From Bacteroidales bacterium (lineage in GTDB: Bacteria > Bacteroidota > Bacteroidia > Bacteroidales > F082), in the NCBI GenBank assembly GCA_017630195.1, contig JAGBVS010000043.1:1-42049 (forward strand): a stretch of 42,049 nucleotides of DNA, read 5' to 3'. The position numbers were made by a program, and so were the translations under genes. Positions 1-42,049 of this stretch are shown piece by piece. Within the stretch, counting starts at the first letter, position 1. Each line of letters begins with the position of its first letter. The notes under the pieces were generated by a model. The model did not search any database. It had not been told where the DNA came from and worked only from the letters and a program-made list of their open reading frames with translations.

Positions 1-871
1 GCAAGATACCGATTGTCGGATTGTCGTCATGACCTTTCTTCAACTCGTCATACATTCTCACATACATATCCATCTGACCTACATCTTGATGAGTTAGTTT
101 GCCTAACTTTAAATCAATTAAGACATAACATTTGATTATGCTATTATAAAATACCAAATCAACATAAAAATCCTCGTCATCAAATCTCATCCTTTTTTGA
201 CGAGCGACAAAACAAAAACCGTTTCCCAATTCCATCAGAAAATCTTGTAGGTTATTTATCAGGCTCTTTTCAATGTCGCTTTCTCTTAATGCTGGATAAT
301 CTTTCAAATTAAGAAATTCCAATATATAAGGATCTTTTATGAATTCCTCAGGAATTACCTTTTGTAGTTTTTCCTCAGCTTCCTCAATGACAATTTTTTT
401 ATCGTGACTAGCCAATAAACGATCGTAATATAAAGTAGAGATTTGTCGGTCCAATTGTCGTGTTGACCACATAGAGTTTGCAGCTTCATTCATATACCAG
501 ATGCGAGCATCTTCGTTTTCAATTTTTATTAAACTACGATAATGAGACCAACTCAATTCGGGACACAGTGCGGCCCGAATTTCAAAACACTTGTAAAATT
601 GACACATTCTGCGAAGTCCTCTTTCGTCGAAACCTTTTCCGAATTCTTTTGTAAGACGTATTGAAATGTTTTTCAATATCTTTTTCCCATACTCGGCTCT
701 TTCCCAATTAAGTTCATCTTCAACGATAACTTTCCCGATGTTCCAATAAGCCATCACCATTGTGAAATCAATTGCCCTATATGCTGTCTGACGAGATTCA
801 CGGATAATATTTTCAATCTTAATAGCAAGATTGATTTCCTTTTCATTAATGTATTGTAAATTCTTTTTCAT
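1..871 (-). CDS. DUF1016 (YhcG-type) PDDEXK nuclease-domain protein, C-terminus cut by window edge
   Basis: About 290 residues are visible; the gene runs off the left edge. The N-terminal half is the helical DUF1016 domain, with an ELSWSHYR segment followed by an NWSTRQLDRQI-like stretch (here SMWSTRQLDRQI). The second half has the PDDEXK core: DFYVDLVFYN, then VLIDLKLG and GQMDMYVRMYD. Members of this family are predicted nucleases, often found near restriction or mobile genes, and their cellular role is unsettled. I chose the ATG at 871 (MKKNLQYINEKE). An in-frame ATG at 907 would add 12 residues that I do not recognise. No restriction-modification partner is visible, because the other side lies outside the window. 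Family is confident from the motifs; function is inference. Confidence 0.9.
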   Translation of the reverse strand, partial: MKKNLQYINEKEINLAIKIENIIRESRQTAYRAIDFTMVMAYWNIGKVIVEDELNWERAEYGKKILKNISIRLTKEFGKGFDERGLRRMCQFYKCFEIRAALCPELSWSHYRSLIKIENEDARIWYMNEAANSMWSTRQLDRQISTLYYDRLLASHDKKIVIEEAEEKLQKVIPEEFIKDPYILEFLNLKDYPALRESDIEKSLINNLQDFLMELGNGFCFVARQKRMRFDDEDFYVDLVFYNSIIKCYVLIDLKLGKLTHQDVGQMDMYVRMYDELKKGHDDNPTIGIL

Positions 872-908
872 TTTAATATAAATTTTGGTTATAAGGTCTA
901 CTTTCATA

Positions 909-952
909 TTAAACTCAATTCGTGACGCAGTGCGTCACAATTTGAAGTTTAT
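909..952. promoter_or_regulatory. Imperfect palindrome upstream of the DUF1016 gene
   Basis: A perfect 8-bp inverted repeat, GTGACGCA at 922-929 and TGCGTCAC at 931-938, is separated by one base. Imperfectly matching flanks extend it to roughly 910-952. The one-base centre suits a dimeric protein site better than an RNA hairpin. It sits about 35-80 bp upstream of the minus-strand start at 871, so it could be an operator for that gene. It could also be a decayed repeat arm. Confidence 0.45.
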
Positions 953-1088
953 TTCTTACAAAACTACAACCATCTCACTCTTTTGTCAAGCATTTGCAAA
1001 GGAAATATTTCGGTTTTAACAATTTTTAACATAAAATCATGGAAATATTAAGAAATGATGTTAAGGATTTTTAACCATTGAGCTTTTT

Positions 1089-1120
1089 GAAGTCAACAAG
1101 ACTACAAGACTACAAGTTTT
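1089..1120. repeat. Four-word octamer repeat element
   Basis: Four adjacent 8-bp words. The two central ones are identical (CAAGACTA at 1097-1104 and 1105-1112) and the outer two are degenerate. The total is 32 bp. It has the same four-word architecture as the octamer element inside priA at 35501-35532. Confidence 0.6.
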
Positions 1121-1128
1121 ATGCGTTA

Positions 1129-1205
1129 GGGATTGGAGCGGCATCCTTTTGGAGCGAAGCGGAAAAAGATATAGCGGAAAGCCCGACGGCTTCGCCGGAA
1201 CGCCC
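1129..1205 (+). ncRNA. Candidate conserved structured element (possible RNA) upstream of ahcY
   Basis: The segment can fold into a long interrupted stem: GGG 1129-1131 with CCC 1182-1184, GCATC 1141-1145 with GAT/GC at 1168-1175, and TTTT with AAAA around a GC-rich loop. A second hairpin follows, CGGC/GCCG around TTC at 1187-1197. From memory, the core GCGGCATCCTTTT ... AAAAGATATAGCGG recurs in spacers of many Bacteroidetes genomes, with a variable loop between the conserved arms. Whether it acts as an RNA, a terminator or a DNA repeat I cannot tell. The strand is a guess, because the structure is nearly symmetric. Confidence 0.45.
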
Positions 1206-1212
1206 AGATAAA

Positions 1213-1240
1213 GACAAAAGTCTAATGGCTAACGGCTAAA
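1213..1240. repeat. Four-word heptamer repeat (GACAAAA-type)
   Basis: Four consecutive 7-bp words: GACAAAA at 1213, GTCTAAT at 1220, then GGCTAAC and GGCTAAA ending at 1240. The consensus is GRCnAAA. It is in the opposite orientation to the element at 1281-1308, so the two form a loose inverted pair about 40 bp apart. Confidence 0.65.
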
Positions 1241-1280
1241 GTTCAAAAAAAACATTACTAATACCTCATTTAAAAAAAAC

Positions 1281-1308
1281 TTTAGTCTTTTGCCTTTAGT
1301 CTTTTGCC
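1281..1308. repeat. Four-word heptamer repeat (TTTAGTC-type)
   Basis: Words TTTAGTC and TTTTGCC alternate twice, giving a perfect 14-bp tandem duplication of 28 bp in all. The same words occur at 20521-20548, 25710-25737 and 33074-33101. The TTTG inside this element lies at -33 spacing from the ahcY -7 box. Confidence 0.75.
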
Positions 1309-1323
1309 TTTTTTTTATCTTTG
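1289..1323 (+). promoter_or_regulatory. ahcY promoter (Bacteroidetes -33/-7 type)
   Basis: The -7 box is TATCTTTG at 1316-1323, which fits TAnnTTTG exactly. TTTG at 1289-1292 lies 23 bp upstream, within the range known for the Bacteroides primary sigma factor. Transcription should start near 1330, giving a leader of about 28 nt before the ATG at 1358. Confidence 0.7.
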
Positions 1324-1357
1324 CATTCTTAGAAAAATTAATATAAATCACCATATC

Positions 1358-2785
1358 ATGAACGAAAAATTAAAACAAAAAGACCTTCCTTATTTGGTAG
1401 CAGATATGAATCTCGTCGATTGGGGAAGAAAAGAAATAGAAGTATCAGAACATGAAATGCCAGGTTTGATGGCGCTTCGTAAGAAATATGGTACAGAGAA
1501 ACCTCTCGCTGGCGCTCGTATCAGCGGTTCTTTGCACATGACAATTCAAACAGCAATCTTGATAGAGACTTTGGTCGAACTCGGCGCTGAAGTACGCTGG
1601 GCAAGCTGTAACATCTTCTCAACTCAAGACCATGCCGCAGCAGCTATAGTAGCAGCTGGTACACCAGTGTTCGCATGGAAAGGCGAGACCCTTGAAGACT
1701 ACTGGTGGTGCACAATGAGAGCTCTCACATTCCCTGATGGCAAAGGCCCAGACCTCATCGTTGACGATGGCGGCGACGCTACTTTGTTAATACACAAAGG
1801 CTACGACTGCGAAAACGACCCATCTCTCATGGACGTAGAACCAAGCAACGCTGAAGAAGCAGCTCTTATGTCAGTAATCAAAGCTACTTACGCAGAAAAT
1901 CCTAACCACTGGCACGAGGTAGTCGCTAACTGGAAAGGCGTTTCTGAAGAGACAACAACAGGCGTTCACCGTTTGTACCAAATGAAAGAACAAGGCAAGC
2001 TCCTCGTTCCTGCTATCAACGTTAACGACAGCGTTACAAAATCAAAATTCGATAATCTCTATGGCTGTCGCGAATCTCTCGCCGACGGTATCAAACGCGC
2101 TACCGACGTTATGCTCGCTGGTAAAGTCGTAGTCGTTCTCGGTTATGGCGATGTTGGTAAAGGCTGCGCTCACTCAATGCGCTCATACGGCGCAAGAGTC
2201 ATCGTGACAGAAATCGACCCTATCTGCGCTCTCCAAGCAGCAATGGAAGGATTCGAAGTCACAACAGTGGAAGAAGCTGTTAAAGAAGGTAACGTATATG
2301 TGACATGTACTGGTAACCGCGACGTCATCACTCTCGAGACAATGCTCCAGATGAAAGACCAAGCTATCGTATGTAACATCGGTCACTTCGATAACGAAAT
2401 ACAAGTGTCAGCTTTGGAAAATCTTCCTGGCGTAAAGAAAGTCAACATCAAACCACAAGTTGACAAATATATTTTACCAAACGGAAATGCTATCTTTATC
2501 TTGGCAGAAGGCCGCTTGGTTAACTTGGGATGCGCTACAGGTCACGCAAGCTTCGTGATGAGTAACTCATTCACAAACCAGACATTGGCTCAGTTGGATT
2601 TGTGGAAGAACAGAGGCAACTATCCTGTTGATGTCTATTGCTTGCCAAAATACTTAGATGAAGAAGTAGCAAGATTACATCTCGAAAAGATTGGCGTTAA
2701 ATTGACTAAGCTCACTCAGGAACAAGCCGACTATATTGGAGTTCCAGTTGATGGCCCATTCAAATCAGACATTTATAGATATTGA
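1358..2785 (+). CDS. ahcY: Adenosylhomocysteinase
   Basis: The enzyme hydrolyses S-adenosyl-L-homocysteine to adenosine and homocysteine using bound NAD, which clears the inhibitory product of SAM-dependent methylation. It has 475 residues, within the usual range for the family. The NAD-binding glycine motif GYGDVGKG lies at about 262-269. Family blocks include [33 protein letters not shown] and the C-terminal [11 protein letters not shown]. An ATG 54 bp upstream (1304) is in frame, but it lies upstream of the -7 box, so I use 1358 ([12 protein letters not shown]). The gene is monocistronic, with its own promoter and a strong terminator. The substrate-binding and NAD regions look intact. Confidence 0.97.
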
Positions 2786-2793
2786 TTAATAAT

Positions 2794-2822
2794 AAACAGC
2801 ATTGCGAATCGCAATGCTGTTT
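2794..2822. terminator. Bidirectional terminator between ahcY and the convergent lipoprotein gene
   Basis: A perfect inverted repeat with 14-bp arms (AAACAGCATTGCGA and its complement) has only a base or so at the centre. It is flanked by AT-rich sequence, sits nine bases after the ahcY stop, and its right arm just overlaps the stop codon of the minus-strand gene at 2821. It can serve both transcripts. Confidence 0.85.
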
Positions 2823-3252
2823 ATTTGTTAAAGACTCTTAAAGTGTTTCCGTCATATTGGGTGTGATATTGAATCAGTGGATAACCATTATAACCTTCAG
2901 TGATTATTTGTCCGTCTAAAATGCTGTATTTTACATCTAAACAGGTGTCAACAACAAATGGAAAATCGACAATCAATCTTGAATATTCTCCACAATGATT
3001 CGGATCGTTAGGCGATTGTCGCTCGTAAGCCCTGAACTCATCCATAGAATAACGGTATATGATGATTCCACGACTTTGAGGAGGCGCAGAAACATACATC
3101 CAACCGCTAACGGTATTTAACTCATAATAGAATGTTGAATTAGGCTCAATGGAGAAATTGATGTATGCATCTGGAATGTTAGGATTGTATGGAGTGTCCT
3201 CACACGAGAACATGCTCAACAAAAATAATAATATGACAAAAATAATTTTCAT
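2821..3252 (-). CDS. Lipoprotein, probable Rieske-like fold without iron-sulfur ligands
   Basis: The protein has 143 residues from the start MKIIFVILLF. A lipoprotein signal ends in LSMFSCED, with Cys at about residue 17. The body, with RGIIIYRYSMDEFRAYERQS, then VDTCLDVKYSILDGQ, and a final YDGNTLRVFN, resembles a Bacteroidetes lipoprotein family whose fold resembles Rieske ferredoxins. The CxH and CxxH cluster ligands are not present here, so redox activity is not expected. The longer reading from 3273 adds seven residues before the signal peptide and overlaps the -7 box, so I reject it. Its function is not known. The fold assignment is recall, not computation. Confidence 0.75.
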   Translation of the reverse strand: MKIIFVILLFLLSMFSCEDTPYNPNIPDAYINFSIEPNSTFYYELNTVSGWMYVSAPPQSRGIIIYRYSMDEFRAYERQSPNDPNHCGEYSRLIVDFPFVVDTCLDVKYSILDGQIITEGYNGYPLIQYHTQYDGNTLRVFNK

Positions 3253-3262
3253 AATTAGAAAA

Positions 3263-3270
3263 CAAAAATA
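3263..3270 (-). promoter_or_regulatory. -7 promoter box of the Rieske-like lipoprotein gene
   Basis: The minus-strand reading is TATTTTTG, a full TAnnTTTG match about 10 bp upstream of the ATG at 3252. The mRNA would be almost leaderless. No clear -33 box was identified. Confidence 0.5.
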
Positions 3271-3332
3271 CAACTTATTTGTTTAATCAATAAAAAATAA
3301 TTGAAAGTATAACTTTTTAATTGATATTATCT

Positions 3333-3722
3333 ATGCGTAAACGTTTATTAATGGTGACTTTATTGTTCTCCGCTTTGTCTTTTTTATCATGTTCTTCAAA
3401 GAAAGATGTGGCAATTCCTGAGGAAAATAGAGCAGAGGCTTTTGTAAATGACGAAACAATAGTTTCTGAAAATGCTGAAGTCGTTGTCCCTGATTCTGAA
3501 AAACAATCTTTGAAAAGCGATGGCATCTCGTATGAGGAATTGAAAAGAAGACATTATAATATGCAGTCGGATGCGACGAAAAAAATGATGAAAGAGAATG
3601 CCAAAAGAAGTAAGAGAGATACTCCGTTAAGAAAGAGATCGCTTTTCAATTTTGGCAATAATAAATCTTGTGGTGTGGTAAATGATGCTGTTATTAAGGA
3701 TGGCGTAAGAGATGTGAAATGA
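3333..3722 (+). CDS. Small lipoprotein encoded in front of the sensor kinase
   Basis: The protein has 129 residues. The signal peptide MRKRLLMVTLLFSALSFLSC gives a lipoprotein Cys at about residue 20, followed by an acidic segment and then a very basic C-terminal part (ELKRRHYNM, KRSKRDTPLRKRS). I know no domain for it. Its stop overlaps the kinase start by four bases (ATGA at 3719-3722), so the two are translationally coupled. An accessory role in signalling is plausible but inferred from position only. I chose ATG 3333 over a TTG at 3321 because it begins the signal peptide. Confidence 0.75.
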   Translation: MRKRLLMVTLLFSALSFLSCSSKKDVAIPEENRAEAFVNDETIVSENAEVVVPDSEKQSLKSDGISYEELKRRHYNMQSDATKKMMKENAKRSKRDTPLRKRSLFNFGNNKSCGVVNDAVIKDGVRDVK

Positions 3723-6700
3723 TGAATAGGAAAGCCATTTGTTATATTGTCATTTTATTTGTGTTGCTGATGTCTCATGCCGAGATGTCGGGACAAAATA
3801 ACAGTTTGGCTTCTTATGTTCTTAATAAAGATATTTCAAATAATTACGTTTCAAATAGTTACCTCAGTTCAAATATTGTTACAGCCATCGCTCAGGATGA
3901 AAATGGTATGATGTGGTTTGGAACAAAACGCGGATTGAATTCATTCGATAGTTATAATTTTGAAGAATATGACAACGTCGATGGAATCATAAACGCAACT
4001 ATCACTGACATCCAGCCATGTGGAGATAGCCTTTTTATAGCAACGGAAAAAGGTCTGTGCATCTACGATATGAAAAACAAATCGGTTACGAATTTTTTTG
4101 CTGAAACCGATTCCCTCGTCTTGCCTGATAATCACATTTTTCATATAACAAAACCAGTAAAAAATAAAATTACAATATGTGCCAAAAATGGAACATCAGT
4201 ATATGATTTGACAACTAAAAAATTCTATATTCCTAAAATCAACAATTATTTCCCGGAATATGAGGTGCGTCATATCGAATATATTGAACATGACGACTCA
4301 TGGTGGCTGGCTACATCTAACGGACTTGTCAGATACCAAAACGAAAATCAGTCAATACATCATTTCTATCATATTAAAGATGTAAATATGTCGTTGCCAG
4401 ATAATAATCTGCGCTGTATGCATAAAGTTGAAGATGATAGAATATATATCGGGACAGCAAACGGATTGTGCCTACTTGATGTCAATGGCGAAACAATTGA
4501 AAGGATTGATTTGAATTCTTTGACATCTTATAAGTCAAACAAAATTGACATCTCTAAAATTATCTCTTTCAATAATGATGAAATTATGATAAGTACTTAT
4601 ACAGACGGATTGTATATTTATAATCATAAGAAAAATACAGCAACACATATTTCAAAATTTAATCGACGTAATGCTATTTCCGACAATTATGTCTTTGATG
4701 TCTTTAAAGATTCTAATGGCTCTGTCTGGATTGCGACATACGCAGGCTTGAATCGATTTGAAAATAATCTGGCTAATTTCTCAACGGTTAGTTTGTTCCA
4801 AAATGGTTATATCTTGTCGATTAACTATTTCTTGGAAATGAAAAATGACGATTTTCTCCTTGGAACAGAATCAGGCATAAAAATATTTAATATAAATGAT
4901 GAATCCATAAAAGATTTTAAGACGTATTTCAATTCTAAAGAAGATTATTTTGAATCGCTTTATGTATATTGCTTGTATCTTGACGCAGATAGCTGTCTTT
5001 GGGTTGGAACTCGTAATGACGGATTGTTTATTTATGACATAAAATCGGATAAGGTGACTAATGTCGCTGACGAATATGGAATTCCTAACCTCACTCATGC
5101 TGTCGTACGTGGTATAGAGTGTGACAAATATGATAATATGTGGGTTGCGACAAATATAGGATTATGTCGCATTAGTCTGAAAGATAAATCATACGTGTTC
5201 TATAATACAGAAAAGAAAAATAAAAAGTCATTGCCCTACGATGATTTGTTCGATTTGATGCTCGTCGATGATGTACTATATGTCACAACAGGTGACGGGC
5301 TCGCTGTATATAGTTATGAAACAAATGACTTCACTCGTCATTATCTTCCCGATTCTTTGATGAAAGGCGGTGTGGTTAATAATAACGCTCTCTTTGATAT
5401 TGTCGATGGTGGAAACGGACGCTATTATATAGGCTCCTATTCAAGTGGAATGTTAGCATTCAATCCTAAAACAAATACATTTACAACATCAAAAATAAAT
5501 GATAACTCTGGAATTATGGTTTATGCTATTATTCCTGATGAAAACGGATTCCTGTGGGCAAGTACAAGTAAAGGTATTATAAAATATAACCTGACATCTA
5601 AATCTATAACAAGCTATGATAAAAGTGATGGATTGCAAGGCAACGAATTTATACCAAATGCCTTTTTAAGAAGTAGCAAAGGAGTGCTTTTCTTCGGCGG
5701 CTTCAGTGGATTCAATCACTTTAAACCTAAAGATATTCAGCTTGAAAAGAAAATCCCTAAAGTTATAGTGACAAAACTGCAAACTCAAAACGGAAAAAAA
5801 TATCGCTATCTTAATCATGGTGATACCATCCATCTTAATCATAATGATAATTCGTTTGAAATAGATTTTGCGACACTTAATTTATTGAGAAAGAATATGG
5901 TGAAATATTCTTGTATGCTCGATAATTATGACAATGAGTGGACTTCGTACAATTCCGCCCATAGATATGCCGATTATAATAAACTTCGTCCCGGAACCTA
6001 TACCTTTAAACTCAAAGCAGCAAATGAAGTGAACGTATGGACAGAGAAACCATTGGAGCTTACTATAATAATACATCCTGCATGGTATCAGAAAACAATG
6101 TTTAAATTAATGTTGTTTTTAGTTGCTTTATTAACAATATATATTATTGTAAAACAAAGAAGTAAGATTGTCTTGCAGAAGAGGGAACAAAGACGGAAAA
6201 TCAATGAGCTTGAAATGCAAATGGCTCAGTTGAAGCAAAAGACATTGCAGCTTCAGATGAATCCTCATGTTATTTTTAACACATTAAATAGTATTCAGCA
6301 ATATATCATCAATCATGATATAGATAAGGCTGTAAGCTATCTTTCAAGTTTTTCAAAACTCATGAGACGAATATTGAATAACTCGAATGAGCGATTCGTG
6401 CCATTGTCTGATGAAATGGAAGCTGTTAGATTATACCTTGAGTTAGAATCAATGCGTTTAGGAAATCGCTTTAGTTATGAAATAAATATTGACTCCAACT
6501 TGGATGCCGATGATATAGAAATAGCTCCTTTGATTATTCAGCCATTCGTAGAAAATGCTATCATTCACGGACTCGTGCCAAAGAAGGAAAACTGCATCTT
6601 GAAAATATCGTTGTCAAAGATAGCAGAAAACAAAATGTTATGTGTTATTGAAGATAATGGCGTTGGACGTAAATATTCTGAAAAGATAAAGCAAAAAACA

Positions 6701-6862
6701 GGCGCCCATAAATCGTATGGAATGAGCATAACACGAAGAAGATTGGAAATGTTAAGCAAAATCTCAAATGATGATTTCAGTGTGGATGTCGTTGACTTGC
6801 AAAATGACAAAGGTGAACCTTTAGGAACTCAAGTTAAAATAATAATAAGTTATCATGATTAA
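3719..6862 (+). CDS. Sensor histidine kinase with two-component-regulator propeller and LytS-type kinase domain
   Basis: The protein has 1047 residues. A signal peptide (about 1-25) is followed by two-component-regulator propeller repeats of the type GMMWFGTKRGLNSF and GSVWIATYAGLNRF, up to about 660. A Y_Y_Y domain follows (about 690-785), then one membrane helix at about 794-812 and a coiled linker. The His_kinase domain has NPHVIFNTLNSIQ with phospho-acceptor His850 and the N box PFVENAIIHGL with Asn946. It lacks the AraC output domain of hybrid two-component systems, so it should signal to the LytTR regulator 15 bp downstream. The ligand is unknown; related propeller sensors often sense glycans or envelope state. 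Confidence 0.93.
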   Translation: MMNRKAICYIVILFVLLMSHAEMSGQNNSLASYVLNKDISNNYVSNSYLSSNIVTAIAQDENGMMWFGTKRGLNSFDSYNFEEYDNVDGIINATITDIQPCGDSLFIATEKGLCIYDMKNKSVTNFFAETDSLVLPDNHIFHITKPVKNKITICAKNGTSVYDLTTKKFYIPKINNYFPEYEVRHIEYIEHDDSWWLATSNGLVRYQNENQSIHHFYHIKDVNMSLPDNNLRCMHKVEDDRIYIGTANGLCLLDVNGETIERIDLNSLTSYKSNKIDISKIISFNNDEIMISTYTDGLYIYNHKKNTATHISKFNRRNAISDNYVFDVFKDSNGSVWIATYAGLNRFENNLANFSTVSLFQNGYILSINYFLEMKNDDFLLGTESGIKIFNINDESIKDFKTYFNSKEDYFESLYVYCLYLDADSCLWVGTRNDGLFIYDIKSDKVTNVADEYGIPNLTHAVVRGIECDKYDNMWVATNIGLCRISLKDKSYVFYNTEKKNKKSLPYDDLFDLMLVDDVLYVTTGDGLAVYSYETNDFTRHYLPDSLMKGGVVNNNALFDIVDGGNGRYYIGSYSSGMLAFNPKTNTFTTSKINDNSGIMVYAIIPDENGFLWASTSKGIIKYNLTSKSITSYDKSDGLQGNEFIPNAFLRSSKGVLFFGGFSGFNHFKPKDIQLEKKIPKVIVTKLQTQNGKKYRYLNHGDTIHLNHNDNSFEIDFATLNLLRKNMVKYSCMLDNYDNEWTSYNSAHRYADYNKLRPGTYTFKLKAANEVNVWTEKPLELTIIIHPAWYQKTMFKLMLFLVALLTIYIIVKQRSKIVLQKREQRRKINELEMQMAQLKQKTLQLQMNPHVIFNTLNSIQQYIINHDIDKAVSYLSSFSKLMRRILNNSNERFVPLSDEMEAVRLYLELESMRLGNRFSYEINIDSNLDADDIEIAPLIIQPFVENAIIHGLVPKKENCILKISLSKIAENKMLCVIEDNGVGRKYSEKIKQKTGAHKSYGMSITRRRLEMLSKISNDDFSVDVVDLQNDKGEPLGTQVKIIISYHD

Positions 6863-6877
6863 TAATATAAGGTATAT

Positions 6878-7624
6878 ATGATAAGATGTGTTATTGTAGA
6901 AGACGAGGAAATGGCTCGTCAAGTTTTAAAATCGCTGCTCGCACAATATTGCCCTGATGTTATGATATGCGCAGAAGCCGATGATATTACATCCGGACAA
7001 GAAATGATAGAGGCATTTCGCCCTGATTTGGTATTCCTTGACATCGAAATGCCAGGAGGTAGCGGATTTAAATTGTTGAATAATATAAAAGATGTAGATT
7101 TTGAAGTGGTTTTTATAACAGCCTACGAACAATTCGCAATAAAGGCAATCAGACATGATGCGCTTGATTACCTTTTAAAACCAGTCGATCCAAAAGAATT
7201 GGTGGCTGCTGTTGAAAAAGTGAAAGATGCTAAATATAAAAAAACACTGAAAAGACAATACGACACTCTTCTGAAAAACATCGACCCTGAACAACTTGTT
7301 GTGAAGAAAATTAGTATATCAACCTCAGATAAAATACATCTGATTGAAGTGGATGATATAATCCGTTGTGAATCTGATAATTATTATACAATTATTTATT
7401 TTAAAGATGGAACAAGTCTTTTGGTAAGCAAGACTTTAAAAGAAATGGAACAGAAACTTGAAGAATATGATTTCGTTCGTACACATAAATCACATCTGGT
7501 TAATATGCGCTGTATCATGAATTTTATTAAAGATGAAATGATGGTGGTTATGACCGATGGCGTGAAAGTTCCTGTCTCAAAACGAAAAAAAGAGAAAATA
7601 GTAGAGGTTATAAATAATCTTTAA
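6878..7624 (+). CDS. LytTR-family response regulator
   Basis: The protein has 248 residues. The receiver domain (1-120) has the acidic pair E8-D9, phospho-acceptor Asp55 in VFLDIEMP, a Thr in VFITAYEQ and the conserved Lys in DYLLKPV. The LytTR DNA-binding domain occupies about 143-248 (HLIEVDDIIRCESDNYYTII, then VRTHKSHLVNM). It forms an operon with the kinase. LytTR proteins bind paired direct repeats upstream of target promoters. The next gene downstream, the TonB receptor, is a possible target (see the direct repeat at 7734-7785), but this is inferred from position only. Confidence 0.96.
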   Translation: MIRCVIVEDEEMARQVLKSLLAQYCPDVMICAEADDITSGQEMIEAFRPDLVFLDIEMPGGSGFKLLNNIKDVDFEVVFITAYEQFAIKAIRHDALDYLLKPVDPKELVAAVEKVKDAKYKKTLKRQYDTLLKNIDPEQLVVKKISISTSDKIHLIEVDDIIRCESDNYYTIIYFKDGTSLLVSKTLKEMEQKLEEYDFVRTHKSHLVNMRCIMNFIKDEMMVVMTDGVKVPVSKRKKEKIVEVINNL

Positions 7625-7733
7625 AGAAAATAACATCTATTTTACAAACAATTTGGGGATATTTATGAAATTACGTTAATAAATGGCTAAAACCACATGA
7701 AAATAAAAAATATTTTCACTAAAATTTATATTT

Positions 7734-7785
7734 AATGTGTTAAAAAACAATACTTTAATATATACTATATTGATGTGTTGAAAAA
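7734..7785. promoter_or_regulatory. Direct repeat upstream of the TonB-receptor operon, possible regulator site
   Basis: ATGTGTTAAAAA at 7735 and ATGTGTTGAAAAA at 7773 are near-identical words with starts 38 bp apart. They lie 50-100 bp upstream of the -7 box at 7835. The surrounding 267-bp spacer (7625-7891) is very AT-rich and otherwise holds only the promoter. A LytTR site is one option; the spacing is not the canonical one. Confidence 0.3.
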
Positions 7786-7834
7786 TATTTTTTAGTAATT
7801 GAATTTTTTCTTTCTTTCGTTTAAAATTTTATCG

Positions 7835-7842
7835 TATCTTTG
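7835..7842 (+). promoter_or_regulatory. -7 promoter box of the TonB receptor / surface protein / PorV-like operon
   Basis: TATCTTTG matches TAnnTTTG exactly. Only a weak T-rich match is present at the -33 distance. The leader would be about 43 nt before the ATG at 7892. No internal promoter of this type is seen in the two short spacers downstream, which supports one transcript through 17074. Confidence 0.6.
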
Positions 7843-7891
7843 AACTCCTTTTAACGAACAAATTGAGTAGTATAACATAAAATTTCAAGGT

Positions 7892-10800
7892 ATGTTAAGA
7901 AAATTACTATTTACCCTCTGCATCATGCTGACATCGTGGTCGTTAGCATATGCGCAAGTTGGACGACTCCAAGGTGTTGTTGTCGACAAAGACACTGGCG
8001 AACCAATTCCATTTGCAAACATTATTTTGGAAAATGGCGGTACCCAAGTTGGTGGTGCCAGTTCTGACTTTGATGGCAACTATGACATCAACCCGATCCC
8101 TCCGGGAACCTACGACTTGAAAGCAACTTTCGTTGGTTACAACACTTTCATCATGAAAGGTATTGTTATTCCAGCTAACAAGATTACTTTCCAAGACGTT
8201 AACATGAGCATGCAATCAGAAATGTTGGATGCTGTTGAGATTGTTGACTACAAGGTGCCTTTGATTTCAAAGGATAACACATCTGGTGGTGCTACAATTA
8301 CTGCGGAAGAAATTGCTAAGATGCCTCAACGTTCAGCATCAGCTGTAGCAGCGAGCGTCGGTGGCGTTTTCTCAAGTGACGGTGAAGCAGGTAACATGCG
8401 TGGTGCCCGTGACGGCGCTACTTACTACGTTGACGGCGTACGTGTTATCGGTTCTGCAACTGTACCTCAATCTGCTATTGACCAAGTTGAAGTTCTCTTA
8501 TCAGGTACTCCAGCTATGTATGGTGACGCTACAGGCGGTATCATCAACATGACAACTAAAGGTCCTTCAAGAACCTTTGGCGCTGGCGTTGAAATGGAAA
8601 CTTCAGAATTATTGGACAGCTATGGACATAACAGAGTTGGTCTTAATGTTCAAGGTCCATTGATTAAAGGTAAAAATAGCGAAACTGCTTTGTTAGGTTT
8701 CTTCTTGTCAGGAGAATTTAACTACGATCGTGATGGTGCTCTTTCTGCTGTCGGTCATTACAGAGCTACTGACGAATGGTTAGAGTACATTCAAAACAAT
8801 CCAATCCGTGTTTCCGGTTCAGGTCAAGGTACCTACCTCAACGGTGAATACACAAGAATGGGTTCTATGGAGTACATTAAAAACTCACAAAACACTTCAA
8901 ACTGGAGTGCTAACATCGCAGGTAACATCAATGTTCGTACAACTGAAACAACTAACTTGACTTTCGGTGGTACATTTAACCTTAGTAAGTACAATTCTTA
9001 TAGTAGAAGCAGCGCTTACTTCAACTCAGCTAAAAACGCTGTAGGAAAAGACCAAACATGGCGTGTTTACGGTCGTTTCACTCAAAGATTCCCTTCTCCA
9101 CAAGAAAGTACATCTTTGATTAAGAATTTCTACTACAGTTTACAAGTTGACTATTCTCGCTATAATAGCGAATATGGTGATCCAGATCATTGGGACAATA
9201 TTTGGGATTATGGTTATCTTGGTAAATATACCATCTACAAAACTCCTTCTTATGGTTTCGCTGACTCAACAATCACTGTTACAAATGCAGATGGCTCAAC
9301 ATCTTACTATAGCGGAGTATGGGCAACAACTTCTTGGGATTATGATACTTTAGTAGGCTTTGAAGCTTCAGACCGTAACCCATTGTTGTCAAGATATACA
9401 ACATCCTACTATGATTTGTACACAGATCCACTCGGCCATTATCAAAACTTTACTGACCTTCAACTCGGTGGTGCTCTCTTGAATGGTGATTCTCCTTCAG
9501 CATTCTACGGACTCTACTCAGCTCCAGGTTCTGTTCAATCAAATTATGGATATGGCGAAGTTGATAAATTTAACGTTAACCTTGCTGGTGCTATGACTGT
9601 TGGTAACCACGAAATTAAATTAGGTTTCCAATATGAACAACGTAACAATAGAAGCTATGGTGTAAGCGGTTACAGAATGTGGTATTTGATGAGAAATCTT
9701 GCTAACTTCCATATCCAACAGTTAGACATCGCTAACCCAGAAGTTGTTAGCTATGACGGTTTCGTTGATACAATTCGTTATTACAGAAGATATGACGAAT
9801 CATCACAATATCAATTCGACAAAAATCTCCGTGAAGCATTAGGCCTTAGCGTTGAAGGTTTAGATTGGATCAACATCGACTCTTATGATTTCAATGATAA
9901 TACAATCCAATATTATGACAAAGACGGTGTTATGCATACTGCAACATTATCAAACGGTTTTGATATCAGTATGTTTACTCCAGATGAGTTGACACAAGAT
10001 GGTACCTCATATGTTTCATACTATGGTTATGATTATCAAGGTAATAAGATTAAAGGACAACCAAGCTTTGAAGATTTCTTTACAGAAGTTGACGAAAACG
10101 GTAACTATACACGTCCAGTAGGTTCATTCAAACCTATTTACATGGCTGGTTATATCCAAGATAAATTCGCTTTCAAAGATCTTATCTTCAATATTGGTGT
10201 TCGTGTTGACCGTTTCGATGCTAACCAAAAAGTTTTGAAAGATCCTTATATCCTTTATGACTACAAAACAGTTGGTGATTTAGCTGACGCTAATGGTAAC
10301 ATCACACTTCAAAATGGTTCAGTTGTTGACGTTCCAGATAACATCGGTGATGACTTCGCAGTTTATGTAAATAAAATCGATGACATCTCATCAATCGTAG
10401 GTTACCGTAACGGTAATGTATGGTACGGTGAAGACGGTAAAGAACTTACTGACCCTACAACATTAGATAAAGGTAGCGGTATTTCACCATGGCTCGTTGA
10501 CCCATCACAACGTAGAATCAACACAGCTTCATTTGAAGATTATGACCCACAATGGAGTGTAATGCCTCGTATTTCATTCTCATTCCCAATTTCTGACGAA
10601 GCATTGTTCTTTGCTCACTACGATGTTTTGACACAACGTCCAAATAATAACTTTACTAACATTTATAGTTACTATTACTTTGATCAAATCAGTGGTGCTA
10701 TCGCTAACCCATCATTGAAACCATCACAAACAATTGACTATGAATTAGGTTTTACTCAAAAGTTAACTAACTCATCATCAATGACAATCACTGGTTACTA

Positions 10801-11623
10801 TCGTGAGTTGCGTAATATGATTCAGTTGTATCGTTATACAGGTGCTTATCCTAAAGATTATACATCATTCAGCAACTTAGACTTTGGTACAGTTAAAGGT
10901 TTCACAGCATCATACGACTTACGTAGAACAGGTAATGTTCGTTTGCGTGCAAGTTATACTTTACAATTTACCAATGCAACTGGTGCAAGTACAACAACCA
11001 TGTCTTCATTAATTGCAGCAGGTGTTCCTAACTTACGTTCTACATTCCCAATGCCATGGGACCGTCGTCATCAATTCAATATTGTTCTCGACTATCGTTT
11101 TGGTGAAGGAAAAGACTATAATGGACCTGTTACAAAACGTGAAAACAAGAAAAATATCCAATGGTTGGCTAACACAGGTGCTAGTTTGACAGTTAATGGT
11201 GGTTCAGGTACTCCATATACATCAGCTAAGAACATTTCATCACCTATTTCTCCATCTACAAATATTTTGAATGGTTCAATGTATGGTTCACGTCTTCCAT
11301 GGTCATTCCGTTTTGACCTCCGTGTTGACAAAGACATCAACTTGAAACTCGGTAAAAAAGATGGTGAAAATGGTCGTGATGCTTATATGAATGTATATCT
11401 CCAAGTGTTGAATCTCTTGAATTCTAAAAATATCATGGGCGTTTATAATGCAACAGGTAACCCAGACGATGACGGTTATTTGACAGCCCCTGAATATCAA
11501 CGTGAAATCCAAATTCAAAGAGACCCACAAGCATATACAGATTTATATAGCTTATATGTAAATTATGCTGGTCACTATTCACAACCACGTCAAATTAGAT
11601 TTGGTGTAATCTTTAACTTCTAA
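7892..11623 (+). CDS. TonB-dependent outer-membrane receptor with CarboxypepD_reg domain
   Basis: The protein has 1243 residues. The signal peptide ends at LAYAQ (about 22). A CarboxypepD_reg-like domain spans about 25-105 (GRLQGVVVDKDTGEPIPFAN). The plug domain follows (about 125-235), with GARDGATYYVDGVRVIG and GDATGGIINMTTKG. A 22-strand-type barrel fills the rest, ending in the typical aromatic terminus FGVIFNF. The protein should import or handle a bound substrate using TonB energy. No SusD-like lipoprotein follows. Instead a very large secreted protein and a PorV-like barrel follow, at 25 and 32 bp. Codon choice is strongly biased (GGT, GTT, ACA, CCA), suggesting high expression. The substrate cannot be inferred. 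Confidence 0.93.
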   Translation: MLRKLLFTLCIMLTSWSLAYAQVGRLQGVVVDKDTGEPIPFANIILENGGTQVGGASSDFDGNYDINPIPPGTYDLKATFVGYNTFIMKGIVIPANKITFQDVNMSMQSEMLDAVEIVDYKVPLISKDNTSGGATITAEEIAKMPQRSASAVAASVGGVFSSDGEAGNMRGARDGATYYVDGVRVIGSATVPQSAIDQVEVLLSGTPAMYGDATGGIINMTTKGPSRTFGAGVEMETSELLDSYGHNRVGLNVQGPLIKGKNSETALLGFFLSGEFNYDRDGALSAVGHYRATDEWLEYIQNNPIRVSGSGQGTYLNGEYTRMGSMEYIKNSQNTSNWSANIAGNINVRTTETTNLTFGGTFNLSKYNSYSRSSAYFNSAKNAVGKDQTWRVYGRFTQRFPSPQESTSLIKNFYYSLQVDYSRYNSEYGDPDHWDNIWDYGYLGKYTIYKTPSYGFADSTITVTNADGSTSYYSGVWATTSWDYDTLVGFEASDRNPLLSRYTTSYYDLYTDPLGHYQNFTDLQLGGALLNGDSPSAFYGLYSAPGSVQSNYGYGEVDKFNVNLAGAMTVGNHEIKLGFQYEQRNNRSYGVSGYRMWYLMRNLANFHIQQLDIANPEVVSYDGFVDTIRYYRRYDESSQYQFDKNLREALGLSVEGLDWINIDSYDFNDNTIQYYDKDGVMHTATLSNGFDISMFTPDELTQDGTSYVSYYGYDYQGNKIKGQPSFEDFFTEVDENGNYTRPVGSFKPIYMAGYIQDKFAFKDLIFNIGVRVDRFDANQKVLKDPYILYDYKTVGDLADANGNITLQNGSVVDVPDNIGDDFAVYVNKIDDISSIVGYRNGNVWYGEDGKELTDPTTLDKGSGISPWLVDPSQRRINTASFEDYDPQWSVMPRISFSFPISDEALFFAHYDVLTQRPNNNFTNIYSYYYFDQISGAIANPSLKPSQTIDYELGFTQKLTNSSSMTITGYYRELRNMIQLYRYTGAYPKDYTSFSNLDFGTVKGFTASYDLRRTGNVRLRASYTLQFTNATGASTTTMSSLIAAGVPNLRSTFPMPWDRRHQFNIVLDYRFGEGKDYNGPVTKRENKKNIQWLANTGASLTVNGGSGTPYTSAKNISSPISPSTNILNGSMYGSRLPWSFRFDLRVDKDINLKLGKKDGENGRDAYMNVYLQVLNLLNSKNIMGVYNATGNPDDDGYLTAPEYQREIQIQRDPQAYTDLYSLYVNYAGHYSQPRQIRFGVIFNF

Positions 11624-11648
11624 ACAGAAATAAAAAATTACTGAAAAT

Positions 11649-14600
11649 ATGAAGACTATTGTTCGTTTATTAATTGTTGCATTCCTTTTCATGAATGTAA
11701 CAGAATTGAGAGCAGAGAAGGTCAAAATGAATGACTCTAAATCTCGTGCTATCAGAGGTACAACAGCTGGATGTTCTCCGTCTTCTACATTTGCTTGGTT
11801 GAATATCAACAATGCAAGAGTACGTGTTAATGCCGGTGGTGACATGTGGTGGGATTTACCTGGTGGAACAGGATCTAAATATTATATTCCTGCTAATGGT
11901 TCAGCTACATCATTGTATGCTGGTTCTCTTTGGATCGCTGGTCTCGACATTAACCAACAGTTGAAGTGTGCTGCTATCCGTTTCCGTCAAGTTGGTAACG
12001 ACTTCTGGACAGGCCCTCTTACTATAGATGGTACTGCTTCAATTCTTCCAGAAACATGTATGGAATACGATAAAATGTACACTATCACACGTGCTGAAGT
12101 TGATGAATTCTTAGCAAATTGTGATCCGGAAACAGGTGATTTCAATCCTGCTGAAGGTTATGAAATCCCTACATCAATCGCAAATTGGCCAGCTCACGGT
12201 GACCCTTCAAAAGGTATGAGTAATTACTTAGCTCCATTCTTTGATAGAAATGGCGACGGTAAATATATACCTCAAGATGGTGATTATCCTTATTATGATA
12301 TCGATAATGAACTTTGTCATAGCCAAGTTCCTACAATGGACGAATCTGTAGAAGGTTCTATTGAAGGTTCTATCTTAGCTGACCAAGTTATCAAAGGTGA
12401 CCAAACTATTTGGTGGGTTTTCAACGATAAAGGTAATGCTCACACAGAAACAGGTGGTTCTGCTATCGGTATGGAAATTAGAGCTCAAGCTTTTGCTTTC
12501 GCTACTAATGATGAAATCAACAACATGACTTTCTATAGTTATGAAATTATCAACCGTTCAACTTATACCTTAACAAATACTTACTTCTCACCTTGGACTG
12601 ACGTTGACCTTGGTTATTCAAGAGATGACTTTGTCGGTTGTGATGTGAGCCGTGGTTTAGGTTATGGTTATAATGGTTCTAACATTGACGGTAATGGTGA
12701 ACCTGAATCATACGGTGCTAATCCTCCTGCAGTAGGTGTTGACTTCTTCCAAGGTCCATATTTGGATCCAGACGGAATCGACAATCCTAAATATAATCCT
12801 ACAACAGGTGAAAACTGTGATGAAAGTATTAATGGTGTTAACTTCGGTAATGGTATTGTTGACGATGAACGTTTCGGTATGCGCCGTTTCGTTTATCACG
12901 ATAATGATGCTACTGACCACGGTGACCCTGACAAAGCTTCAGAATATTATAACTACCTTAGAGGTATTTGGAAAAATGGTGACAAAATGCATTTCGGTGG
13001 TAATGCTTTCCCTGGTTCACCAGGTGTAACAGAAGTTCCTTGTGACTTCATGTTCCCATACGATTCTGACCCTTGTGATTGGGGTACAGGTGGTTTACCA
13101 ACAGGTTTCCCTGGTTATTGGAGTGAAGAAACTGGTAATAACGGTTCTCCAAATAACCCTGCTGACCGTCGTTTCATGCAATCAGCTGGTCCTTTCACAT
13201 TGAAACCAGGTGCTGTTAACTATATTACTTTCGGTGTGCCATGGGCTCGTTCATCAGCTGGTACAGCTTGGGCTTCAGTAGAATTATTACGCCGTGTTGA
13301 CGATAAATGTCAATCAATGTTTGACAACTGCTTTGACGTTCTCGATGGTCCTGATGCTCCAGACCTCACATTCCGTGAACTTGACAAGAAACTCATCGTT
13401 TATATTTCTAACTCAGAAAATTCAAACAACTACGGTGAATCTTATACAGAAGTTGACCCACAAATATGCGGTCCTCTTGCTACTGACTCAACATTACGTA
13501 ACGACTCAACATATCGTTTCGAAGGTTATGTTATATATCAATTAGCTAATAAAGAAGTTAGTGTTGAAGATCTTAACGACATCTCAAAAGCTCGTATCGT
13601 TTATCAATGCGACGTTAAGAACGATGTATCAAGAATCATTAACTATATCTATGATGATCAGTTACAAGCTTCTGTACCTACACTAATGGTTGAAGGTAAT
13701 GACGAAGGTATTAAAAATACATTTGTTATCACTCAAGACGAATTTACAACAACAGGTGACGTAAATTTGGTTAACCATAAGACATATTATTATATGGCAA
13801 TTTCTTATGCTTATAATAATTATCAAGATTATGAAATCGATCCTAACAACCCAGTTGCATTGTACGGTCAAAAGACTCCATACCTTGCAGGTCGTAAGAA
13901 TATCAAATTGTACTCAGCAGTTCCTCACAAAACTGTAAATGGTACAGTGATAAATTCTAATTATGGCGACAAACCACAAATCACACGTTGGGTAGGTCTT
14001 GGTAATGGTGGTAATCAACTTGAACTTACAGATGAAACTGTAAATGAAATCTTAAGCAAACAACCAGCAAGCGAAACTAATGTGTTTGGTAGTCCAGACT
14101 ATCCAATAGCATATCACCCAACTTATAAAGCTGGTTATGGTCCTATCGATGTTAAGATTATCGACCCATTGAATGTTGTATCAACAGAATATGCTATTTG
14201 GTTTGAAGATTTCAAACATAAGTATATCAAAAATGTTACTGGTGATGTTATTGTATTAGGTGATTCAACAGAAAAACAAATTTTCAGATGGAAACTTAAA
14301 GATTTAAATACAGGCGAAGTATTTGAATCAGATACAACATCAGATTTCCAATCAGAAAATATTTTCCTTGAAAGAGGTATTTCTGTTACAGTATATCAAC
14401 CATGGAATGTCGGACCACTCCAAGTTGGTACTCACTTCAATTCTTCATCTAACTCATACGACGCTGTATGGCGTACACTTGCACCAAATAATGGTCTTAT
14501 CACAACTTCAGTTACATATGCCGACTCTTCAAATAGATGGTTAAGCGGTATCAGAGATGATGATAATATTCCTTCATCACCAATCAACTGGATTCGTTCA

Positions 14601-15977
14601 GGTAACTATGGTAACCAAGATGATGCAAGTGAAAACGACTATAGTGTTGCTTCAACATCTACAGGTGTATCAAAACCATATGACCCATCAGAAGATTATG
14701 AAAATATTGCTGATGGTACATGGGCTCCAATGATTTTAACAACTCCTTATATTAGCAATGTTCCAGGTCCTCTTCACAAAACTAACTGTAGAGTTGACTC
14801 ACTCTTCAGAAGATTAGGTTCTATTGACATCGTTTTAACTGCTGATAAATCAAAATGGACTCGTTGTGCTGTAATCGAAATGTGTGGTGATAAGAATTTA
14901 TCTGAAGGCAATGCTCCATCATTCACATTACGTAGAGCTCCATCAGTTGATAAAGAAGGCAAACCATGTACAGATATGGAAATGGAAGCAAGTACTGATC
15001 CAAATGCTGCTAACTATATCTCTTCAAGAGGTATGAGCTGGTTCCCAGGTTATGCTATCGATGTCGAAACTGGTGCACGTCTCAACATGTGCTTCTCAGA
15101 AGATTCATTCTATCCTGATTTGAACGGCCGCGATATGTTATTCAACCCACCAGCATTGAAAGAAACAACAGTATTGTCAGCTCCATTAGCACAGCTTTCA
15201 GACCCAGTATTGTTCGATGCAGTAGATGCAACTCCAGTATTTGGTGGTAAACACTTTGTATATGTATTCCCAATGAATGACGCTGGTGAACAAGGTACAT
15301 TAATGTACAAATCACCTGCTTATGATGCTGGTGCATACATCTGCAATACATTGAAGGAAATAGAAACATTAGCTTCAGCACACCAAAAAGTTCACTACAT
15401 TAAGTTCTGGGGTCAACCATTATGGGTTGGTATGCCAATGGCTGTAGAAGGAAGAGAATGGTTACAAGAAGGTAATCCTGTTAAAATTTCTGTACGTGTT
15501 GCAACTCCATACAGATCTGGCTATAGCGATATGCCACTTGAACAAGTAACAGATGAGTTATATGATACAGAAGAACATAATGGTTACCAACCATATTATA
15601 CATTCTCAACAAACGGTTGTGCACCAACACTCAAAGATCTTGAAAAAGGCGAAAGCGATCTTAATATGATTACCGTAGTACCTAACCCATACTATGCATT
15701 CTCAACATATGAAGATAACGCTCTTACACATAATGTAAAGATTGCTAACGTTCCAGATAAGTGCGTTGTGACAATCTATACAGTAAATGGTGCTAAGATT
15801 CGTCAATTCAAGAAAGACTCAAATGTTACATCAATCGATTGGGATTTGACTAACCATGCTAATACACCTATTGCTTCAGGTTTCTATATCATCCATGTTA
15901 GAGACCTCGTAAATGGTGGTGAAAAGACAGTTAAATTCTATTGTGCAATGCGTCAAGTTGACTTAAATACATTCTAA
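11649..15977 (+). CDS. Very large surface protein with T9SS-like C-terminal sorting domain
   Basis: The protein has 1442 residues. A signal peptide (about 1-23, ending LRAEK) precedes an N-terminal region with AGSLWIAGLD and a Ca-binding-like loop DRNGDGKYIPQDGD. Aromatic, Gly/Asn-rich segments follow (DVDLGYSRDDFVGCD, PPAVGVDFFQGP). The last 100 residues form a sorting-type Ig domain that starts at VVPNPYYAFS (about 1343). It continues with VVTIYTVNGAKIRQF, DWDLTNHANTPIASGFYIIHV and an unusual tail CAMRQVDLNTF. No catalytic motif was recognised. A 12-bp tandem duplication at 12351-12374 gives EGSIEGSI. Its place between a TonB receptor and a PorV-like protein points to T9SS export and surface display; this is inference. 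Confidence 0.85.
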   Translation: MKTIVRLLIVAFLFMNVTELRAEKVKMNDSKSRAIRGTTAGCSPSSTFAWLNINNARVRVNAGGDMWWDLPGGTGSKYYIPANGSATSLYAGSLWIAGLDINQQLKCAAIRFRQVGNDFWTGPLTIDGTASILPETCMEYDKMYTITRAEVDEFLANCDPETGDFNPAEGYEIPTSIANWPAHGDPSKGMSNYLAPFFDRNGDGKYIPQDGDYPYYDIDNELCHSQVPTMDESVEGSIEGSILADQVIKGDQTIWWVFNDKGNAHTETGGSAIGMEIRAQAFAFATNDEINNMTFYSYEIINRSTYTLTNTYFSPWTDVDLGYSRDDFVGCDVSRGLGYGYNGSNIDGNGEPESYGANPPAVGVDFFQGPYLDPDGIDNPKYNPTTGENCDESINGVNFGNGIVDDERFGMRRFVYHDNDATDHGDPDKASEYYNYLRGIWKNGDKMHFGGNAFPGSPGVTEVPCDFMFPYDSDPCDWGTGGLPTGFPGYWSEETGNNGSPNNPADRRFMQSAGPFTLKPGAVNYITFGVPWARSSAGTAWASVELLRRVDDKCQSMFDNCFDVLDGPDAPDLTFRELDKKLIVYISNSENSNNYGESYTEVDPQICGPLATDSTLRNDSTYRFEGYVIYQLANKEVSVEDLNDISKARIVYQCDVKNDVSRIINYIYDDQLQASVPTLMVEGNDEGIKNTFVITQDEFTTTGDVNLVNHKTYYYMAISYAYNNYQDYEIDPNNPVALYGQKTPYLAGRKNIKLYSAVPHKTVNGTVINSNYGDKPQITRWVGLGNGGNQLELTDETVNEILSKQPASETNVFGSPDYPIAYHPTYKAGYGPIDVKIIDPLNVVSTEYAIWFEDFKHKYIKNVTGDVIVLGDSTEKQIFRWKLKDLNTGEVFESDTTSDFQSENIFLERGISVTVYQPWNVGPLQVGTHFNSSSNSYDAVWRTLAPNNGLITTSVTYADSSNRWLSGIRDDDNIPSSPINWIRSGNYGNQDDASENDYSVASTSTGVSKPYDPSEDYENIADGTWAPMILTTPYISNVPGPLHKTNCRVDSLFRRLGSIDIVLTADKSKWTRCAVIEMCGDKNLSEGNAPSFTLRRAPSVDKEGKPCTDMEMEASTDPNAANYISSRGMSWFPGYAIDVETGARLNMCFSEDSFYPDLNGRDMLFNPPALKETTVLSAPLAQLSDPVLFDAVDATPVFGGKHFVYVFPMNDAGEQGTLMYKSPAYDAGAYICNTLKEIETLASAHQKVHYIKFWGQPLWVGMPMAVEGREWLQEGNPVKISVRVATPYRSGYSDMPLEQVTDELYDTEEHNGYQPYYTFSTNGCAPTLKDLEKGESDLNMITVVPNPYYAFSTYEDNALTHNVKIANVPDKCVVTIYTVNGAKIRQFKKDSNVTSIDWDLTNHANTPIASGFYIIHVRDLVNGGEKTVKFYCAMRQVDLNTF

Positions 15978-16009
15978 TTATTATGCGAACAAAATTAAAA
16001 AGTACGATC

Positions 16010-17074
16010 ATGAAAAAGTTATTTAAATCCATCGTTATAGTAAGCTTGACAATCTTAGTATTAGGATTAAGCAATACAGCATTCGCAGGTAATAAGGATA
16101 GAACAGGTCAAGCTGGTGCAACAGAATTGTTAATTAACCCATGGGCTTCATCAGCTGGTTGGGGTAATGCAGGTATGTCATCAATTCACGGTGTAGAAGC
16201 TATGTGGAGTAACGTTGCAGGTATTACTGGAACAAACTCTATAGATTTGAACTTCTCATACACAAATTGGTTAAAAGGTTCAGACGTTAATGCTTACTCA
16301 TTCGGTTTCCTCGCAAGAGTTTCTGAATCAGTTGTAGCTGGTCTCTACGTTATGTCATTCAACCCAGGTGAAATCTACAGAACTACAGAAGAATCTCCTG
16401 ATATGACATTAGGTACTTTCAAACCAAATTTGATGAATATTAACGTAGCAGTTGCTAAATCATTCTCAAATAGTATTCATGCAGGTTTCGTTTTGAAAAT
16501 CATAAGCGAATCAATTTCTGATATGGTTGGTACTGGTTTCGCTCTCGATGCTGGTATCCAATATGTAACAGGTATTACAGACAATATTCACTTTGGTATC
16601 ACATTGAAGAACATTGGTACAACAATGAAATTCGGCGGTGACGGTATCTCATTCAAAGCAAATCCAGATTCATTCTGGGGATCTGAACTTACAGTTATCC
16701 ACCGTGCTGACCAATTTGAATTGCCAACACAATTGAATATTGCTGCTGCATACGATTTCAATTTCACAAATGGATCACGCCTCACAGCTGCTGGTAACTT
16801 CTCTTCAAACTCTTTCTCAAAAGACCAAGTAACATTAGGTCTTGAAGGAGCTTTCAAAGATTACTTGATCCTTCGTGCTGGTTACACAATTGAAAACGGT
16901 ATCTGGAAAGATATTGAATTAGATGACTGCACAAACGTAAACAATGGCTTGTCAATGGGTGCTTCAGTACAAGCTCCTCTTAGTGAAAATATGAAAGTCT
17001 CTGTTGACTATTCATACCAACACACACACCATTGGAACGGTACTCACACTATAGGCGCAAGAATTATTTTCTAA
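16010..17074 (+). CDS. PorV/PorQ-family outer-membrane beta-barrel protein
   Basis: The protein has 354 residues from MKKLFKSIVIV. A signal peptide ends near NTAFAG. The mature N-terminus, with GQAGATELLINPWASSAGWGN, GMSSIHGVEAMWSNVAGI and later SFNPGEIYRT, fits the PorV/PorQ (FadL-like) family, and the last strand ends in GARIIF. PorV is the T9SS subunit that receives substrates from the translocon and passes them to the attachment complex. An ATG at 15983 would add nine basic residues; I prefer 16010 because it starts a normal signal peptide. As the third gene of the operon it may be a dedicated shuttle for the 1442-aa protein (inference). Confidence 0.85.
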   Translation: MKKLFKSIVIVSLTILVLGLSNTAFAGNKDRTGQAGATELLINPWASSAGWGNAGMSSIHGVEAMWSNVAGITGTNSIDLNFSYTNWLKGSDVNAYSFGFLARVSESVVAGLYVMSFNPGEIYRTTEESPDMTLGTFKPNLMNINVAVAKSFSNSIHAGFVLKIISESISDMVGTGFALDAGIQYVTGITDNIHFGITLKNIGTTMKFGGDGISFKANPDSFWGSELTVIHRADQFELPTQLNIAAAYDFNFTNGSRLTAAGNFSSNSFSKDQVTLGLEGAFKDYLILRAGYTIENGIWKDIELDDCTNVNNGLSMGASVQAPLSENMKVSVDYSYQHTHHWNGTHTIGARIIF

Positions 17075-17076
17075 AG

Positions 17077-17110
17077 ATTGACCTATATAATAAAATAATT
17101 CGTATCTTTG
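17077..17110 (+). promoter_or_regulatory. greA promoter
   Basis: The -7 box TATCTTTG lies at 17103-17110, with ATTG at 17077-17080 spaced 22 bp upstream. Transcription should begin near 17117, about 75 nt before the greA ATG at 17191. The promoter begins three bases after the stop of the PorV-like gene. Confidence 0.65.
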
Positions 17111-17126
17111 CATACGATTAAACAAA

Positions 17127-17164
17127 AGGGCCCTTATTTCGGTAAGGGTCTCTTTTTTCTTTTT
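17127..17164 (+). terminator. Terminator-like hairpin inside the greA leader (possible attenuator)
   Basis: CCCTTA and TAAGGG pair around a short loop, extended outward by G-C and G-T pairs, and are followed at once by a long T-rich run (TTTTTTCTTTTTT). It lies just downstream of the promoter at 17103-17110 and upstream of greA, so it cannot be only the end of the previous operon's transcript. It should yield a short leader RNA of about 45 nt unless RNA polymerase reads through. The greA leader of E. coli is known to have a comparable terminator that produces GraL RNAs. Confidence 0.65.
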
Positions 17165-17190
17165 TGTTTATTAAATTTAAATAACATATT

Positions 17191-17664
17191 ATGGCTGAAT
17201 TTGAATATTTTACACAGGCTGGACTTCAGAAATTAAGAGACGAATTGGATCGTCTTATTCTCGAGGAACGTCCAAAAGTCGTTCAGGCAATTGCTGAAGC
17301 TCGTGATAAGGGAGATCTTTCAGAAAATGCCGAATATGATGCTGCTAAAGAAGCTCAACAACATCTTGAAATGAAGATTGTTGAATTGCAACAATTAATC
17401 ATGAGTGCTCGTGTACTTGATGAATCAAAAATGGATACATCTAAGGCTTTGCTTCTCTCAACAGTAAAAATTAAGAACTTGAAGACTAATGCCGTCATGG
17501 CTTATACTCTCGTTCCTGAAAAAGAAGCTGACCTTAAAAATCATAAAATATCCGTTACTTCTCCAATCGCTAAAGGTCTTCTTGGAAAATCTGTTGGTGA
17601 TCAGGTTGAAATACAAGTTCCTGCAGGAAAGGTTATGTTCGAAATCATTGAAATAACACGATAA
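17191..17664 (+). CDS. greA: Transcription elongation factor GreA
   Basis: The protein has 157 residues, the standard family length. The N-terminal coiled coil carries the acidic tip in DLSENAEYDAAKEAQ (about 43-57). That tip enters the RNA polymerase secondary channel and stimulates cleavage of backtracked transcripts. The C-terminal FKBP-like domain (about 85-157) ends in PIAKGLLGKSVGDQVEIQVP and a final IIEITR. It is followed after four bases by the HIT gene, so they form a short operon. The hairpin in its leader suggests regulation by premature termination. Confidence 0.97.
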   Translation: MAEFEYFTQAGLQKLRDELDRLILEERPKVVQAIAEARDKGDLSENAEYDAAKEAQQHLEMKIVELQQLIMSARVLDESKMDTSKALLLSTVKIKNLKTNAVMAYTLVPEKEADLKNHKISVTSPIAKGLLGKSVGDQVEIQVPAGKVMFEIIEITR

Positions 17665-17668
17665 CATT

Positions 17669-18055
17669 ATGGCAACTATTTTTTCAAGAATAATTAACGG
17701 TGAAATACCTTGCTATAAAATAGCTGAAAACGAAAAATTCTTCGCTTTCCTCGATATCAATCCATTGATGAAAGGTCATACACTTGTTATTCCTAAAAAA
17801 GAAGTAGATTATATTTTCGACATTGAAGATAATGATCTCGGAGAAATGATGATATTTGCTAAGCAAATAGCAAGTAAAATCAAGGATGTTATTCCTTGTG
17901 TTAAAGTCGGTGTAGCGGTGATTGGTCTCGAAGTGCCTCATGCTCACATCCACCTCGTCCCTATGCAAAAAGAAGGTGATTTGGACTTTAAGCGCGCTAA
18001 ACTACAACTCTCACAAGAAGAATTCTTAGAGATACAAAAACAATTAGCGTTTTAA
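17669..18055 (+). CDS. HIT-family nucleotide hydrolase/transferase
   Basis: The protein has 128 residues. The histidine triad is HAHIH at 91-95, followed by LVPM, where the middle His of the triad is the expected nucleophile. The N-terminal signature SRIINGEIPCYKIAE and FAFLDINPLMKGHTLVIPK are typical of the HINT branch, which hydrolyses purine nucleotide phosphoramidates. The natural substrate in bacteria is uncertain. The greA-HIT order is, from memory, common in Bacteroidetes. It ends before a bidirectional hairpin shared with the convergent DUF5686 gene. Confidence 0.95.
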   Translation: MATIFSRIINGEIPCYKIAENEKFFAFLDINPLMKGHTLVIPKKEVDYIFDIEDNDLGEMMIFAKQIASKIKDVIPCVKVGVAVIGLEVPHAHIHLVPMQKEGDLDFKRAKLQLSQEEFLEIQKQLAF

Positions 18056-18060
18056 TACAA

Positions 18061-18130
18061 AACTCATAAAATAAGAAACTCAAAAACTCAGAAAATTCGA
18101 TTTTTAATTCTGGGTTTTTGAGTTTTTTTA
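18061..18130. terminator. Bidirectional terminator built from octamer words
   Basis: The left arm (about 18076-18097) and right arm (about 18106-18125) form a long AT-rich hairpin between two convergent genes. The left arm is a run of degenerate 8-bp words (AACTCATA at 18061, AACTCAAA at 18077, AACTCAGA at 18085). The right arm has the inverted words ending in TTTTGAGT. This is the octamer word architecture used as a terminator. Confidence 0.7.
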
Positions 18131-18133
18131 TGC

Positions 18134-20494
18134 TTAAAAATTGAATCCTGCACTTAATTTTAAAGTGAAATTATCAGAAACCTTGTCAAATGAATAAGGC
18201 CCATAACGGTAAAAGATTCCTAATCCTAATTTATTAAACATTGTCTTGATAATACTATCAATGACTATTCCGCTTTCGTAATATCCCTTACTTAAATCTT
18301 TTAAATCATAGTTGTTCTCATTGCTTAATTTGCCCCATGCAATGTTGGTGACTAAGATTAGTTCAGGATGGAAATTCTTAAAATCTATTAACAGATTTCT
18401 GAAGTTATGCGAGAAAAATAATGCAGCGAATCTGTCACAGAAAAACTCCTCTGGTCGCATCGTATTGAAATTGTCTGTGCTGTATAATTCGAATTTTCCT
18501 TTGTTGCTTCCAAAAATGTTGAATAAATCTGTAATAGGAGCGACTCCGCTGATATATCCTAATTGTGCAGTCATTGTAGTGGTGCCGACATATCGTGTAT
18601 CTTTGCTTCCTTTAAATTGTAATTCCGCTTTGTCGAAATTGTATGGACTTCCAAATATATCTTTTAAGTTTTTCTGATATGAAACCCAGATGACTGGATT
18701 TGGAATGCCTTCTGTTCTTAACTTGTTTCCATCTCTTGCAAACTTCTCATTGAAAGCTATCCTCAATACAAAATCCAAAGTGCTTAATCTGTATGTGGTA
18801 GTCTCTTCCCAATTAAAAGGTGTTTTGTCGGCGACTTCAAAGTTGACGAATCCTTTGATGTATTTGTTAAAATATGTTGAATAATTGGCAGAAATACTAT
18901 TGTTCAATGATGTCGCATTAACATAAAAGAGTTTGTAGTCTGATGGGTCGAAGATGTTAGTCTTGCTTTCGAAACCATAATCTCCTAATCTCTCGAATTT
19001 ATGTTCGGCGGAAAACTTCAGTTTCATGTCTTTTGAACCTAATAAATTAATGTCCAAATTGCCTCCGTAATTGAATTCTTTTGCCTTAAACCAATAGTTT
19101 CCGTATCCGCCTAAGGAAACAATTTTAGATACTTTCTCGTTGGTGTTTAACCCTAATCCGAGCATAAAACCGTTGCCGATGTTATAATCAATGATATTGT
19201 CGAAATTAAGATTAATGAAACCAATAGGTATTTCATTATCCATTAATGAATTTATATATTCGAAGACATTGTCAAAGTTGAAGTTTATTTCTTTAAATGC
19301 GTTTTCTATATATTTGTAAGTCGCTTCCAATCGTTCTTCATCGAGTTTTTCATAACGATAATATTTTATTACATCATCATGGTTTTCCACATTTTCGCTG
19401 ACCGAATAATCGCTCATGTCGAAAATATTCTTGTCTATTTCTTTGTTTATTTCTATTTCGCTGATATAACTCTTTCCGATGCCGCATAAGATTCCGTCGG
19501 TGTTAGCATCGACGGCTCCTTCTAAAACGATTTTCATGTTGGTGTTAAGTTGCTTTGGGAACCATGCGCCATCAACTTTTTCATATAATTGTTGAATGTC
19601 GATGCTAAAAATATCCTGTTTGTTAGGTTCCGCTTTAATATTCTGAATCGCCCAATTGTCGGAGTTGATTGTCATCGTTCCTCTCAAGGAATTGAAAGTC
19701 GTGTTTTTGTAAGGCGCAAATGCGATGGTGAAAATACTGTCATTTTCTTCTGTTTTATAAGCCGATTCAAGATAGAATATATATTTATTGTGACTTCCTT
19801 TGCTTATAGGATTGACATATTTTTTATTGTTTATCGTGACTAAGTCTTCTTGAAAACCAATGCTTTGGATATTTTCTATAAGATAAACTCCGTTAGAATT
19901 GTTTAGTCCGGATACCTTTTTGGCAAGAATAATCTTTTTGTTTTTATTTGGTTTTTGATAATATTGTTCCGAGACGGTCTCCATCACCATGAGGTCGTTG
20001 TTTCTAAATTCCTGACGTAGTTCATCGTTAGGAGAGAGGTTGCTCGTGTCAACGGTGAAAATCATATTGTCGTACATCTTATAATGATAAGAGTCGAGAC
20101 TCTTCGGATTGTTGGAATCTCTATATTTAAAGACACTGTCGATGATACGGTTGGCAGGATTTTTTGTTCCGTCAATCACGATTTCCGACAATTCGATGTT
20201 TTGTGGTTTTAGTCTTACTGAAATATTATTTTCACCTTCAATGATGTCAACTTTCTTTTTCTCATAACCGACAAAAGAGAATGTGAGGCTTTTTATTCCC
20301 TCTTTGCTTTTAATGGTGAAATTGCCATCGATGTCGGATGTAGTGCCGAGAGTTCCGTTTTCATTGACGACAATATTCACGAAAGCCAATTTCTCTTTAG
20401 AAGCCTCATCCGTCACGGTGCCACTGATGAAATTCTGACCGCTAATTTCCAGAAATAATAATGACAGTAATATTAATACAATGAATCTTCTCAT
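18134..20494 (-). CDS. DUF5686 outer-membrane protein with CarboxypepD_reg-like domain
   Basis: The protein has 786 residues. The signal peptide (about 1-19, ending ISGQ) precedes a CarboxypepD_reg-like domain at about 21-97 (FISGTVTDEASKEKLAFVNI, then FVGYEKKKVDI). The DUF5686 region begins near RIIDSVFKYRDSNNP and continues through a predicted beta-barrel, with GYGNYWFKAKEF and SAEHKFERLGD, to a C-terminal Phe (LKLSAGFNF). The family is widespread in Bacteroidetes and its function is unknown. The domain order resembles a TonB receptor without the plug. It probably follows the MazG-like gene in one transcript, after a 41-bp spacer carrying a heptamer element. Family assignment is confident. 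Confidence 0.88.
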   Translation of the reverse strand: MRRFIVLILLSLLFLEISGQNFISGTVTDEASKEKLAFVNIVVNENGTLGTTSDIDGNFTIKSKEGIKSLTFSFVGYEKKKVDIIEGENNISVRLKPQNIELSEIVIDGTKNPANRIIDSVFKYRDSNNPKSLDSYHYKMYDNMIFTVDTSNLSPNDELRQEFRNNDLMVMETVSEQYYQKPNKNKKIILAKKVSGLNNSNGVYLIENIQSIGFQEDLVTINNKKYVNPISKGSHNKYIFYLESAYKTEENDSIFTIAFAPYKNTTFNSLRGTMTINSDNWAIQNIKAEPNKQDIFSIDIQQLYEKVDGAWFPKQLNTNMKIVLEGAVDANTDGILCGIGKSYISEIEINKEIDKNIFDMSDYSVSENVENHDDVIKYYRYEKLDEERLEATYKYIENAFKEINFNFDNVFEYINSLMDNEIPIGFINLNFDNIIDYNIGNGFMLGLGLNTNEKVSKIVSLGGYGNYWFKAKEFNYGGNLDINLLGSKDMKLKFSAEHKFERLGDYGFESKTNIFDPSDYKLFYVNATSLNNSISANYSTYFNKYIKGFVNFEVADKTPFNWEETTTYRLSTLDFVLRIAFNEKFARDGNKLRTEGIPNPVIWVSYQKNLKDIFGSPYNFDKAELQFKGSKDTRYVGTTTMTAQLGYISGVAPITDLFNIFGSNKGKFELYSTDNFNTMRPEEFFCDRFAALFFSHNFRNLLIDFKNFHPELILVTNIAWGKLSNENNYDLKDLSKGYYESGIVIDSIIKTMFNKLGLGIFYRYGPYSFDKVSDNFTLKLSAGFNF

Positions 20495-20520
20495 ACTTTT
20501 ATTTTATAATGTCAACAGCC

Positions 20521-20548
20521 TTTAGTCCTTAGTCTTTAGCCTTTAGTC
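20521..20548. repeat. Four-word heptamer repeat overlapping the 3' end of the MazG-like gene
   Basis: Four 7-bp words TTTAGTC, CTTAGTC, TTTAGCC, TTTAGTC, 28 bp in total. On the minus strand its right part is read as the last codons and the stop of the MazG-like gene, whose coding region ends at 20536. The rest forms most of the spacer before the DUF5686 gene. Confidence 0.75.
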
Positions 20549-20871
20549 ATCAATTTCTCATTATTCTTATGTCTTTCTTTATCTCGATTTGTCTTTTTAT
20601 CTAAATTTTTTTTGAGGGCTTCAGTTAGGTTAACACCTGTCTGATTGGCGAGGCAGATAAGCACGAATAAGACATCGGCCATTTCATCGGCGAGATTATG
20701 TTGCTTGTCAGATTCTTTGAACGATTGTTCGCCGTATTTTCTTGCTATTATTCTTGCTAATTCTCCGACTTCCTCAGTGAGCAGAGCCATGTTTGTCAGT
20801 TCATTAAAATAACGCACACCGATTGTGTTAATCCATTCGTCAACTATTTTTTGAGCTTCTTCTATTGTCAT
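20536..20871 (-). CDS. MazG-like nucleotide pyrophosphohydrolase
   Basis: The protein has 111 residues. It has the MazG metal-binding pattern: EEVGELAR at about 33-40 and DEMADVLFVLI at about 62-72. It should hydrolyse nucleoside triphosphates to monophosphate and pyrophosphate, as a house-cleaning enzyme. The family core ends with KKTNRDKERHKNN. The last codons and the stop (M-T-K-G-stop) come from the repeat element at 20521-20548, so the natural C-terminus has been rewritten. The start at 20871 has a good -7 box at 20887-20894. It is divergent from the RNA methyltransferase gene. Confidence 0.92.
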   Translation of the reverse strand: MTIEEAQKIVDEWINTIGVRYFNELTNMALLTEEVGELARIIARKYGEQSFKESDKQHNLADEMADVLFVLICLANQTGVNLTEALKKNLDKKTNRDKERHKNNEKLMTKG

Positions 20872-20886
20872 GATATATATTTTTCA

Positions 20887-20894
20887 CAAAGTTA
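20887..20894 (-). promoter_or_regulatory. -7 promoter box of the MazG-like gene
   Basis: The minus-strand reading is TAACTTTG, a full TAnnTTTG match 16 bp upstream of the ATG at 20871. It shares the 92-bp divergent spacer with the promoter at 20938-20945. Confidence 0.5.
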
Positions 20895-20937
20895 AAAAAA
20901 TCAGAAATTCAATATCTAATAAAGCCAGAAAAAAACT

Positions 20938-20945
20938 TACATTTG
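20938..20945 (+). promoter_or_regulatory. -7 promoter box of the THUMP methyltransferase gene
   Basis: TACATTTG matches TAnnTTTG and lies 18 bp before the GTG start at 20964, so the transcript has a leader of about 12 nt. No clear -33 box is seen. Confidence 0.5.
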
Positions 20946-20963
20946 CAAAAAAAATATTAAGAC

Positions 20964-22139
20964 GTGGAAAATACTTTTACTTTAGTAGCAAAGACATTAC
21001 CAGGATTTGAACAACTCTTGGCAGAAGAATTAGCTGCATTAGGAGCAGAGAATATTAATATATTATATCGTGCTGTAAGTTTCGATGCCGACAAGGCTTT
21101 GATGTACAAAGCGAATTATTGTCTTCGTACCGCATTGCGTATTTTAAAACCGATTCATACTTTCGTGGCTCGTAACGAGTTAATGTTATATAAGAAGATT
21201 TTTGAAATCAAATGGCACGAGATTTTCGGCATTGAAGAGACATTTGCCATTGATGCCGTTGTAAGTGGAAATTATTTCACGCATTCACAATATGCAGCGC
21301 TTAAAGTTAAAGACGCCATCGCTGATGAGTTTAGACAGAAATATGGTGCACGTCCTTCTGTTGACACAGAGAATCCAGATTTGAGAATCAATATTCATAT
21401 AGATAACGAAAAGGTTACACTTTCTTTTGACAGTTCCGGCGACTCTTTGCACAAGAGAGGCTATCGTAAAGCTGTCGATAAGGCTCCTATGAACGAGGTG
21501 CTTGCAGCAGGTCTTATCAAGATGACGGGCTGGAAAGGCGACAAGAATTTCGTCGATTGCATGTGCGGCTCTGCTACTATTCCAATTGAAGCAGCGATGT
21601 TAGCCATGAATATTCCGGCAGGTTATTTCAGAGAAAATTACGGTTTCATGAAATGGCACGACTTCGATGAAAAATTATGGAAAAAAATCAGACAGGCAGC
21701 CGATGACGAAATATGCGACTGTGATTATGAAATCATGGCTTCCGACCATTCAGCGAAAGCCGTACAGATTGCCAAATCTAACATCCAAGGCGCACACTTG
21801 TCGCACGACATCACCCTTCTTCAACAAGATATGTTCGAGATGACTCCGCCGGAAGCTCCGGGTATCTTGCTCATCAACCCTCCTTATGGCGAACGTCTCG
21901 AAGAAAAAGACATTGTAAATCTTTATAAGAACATCGGCAACACTTTGAAACGTAACTTCAAAGGTTATGAAGCTTGGGTTATAAGCAGCAATATAGAAGT
22001 TTTGAAACTCATAGGATTGAAACCATCAAAGAAGATAGAGGTTTATAACGGCTCCTTGGATTGTCGTTTCTATAAGTTCGAAATCTTTGAAGGCTCTTAT
22101 AAAGATATGAAAACTAGAAAAACTGAAAAAAAAGATTAA
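20964..22139 (+). CDS. THUMP-domain class I SAM-dependent RNA methyltransferase (RlmL N-domain/YpsC type)
   Basis: The protein has 391 residues with a GTG start. The N-terminal ferredoxin-like/THUMP region (about 1-155) has LVAKTLPGFEQLLAEEL and FAIDAVVSGNYFTHSQYAALK. The methyltransferase domain has HKRGYRKAVDKAPMNEVLAA and FVDCMCGSATIPIEAAMLA for SAM binding. The catalytic motif NPPYGERL starts at about residue 305. By family it should make N2-methylguanosine in 23S rRNA; the exact site is not shown by the sequence. The C-terminal tail is Lys-rich, from an A-rich near-repeat. Its TAA stop shares the palindromic TTAA with the stop of the convergent gene. Confidence 0.93.
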   Translation: MENTFTLVAKTLPGFEQLLAEELAALGAENINILYRAVSFDADKALMYKANYCLRTALRILKPIHTFVARNELMLYKKIFEIKWHEIFGIEETFAIDAVVSGNYFTHSQYAALKVKDAIADEFRQKYGARPSVDTENPDLRINIHIDNEKVTLSFDSSGDSLHKRGYRKAVDKAPMNEVLAAGLIKMTGWKGDKNFVDCMCGSATIPIEAAMLAMNIPAGYFRENYGFMKWHDFDEKLWKKIRQAADDEICDCDYEIMASDHSAKAVQIAKSNIQGAHLSHDITLLQQDMFEMTPPEAPGILLINPPYGERLEEKDIVNLYKNIGNTLKRNFKGYEAWVISSNIEVLKLIGLKPSKKIEVYNGSLDCRFYKFEIFEGSYKDMKTRKTEKKD

Positions 22140-23287
22140 TTTAGGTTCGCAGATTTAAGTTCTGATAGAGTTTCTTCTACGAATTTATATGTGCCTCTGT
22201 GCCATTGATGACCGCATGAATAGAATACAACAAAGTCACTGTTTAAGATACTTTCAAGAGCATTGATTTCTTGTTTATTGTATTCATGCTTGTCAAAACC
22301 TTTGTAAACGGTCGAGTTATAGTACCATATTTCTATGTCCTCGAATAATTCCCTTATATTGAAACGTCTTTCTAATTCCCATATGAAGGAGTCACCTATA
22401 AATAAAACTTTGGGTTTTCTTGAGGATTCGTCATGTTCGATATTTATGTCGAATATGTAATCGTGGTTTTTGTTTTTTATGTGGCACATAAGATTCAAAA
22501 TACCTTCGTCGTAAGTCCATTTTTTGTTGCCTTTAATAGGTTCTCCGTATTTTATTTTAGGAATGCCGAAGTCGTTCAGTGCGTTCATAAATCTGAATAA
22601 GGAGTCGAAACCATATACTGCGGAGAAATCCCAGTGTGTGTCAATCGTTGGAAATATCTGAATGTCAATAGTGTCGCGCATTGATTTATACCATTTTGTC
22701 ATTTCTATATTAGGGAATCCTTCTTCGTTTAATCGTTTGTCATAATATTCAAAAACATTGATACACTTTCTAAGAGTGTCTTTGGGAAGATATTCGGGAT
22801 AAACGAAAGCTTTGTCAGGAGCCATGAATGACAAAAATTCGATATTGTGTTTTTTTAATATTTCTCTTAGTTCACACATCATGCTGATGTTTTTCTCGTA
22901 ATTTTCAATTGCTTCATCTTCACTGTCAAACCATTTATATAATTCTTTTCCATAATATTCATCTACGCCAGCCCAATAATAAAACCAGTTACCTTTTCCA
23001 TGAGCAAAACTGTTGTTGTAAGTTTTTTTGTAGAAAGTCCATAAGTATTGATTATACAATCTTATTGCAGGTTCTCTAAACCCCATGTTTTCGGAAATGT
23101 AATTTTCTAATGAAATCTGGTATTTTCCTTTTTTTAAAGAATCTGTTGAAAAGGCAGGAAATTCCGTTTTTGTAGTAACGCCTCTTAAAGCTTTTACTTT
23201 AAATAATTTAGTATGTTCTTGTATCATTGGTAAAAATAAGAATACCAACAGAATGCCGAATAATATTGTGCAAGATTTGTTTTTCAT
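22136..23287 (-). CDS. AlgJ/DHHW-type SGNH-like protein of a glycan O-acetylation operon
   Basis: The protein has 383 residues. It has one N-terminal membrane anchor (about 8-22) and a periplasmic SGNH-like domain. The motifs are DTHW at 216-219 and GDSF at 298-301 (VLFIGDSFIWELE), which match the Asp-His and Ser blocks of AlgJ/AlgX-type O-acetyltransferases. MAPDKAFVYPEYLP and SENMGFREPAIRLYN are further family features. It overlaps the MBOAT gene by one base (TGATG), so the pair is coupled. The two should transfer acetyl groups across the membrane to a surface polysaccharide. The acceptor glycan is unknown. Confidence 0.88.
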   Translation of the reverse strand: MKNKSCTILFGILLVFLFLPMIQEHTKLFKVKALRGVTTKTEFPAFSTDSLKKGKYQISLENYISENMGFREPAIRLYNQYLWTFYKKTYNNSFAHGKGNWFYYWAGVDEYYGKELYKWFDSEDEAIENYEKNISMMCELREILKKHNIEFLSFMAPDKAFVYPEYLPKDTLRKCINVFEYYDKRLNEEGFPNIEMTKWYKSMRDTIDIQIFPTIDTHWDFSAVYGFDSLFRFMNALNDFGIPKIKYGEPIKGNKKWTYDEGILNLMCHIKNKNHDYIFDINIEHDESSRKPKVLFIGDSFIWELERRFNIRELFEDIEIWYYNSTVYKGFDKHEYNKQEINALESILNSDFVVFYSCGHQWHRGTYKFVEETLSELKSANLN

Positions 23288-24756
23288 CAGAATCTGAAAT
23301 AAATGAATGGACTGAAGCCTGTTGCGTTAAGAGCACCTAAGCAGAAAATGAAACCTAATATTGATAATACGAAAGCAGTGATATGTTGTTTTGTATTATA
23401 TTCTGTGAAATAAACTTTCTCCTGCCATCTCAGACCGAATTTGCTGAGTGTGATGAATGAGAAGCAAGCAGCGATAATCATCGTGGTGTAGAAGTGAGGG
23501 TTGTCGGAGAAGTGGAATGCAGTGAAGTCGAAGGCGAACAGACGTTTGATGAAGAGCCAAGAGAGGTCTATTCTTTCGATGCGGAAGAAGCAGCGTGTCA
23601 GGACTATTATCGCGAATGTTATTATTACAGAAGGTAACCTTCCTAATTTGTTGAGCCATCTGACGAGGAAGAGTTTGTCGGCGCAGATGAAGATGCCTTG
23701 CAATGCTCCGTAGATTACGAAGTTCCATGCGGCGCCATGCCATAATCCTGAGATTAGGAAACAGAACCATAAGTTGAAATATTTTCTTGCTTCTGTCTTG
23801 ACTCGGCTTCCGCCCAATGGAAAATATAAATAGTTTTTGATGAAGACGCTGAATGTCTGATGCCATCTGCGCCAAAATTCTGAGATAGAAGTCGAGACGT
23901 AAGGGTTGTCGAAGTTCTCAGGGAAACGGAATCCCAACATTCTGCCGAGACCAATGGCCATGTCGGAATAACCGGCGAAGTCGAAATATATCTGGAAGGT
24001 GAAAGCGAGGATGACAATCCAGGCTGTCGTTGAGTCTAAGGAAGCTATTTTGTTTGTGATATCTTGAAGCTGTCCCGATGTCAGTATGTCATAATTGGAA
24101 GGCCCTAATATTTTGTCAACCTGAAATCCTATGACATCGGCTATCAATATCTTCTTGGAGAGACCCAAGACGAAACGGTAGAAGCCATGAAGTCTGTCGC
24201 TCATCAACGATTCACGTTCTCTTATTTGGTCGGCTATGTCGCAATAACGTATTATAGGACCGGCTACTAATTGAGGAAACATGGTGATGTAGAGCATATA
24301 ATCGGAGAGTTTCTTCATCGGCTCATTGATGCCTCTATAGGTGTCTAAGGTGTATGTCACGCTTTGGAATGAGAAGAAAGAAATGCCTATAGGGAGCAGT
24401 ATCTTCATCCATTCGACAGGTTCTTTTCCGAAGAGACCTGCGATGAAGTTGAAGTTCTGCATAGTGAAGTTGCCATATTTATAAAAGAACAGAAGTCCGA
24501 AGCTGATGAAGATGGAAATTCCGCATAGTATCTTTTTAGTGAGAGGCTTTTCTGATTTATGCATATATCTCACTAAATAGAAGTTGGCGATGTTGGAGAC
24601 GATGAGTTGAATCACAAACTCAGGAGCGCCGTATGCATAAAATATCAACGATGCCAAGAGCAGTGTGTAGTTGCGTAGTTTCCTCGGTGTGATGAAATAA
24701 ATAGCGAGGAATATCGGCAAGAAATAAAGTAAAAAGACGTTGCTACTGAATACCAT
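23287..24756 (-). CDS. MBOAT-family O-acyltransferase (AlgI-like)
   Basis: The protein has 489 residues with about ten or more membrane helices. The MBOAT core shows FRFPENFDNPYVSTSISEFW, RRWHQTFSVFIKNYLYFPLGG and the catalytic His at about 340 in GLWHGAAWNF. MBOAT proteins of this type move acetyl groups from acetyl-CoA in the cytosol to the periplasmic side for a partner such as the downstream AlgJ-like protein. It starts 10 bp after the epimerase gene, which suggests a three-gene operon read from about 25870 to 22136. Confidence 0.95.
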   Translation of the reverse strand: MVFSSNVFLLYFLPIFLAIYFITPRKLRNYTLLLASLIFYAYGAPEFVIQLIVSNIANFYLVRYMHKSEKPLTKKILCGISIFISFGLLFFYKYGNFTMQNFNFIAGLFGKEPVEWMKILLPIGISFFSFQSVTYTLDTYRGINEPMKKLSDYMLYITMFPQLVAGPIIRYCDIADQIRERESLMSDRLHGFYRFVLGLSKKILIADVIGFQVDKILGPSNYDILTSGQLQDITNKIASLDSTTAWIVILAFTFQIYFDFAGYSDMAIGLGRMLGFRFPENFDNPYVSTSISEFWRRWHQTFSVFIKNYLYFPLGGSRVKTEARKYFNLWFCFLISGLWHGAAWNFVIYGALQGIFICADKLFLVRWLNKLGRLPSVIITFAIIVLTRCFFRIERIDLSWLFIKRLFAFDFTAFHFSDNPHFYTTMIIAACFSFITLSKFGLRWQEKVYFTEYNTKQHITAFVLSILGFIFCLGALNATGFSPFIYFRF

Positions 24757-24766
24757 GGTTTGTTGT

Positions 24767-25801
24767 TTATTTTTCTTCTGTTAGAAAAATATTGCAGATT
24801 TCTTTGATGCTGTCCTGTATAGGAGTGAATTTGAAGTCGAGTTCTTCTATGATTTTTTTTGAAGAATAAGAGTATTTTCTTGTCGCTGTCCTTGCTGTCT
24901 CCTTGGTGATGAGAGGCTTTTTGCCTTGAAGTTTGCCTATGAGCCAGAAGATGCGCCATGCTATTTCGCTGAGTGATTTTCCCACTTTGATGTAGGGAGC
25001 TTTTACGTTAAAGTTTTCAGCCATGAGGTTGAAGAGTCTTTCGTATGAGATAAGAGCTCCGTTGAGGCAGTAGCGTTGTCCGAATTTTTCGTTTTCCATC
25101 AGTGCTATCATGGCGCGTGCCACGTCTTTCACATCGACGAAGCCGTTGATGCCGGTGGTGTAGAACGGGAAACCTTTGGCTATGGTGGTGAACAACTCGC
25201 AGCTGCTTGAGTCCCAGCGACCTGCTCCTAATATGAGAGAAGGATTGACTATGGTGGCGTTGAGCCCTTCTGCAATTCCGCGCCATACTTCCATCTCCGC
25301 TTCATGTTTGGAGATGGCATAGATACTATTGTTCTTCGACTGCGACCACGGCGAATTTTCATCGATAGGCTCGCCTTCGAGGGAACGTCCTAAGGCAGCG
25401 ATTGAGCTGACGTGACAGAATTTCTTAACTCCGCAGTGTAAGGCGGCATTGACCATGTTGGTCGTTCCTCCTACGTTGACGGTCATGAGACTCTTCTTGT
25501 CGTTAGGGTTGAAGGAGACGACGGCAGCACAGTGATAAACTTCATCAACATCTTTCATCGCATCTTCGAGAATGTCGTAGTCGGTGACGTCGCCATATAC
25601 GAATTCTATGTTGTCGGGAATTTCGTTGAAACCGTATCGTTTTAACACTCTGTTTAATAACGATAAATCACTGTTCTTGCGACATAATAGTTTAATGGTT
25701 GACAAAGCTTTTTGCCTTTCGTCTTTTGCCTTTTGTCTTTTAATCAACTCCGCAACCAAATGAGAGCCTACCAATCCTGTACAGCCTGTGATGAAAATCA
25801 T
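24767..25801 (-). CDS. NAD(P)-dependent epimerase/SDR-family protein with a repeat-derived insertion
   Basis: The protein has 344 residues. The Rossmann motif GCTGLVG lies at 6-12, the conserved VSSIAALG with Ser follows, and the catalytic pair is Y161 and K165 in YAISK. The family resembles dihydroflavonol-reductase-like extended SDRs that act on sugars or sterol-like substrates; its actual substrate is unknown. Between helix 1 and strand 2, where relatives usually have a short turn, this protein has about a dozen basic and polar residues (QKAKDERQKALST). The heptamer element at 25710-25737 encodes most of them. It is first gene of the operon with the MBOAT and AlgJ-like proteins, so a link to surface glycans is likely. 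Confidence 0.9.
   Translation of the reverse strand: MIFITGCTGLVGSHLVAELIKRQKAKDERQKALSTIKLLCRKNSDLSLLNRVLKRYGFNEIPDNIEFVYGDVTDYDILEDAMKDVDEVYHCAAVVSFNPNDKKSLMTVNVGGTTNMVNAALHCGVKKFCHVSSIAALGRSLEGEPIDENSPWSQSKNNSIYAISKHEAEMEVWRGIAEGLNATIVNPSLILGAGRWDSSSCELFTTIAKGFPFYTTGINGFVDVKDVARAMIALMENEKFGQRYCLNGALISYERLFNLMAENFNVKAPYIKVGKSLSEIAWRIFWLIGKLQGKKPLITKETARTATRKYSYSSKKIIEELDFKFTPIQDSIKEICNIFLTEEK
25710..25737. repeat. Four-word heptamer repeat inside the epimerase coding region
   Basis: Words TTTTGCC, TTTCGTC, TTTTGCC, TTTTGTC, 28 bp. It is read in frame on the minus strand as Lys/Asp/Arg/Gln-rich residues. The words are the same type as at 1281-1308 and 20521-20548. Confidence 0.75.
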
Positions 25802-25866
25802 GATTTATGTGTTTTGAGCCTTAAAACTTGAATTTTTAACTTGTTAAAATTGAAATTATTTTTGTG

Positions 25867-25874
25867 CAAATATA
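25867..25874 (-). promoter_or_regulatory. -7 promoter box of the epimerase-MBOAT-AlgJ operon
   Basis: The minus-strand reading is TATATTTG, a full TAnnTTTG match, giving a leader of about 58 nt before the ATG at 25801. It is divergent from the promoter at 25993-26000. Confidence 0.55.
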
Positions 25875-25971
25875 CGAATTTAGAATGATGGTAAAAACTC
25901 GCAATTGAAATCTCATAACTTATTACTCGTATTTCATTGCTAATAAATGTAATTTTACATAAGTTATTATG

Positions 25972-26000
25972 TTGTTATTCGTTTATTTTTTCTATTTTTG
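25972..26000 (+). promoter_or_regulatory. Promoter of the repeat-containing lipoprotein gene
   Basis: The -7 box TATTTTTG lies at 25993-26000, with TTG at 25972-25974 spaced 18 bp upstream. The leader is about 25 nt. Confidence 0.5.
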
Positions 26001-26032
26001 CGAATCGTATTTAATATTTAAATTTAACAATT

Positions 26033-27391
26033 ATGAAAAAAATTTATTTTGCAACAATGTTGTTGTGTTTATTTCTTGTCGGATGTAAACCAGAAGTGGA
26101 ATTTCCGACAGTCGTTACTAAAGAAGTATCAGATGTTACTGCTAATTCGGCTAAAATAGTTTCAAGCGTAGAAGCTGATGGCGGCGCAGAAGTTACATCT
26201 CGAGGCGTTTGCTGGAGTGTATCTTCAAATCCTACGATTGATGGCGATAAGACTAATGACGGAAATGGTGTTGGAACATTTATTTCAGAACTTCAAGAAT
26301 TGATGTCTGATACAACATATTATGTTAGAGCGTATGCAATAAATGAAGCTGGAGTTTCTTACGGAGAAGAAAAGAGTTTTACAACTTTGGCTGAAGATAA
26401 TGGAAACGATGACGGAAACGATGACGGAAATGATGACGGAAACGATGATGGAAACGGAGACGGAAACGATGACGGAAACGATGACGGAAATGATGACGGA
26501 AACGGAGATGGAAACGATGACGGAAACGGAGACGGAAATGATGACGGAAACGGAGATGGAAACGATGACGGAAATGATGACGGAAACGGAGACGGAAACG
26601 ATGATGGAAACGATGACGGAAACGATGACGGAAACGGAGATGGAAACGATGACGGAAACGGAGATGATGGTGTTTTTGAAGATAAAGTTATAACTGTAAA
26701 CGGTGTGTCTTTTACAATGAAGGCTGTTAATGGTGGTGATTTTTATATGGGTGCACAAAAAGATGATCCAAACGCTCCTAATTATGATGAAGAGGCGTGG
26801 AGTAGAGAAGCTCCTGTGCATCAAGTGACACTTTCAAATTATTATATCGGTGTGACAGAAGTGACTCAAGAACTTTGGAAAGCTGTCATGGGCTACAACC
26901 CAAGTCATTTTGAAGGCGATCAAAGACCGGTTGAACAAGTCACATGGTATAATGCTAAGGAATTTATAAACAAATTAAACCAAATGACAGGCATGAATTT
27001 TAGATTGCCTACAGAAGCTGAGTGGGAATTTGCAGCAAAAGGCGGCAACGACTCCCAAGGTTACAAATATAGCGGCAGCGACAATATTAATGAAGTGGCT
27101 TGGTATTCTGGCGACGACAAGAAAACACACGATGTGATGACAAAAAAACCTAACGAGTTAGGAATTTATGACATGTGTGGTAATATAATGGAATGGTGTA
27201 ATGACATATTCGGCGATTACAGCAGTGAGCCACAAATAGATCCAACAGGAGCAACATCTGGTTCCGACTATATTATTCGTGGAGGTTGCTGCCTTAGTGC
27301 AGAAGAATATTGCAGAATGACAATTCGCAGTTTCCTGAGTCCTGGTGGAACAAGCTACGGCATAGGTTTCCGTTTGGCTTTGAGCTTATAA
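26033..27391 (+). CDS. Lipoprotein: Fn3-like domain, GN(D/G)D repeat linker, formylglycine-generating-enzyme-type (SUMF1) domain
   Basis: The protein has 452 residues. The lipobox LFLVGC puts the lipid-modified Cys at 18. Residues about 22-118 form an Fn3-like domain (SRGVCWSVSSNPTID, TTYYVRAYAINEAG). Residues 124-211 are 22 acidic tetrapeptides. Residues about 220-452 form an FGE-sulfatase/SUMF1-type fold (GGDFYMGAQ, VTEVTQELWKAVMG, RLPTEAEWEFAAKGG, YDMCGNIMEWCND, GIGFRLA). In Bacteroidetes surface lipoproteins this fold is usually a binding or structural module. The paired active-site Cys of true FGEs is not evident, so enzyme activity is doubtful. The repeat probably holds the domain away from the membrane and may bind Ca2+ (inference). 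Confidence 0.9.
   Translation: MKKIYFATMLLCLFLVGCKPEVEFPTVVTKEVSDVTANSAKIVSSVEADGGAEVTSRGVCWSVSSNPTIDGDKTNDGNGVGTFISELQELMSDTTYYVRAYAINEAGVSYGEEKSFTTLAEDNGNDDGNDDGNDDGNDDGNGDGNDDGNDDGNDDGNGDGNDDGNGDGNDDGNGDGNDDGNDDGNGDGNDDGNDDGNDDGNGDGNDDGNGDDGVFEDKVITVNGVSFTMKAVNGGDFYMGAQKDDPNAPNYDEEAWSREAPVHQVTLSNYYIGVTEVTQELWKAVMGYNPSHFEGDQRPVEQVTWYNAKEFINKLNQMTGMNFRLPTEAEWEFAAKGGNDSQGYKYSGSDNINEVAWYSGDDKKTHDVMTKKPNELGIYDMCGNIMEWCNDIFGDYSSEPQIDPTGATSGSDYIIRGGCCLSAEEYCRMTIRSFLSPGGTSYGIGFRLALSL
26402..26665 (+). repeat. 22-copy 12-bp coding minisatellite (Gly-Asn-Asp/Gly-Asp)
   Basis: There are 22 uninterrupted units with the pattern GGA-AAY-(GAT or GGA)-GAY, counted codon by codon. Sixteen have GAT and six have GGA at the third codon. 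Synonymous changes (AAC/AAT, GAC/GAT) recur in patterned positions, which indicates spread of longer multi-unit blocks. Each unit is 12 bp, so copy-number change never breaks the frame. All frames are free of stops here, so the long open frames on both strands are by-products. Confidence 0.97.
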
Positions 27392-27424
27392 TAAACGATA
27401 TTCAATTTTTTTGTGTTTTGAGGA

Positions 27425-27461
27425 TTTGACTTTATAAGATTTAAAAAAAACTGTATCTTTG
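27425..27461 (+). promoter_or_regulatory. tyrS promoter
   Basis: The -7 box TATCTTTG lies at 27454-27461. TTTG at 27425-27428 lies 25 bp upstream, slightly longer than usual. The leader is about 28 nt before the ATG at 27496. Confidence 0.6.
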
Positions 27462-27495
27462 CACTGAAAGTAAAAATATCATAAAATATAATGCT

Positions 27496-28788
27496 ATGAA
27501 AAATTTCGTAGAAGAATTATACTGGCGTGGCATGCTCCACAGCATGACTCCAGGTACTGAAGAACAACTTAAAAAAGAAATGACAACGGCTTATCTCGGT
27601 ATCGACCCAACAGCCGATTCTCTTCATATAGGTCACCTTTGCGGTATTATGATGCTTCGCCATTTCCAACATGCAGGTCATAAACCTCTTGCACTTCTCG
27701 GAGGCGCAACAGGTATGATTGGCGACCCATCAGGAAAATCAGCAGAACGTGTGTTGCTTAATGATGAGATATTAAATCATAATCAAAATTGTATCAAGAA
27801 ACAGCTCGCTAAATTCTTGGACTTTGAAAGCGACGCTCCTAACAGAGCTGAACTCGTTAACAACTACGACTGGATGAAAAATTATTCTTTCCTTAACTTC
27901 ATCCGCGACATCGGTAAACATATCACTGTTAACTATATGATGGCAAAGGATAGCGTAAAGAAACGCTTCAGCGGCGAAGGCGAAGGTATGTCATTCACTG
28001 AGTTTAGCTACCAACTCGTCCAAGGTTACGACTTCTTGTACTTATATCAAAATAAAAACTGTAAACTCCAACTCGGCGGTTCTGACCAATGGGGTAACAT
28101 CACAACAGGTACAGAATTGATTCGCCGTAAACTCGGTTCAGAGGAAACAGCTTACGCTCTTACATGCCCTCTCATCACTAAGGCTGACGGCGGTAAGTTC
28201 GGCAAGACTGAAAAAGGCAATATCTGGCTCGACCCTGCTAAGACATCTCCATACGCATTCTATCAGTTCTGGATGAATTGCTCAGACGATGACGCAGCTA
28301 AATACATCAAGATATTCACTTTGTTAAGCAAAGAAGAAATCGACGCTCTCATCGAACGTCATGAAGCTGAACCTCATCTCCGTGAACTTCAACGTACACT
28401 CGCTCGTGAAATCACTACAATGGTTCACTCAAAAGAAGATTTCGAAATGGCTGAAGAAGCATCTCAAATACTCTTCGGAAAAGGAACTTCAGAAGCTCTC
28501 CATAAATTTGACGAAGCAACATTGTTGAGCATACTCGAAGGCGTTCCTCAAGCTAAGATAACTAAATCTTCATTAGAAGCAGGCATGCCAATCGTTGAAT
28601 TCCTTACACAGACAGAAGTGTTCTCATCAAAAGGTGAAGCTCGTAAAATGTTACAAGGCAACGGCGTCTCTGTTAATAAAGAAAAAGTCGCTGAATCAGA
28701 TATGATTAATAAAGAATGTTTGCTTAACGACAAATATATACTTGTTCAAAAAGGAAAGAAAAACTATTATCTTATCATAGCTGAATAA
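27496..28788 (+). CDS. tyrS: Tyrosyl-tRNA synthetase
   Basis: The protein has 430 residues, full length for the bacterial TyrRS. It charges tRNA-Tyr in the cytosol. The class I motifs are HIGH at 44-47 (SLHIGHLCG) and the KMSKS counterpart KFGKT at 234-238. The tyrosine-pocket block [13 protein letters not shown] and the [12 protein letters not shown] block are intact. The S4 RNA-binding domain is at the C-terminus (about 365-430). The small membrane protein gene begins three bases after the stop, so the two are probably co-translated. Confidence 0.98.
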
Positions 28789-28791
28789 AAG

Positions 28792-28992
28792 ATGGAGACA
28801 TTCTTTCTTATTTTGATTCCGGCAATAGTTCTTATGGCGATAGTTTTCGTCGCAATAGGAATCAAGATGTTCGTGAAAAAAGACGGACAATTTGAACGTA
28901 AATGCGCCCATTCCTTAGACCCGGATGCAAAATGTACTTGCGGCGGTAAAGGAGACGGTAGCTGCAAAAAAAATAAAGAACATAATCATTAA
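28792..28992 (+). CDS. Small single-pass membrane protein with a C-terminal Cys cluster
   Basis: The protein has 66 residues. One N-terminal membrane helix (about 3-26, FFLILIPAIVLMAIVFVAIG) is followed by a basic stretch and a cysteine-rich tail, C-x11-C-x-C-x7-C, ending in His/Asn. From memory, similar short proteins (helix, then FxRxC, then CxCG) are common in Bacteroidetes. The layout recalls NqrM, the Na+-NQR maturation factor, but the spacing is not identical, so I do not assign that name. The four Cys could bind a metal or an Fe-S cluster. The gene follows tyrS by three bases and ends at a terminator. Confidence 0.8.
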   Translation: METFFLILIPAIVLMAIVFVAIGIKMFVKKDGQFERKCAHSLDPDAKCTCGGKGDGSCKKNKEHNH

Positions 28993-28998
28993 AATATC

Positions 28999-29033
28999 AA
29001 GAGAGACATCATTTAAGGTGTCTCTCTTTTTTG
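28999..29033 (+). terminator. Rho-independent terminator after tyrS and the small membrane protein
   Basis: Arms AAGAGAGAC and GTCTCTCTT, extended by one G-T and one C-G pair, form a stem of about 12 bp around a 6-base loop. TTTTTT follows. Confidence 0.9.
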
Positions 29034-29169
29034 TTGTAAAATGTGCCCAAAACGATTTGTTTATAAACTCCTTTAGAATACATTGAAAACACTAATTGTA
29101 TTTTGAATATTTCTACTAATATAAGTTAATTTTTTTTATTATTTTAATTTATATTATGGAAATAATACA

Positions 29170-29177
29170 TATATTTG
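29170..29177 (+). promoter_or_regulatory. -7 promoter box of the leader and acidic lipoprotein
   Basis: TATATTTG fits TAnnTTTG. No good -33 box is present. The ATG of the 35-codon leader ORF is only five bases downstream of the box, so the true start site might exclude it. Confidence 0.45.
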
Positions 29178-29181
29178 CGGC

Positions 29182-29289
29182 ATGAAAGGGTTAGTATTAT
29201 TTTATATGGTAAATATAAGTTGTTTGTTCTTGTTGTCAAGAATAGATTTAGATTTTACCCCCCCCGTTTGTGGTTTAACCAATTGCTAA
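29182..29289 (+). other. 35-codon leader ORF with an 8-C homopolymer, possibly phase variable
   Basis: The ORF begins MKGLVLFYMVNISCLFLLS, which looks like a signal or membrane segment, and stops at 29287-29289. The run of eight C at 29258-29265 is the only long G/C homopolymer I noticed in this AT-rich region. One added C would join the ATG to the frame that stays open to 29483 and give a product of about 100 residues. I recognise no homolog, so this may be a decayed gene or chance. Confidence 0.3.
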
Positions 29290-29498
29290 TCAGTATATTC
29301 TATTTTAAAGGCAACACGTGTTATACGTTGTGTAGCATCCTTTTTCATGTATTTGTCTCGAGCATTAATTCTATTTGCTTAATAAATGCTAATAGATTCA
29401 AAAATTTATTATTTGAATTATATCTAAAATTTAAATCATTTTTTTATTTATTAATCAGAGGCGATGTGCTCGATGCTGTATAACTGAGTGAGAAAATT

Positions 29499-29960
29499 AT
29501 GAAAAAGTTATTTTACGTAATGATGCTTTTAGCAATGGTTTGTGTTATGCCATCATGTAAACCAGAACCAGAACCAGATCCGATTCCAGAACCAAAAACA
29601 TGTGATGTTACTTTCTGGACAGACGATGACGACTGTATTGATCAAATTGAAGTTAATTTGTGGGCTTATGATTATGATTACGATGTTTATCGTTACATAA
29701 CAAAGTACTATGGTTCAACTCCAGATTGTGGCGATACTGGCTGTGCTAATTTCTATGATGTAAAAGAAGGTGACTACTACTATTGGGCAGAAAACGATTA
29801 CTATGAATGGGAAGGCGATTTGAGAGTTGAATCATCATGCCATACAATTAAACTCTATGTCTCTAAAGCAAGAGCAAAAGCTAATACCGCTGAATCAAAT
29901 GGTAATAAATTGGAACCAGCAGAAATGAATTTCGATATGAATTATATTTTGAATAACTAA
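29499..29960 (+). CDS. Acidic Tyr/Asp-rich lipoprotein
   Basis: The protein has 153 residues. The lipobox VMPSC puts the lipid-modified Cys at about 20, followed by a Pro/Glu spacer (KPEPEPDPIPEPK). The domain TCDVTFWTDDDDCIDQIEV, SCHTIKLYV and CGDTGCANFYDV is a small beta-rich module with four to six Cys. From memory it is found in many Bacteroidetes secreted proteins. It contains very many Tyr and Asp residues. It is monocistronic, with a long leader and its own terminator. Function is unknown; outer-membrane or surface location is likely. Confidence 0.85.
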   Translation: MKKLFYVMMLLAMVCVMPSCKPEPEPDPIPEPKTCDVTFWTDDDDCIDQIEVNLWAYDYDYDVYRYITKYYGSTPDCGDTGCANFYDVKEGDYYYWAENDYYEWEGDLRVESSCHTIKLYVSKARAKANTAESNGNKLEPAEMNFDMNYILNN

Positions 29961-29984
29961 TATTGAAGTCATTGTTTATTGACA

Positions 29985-30018
29985 AAACTGTCTAATAATA
30001 TAGTTAGACAGTTTTTCT
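29985..30018 (+). terminator. Rho-independent terminator after the acidic lipoprotein
   Basis: A perfect 11-bp stem AAACTGTCTAA / TTAGACAGTTT with an 8-base loop is followed by TTCTTTTTT. Confidence 0.9.
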
Positions 30019-30048
30019 TTTTTATTATCAAAAAATCCCTGAAAAATA

Positions 30049-30079
30049 TTTGCTTTGTAAATATAAGTTTATAAATTTG
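30049..30079 (+). promoter_or_regulatory. Promoter of the lipoprotein pair and apbE operon
   Basis: The -7 box TAAATTTG lies at 30072-30079, with TTTG at 30049-30052 spaced 19 bp. This is one of the best two-box matches in the window. The leader is under 15 nt. Confidence 0.65.
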
Positions 30080-30093
30080 TAAAAAAAAATTAT

Positions 30094-30600
30094 ATGGCTA
30101 TGAAAAAGTTTGTTTATTACTTCAGTATGTTAGTTTTATTGTTTTTAACGTCTTGTGCTTCATCAAAAAAAATGACATCTACTATAAAGCAATATGATGT
30201 CGAAACAATGGGCGTTGGCGTTGATGGAACTTATCTTATCAAGGTGACAGATTATTTCAAAACTACTGATGAAAGTGTATATCTCGATGGCTTGAAAAGA
30301 GACGCTATTCATTCTGTTATTTATCAGGGAATACCAGCAGGCAATGGCTCTGTTAATCAGCCCGCTCTCTTGAATAATGACACTGGCCTCGAGGGAAGCG
30401 AAGAGGCTTTAAATGTCTTCTTCGAACAAAAACAATATCTCAACTTTATCAATAATGTTGTTAACAGCTCGAAGAATATCGTAAAAATTCAAGGTTCAAA
30501 AGATTACAAAATAAGCGTGACTTTATCTGTGAATAAAGATGCTCTTAGAAAATATCTAATCGATAATAATATTATCAAACCGTTAAACTTCTTGTTTTAA
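30094..30600 (+). CDS. Conserved Bacteroidetes lipoprotein, first gene of an unassigned pair
   Basis: The protein has 168 residues. The lipobox FLTSC puts the Cys at about 22. The body, with VGVDGTYLIKVTDYFKTTDE, AIHSVIYQGIPAGN and SVTLSVNKDALRKYLIDNN, resembles a family I remember from many Bacteroidales. That family is usually next to a larger secreted protein like the gene 12 bp downstream. The function of neither is known to me. The start could be 30094 (MAMKKF) or 30100 (MKKF); both give the same signal peptide. It is probably co-transcribed with the next gene and apbE. Confidence 0.85.
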   Translation: MAMKKFVYYFSMLVLLFLTSCASSKKMTSTIKQYDVETMGVGVDGTYLIKVTDYFKTTDESVYLDGLKRDAIHSVIYQGIPAGNGSVNQPALLNNDTGLEGSEEALNVFFEQKQYLNFINNVVNSSKNIVKIQGSKDYKISVTLSVNKDALRKYLIDNNIIKPLNFLF

Positions 30601-30612
30601 AAATAAATTATT

Positions 30613-31911
30613 ATGAAAAAACTTTTGTCACTTATATTAATATGTATATTCACACTTCCTGTTTTTGCTCAGGATACCATAGTGAAACATTCTTTGAGTA
30701 AAGGAATGAAAACTGCTAATATGAACACTGTCTATCATCGTAGTTCTTGGCATAATATCTTGATTTACCATGACGACCAGAAGTATGCAGAAGAAATTCT
30801 GACAACTTATTACAACCGTCCTACTTCGGAAAAATTTAATGACCATTCTTTACCAATTGATGTCGTTACTACAAAAGGTAAGAAATATACTAAATTCAAA
30901 AAGATAGATAAATACATTATGAATAATAATATCGCTAACGACCTCGTTGCTAAGTGGTTCAATAGAAACGACTCTACGGGCTATTGCGATATGGAACTTA
31001 TCTATCGAAGAGGTATTGAAGGCGCATCTACCGAAAATGTTGAAATGTCGGATTATGTCAAAAGAGGTAAGGCAATCTTGATGGATTCAGGAACCGACCT
31101 CATAGGAAATACTTTCGTCTTGGCTCACGATATCGTATATATCGACAAGGGCGAACGTAATAAAAACGTTGCAGAAGGAATTAGTTTGTTCGGCGATATT
31201 CTTAAAATTGCAGGTGAGGTGATGGCTTCTTCGACTGGTGATAACGACTTTTTGGAGTTGGGAAATAGCGTCGATGAACTGTCGAAGACAACAGCCGACA
31301 TCGTTGATGACTTTGAAGGATTCCGCGTGAAAATACAAACTCACCTTTATAAATTGAATTGGCAAGATAGCGACAACGAATACTTCTATGAAAATTATTA
31401 TCTCGATGAAAATTATTATGATGCTGCTAAACATCAGGCTTGGCAAAATGCAAACTATACCTTGACTTACATTGGAACTCAAGAAGCAATATGCGGACAA
31501 ACTGTCTTGAAAGATGTTTATGATTTATCACAGCTCATTAAAATTGTCCTTTATCGCACAATGGACGAAAGCATCGTGAAACTTCAGAAAAACTATGAAG
31601 AATTTAGAATAAAAGAACCTATCTATGAAATTGATGAAGAAAATGGTTATGTCATCGCTAAGATTGGTTTGAAAGAAGGTGTCAACGAAAATTCAAAGTA
31701 CGAAGTGCTCGAAAGAATTGAGACTGAGGATGGAACGACAAAATATAAGAAAGTGGGAGAGATAAAGCCTGTTAAAGATAAGATATGGGATAACAGATAT
31801 ATGGCTTTTGAAGATGGTGCTCCTAACTCAGAACTTAACGGAACAACGTTTAAAATCACTAATGGAAAAAAACTTTATCCTGGTTTGTTGATAAGGGAAA
31901 TTAAATTCTAA
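30613..31911 (+). CDS. Conserved secreted protein, second gene of the unassigned pair
   Basis: The protein has 432 residues. The signal peptide ends at LPVFAQ (about 19). The mature protein has no motif I recognise. Regions worth noting are AKWFNRNDSTGYCDMELIYR, the helix-like ISLFGDILKIAGEVMA and TADIVDDFEGFRVKIQTHLY, and the C-terminal beta-rich YEVLERIETEDGTTKYKKVG, which resembles domains that bind nucleotides or membranes through small beta modules. It lies between the preceding lipoprotein (12 bp) and apbE (1 bp), so the three form one operon. A periplasmic or outer-membrane role is inferred from the signal peptide. Confidence 0.82.
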   Translation: MKKLLSLILICIFTLPVFAQDTIVKHSLSKGMKTANMNTVYHRSSWHNILIYHDDQKYAEEILTTYYNRPTSEKFNDHSLPIDVVTTKGKKYTKFKKIDKYIMNNNIANDLVAKWFNRNDSTGYCDMELIYRRGIEGASTENVEMSDYVKRGKAILMDSGTDLIGNTFVLAHDIVYIDKGERNKNVAEGISLFGDILKIAGEVMASSTGDNDFLELGNSVDELSKTTADIVDDFEGFRVKIQTHLYKLNWQDSDNEYFYENYYLDENYYDAAKHQAWQNANYTLTYIGTQEAICGQTVLKDVYDLSQLIKIVLYRTMDESIVKLQKNYEEFRIKEPIYEIDEENGYVIAKIGLKEGVNENSKYEVLERIETEDGTTKYKKVGEIKPVKDKIWDNRYMAFEDGAPNSELNGTTFKITNGKKLYPGLLIREIKF

Positions 31912-31912
31912 A

Positions 31913-32929
31913 ATGAAAAAAATAATCTATGTTATTTTGTTATGCTGCTTTTTGACAAATTGTAAAAATGTTGAAAAGCAGCATTTTATTGGAACTACGC
32001 AAGGTTCTTATTATGCAATAACTTATTATGATGAACAGAATCGTGACTTCAGTCGTGAGTTCGATTCTATCTTTAAAGAAATAGAAAATACGCTCTCTTT
32101 ATGGGACGAAAATTCTATCATAAGAAGGGTGAATCGTAACGACACTTCTGTTGTTTTGAATAAAATCTTTATCGATAACTTCAATTATGCGATGAGAGCA
32201 GCTAAACTCTCTGACGGCTACTTTGACCCAACAATTGGACCTCTCGTCCAGGCTTGGGGATTTCATTTTAAAGAAGGAATGGAGATGACTCCAGAAATTG
32301 TCGATTCTCTCAAACAACTCGTCGATTATCGTAAGATTAAAATTGAAAACGGTAAAGTCATAAAAGAAAATCCTAATATGACATTGGATTTCAACGCTGT
32401 GGCTCAAGGCTACACCACTGATATGATTAGCGATTTCCTTCTTTCTAAAAATGTTAATAATTTTTTAGTCGATGTGGGCGGCGAGATTCTCGCAAGAGGA
32501 TGCAAACCTAATGGCGAACTCTGGAAGGTGGGAATAGAAAAACCTGCCGAGAACAAAGACTCTGAGAGAATAGTACAGGAAATCGTTGAGTTGGATAACA
32601 GAAGTATCGTAACTTCTGGCAATTACAGAAAATATGTGGAACGTGGCGGCAAACGCTATTCTCACAGTTTGAATCCTAAAACAGGCTATCCTGCTGAAAA
32701 CAGACTGCTGAGCGCGACGATTATTGCTGACAACACAGCCTGGGCGGACTGTCTCGCCTCGATTTGTATGGTGGTGGGATTGGAAAAAGCAATAGAAATC
32801 GTTAGTCCAATTCCAAGTATTGGCATTGAGGCGTATTTTATTTATTTAGATGAAAAAGGAGAAGTGAAGACATCTAAATATGGTGAATATGGCGTTTGGG
32901 TGGAGGAATTTCCACATTTCATGTTTTAA
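31913..32929 (+). CDS. apbE: FAD:protein FMN transferase (ApbE), lipoprotein form
   Basis: The protein has 338 residues. The lipobox FLTNC puts the Cys at 17. ApbE attaches FMN covalently to Ser/Thr in target proteins such as NqrB/NqrC and RnfG/RnfD, outside the cytoplasm. Motifs are GTTQGSYYAITYYD, FDPTIGPLVQAWGF, LDFNAVAQGYTTDMI, LVDVGGEILARG, HSLNPKTGYPAENR and the metal-binding ADNTAWADCLAS near the C-terminus. All core blocks are intact. No Nqr, Rnf or other flavoprotein gene lies in the window, so its target is elsewhere or unconventional. Confidence 0.95.
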   Translation: MKKIIYVILLCCFLTNCKNVEKQHFIGTTQGSYYAITYYDEQNRDFSREFDSIFKEIENTLSLWDENSIIRRVNRNDTSVVLNKIFIDNFNYAMRAAKLSDGYFDPTIGPLVQAWGFHFKEGMEMTPEIVDSLKQLVDYRKIKIENGKVIKENPNMTLDFNAVAQGYTTDMISDFLLSKNVNNFLVDVGGEILARGCKPNGELWKVGIEKPAENKDSERIVQEIVELDNRSIVTSGNYRKYVERGGKRYSHSLNPKTGYPAENRLLSATIIADNTAWADCLASICMVVGLEKAIEIVSPIPSIGIEAYFIYLDEKGEVKTSKYGEYGVWVEEFPHFMF

Positions 32930-32956
32930 AAACAATTCTTATAATTTTTCGTTATA

Positions 32957-32984
32957 ATTATGCATTATGCACTATGAATTATGA
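32957..32984. repeat. Four-word heptamer repeat (ATTATGC-type)
   Basis: Words ATTATGC, ATTATGC, ACTATGA, ATTATGA, 28 bp, in the spacer between apbE and the plug-protein gene. It has the same four-by-seven layout as the TTTAGTC-type elements but a different word. Confidence 0.7.
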
Positions 32985-32997
32985 ATTGAAAAAGTGT

Positions 32998-33005
32998 TAT
33001 TTTTG
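32998..33005 (+). promoter_or_regulatory. -7 promoter box of the plug-protein/priA operon
   Basis: TATTTTTG matches TAnnTTTG, 14 bp before the ATG at 33020. No clear -33 box is seen; the heptamer element lies where it would be expected. Confidence 0.5.
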
Positions 33006-33019
33006 AAAAACAAACAACA

Positions 33020-34345
33020 ATGAATAATAAAGTCAACAGACAACGGACAGCGGACAACAGATATTGGCTAAAATCTTTAGTCTTTATCCTTTTGTCTTTA
33101 GCCATGATAACTTCTGCTAACGCACAGCAGCTTCAATCTTATTCCGATAAAAACTATAACGAAAAGGTTCAGACCGTTCTTTTACACCCTACTTTGGATT
33201 CTCTTGCCAAACCCGTCATTCATCTCAATGATATGATGGGACAATTGCATCTTCAGTTTGATGTTTTTGCTAATGATGCTCCTTACATGTATTATAAATT
33301 TGTCCATTGCAATAATGATTGGACACAACAATCTGATATCCAACAAGTGGAATATCTTGAAGGTTTTGAATCAGATGATATAGAAAATTATTCTTTCTCT
33401 CTTAACACAATGGTCGATTATGTGCATTTTGACCTTGTTTTTCCAACCGAAAATATGATTCCTAAAATATCCGGTAATTATCTCCTAATTGTTTATGAAG
33501 ATGAACTCACACCTGAAAATATTTATTTCACCCGCCGTTTTATGATTGTTGATGATAAGGCTACTTTCAATATCAATATTCCCCGTTATCCTTTCGACCT
33601 TAGTTTAGGAACCAACAACCAGCAACTTGAGATGACTGTCTCTTATCCTGATTTGTTTAATTCTTTAGCATCGCAATATTCTAATGTCACGATTCAACAG
33701 AACGGACGATGGGATAATGCCGTGATGGGACTGAAACCGACATACGTCTATCCTGATTATCTTTCATACGAAAATAATGTCAAAACGGTCTTTAACTCAG
33801 GAAATCAATTTCGTAGATTTAACACGAGCAATCTGAATAATCGTCCAGAGCAGACAAAAGATGTTGAAATAGCAAGAGATTATTATATTGTTGAATTGTA
33901 TCCTAATCAGAAACGTAATACGCAAGCTTACATCACCGACCATGATTTGTTCGGCGGAAAGATTATTTATCTTGAACGTGATGACAGAGTTGCTGCAACT
34001 GAGGCTGATTATGTCTTGGTGGAATTTTTCTTGGAATGGGAACCTGTTATGACAACGCAAGATGTGTATATCATGGGAGCTATAACAGATTGGAGTTTCG
34101 ATGAAAATAATAAAATGACATACGATTATGAACGTAAGGGTTATGCTCTTAATCTTTTGTTGAAGCAAGGCTATTACGACTATATTTATGCCGTGAAAGA
34201 AAGAGGCGAGGAGAGAGCTGATGTTACTCCAATAGCAGGTAATTTCTGGGAAACAATGAATGAATATACTGTTTATTTATATCTCTTCGACCCGACTCAG
34301 AATTATGATCAATTGATAGGTGTGAAAACTATTTTATCTCATTAA
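33020..34345 (+). CDS. Type IX secretion system plug protein (DUF5103 family)
   Basis: The protein has 441 residues. The N-terminus MNNKVNRQRTADNRYW precedes a signal peptide (LKSLVFILLSLAMITSANAQ, ending at about residue 36). The family body shows VLLHPTLDSLAKPVIHLND, FVHCNNDWTQQS, EYLEGFESDDIENYSFS and SGNYLLIVYEDELTPENIYF. The C-terminal half is YIVELYPNQKRNT to FEWEPV. In T9SS the Plug closes the SprA pore on the periplasmic side when PorV is not bound. Two repeat elements (33034-33061 and 33074-33101) encode the residues before and within the signal peptide. priA follows at 6 bp. Confidence 0.88.
   Translation: MNNKVNRQRTADNRYWLKSLVFILLSLAMITSANAQQLQSYSDKNYNEKVQTVLLHPTLDSLAKPVIHLNDMMGQLHLQFDVFANDAPYMYYKFVHCNNDWTQQSDIQQVEYLEGFESDDIENYSFSLNTMVDYVHFDLVFPTENMIPKISGNYLLIVYEDELTPENIYFTRRFMIVDDKATFNINIPRYPFDLSLGTNNQQLEMTVSYPDLFNSLASQYSNVTIQQNGRWDNAVMGLKPTYVYPDYLSYENNVKTVFNSGNQFRRFNTSNLNNRPEQTKDVEIARDYYIVELYPNQKRNTQAYITDHDLFGGKIIYLERDDRVAATEADYVLVEFFLEWEPVMTTQDVYIMGAITDWSFDENNKMTYDYERKGYALNLLLKQGYYDYIYAVKERGEERADVTPIAGNFWETMNEYTVYLYLFDPTQNYDQLIGVKTILSH
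33034..33061 (+). repeat. Four-word heptamer repeat (CAACAGA-type) in the plug-protein N-terminus
   Basis: Words CAACAGA, CAACGGA, CAGCGGA, CAACAGA, 28 bp. It is read as Asn/Arg/Gln/Asp residues before the hydrophobic part of the signal peptide. Confidence 0.75.
33074..33101 (+). repeat. Four-word heptamer repeat (TTTAGTC-type) encoding the hydrophobic signal-peptide core
   Basis: TCTTTAG, TCTTTAT, CCTTTTG, TCTTTAG, 28 bp, the same word class as at 1281, 20521 and 25710. Read in this frame it gives Leu/Val/Phe/Ile/Ser residues that serve as the hydrophobic core of the signal peptide. Confidence 0.7.
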
Positions 34346-34351
34346 TTTAAT

Positions 34352-36874
34352 ATGTCAGAAGAGAGAATTACATTATTTGCGGAAATATTGTTGCCTTTGC
34401 CAATTCCTGGCGCATACACATATCGCATCCCGTTTGAACTTAATGAAAAGGTGAAGGTGGGACAACGTGCTGTTGTTCAATTCGGAAAGATAAAGATAAT
34501 GTCGGGCTTGATAATCTCTCTTTCTAAAAACGTGCCTGATTGCACAAATATAAAATATATTATAGATATTCTTGATGATGAACCTGTCATCAATCAGAAT
34601 CAACTGAAACTTTGGAACTGGATTTCGTCTTATTATCTTTGTTATTTGGGAGAAGTCATGCAGGCAGCGCTGCCTTCTGCCCTGAAGTTGTCGAGTGAGT
34701 CGAAGATTTCTCTCGATGATGATTATAAACTCGATAGCGAAAATCTTAGCGACAATGAATTTCTTATCGTAGAAGCTCTTCAGATTCAACCGCAACTTAC
34801 AATAACAGAGGTTAGTAAAATTATCGGCTATAAAAAAGTCATGCCGATAATAAAAACGATGATAGAGAAAAAAATCATCGTGATGCAAGAAGAGCTTCAG
34901 CAAAAATATAAGGCAAAATATGAACGCTATGTGAGATTGTCAAACACATATCGTGATGATGCTGCCATGCATGAACTGATGGATAGTCTCTCTAAAAGAG
35001 CATATAAACAACTTGAAATGCTCATGGCTTTCTTTGTCTTAGGAGGCTCTGCCGATAATGATGTGCTTGTTTCTGAACTGATGAAAAAAGCTAACGCGTC
35101 AAGCTCTATCATGTCGGCGATGGTTGAAAAAGGCATATTTGAAAGCTACCAGAAAAGAGTTAGCCGTTTGAAGGAATACAAAGCCTTGACAAGCGTTGAT
35201 ACTATACAATTTACTGAAAAACAACAAGAAGCCTTTGATGATATTCATAAGGGCTTTGATGAAGAAAAACCAGTCTTGTTACATGGTGTTACAGCCAGCG
35301 GCAAGACAGAGATTTATATAAAACTTATTCAGGAAGCTATTGATGAAGGAAAACAAGTGCTTTATCTATTGCCTGAGATAGCTCTGACGGAGCAGATTAT
35401 CAATAGATTAAAGAAATATTTCGGTGATAAGGTTGGTGTTTATCATTCTCGATATGATAATAATGAACGTGTTGAGATATGGCAACAGGTAATGAATTTT
35501 AGGAGTTCAGGAGTTCAGGAGTTCAGAAATTCTGGGAAGGTTGGACAAGGTTCAAAGTATCAGATTATCATTGGTTCGCGTTCGGCTATCTTTTTACCTT
35601 TTAATGATGTGGGACTTATTATTGTTGATGAGGAACATGATGGTTCATTCAAACAAATAGACCCGGCGCCTCGTTATTCGGCTCGCGACCTCGCTGTCGT
35701 AATGTCAAAAATGTTCAACGCTCGCCTCGTTCTTGGCTCTGCAACTCCGTCTTTTGAATCATATTTCAACGCAAAACAAAATAAATATCATTTGGTTACT
35801 ATAACAGAACGTTATGGTGGCGTCGAAATGCCGGAAATAATAGTCGATGACATGAGAATTGAAACTCGTCGCAAGACAATGCAAGCTAACTTCGGCAAGG
35901 TCTTGATCGATACCATGAATAAGACGCTCGAAGAGAAAAATCAGGTCATCTTGTTCCAGAATCGCCGTGGCTTCTCATTGAGGATAGAATGCGACCATTG
36001 CAATTATATACCTCAATGTATAAATTGTGACGTGAGCCTTACATATCATAAAAATCAGAATATTCTTAAATGTCATTATTGCGGTTATACTTCTAACGTG
36101 CCTGCTGAATGTCCGTCATGCAGAAGCACGGATTTGAAAATGCATGGATATGGAACAGAAAGAATTGAAGATGATTTGAAAATCGTCTTTCCTGAAGCAA
36201 ATAGCGCACGTCTCGACCTCGATACAACAAGAACCAAAAATAGTTACCAATATATTCTTGAACAGTTCCAAAATAAAGAAACTGATATTCTCGTCGGTAC
36301 GCAGATGGTTACAAAAGGCCTCGACTTCGATTCGGTCAAGACGGTTGGAATACTTAATGCCGATAATATGCTTACTTTCCCTGATTTCAGGGCTTACGAA
36401 AGAAGTTTCCAGTTGATGGAGCAGGTGAGTGGCAGAGCCGGACGTAAAGGCGATAAAGGTAAGGTTATAATACAGACATTCCAACCGCAGCATCAGGTGA
36501 TTCAGAATGTCATGAGCCACGATTACGTGAGATTTTATGAAGAACAAATGCCGGTGCGACGACAGTTCAATTATCCACCATATTCACGGCTTATTTTGAT
36601 AAGACTGAAAGATGTCGATAGCATGAAGCTAAATAAGGCTGCCGATGAATTGGCGAGAGCATTCCGTTATGCTTTTAAAGATAATGTGTTAGGACCTGAA
36701 TATCCTATTGTATCAAGAGTGAAGAATCTTTATATTAAGCAAATGATAATAAAAATAAACAAGGATTTATATTCTAACAAGGTAAAGGATTTTATTAAAG
36801 GGACTATTGAGAATTTTAAACATAATAATGAGTTCAAATCTGTTAAAATACAAATTGACGTTGACCCTATATGA
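34352..36874 (+). CDS. priA: Primosomal replication-restart helicase PriA, with an octamer-repeat insertion
   Basis: The protein has 840 residues, somewhat longer than usual. The N-terminal 3'-DNA-binding domain (about 1-110) starts with LPLPIPGAYTYRIP. The helicase core has Walker A GVTASGKT at 312-319, DEEH at 426-429 and GSATPS. Eight Cys for two zinc sites lie at about 547-590. The C-terminal helicase half has GTQMVTKGLDFDSV and the motif QVSGRAGRKGDKGKV. PriA reloads the replicative helicase at stalled forks. Residues 384-403 (RSSGVQEFRNSG...) interrupt the segment between the EIWQQV helix and YQIIIGSRSAIFLPF, where relatives have only a few residues. The element at 35501-35532 encodes the first part of this insertion. 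Confidence 0.96.
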   Translation: MSEERITLFAEILLPLPIPGAYTYRIPFELNEKVKVGQRAVVQFGKIKIMSGLIISLSKNVPDCTNIKYIIDILDDEPVINQNQLKLWNWISSYYLCYLGEVMQAALPSALKLSSESKISLDDDYKLDSENLSDNEFLIVEALQIQPQLTITEVSKIIGYKKVMPIIKTMIEKKIIVMQEELQQKYKAKYERYVRLSNTYRDDAAMHELMDSLSKRAYKQLEMLMAFFVLGGSADNDVLVSELMKKANASSSIMSAMVEKGIFESYQKRVSRLKEYKALTSVDTIQFTEKQQEAFDDIHKGFDEEKPVLLHGVTASGKTEIYIKLIQEAIDEGKQVLYLLPEIALTEQIINRLKKYFGDKVGVYHSRYDNNERVEIWQQVMNFRSSGVQEFRNSGKVGQGSKYQIIIGSRSAIFLPFNDVGLIIVDEEHDGSFKQIDPAPRYSARDLAVVMSKMFNARLVLGSATPSFESYFNAKQNKYHLVTITERYGGVEMPEIIVDDMRIETRRKTMQANFGKVLIDTMNKTLEEKNQVILFQNRRGFSLRIECDHCNYIPQCINCDVSLTYHKNQNILKCHYCGYTSNVPAECPSCRSTDLKMHGYGTERIEDDLKIVFPEANSARLDLDTTRTKNSYQYILEQFQNKETDILVGTQMVTKGLDFDSVKTVGILNADNMLTFPDFRAYERSFQLMEQVSGRAGRKGDKGKVIIQTFQPQHQVIQNVMSHDYVRFYEEQMPVRRQFNYPPYSRLILIRLKDVDSMKLNKAADELARAFRYAFKDNVLGPEYPIVSRVKNLYIKQMIIKINKDLYSNKVKDFIKGTIENFKHNNEFKSVKIQIDVDPI
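35501..35532 (+). repeat. Four-word octamer repeat inside priA
   Basis: AGGAGTTC three times exactly, then AGAAATTC, 32 bp. The first three units are 24 bp and thus eight full codons. It falls between conserved helicase motifs and keeps the frame open. Confidence 0.85.
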
Positions 36875-36911
36875 TTACTTCCCTTTACTGAATTTCATAA
36901 TATAATAGTAT

Positions 36912-36945
36912 AAAAAAAGAGCGATCGTTAGACCGCTCTTTTTTT
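36912..36945. terminator. Bidirectional terminator between priA and the T9SS substrate gene
   Basis: Stem AAAAAAAGAGCG / CGCTCTTTTTTT with a 10-base loop, with A and T runs on either side, so it works in both directions for the convergent genes. Confidence 0.93.
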
Positions 36946-36966
36946 GAAATTATATTTCAGTGTTTA

Positions 36967-38922
36967 TTATTTAACAACAACTTTTGATGTGTGGTTGTAT
37001 CCGTTAGCTGATACTGTGCAGAAGTAAACACCGCTGTTGAGGTCGTTGATTGAAACACCGTTTTCACCTGTTGTTAAGTTTGCGTTAACAACTTTAACTG
37101 TTTGACCAGCTAAGTTTGTGAAAGTAACTGTAGCTTCTGTATCCATTGCTGAGCTTACGAAGATATAGTCTGTAGCTGGGTTTGGATATACGTTGTAAAC
37201 TGCGTCCATTGGGATAACTTCGTCAACGCTTACAGGAATGAATTCTGAAGAGATTTTGAATACGTAGCAGATGTTATCTTCTGGGTTTGATTGGCTAGCG
37301 CCTGAACCCCATGCTAAACCTTGTACGCCGTCTGTTGTGTATGAGAACCAGAATTCACCAACTCTTGTTACGCTTGGAGCTGCGTTAACGAACATTGATT
37401 CGTCAACCATGTGCATGAAGTCTTCCATAACGTGTTCAACAGCAACATGCCAACCTTCTTCGTTAGCAGCTTTGTATGATAAAACTGTTGATCTGCAGTA
37501 TGCTTCATTGTTGAGGTCACGTTCTGTGTCGATTGTTGAGTAAGCTAAAGCTAAGTTGCCTGCTGGGTCAACTGAGAGAGCTGGGAAACCTGAGCATGAG
37601 CCGTAGAATTGATAGATGTAGTCATCGTTTTTGTAAATAGCTTCGTTGTTCATATCAGCGATGTTGCTGTAGAATGGTAACCAACCGCAGAAGTTAACTG
37701 AGTCCATTGAGTGAAGAACATAACCTTCATTTTCTGGATCTGGAGCCCATAATTTCAAGTTTGTTAAAGCGTCTCTTGTATCATTCCAGTAAGCGATACC
37801 GTCAGCTGTTCTACCATAGTAGTAGTAGAAGCTTGTACCGAGTTCTCTGTGAGCGTAGTCAGCTACTGAGAAAGCTACGTGAACAACACCGTCAGGACCA
37901 ACAGCGATTGTGTTGTGAACTGGAGTTTGAGCTGGGTCGTCTTCTTCACCACCTGTGATTGTGTTTTCGTCTGTTTCCCAGTCACCGTAGAATGGGTTTT
38001 CCCAAACGACTATTCTTTCCCAGTTTTGACCGTTGTCTGTTGATTTGAAAACGAGAACGTGGCCGTAGAATACTGTTGAGTAGCAGATAGCAACAACATC
38101 ACCGTTTGAAGCGATTGCATAATCGTCAGCGCTGTAGATGTCGATGTGTTCGTCTGTTTCTGCTAATGGTGAGTAACCAACTTCCCAGTTTTGACCGTCT
38201 GTTGAACGGCAGTAGAATTGTGCGCTAACCAAAACGTCTGCTGAAACTTGGTATTGAGCAGCACAAACAACGTGGATGATGTCGTTGTTAGGACCTGAAG
38301 TTGTAACTCTTGGCCATGATAATGAGAATGGATATTCTAAACCTGTTGGGTTTGGAATTGAATAAGGACCGTCCCATTGACCTTCGCCAGCTTTTTCTCT
38401 GATCCAGTAGTTGAGACCTTCAGCGTGGTTAACGAGGATTTCACCTTCTGCACCGTAAGGAGCGATTGTTGGCCAACCTGTTCTCATGTCAGCGCCTGTT
38501 GCGTTAGCTTCTTCACGTACTTCTGGCATGTCGCCGATGTTTGAGAAGTCACCACCTTTAATGAAGTTGTAACCTGTACCACGGTCGCCAGCTGTTAAGT
38601 TTTGTTCTCTTGACAATGTAAGAGCTACAGCAACGTCACCGTTTGATTTTTGATACATACGGTTTGATACTTGACCATTTGATTGTAAGTCGAAGAATGT
38701 TGCCATTGCTTCAGCTTCTTCAAAGTTTGTGTATCTGTTAACAACTACGCTTTGGTTTGATCTTGAAGAGTTTTCCATAACACTACCTGTGTAGATGTCA
38801 TTTCCAACAGCCTTCTTAACAACTGTAGCTTTTTGTGAATTAGATTCTTTAGCTACACGATTTTGTGCAAATGCACTAAATCCCATTACGAGACCTAATG
38901 AAAGTAAAAGAACTTTTTTCAT
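36967..38922 (-). CDS. Secreted BNR/propeller-like protein with a T9SS type A sorting domain
   Basis: The protein has 651 residues. The signal peptide ends at SAFAQ (about 20). The middle (about 110-560) contains repeated sialidase/BNR-like segments such as FYCRSTDGQNWEVG, VFKSTDNGQNWERI and VGPDGVVHVAFSV, which suggest a six-bladed beta-propeller. No catalytic Arg triad or RIP motif was located, so sialidase activity is not claimed. The last 74 residues (from VYPNPATDYIFVSS at about 578, with LAGQTVKVV and GVYFCTVSANGY, ending KVVVK) are a canonical Por_Secre_tail. That domain routes the protein through T9SS to the cell surface or medium. Codon bias is strong, suggesting abundant expression. 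It is monocistronic. Confidence 0.93.
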   Translation of the reverse strand: MKKVLLLSLGLVMGFSAFAQNRVAKESNSQKATVVKKAVGNDIYTGSVMENSSRSNQSVVVNRYTNFEEAEAMATFFDLQSNGQVSNRMYQKSNGDVAVALTLSREQNLTAGDRGTGYNFIKGGDFSNIGDMPEVREEANATGADMRTGWPTIAPYGAEGEILVNHAEGLNYWIREKAGEGQWDGPYSIPNPTGLEYPFSLSWPRVTTSGPNNDIIHVVCAAQYQVSADVLVSAQFYCRSTDGQNWEVGYSPLAETDEHIDIYSADDYAIASNGDVVAICYSTVFYGHVLVFKSTDNGQNWERIVVWENPFYGDWETDENTITGGEEDDPAQTPVHNTIAVGPDGVVHVAFSVADYAHRELGTSFYYYYGRTADGIAYWNDTRDALTNLKLWAPDPENEGYVLHSMDSVNFCGWLPFYSNIADMNNEAIYKNDDYIYQFYGSCSGFPALSVDPAGNLALAYSTIDTERDLNNEAYCRSTVLSYKAANEEGWHVAVEHVMEDFMHMVDESMFVNAAPSVTRVGEFWFSYTTDGVQGLAWGSGASQSNPEDNICYVFKISSEFIPVSVDEVIPMDAVYNVYPNPATDYIFVSSAMDTEATVTFTNLAGQTVKVVNANLTTGENGVSINDLNSGVYFCTVSANGYNHTSKVVVK

Positions 38923-38982
38923 TTTTAATGTTATTTAAGTTAATAATTAAGTTAATTTCTGAATACTTTTCTATTCGAACTG

Positions 38983-38990
38983 CAAATATA
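38983..38990 (-). promoter_or_regulatory. -7 promoter box of the T9SS substrate gene
   Basis: The minus-strand reading is TATATTTG, a full TAnnTTTG match, with a leader of about 55 nt before the ATG at 38922. The rest of the 213-bp divergent spacer (38923-39135) is AT-rich. I saw no clear -7 box for the plus-strand GH92 gene. Confidence 0.55.
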
Positions 38991-39135
38991 GTAATATTTC
39001 AAGCAAAAAAGCATGGAAAACAAAGTTTTTTTTATTTTTTTTTACTTTGTTTTTAATTTGCGTATTTCTAAATAATTAAGTAATTTTACCGCTTTAATTA
39101 TTGAAAACATTTTTATTATTATAATTATTAAAAAA

Positions 39136-42049
39136 ATGAAAAAAACTATTACCTTAATCGTAGCTTTTACGTTCCTATTATTCTCATGTTCAACTACAAA
39201 GAGTGAGAAACAAGATTTAGCTCAATATGTCAATCCATTCATAGGAACAGGCGGTCATGGCCATACTTATCCAGGCGCTGTGAATCCTTTCGGTATGATT
39301 CAAAACAGCCCAGACACTCGCATGGACTCTTGGGACGGTTGTTCCGGATACCATATTTCTGACACTACAATACTTGGTTTCAGTCTTACCCACCTTACCG
39401 GAACAGGTTGTAACGATTACGGTGACTTCCGTTTTATGCCGATAACAGGAAAACCTTCATTCAATTCTAAAGATTATAGCTCTTCTTTCAGTCGTGAAAA
39501 TGAAATAGCAAAGGCTGGTTATTATTCGGTAGTTCTCAACGACTATGATATTAAGGTAGAACTTACTTCTGGCAACCGCACAGCTATGCAACGTTATTCT
39601 TTCCCTAAGACAAATGACGCTCATCTTATCATAGAATTACAAGAATCAAACACTTCGGCTGAGACAATTCACGAATCTTTTATAACAATAGAAGGTGACA
39701 ACGCAATAAGCGGTTTCCGTCGTACAGGTCAATGGGCAGCCGATCAATATCTTTATTTCTATGCTGAGTTCTCAAAACCTTTCACAGCATACGGTATCTG
39801 CTCTGATAATATTGAGTATCCAAATATGAAACATGCTGAAGGCAAAGACCTCCAAGCATGGCTCGACTTCGATGCAACTGACGGTAATCCTATTGTTATG
39901 CGCGTGGCTACTTCTGCTGTTGATGTTGAGGGCGCTAAGAAAAACCTCGCCTCTGAAATCAATGACTTCGATTTCGACGCTCTTGCACAAAAATCTTATC
40001 AATATTGGAACGACGAACTTAACCGTATTAATATTAATAGTGTAAAAGAAACAGACAAAACTATTTTCTACACTTCATTATATCACTGTTTCAGCGTTCC
40101 TAATCTTTATTCTGATGTTGACGGTCGTTACCGTGCTCATGACAAAAAGGTTTATCAAAGCGATGAAACTCGTTACACTGTTTTCTCTTTGTGGGATACA
40201 TTCAGAACCGAACATCCTTTGCTTACTCTTATACAAAGAGAACGCAGTAAAGATATTATCAATACCTTTATTAATAATTATGAAACAGGCGGACTCCTTC
40301 CTGTTTGGGAACTCGCTGCTAATGAGACAAACTGTATGATAGGTTATCATGCTATTCCTGTCATCGCTGATGCTTATTTCTGTGGTTTGGAAGGCATCGA
40401 CTATGAAAAAGCTCTCGAAGCTATGGTCAAAACAGCTCGTGAAGATCAGTTCGGACTCGGTTGTTATAAAGAATATGGATTCATTCCATCTAACTGTGAA
40501 GGTGAATCTGTTTCTAAAACTCTTGAATATGCTTACGATGACTGGTGTATCGCTAAGATGGCTGAAGATATGGGAAGAAATGATTTAGCTGAGGAATTTT
40601 ATCAAAGAGCTCAATATTACAAAAATCTTTATGATCCATCAACAAAATTCTTCCGCGGAAAAAGAAACGGTTGTTTTGTAACTCCTTTCGACCCAACTCA
40701 GGTTAACTTTATGTTGACAGAAGCTAACACATGGCAATATAATTTCTTCGTTCCTCAAGACATCAATACTCATATTGAAATGCTTGGTGGTGTTACAGCT
40801 TACGACAGAAAACTCAATGAACTTTTCAATTCATCTTCTGAAATGACAGGTCGCGTCCAGTCAGACATCACTGGTCTCATCGGACAATATGCTCATGGCA
40901 ACGAACCAAGTCATCACATGGCTTACCTTTATAATTATTTGGGAAAACCATCAAAAACTCAAAAACTCGTCAATAAAATCATGAATGAATTATATACAGA
41001 TCAAGCTGACGGTTTGTGTGGTAACGAGGACTGTGGACAGATGTCGGCATGGTATGTAATGAGTGCAATGGGATTTTATCCTGTTACACCGGCTAGTGGT
41101 TACTATGTAATAGGCGTGCCTCATTTTGAAGAAATGACTATAAACCTTGAAAATGGCAAGACTTTCACTATAGTAGCTAATAATCTTTCAAGAGAGAACA
41201 AATATATCGAATCTGTAAAACTCAACGGAAAGTCATTGGACCGCAGCTATATCTATTTTGATGAAGTACACAATGGTGGCAAGTTGGTTTTTGAAATGAC
41301 AAACAAACGTAATTCAACATGGGCAACTCAAGCTGAAAATTGTCCTAAACAAAAGATAGAAGATAATATCATAGTGACAGCTCCTATTATAAATGTGGCT
41401 TCTGATGTTTTCTTCGAGACATTAAATGTAACGATAAGTCATCTCGATGCTGATGCTAAGATTTATTACACAATTGATGGCAGCACTCCAAATGAAAGCA
41501 GCAATCTTTATACAAAACCATTCGACATCAACGAAACCGCAGATGTGAGAGTTGTGGCTATAAAAGATGGCAAGAAGAGTAATGTCATTGAAGGTAACTT
41601 CAAGAAAATCGCAGCAGGAAGAACGATAAAAATAGAAAATCAATACAACTCACAATATGAAGCTGGTGGTGACATCGCCCTCATCGACTTCCAAAGAGGA
41701 AGCAATAACTTCAGAGTTGGAACATGGCAAGGCTATCATGGCGTTGACCTTATTGCAACAGTCGATTTAAGTGAAGTGCAAGAACATAACAGACTTGCCG
41801 GCAGTTTCTTGCAAGATCAAAAATCATGGATTTTCATGCCAAAACAAGTAGAGTTCTTTATTTCAAATGACGGTAAGAACTTCAAGTCGTTAGGTGTTTT
41901 GGAAAATAATATTTCACAAGAAACAGAAGAGCCTGTGCTTCATGAATTTGCTGTCGACAAGAATTTCAGCGCAAGATATATCAAGATGGTTGCAAAGAAA
42001 ATCGACGCATGTCCGGATTGGCATGTCGGTGCAGGTGAGCCTGGCTGGA
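39136..42049 (+). CDS. GH92 alpha-mannosidase lipoprotein with chitobiase-C-like and F5/8-type modules, cut by window edge
   Basis: About 971 codons are visible; the gene runs off the right edge with no stop. The lipobox LLFSC puts the Cys at 18. The GH92 part (about 30-730) opens with QYVNPFIGTGGHGHTYPGAV and NPFGMIQNSPDTR, followed by YTVFSLWDTFRTEHPL. It continues with GNEPSHHMAYLYNYLG and GNEDCGQMSAWYVMSAMGFY, all typical GH92 blocks. GH92 enzymes are Ca2+-dependent exo-alpha-mannosidases, and in Bacteroidetes they act on N-glycans or yeast mannan. A chitobiase C-terminal-like module (KIYYTIDGSTPNESSNLY) and the start of an F5/8 type C-like carbohydrate-binding domain follow. Surface or periplasmic glycan foraging is likely. 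No SusC/SusD pair is visible beside it. Confidence 0.95.
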   Translation, partial: MKKTITLIVAFTFLLFSCSTTKSEKQDLAQYVNPFIGTGGHGHTYPGAVNPFGMIQNSPDTRMDSWDGCSGYHISDTTILGFSLTHLTGTGCNDYGDFRFMPITGKPSFNSKDYSSSFSRENEIAKAGYYSVVLNDYDIKVELTSGNRTAMQRYSFPKTNDAHLIIELQESNTSAETIHESFITIEGDNAISGFRRTGQWAADQYLYFYAEFSKPFTAYGICSDNIEYPNMKHAEGKDLQAWLDFDATDGNPIVMRVATSAVDVEGAKKNLASEINDFDFDALAQKSYQYWNDELNRININSVKETDKTIFYTSLYHCFSVPNLYSDVDGRYRAHDKKVYQSDETRYTVFSLWDTFRTEHPLLTLIQRERSKDIINTFINNYETGGLLPVWELAANETNCMIGYHAIPVIADAYFCGLEGIDYEKALEAMVKTAREDQFGLGCYKEYGFIPSNCEGESVSKTLEYAYDDWCIAKMAEDMGRNDLAEEFYQRAQYYKNLYDPSTKFFRGKRNGCFVTPFDPTQVNFMLTEANTWQYNFFVPQDINTHIEMLGGVTAYDRKLNELFNSSSEMTGRVQSDITGLIGQYAHGNEPSHHMAYLYNYLGKPSKTQKLVNKIMNELYTDQADGLCGNEDCGQMSAWYVMSAMGFYPVTPASGYYVIGVPHFEEMTINLENGKTFTIVANNLSRENKYIESVKLNGKSLDRSYIYFDEVHNGGKLVFEMTNKRNSTWATQAENCPKQKIEDNIIVTAPIINVASDVFFETLNVTISHLDADAKIYYTIDGSTPNESSNLYTKPFDINETADVRVVAIKDGKKSNVIEGNFKKIAAGRTIKIENQYNSQYEAGGDIALIDFQRGSNNFRVGTWQGYHGVDLIATVDLSEVQEHNRLAGSFLQDQKSWIFMPKQVEFFISNDGKNFKSLGVLENNISQETEEPVLHEFAVDKNFSARYIKMVAKKIDACPDWHVGAGEPGW

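Follow-up and report, generated by a model that had tools for sequence, protein, structure and literature searches.

A recurrent triad of a TonB-dependent receptor, an exported protein and a PorV-family barrel in Bacteroidota, and its possible role as an outer-membrane uptake unit

Some TonB-dependent receptors work with a capture partner, which is SusD or BtuG. Recent papers on the T9SS describe PorV as the single carrier used by all type A C-terminal domains (CTDs) and private carriers as belonging to type B substrates (PMC12618676, PMC12635249), which stay on these carriers (PMC12635249). Inside SprA the CTD is held by the loops of PorV, according to another report (PMC10994853). In two further reports, PorZ stays on PorQ and PorU on PorV, and the CTDs of both PorU and PorZ are uncleaved after export and held by these barrels (PMC10202324, PMC11285876). 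The present analysis concerns an operon for a TonB-dependent receptor, a large exported protein (P4) and a barrel of the PorV/PorQ family in a stretch of 42,049 nucleotides of Bacteroidales DNA, in its whole length referred to as the window (Table 1). No account of a receptor–P4–barrel triad was found by title or start of the abstract in the open-licence PMC literature. What appears to be new, as judged from the genes, is a TonB system whose surface partner would be a T9SS-type protein with its own anchor.

Table 1. Features of the operon and its surroundings, in positions of the window.
Feature	Position	Strand	Basis or remark
Reg_prop sensor kinase and LytTR response regulator, directly upstream; possible regulator	3719..7624	+	Pfam
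TAnnTTTG promoter box TATCTTTG, 57 nt before the receptor ATG	7835..7842	+	Bacteroidota -7 motif
TonB-dependent receptor, 1243 aa, CarboxypepD_reg and Plug	7892..11623	+	ORF and Pfam
P4, exported protein of 1442 aa; signal peptide of Sec type, no lipobox by eye	11649..15977	+	ORF, Pfam, NCBIfam
Conserved N-terminal region of P4, about residues 39-727	11763..13829	+	P4 profile, AlphaFold2 model
PorZ/PorU-like CTD with W-x12-GxY segment, about residues 1336-1434	15654..15950	+	CTD profile
8-residue C-terminal tail of P4 (RQVDLNTF)	15951..15974	+	CTD alignment
PorV/PorQ-family barrel, dedicated paralogue, 354 aa from 16010	16010..17074	+	Pfam, NCBIfam, tree
Terminator-like stem with T-run, 3' of the barrel gene	17128..17151	+	weak alone: 7 such sites in the region, shuffles giving 6.3
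greA-hit, downstream flank of the trio	17191-18055

Operon structure and conservation of gene order

The receptor and P4 genes are separated by 25 bp and the P4 and barrel genes by 32 bp, the latter gap being counted to a barrel start at 16010 (MKKLFKSIV...); the longest barrel ORF (15983-17074) starts upstream of this position. All three products carry Sec-type signal sequences without lipobox, as judged by eye. The TAnnTTTG box before the receptor corresponds to the Bacteroidota -7 motif. Of 73 loci, the window's among them, 40 have such a box no more than 250 nt ahead of the receptor gene, and 12 have it together with a -33-like box; the corresponding rates in shuffles are 17% and 2%. A sigma-70 promoter scan found no excess of sites over shuffles. 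A sequence-only reading of the window had described three closely spaced genes behind one recognisable promoter, and the genes and their spacing were confirmed. The source contig (C9) belongs to a 2.74-Mb genome that is 84% complete, and the closest relatives of this genome among the loci collected are Bacteroidales MAGs from animal guts.

In Pfam the receptor exceeded the cut-offs of CarboxypepD_reg (56.1 bits) and of Plug (33.6 bits, cut-off 23.9), the latter identifying it as a TonB-dependent receptor of the CarboxypepD_reg kind named in the earlier reading, and remained under that of the TonB barrel model PF00593 (21.4 bits, cut-off 27). Its only NCBIfam matches were two weak ones, neither of them to a SusC model. 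Membership in a SusCD pair was rejected, as neither P4 nor any of the six flanking proteins scanned in Pfam matched a SusD family.

Conservation of the gene order was assessed in 80 GTDB loci, which are the best of at least 585 confirmed stretches and lean to near relatives. Among these best 80 of 585 loci the receptor lies directly upstream of P4 in 76 and the barrel directly downstream in 77, and both neighbours are present in 75, with median gaps of 30 and 34 bp; the flanking by a receptor and a PorV/PorQ protein that had been expected for homologs of P4 is therefore the rule there. Three of the five incomplete loci are contig ends (L051, L079, L087), and the other two, L112 and L114, come as second copies from assemblies with a triad at L104 and L109. 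The same best 80 of 585 loci contain a GreA relative in 76 and HIT in 72 cases, and relatives of the regulator in 25, of the kinase in 23 and of AhcY in 24. The kept GreA/HIT neighbourhood indicates that the triad copy in the sampled loci is old and syntenic.

A search among relatives found matches in 44 of 60 genomes, the source genome included: every one of the 35 congeneric genomes matched, G014 solely through a short paralogue, as did 8 of 24 genomes of the same order. Since P4 is absent from the other 16 same-order genomes, the triad unit is dispensable. Co-occurrence with SprA was uninformative, because SprA is present in all eight P4-bearing and in 15 of the 16 P4-lacking genomes of the order.

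Triads in other classes and relationships of the barrels

The P4 profile matched 228 of 392 sampled genomes of the phylum at E 1e-3, many of these matches being weak or confined to the CTD. Eight genomes of other classes had 9-28 PorV-family matches each, and six of them were followed (G395 and G175 were left out); 72 of their 73 over-cut-off PorV genes were fetched with up to 10 kb upstream, one split match in G361 being omitted. In these six genomes, 40 of the 72 PorV-family genes belong to receptor–CTD protein–PorV triads (G401, 9; G132, 2; G326, 14; G361, 8; G242, 4; G313, 3), where triads were recognised by profiles from core loci and CTDs of other kinds counted as absent. Each of the six genomes has one or two core units. 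The six triad receptors checked in Pfam all have CarboxypepD_reg and Plug, the latter just under its cut-off in two. Taken with the loci described above, these triads bear out the statement of the sequence-only reading that the gene order recurs widely in the phylum.

The remaining PorV-family genes deviate in several ways. Six of the 72 have a CTD protein upstream but no receptor. Three of these CTD proteins, 1327-1348 aa long and adjoining true PorV, are probably PorU by size and place; of the others, L240 is truncated where its contig ends, L241 lacks a receptor in the 1.2 kb that remain before its contig end and L227 stands after further P4-like ORFs. Five of the 72 have the receptor only and represent a variant operon, composed of a CTD protein, an ordinary type A protein, a third protein (by eye a lipoprotein in three of the five cases), a receptor and PorV. 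Neither partner was found for 21 of the 72, true PorV and PorQ among them.

PorV-family proteins were also counted in a sample of 60 genomes of the phylum. The 14 other genomes of the same class had 0-6 matches (median 4) and 13 genomes of family f43 had 0-3, and in 28 of the 32 remaining genomes there were at least 8 and up to 26; taken over the 45 genomes sampled from other classes, 8-26 matches occur in 28. SusD_RagB (PF07980) was counted in 12 genomes. It is missing from G401, G326 and G361 (9, 14 and 8 triads), occurs 1, 2 and 3 times in G313, G242 and G132 (3, 4 and 2 triads) and 2, 13 and 24 times in G100, G123 and G217. The three genomes from the genus of the window likewise have none, and a SusD belonging to other Pfam families is present in that genus. 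As a sign of triads replacing SusCD, these counts are suggestive at best.

The barrel of the window exceeded the cut-offs of the PorV/PorQ family NF033709 (122.2 bits, cut-off 90) and of Pfam PorP_SprF (PF11751; 29.5 bits, cut-off 22.3) and was under that of TIGR03519 (17.9 bits, cut-off 90.55). It is neither PorV (NF033710, 57.8 bits, cut-off 250) nor PorQ (NF033711, 66.5 bits, cut-off 220), from both of which it is also separated by clade, and it is not PorV2, since NF052325 (cut-off 325) was not matched at E 0.1; the only PorV2-like row scanned (L189) falls in another clade. The genome encodes its own PorV (C120, 471 bits) and PorQ (C117, 299 bits), so that the PorV-like barrel of the earlier reading proved to be a distinct paralogue within the family. 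None of five triad barrels scanned reached the PorV, PorQ or PorV2 cut-offs. A tree of 82 PorV-family proteins grouped true PorV in one clade (7 rows, support 100/99) and the PorQ-like rows in a separate one (7 rows). The window barrel was placed within a core-triad clade of 17, consisting of 16 core rows and L227 (support 100/99), and the multi-copy triad barrels in a clade of 40, in which 8 rows from outside strict triads are also found (support 98/94). A receptor tree calculated by a quick method recovered the same core group (16 rows, SH-aLRT 100). The five alignments (A1-A5) consist of 13, 13, 64, 85 and 22 chosen rows, and A4 uses 30 of 51 loci that cannot be read through.

The three parts of the triads have diverged together. 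Over 40 triads, the distances correlate with coefficients of 0.73 (PorV–CTD), 0.87 (PorV–receptor), 0.81 (CTD–receptor), 0.86 (PorV–P4 body) and 0.92 (receptor–P4 body), the last being the tightest of the five pairs, and for each pair 0 of 5000 within-genome permutations gave a value as high. Given the receptor, the PorV–CTD correlation is about 0.08 (calculated by hand), which indicates that the co-divergence reflects inheritance as blocks, not particular contact.

The exported protein and its C-terminal domain

P4 did not exceed the cut-off of any Pfam family. It does not carry an ordinary T9SS type A signal, as it missed the cut-off of the type A sorting domain TIGR04183 (20.2 bits, cut-off 23) and did not match PF18962 at E 0.1. 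A profile of 22 triad CTDs, searched against the PDB, had PorZ as top match (E 3e-6), followed by PorU (0.0017), FlgD (0.014 and 0.018), a glycoside hydrolase (0.28) and an exonuclease (1.3). The glycoside hydrolase match covers the last 60 residues of that protein, perhaps an ordinary T9SS CTD. The CTDs of RgpB, HBP35 and RemZ, whose structures have been solved according to papers, were not among these six matches up to E 5. With a profile seeded on the window's near relatives alone, the kinship to PorZ was weak (E 0.027). P4 itself did not match the NCBIfam PorZ model at E 0.1; the model matched the CTD of five of nine triad proteins at E 0.01 (14-35 bits, with a full-length cut-off of 260), where the choice of triads with a profile of core CTDs favours CTDs of that kind.

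The CTDs of PorU and PorZ have an extra hairpin in common. The corresponding segment, W-x12-G-x-[YFV], is present in all 81 core P4 proteins and all 40 triad CTDs. Among 59 ordinary type A CTDs taken from these loci it occurs in 6, including that of a protein which adjoins the genome's own PorV and is probably PorU. A stricter expression was found in 81 of 81, 31 of 40 and 5 of 59, respectively. The 59 controls leave out five proteins matched by both profiles, namely three core P4, L211 (a triad protein) and L209 230-2395; the last carries the hairpin and with it included the control amounts to 7 of 60. The section on the hairpin in PMC11285876 bears the heading 'functionally not relevant', so that the hairpin marks kinship, not non-cleavage. 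By profile and motif comparison, the CTD of P4 has its nearest kin in the PorZ and PorU CTDs. The T9SS-type protein proposed in the sequence-only reading thus stands as regards this kinship, but not as a bearer of the ordinary type A signal.

Core P4 proteins extend 8 residues beyond the aligned CTDs of the multi-copy triads. Within this tail R1435 and D1438 are invariant in all 81 core proteins and the last Phe is kept in 95% of them; K1429 near the P4 end is kept in 98% of the 81. PorU with eight histidines added at its C-terminus was still translocated, as reported in PMC11285876, and a C-terminal tail thus need not block export.

For residues 1-770 of P4, AlphaFold2 predicted strands and some helices (mean pLDDT 83.3, pTM 0.79). 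The conserved columns of the N-terminal region are rich in Gly, Asp and Asn, a composition that would suit calcium binding. Against PDB sequences the N-terminal region had no match up to E 1, and matches of the whole-P4 profile to AP-2 sigma in the PDB (E 0.19-0.79) look like chance. The source genome also encodes a short paralogue of the N-terminal region, clustered with a SusC-like receptor, a SusD-like lipoprotein and a PNGase-F-like T9SS protein, a setting that fits a role in uptake loci.

Proposed function and comparison with known systems

The source genome has a T9SS, as indicated by SprA_N (559.6 bits), PorV and PorQ. We infer the following course of events: Sec would take P4 across the inner membrane and the T9SS translocon would take it across the outer one, and the PorZ/PorU-type CTD of P4 would not be removed after export. 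The CTD with the extra tail may stay docked on the PorV-family barrel encoded by the next gene, which would both load P4 in the translocon and anchor it at the surface, a role reported for PorQ towards PorZ and for PorV towards PorU. The large N-terminal part could then lie over or beside the TonB-dependent receptor, catch a ligand or polymer and hand it over for TonB-driven import. We put the chances at about even that the operon encodes one such outer-membrane unit of SusCD-like kind, composed of a private PorV-type anchor, the capture protein P4 and the receptor.

The paralogous barrel had been taken for a dedicated shuttle in the sequence-only reading. That it is P4's own paralogue holds, but the role of a standing anchor suits it better, because the P4 CTD is closest to the PorZ and PorU CTDs reported uncleaved. 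It is unlikely that the barrel is a dedicated shuttle only. In that case PorU would remove the CTD once the barrel had carried P4 away from SprA, P4 would finish up on LPS or in the medium, and co-expression would be the receptor's only link to it. Two reports do assign the shuttling of type A cargo to PorV (PMC10994853, PMC12618676), and the near-invariant K1429 (98%) can be taken as the putative conserved Lys of type A CTDs; against this stand the similarity to non-cleaved CTDs and the presence of one private barrel gene per substrate, which fits an anchor like the type B carriers described in PMC12635249. Somewhat less probable still is shared regulation without a complex, where P4 would make up a surface unit with the barrel, and the receptor would take up something related without touching P4. 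The five variant operons, which place other genes between the CTD protein and the receptor, agree with such an arrangement, whereas the co-divergence of receptor and P4 body as the tightest of the five pairs (r 0.92) and their persistence as neighbours across classes speak against it.

A complex for assembly or envelope maintenance, comparable to the FadL-family protein BamG holding BamH and not devoted to nutrient uptake, seems improbable to us. BamG uses its loops to bind a surface protein (PMC12578637, PMC12611786), one core barrel (L204) matches the BamG model (35.5 bits, cut-off 250), and the Bacteroidia copy is syntenic (GreA in 76 and HIT in 72 of the best 80 of 585 loci); yet the window barrel did not match BamG at E 0.1, the partner is a TonB-dependent receptor, and up to 14 paralogous units per genome suggest diverse ligands. 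Chance or mere synteny of unrelated genes, to which the nearby persistence of GreA and HIT might point, has next to no likelihood, because triads recur at many sites within single genomes; together with the 75 complete triads among the best 80 of 585 loci, this rules out a chance neighbourhood.

If the reading of the operon as an anchored capture unit is true, its scope may extend well beyond the window. The triads might constitute, beside SusCD, a second great class of TonB uptake systems in Bacteroidota, each with a receptor, a T9SS-exported capture protein with non-cleaved CTD and a private PorV-type anchor. It would comprise one or two core copies, marked by the 8-residue CTD tail, and paralogous units in several classes outside Bacteroidia (up to 14 triads per genome) that may replace SusCD there; we hold this wider proposal to be evenly balanced between true and false. 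Private PorV-family barrels, each beside a CTD protein and a TonB receptor, would break the one-carrier rule and would help to explain the 8-26 PorV-family matches in 28 of 45 sampled genomes of other classes, and would involve the T9SS directly in nutrient import. The gene order and the tail further provide a simple rule by which many unnamed surface proteins can be placed in a context.

Each of the known systems resembles the window unit in part. PorV2 (NF052325) is likewise a PorV-family paralogue, but its model does not match the window barrel at E 0.1. BamG–BamH of the Bacteroidota BAM complex offers a FadL-type barrel that holds a surface protein by its loops, an arrangement that is a proposal for the window unit; the families differ and no link to BamA was seen. 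The PorP/SprF carriers, such as SprF for SprB, share with it a carrier gene beside the substrate gene, and their substrate stays bound, as described in PMC12618676 and PMC12635249. The window barrel passes both NF033709 and Pfam PorP_SprF and reaches 17.9 of 90.55 bits for TIGR03519, and P4 lacks a type B CTD match. PorQ–PorZ and PorV–PorU of the T9SS attachment complex likewise combine a PorV-family barrel with a protein whose CTD is reported to be retained, and their CTDs are kin to that of P4; in contrast to PorQ–PorZ, P4 has no PorZ match at E 0.1, the barrel scores 66.5 against the PorQ cut-off of 220 and the unit includes a TonB receptor. SusC–SusD and BtuB–BtuG, finally, also have a TonB receptor with a cognate surface protein encoded alongside, but P4, which has no SusD match, is not a lipoprotein; it is a CTD protein without lipobox (by eye), and the window unit has its own outer-membrane barrel.

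Genes surrounding the operon

The Reg_prop/Y_Y_Y kinase and LytTR pair is a candidate regulator of the receptor operon; among the best 80 of 585 loci bearing P4, the 1442-aa exported protein, relatives of the kinase were found at 23 and relatives of the regulator at 25. A relative of the DUF5686 protein was present at only three of the same 80 loci. The 651-aa protein served as a contrast.

Genes of the window and clusters of P4-like genes
Feature	Location	Remarks
Reg_prop/Y_Y_Y sensor kinase, LytTR regulator	window 3719-7624	immediately upstream of operon
DUF5686 protein with CarboxypepD_reg domain	window 18134-20494	opposite strand, downstream of operon
651-aa protein	window 36967-38922	ordinary type A sorting domain
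Eleven consecutive ORFs	L249 (G313 C96) 896-19901	479-574 aa, last one cut
Core-type triad, then three consecutive P4-like genes	L254 (G361) 1536-17275	extra genes 1161-1167 aa
Two consecutive P4 genes	L112 9992-15384	complete triad at L104 of same assembly
Short P4 paralogue cluster	L248 (own genome C208) 7739-18401	paralogue 502 aa

Tandem and short P4-like genes

All eleven ORFs of L249 are homologous to the N-terminal region of P4 and, as judged by eye, carry type A CTD-like ends; Por_Secre_tail was present in the single ORF scanned. No barrels belonging to the three extra genes of L254 were found within the 19-kb stretch, and no receptor or barrel match adjoined the L112 pair. The short paralogue in the window's own genome has no CTD match; its cluster also encodes a receptor resembling SusC, a lipoprotein resembling SusD and a T9SS protein of 853 aa that contains a PNGase F-like domain.

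A variant operon

A variant operon was observed in five genomes (L177, L199, L217, L232 and L244); it starts with a triad CTD protein, followed by an ordinary type A protein, a third protein, the receptor and PorV. The third protein was judged by eye to be a lipoprotein in L177, L199 and L217, and a small lipoprotein-like ORF follows PorV in four of the five operons (these three and L244).
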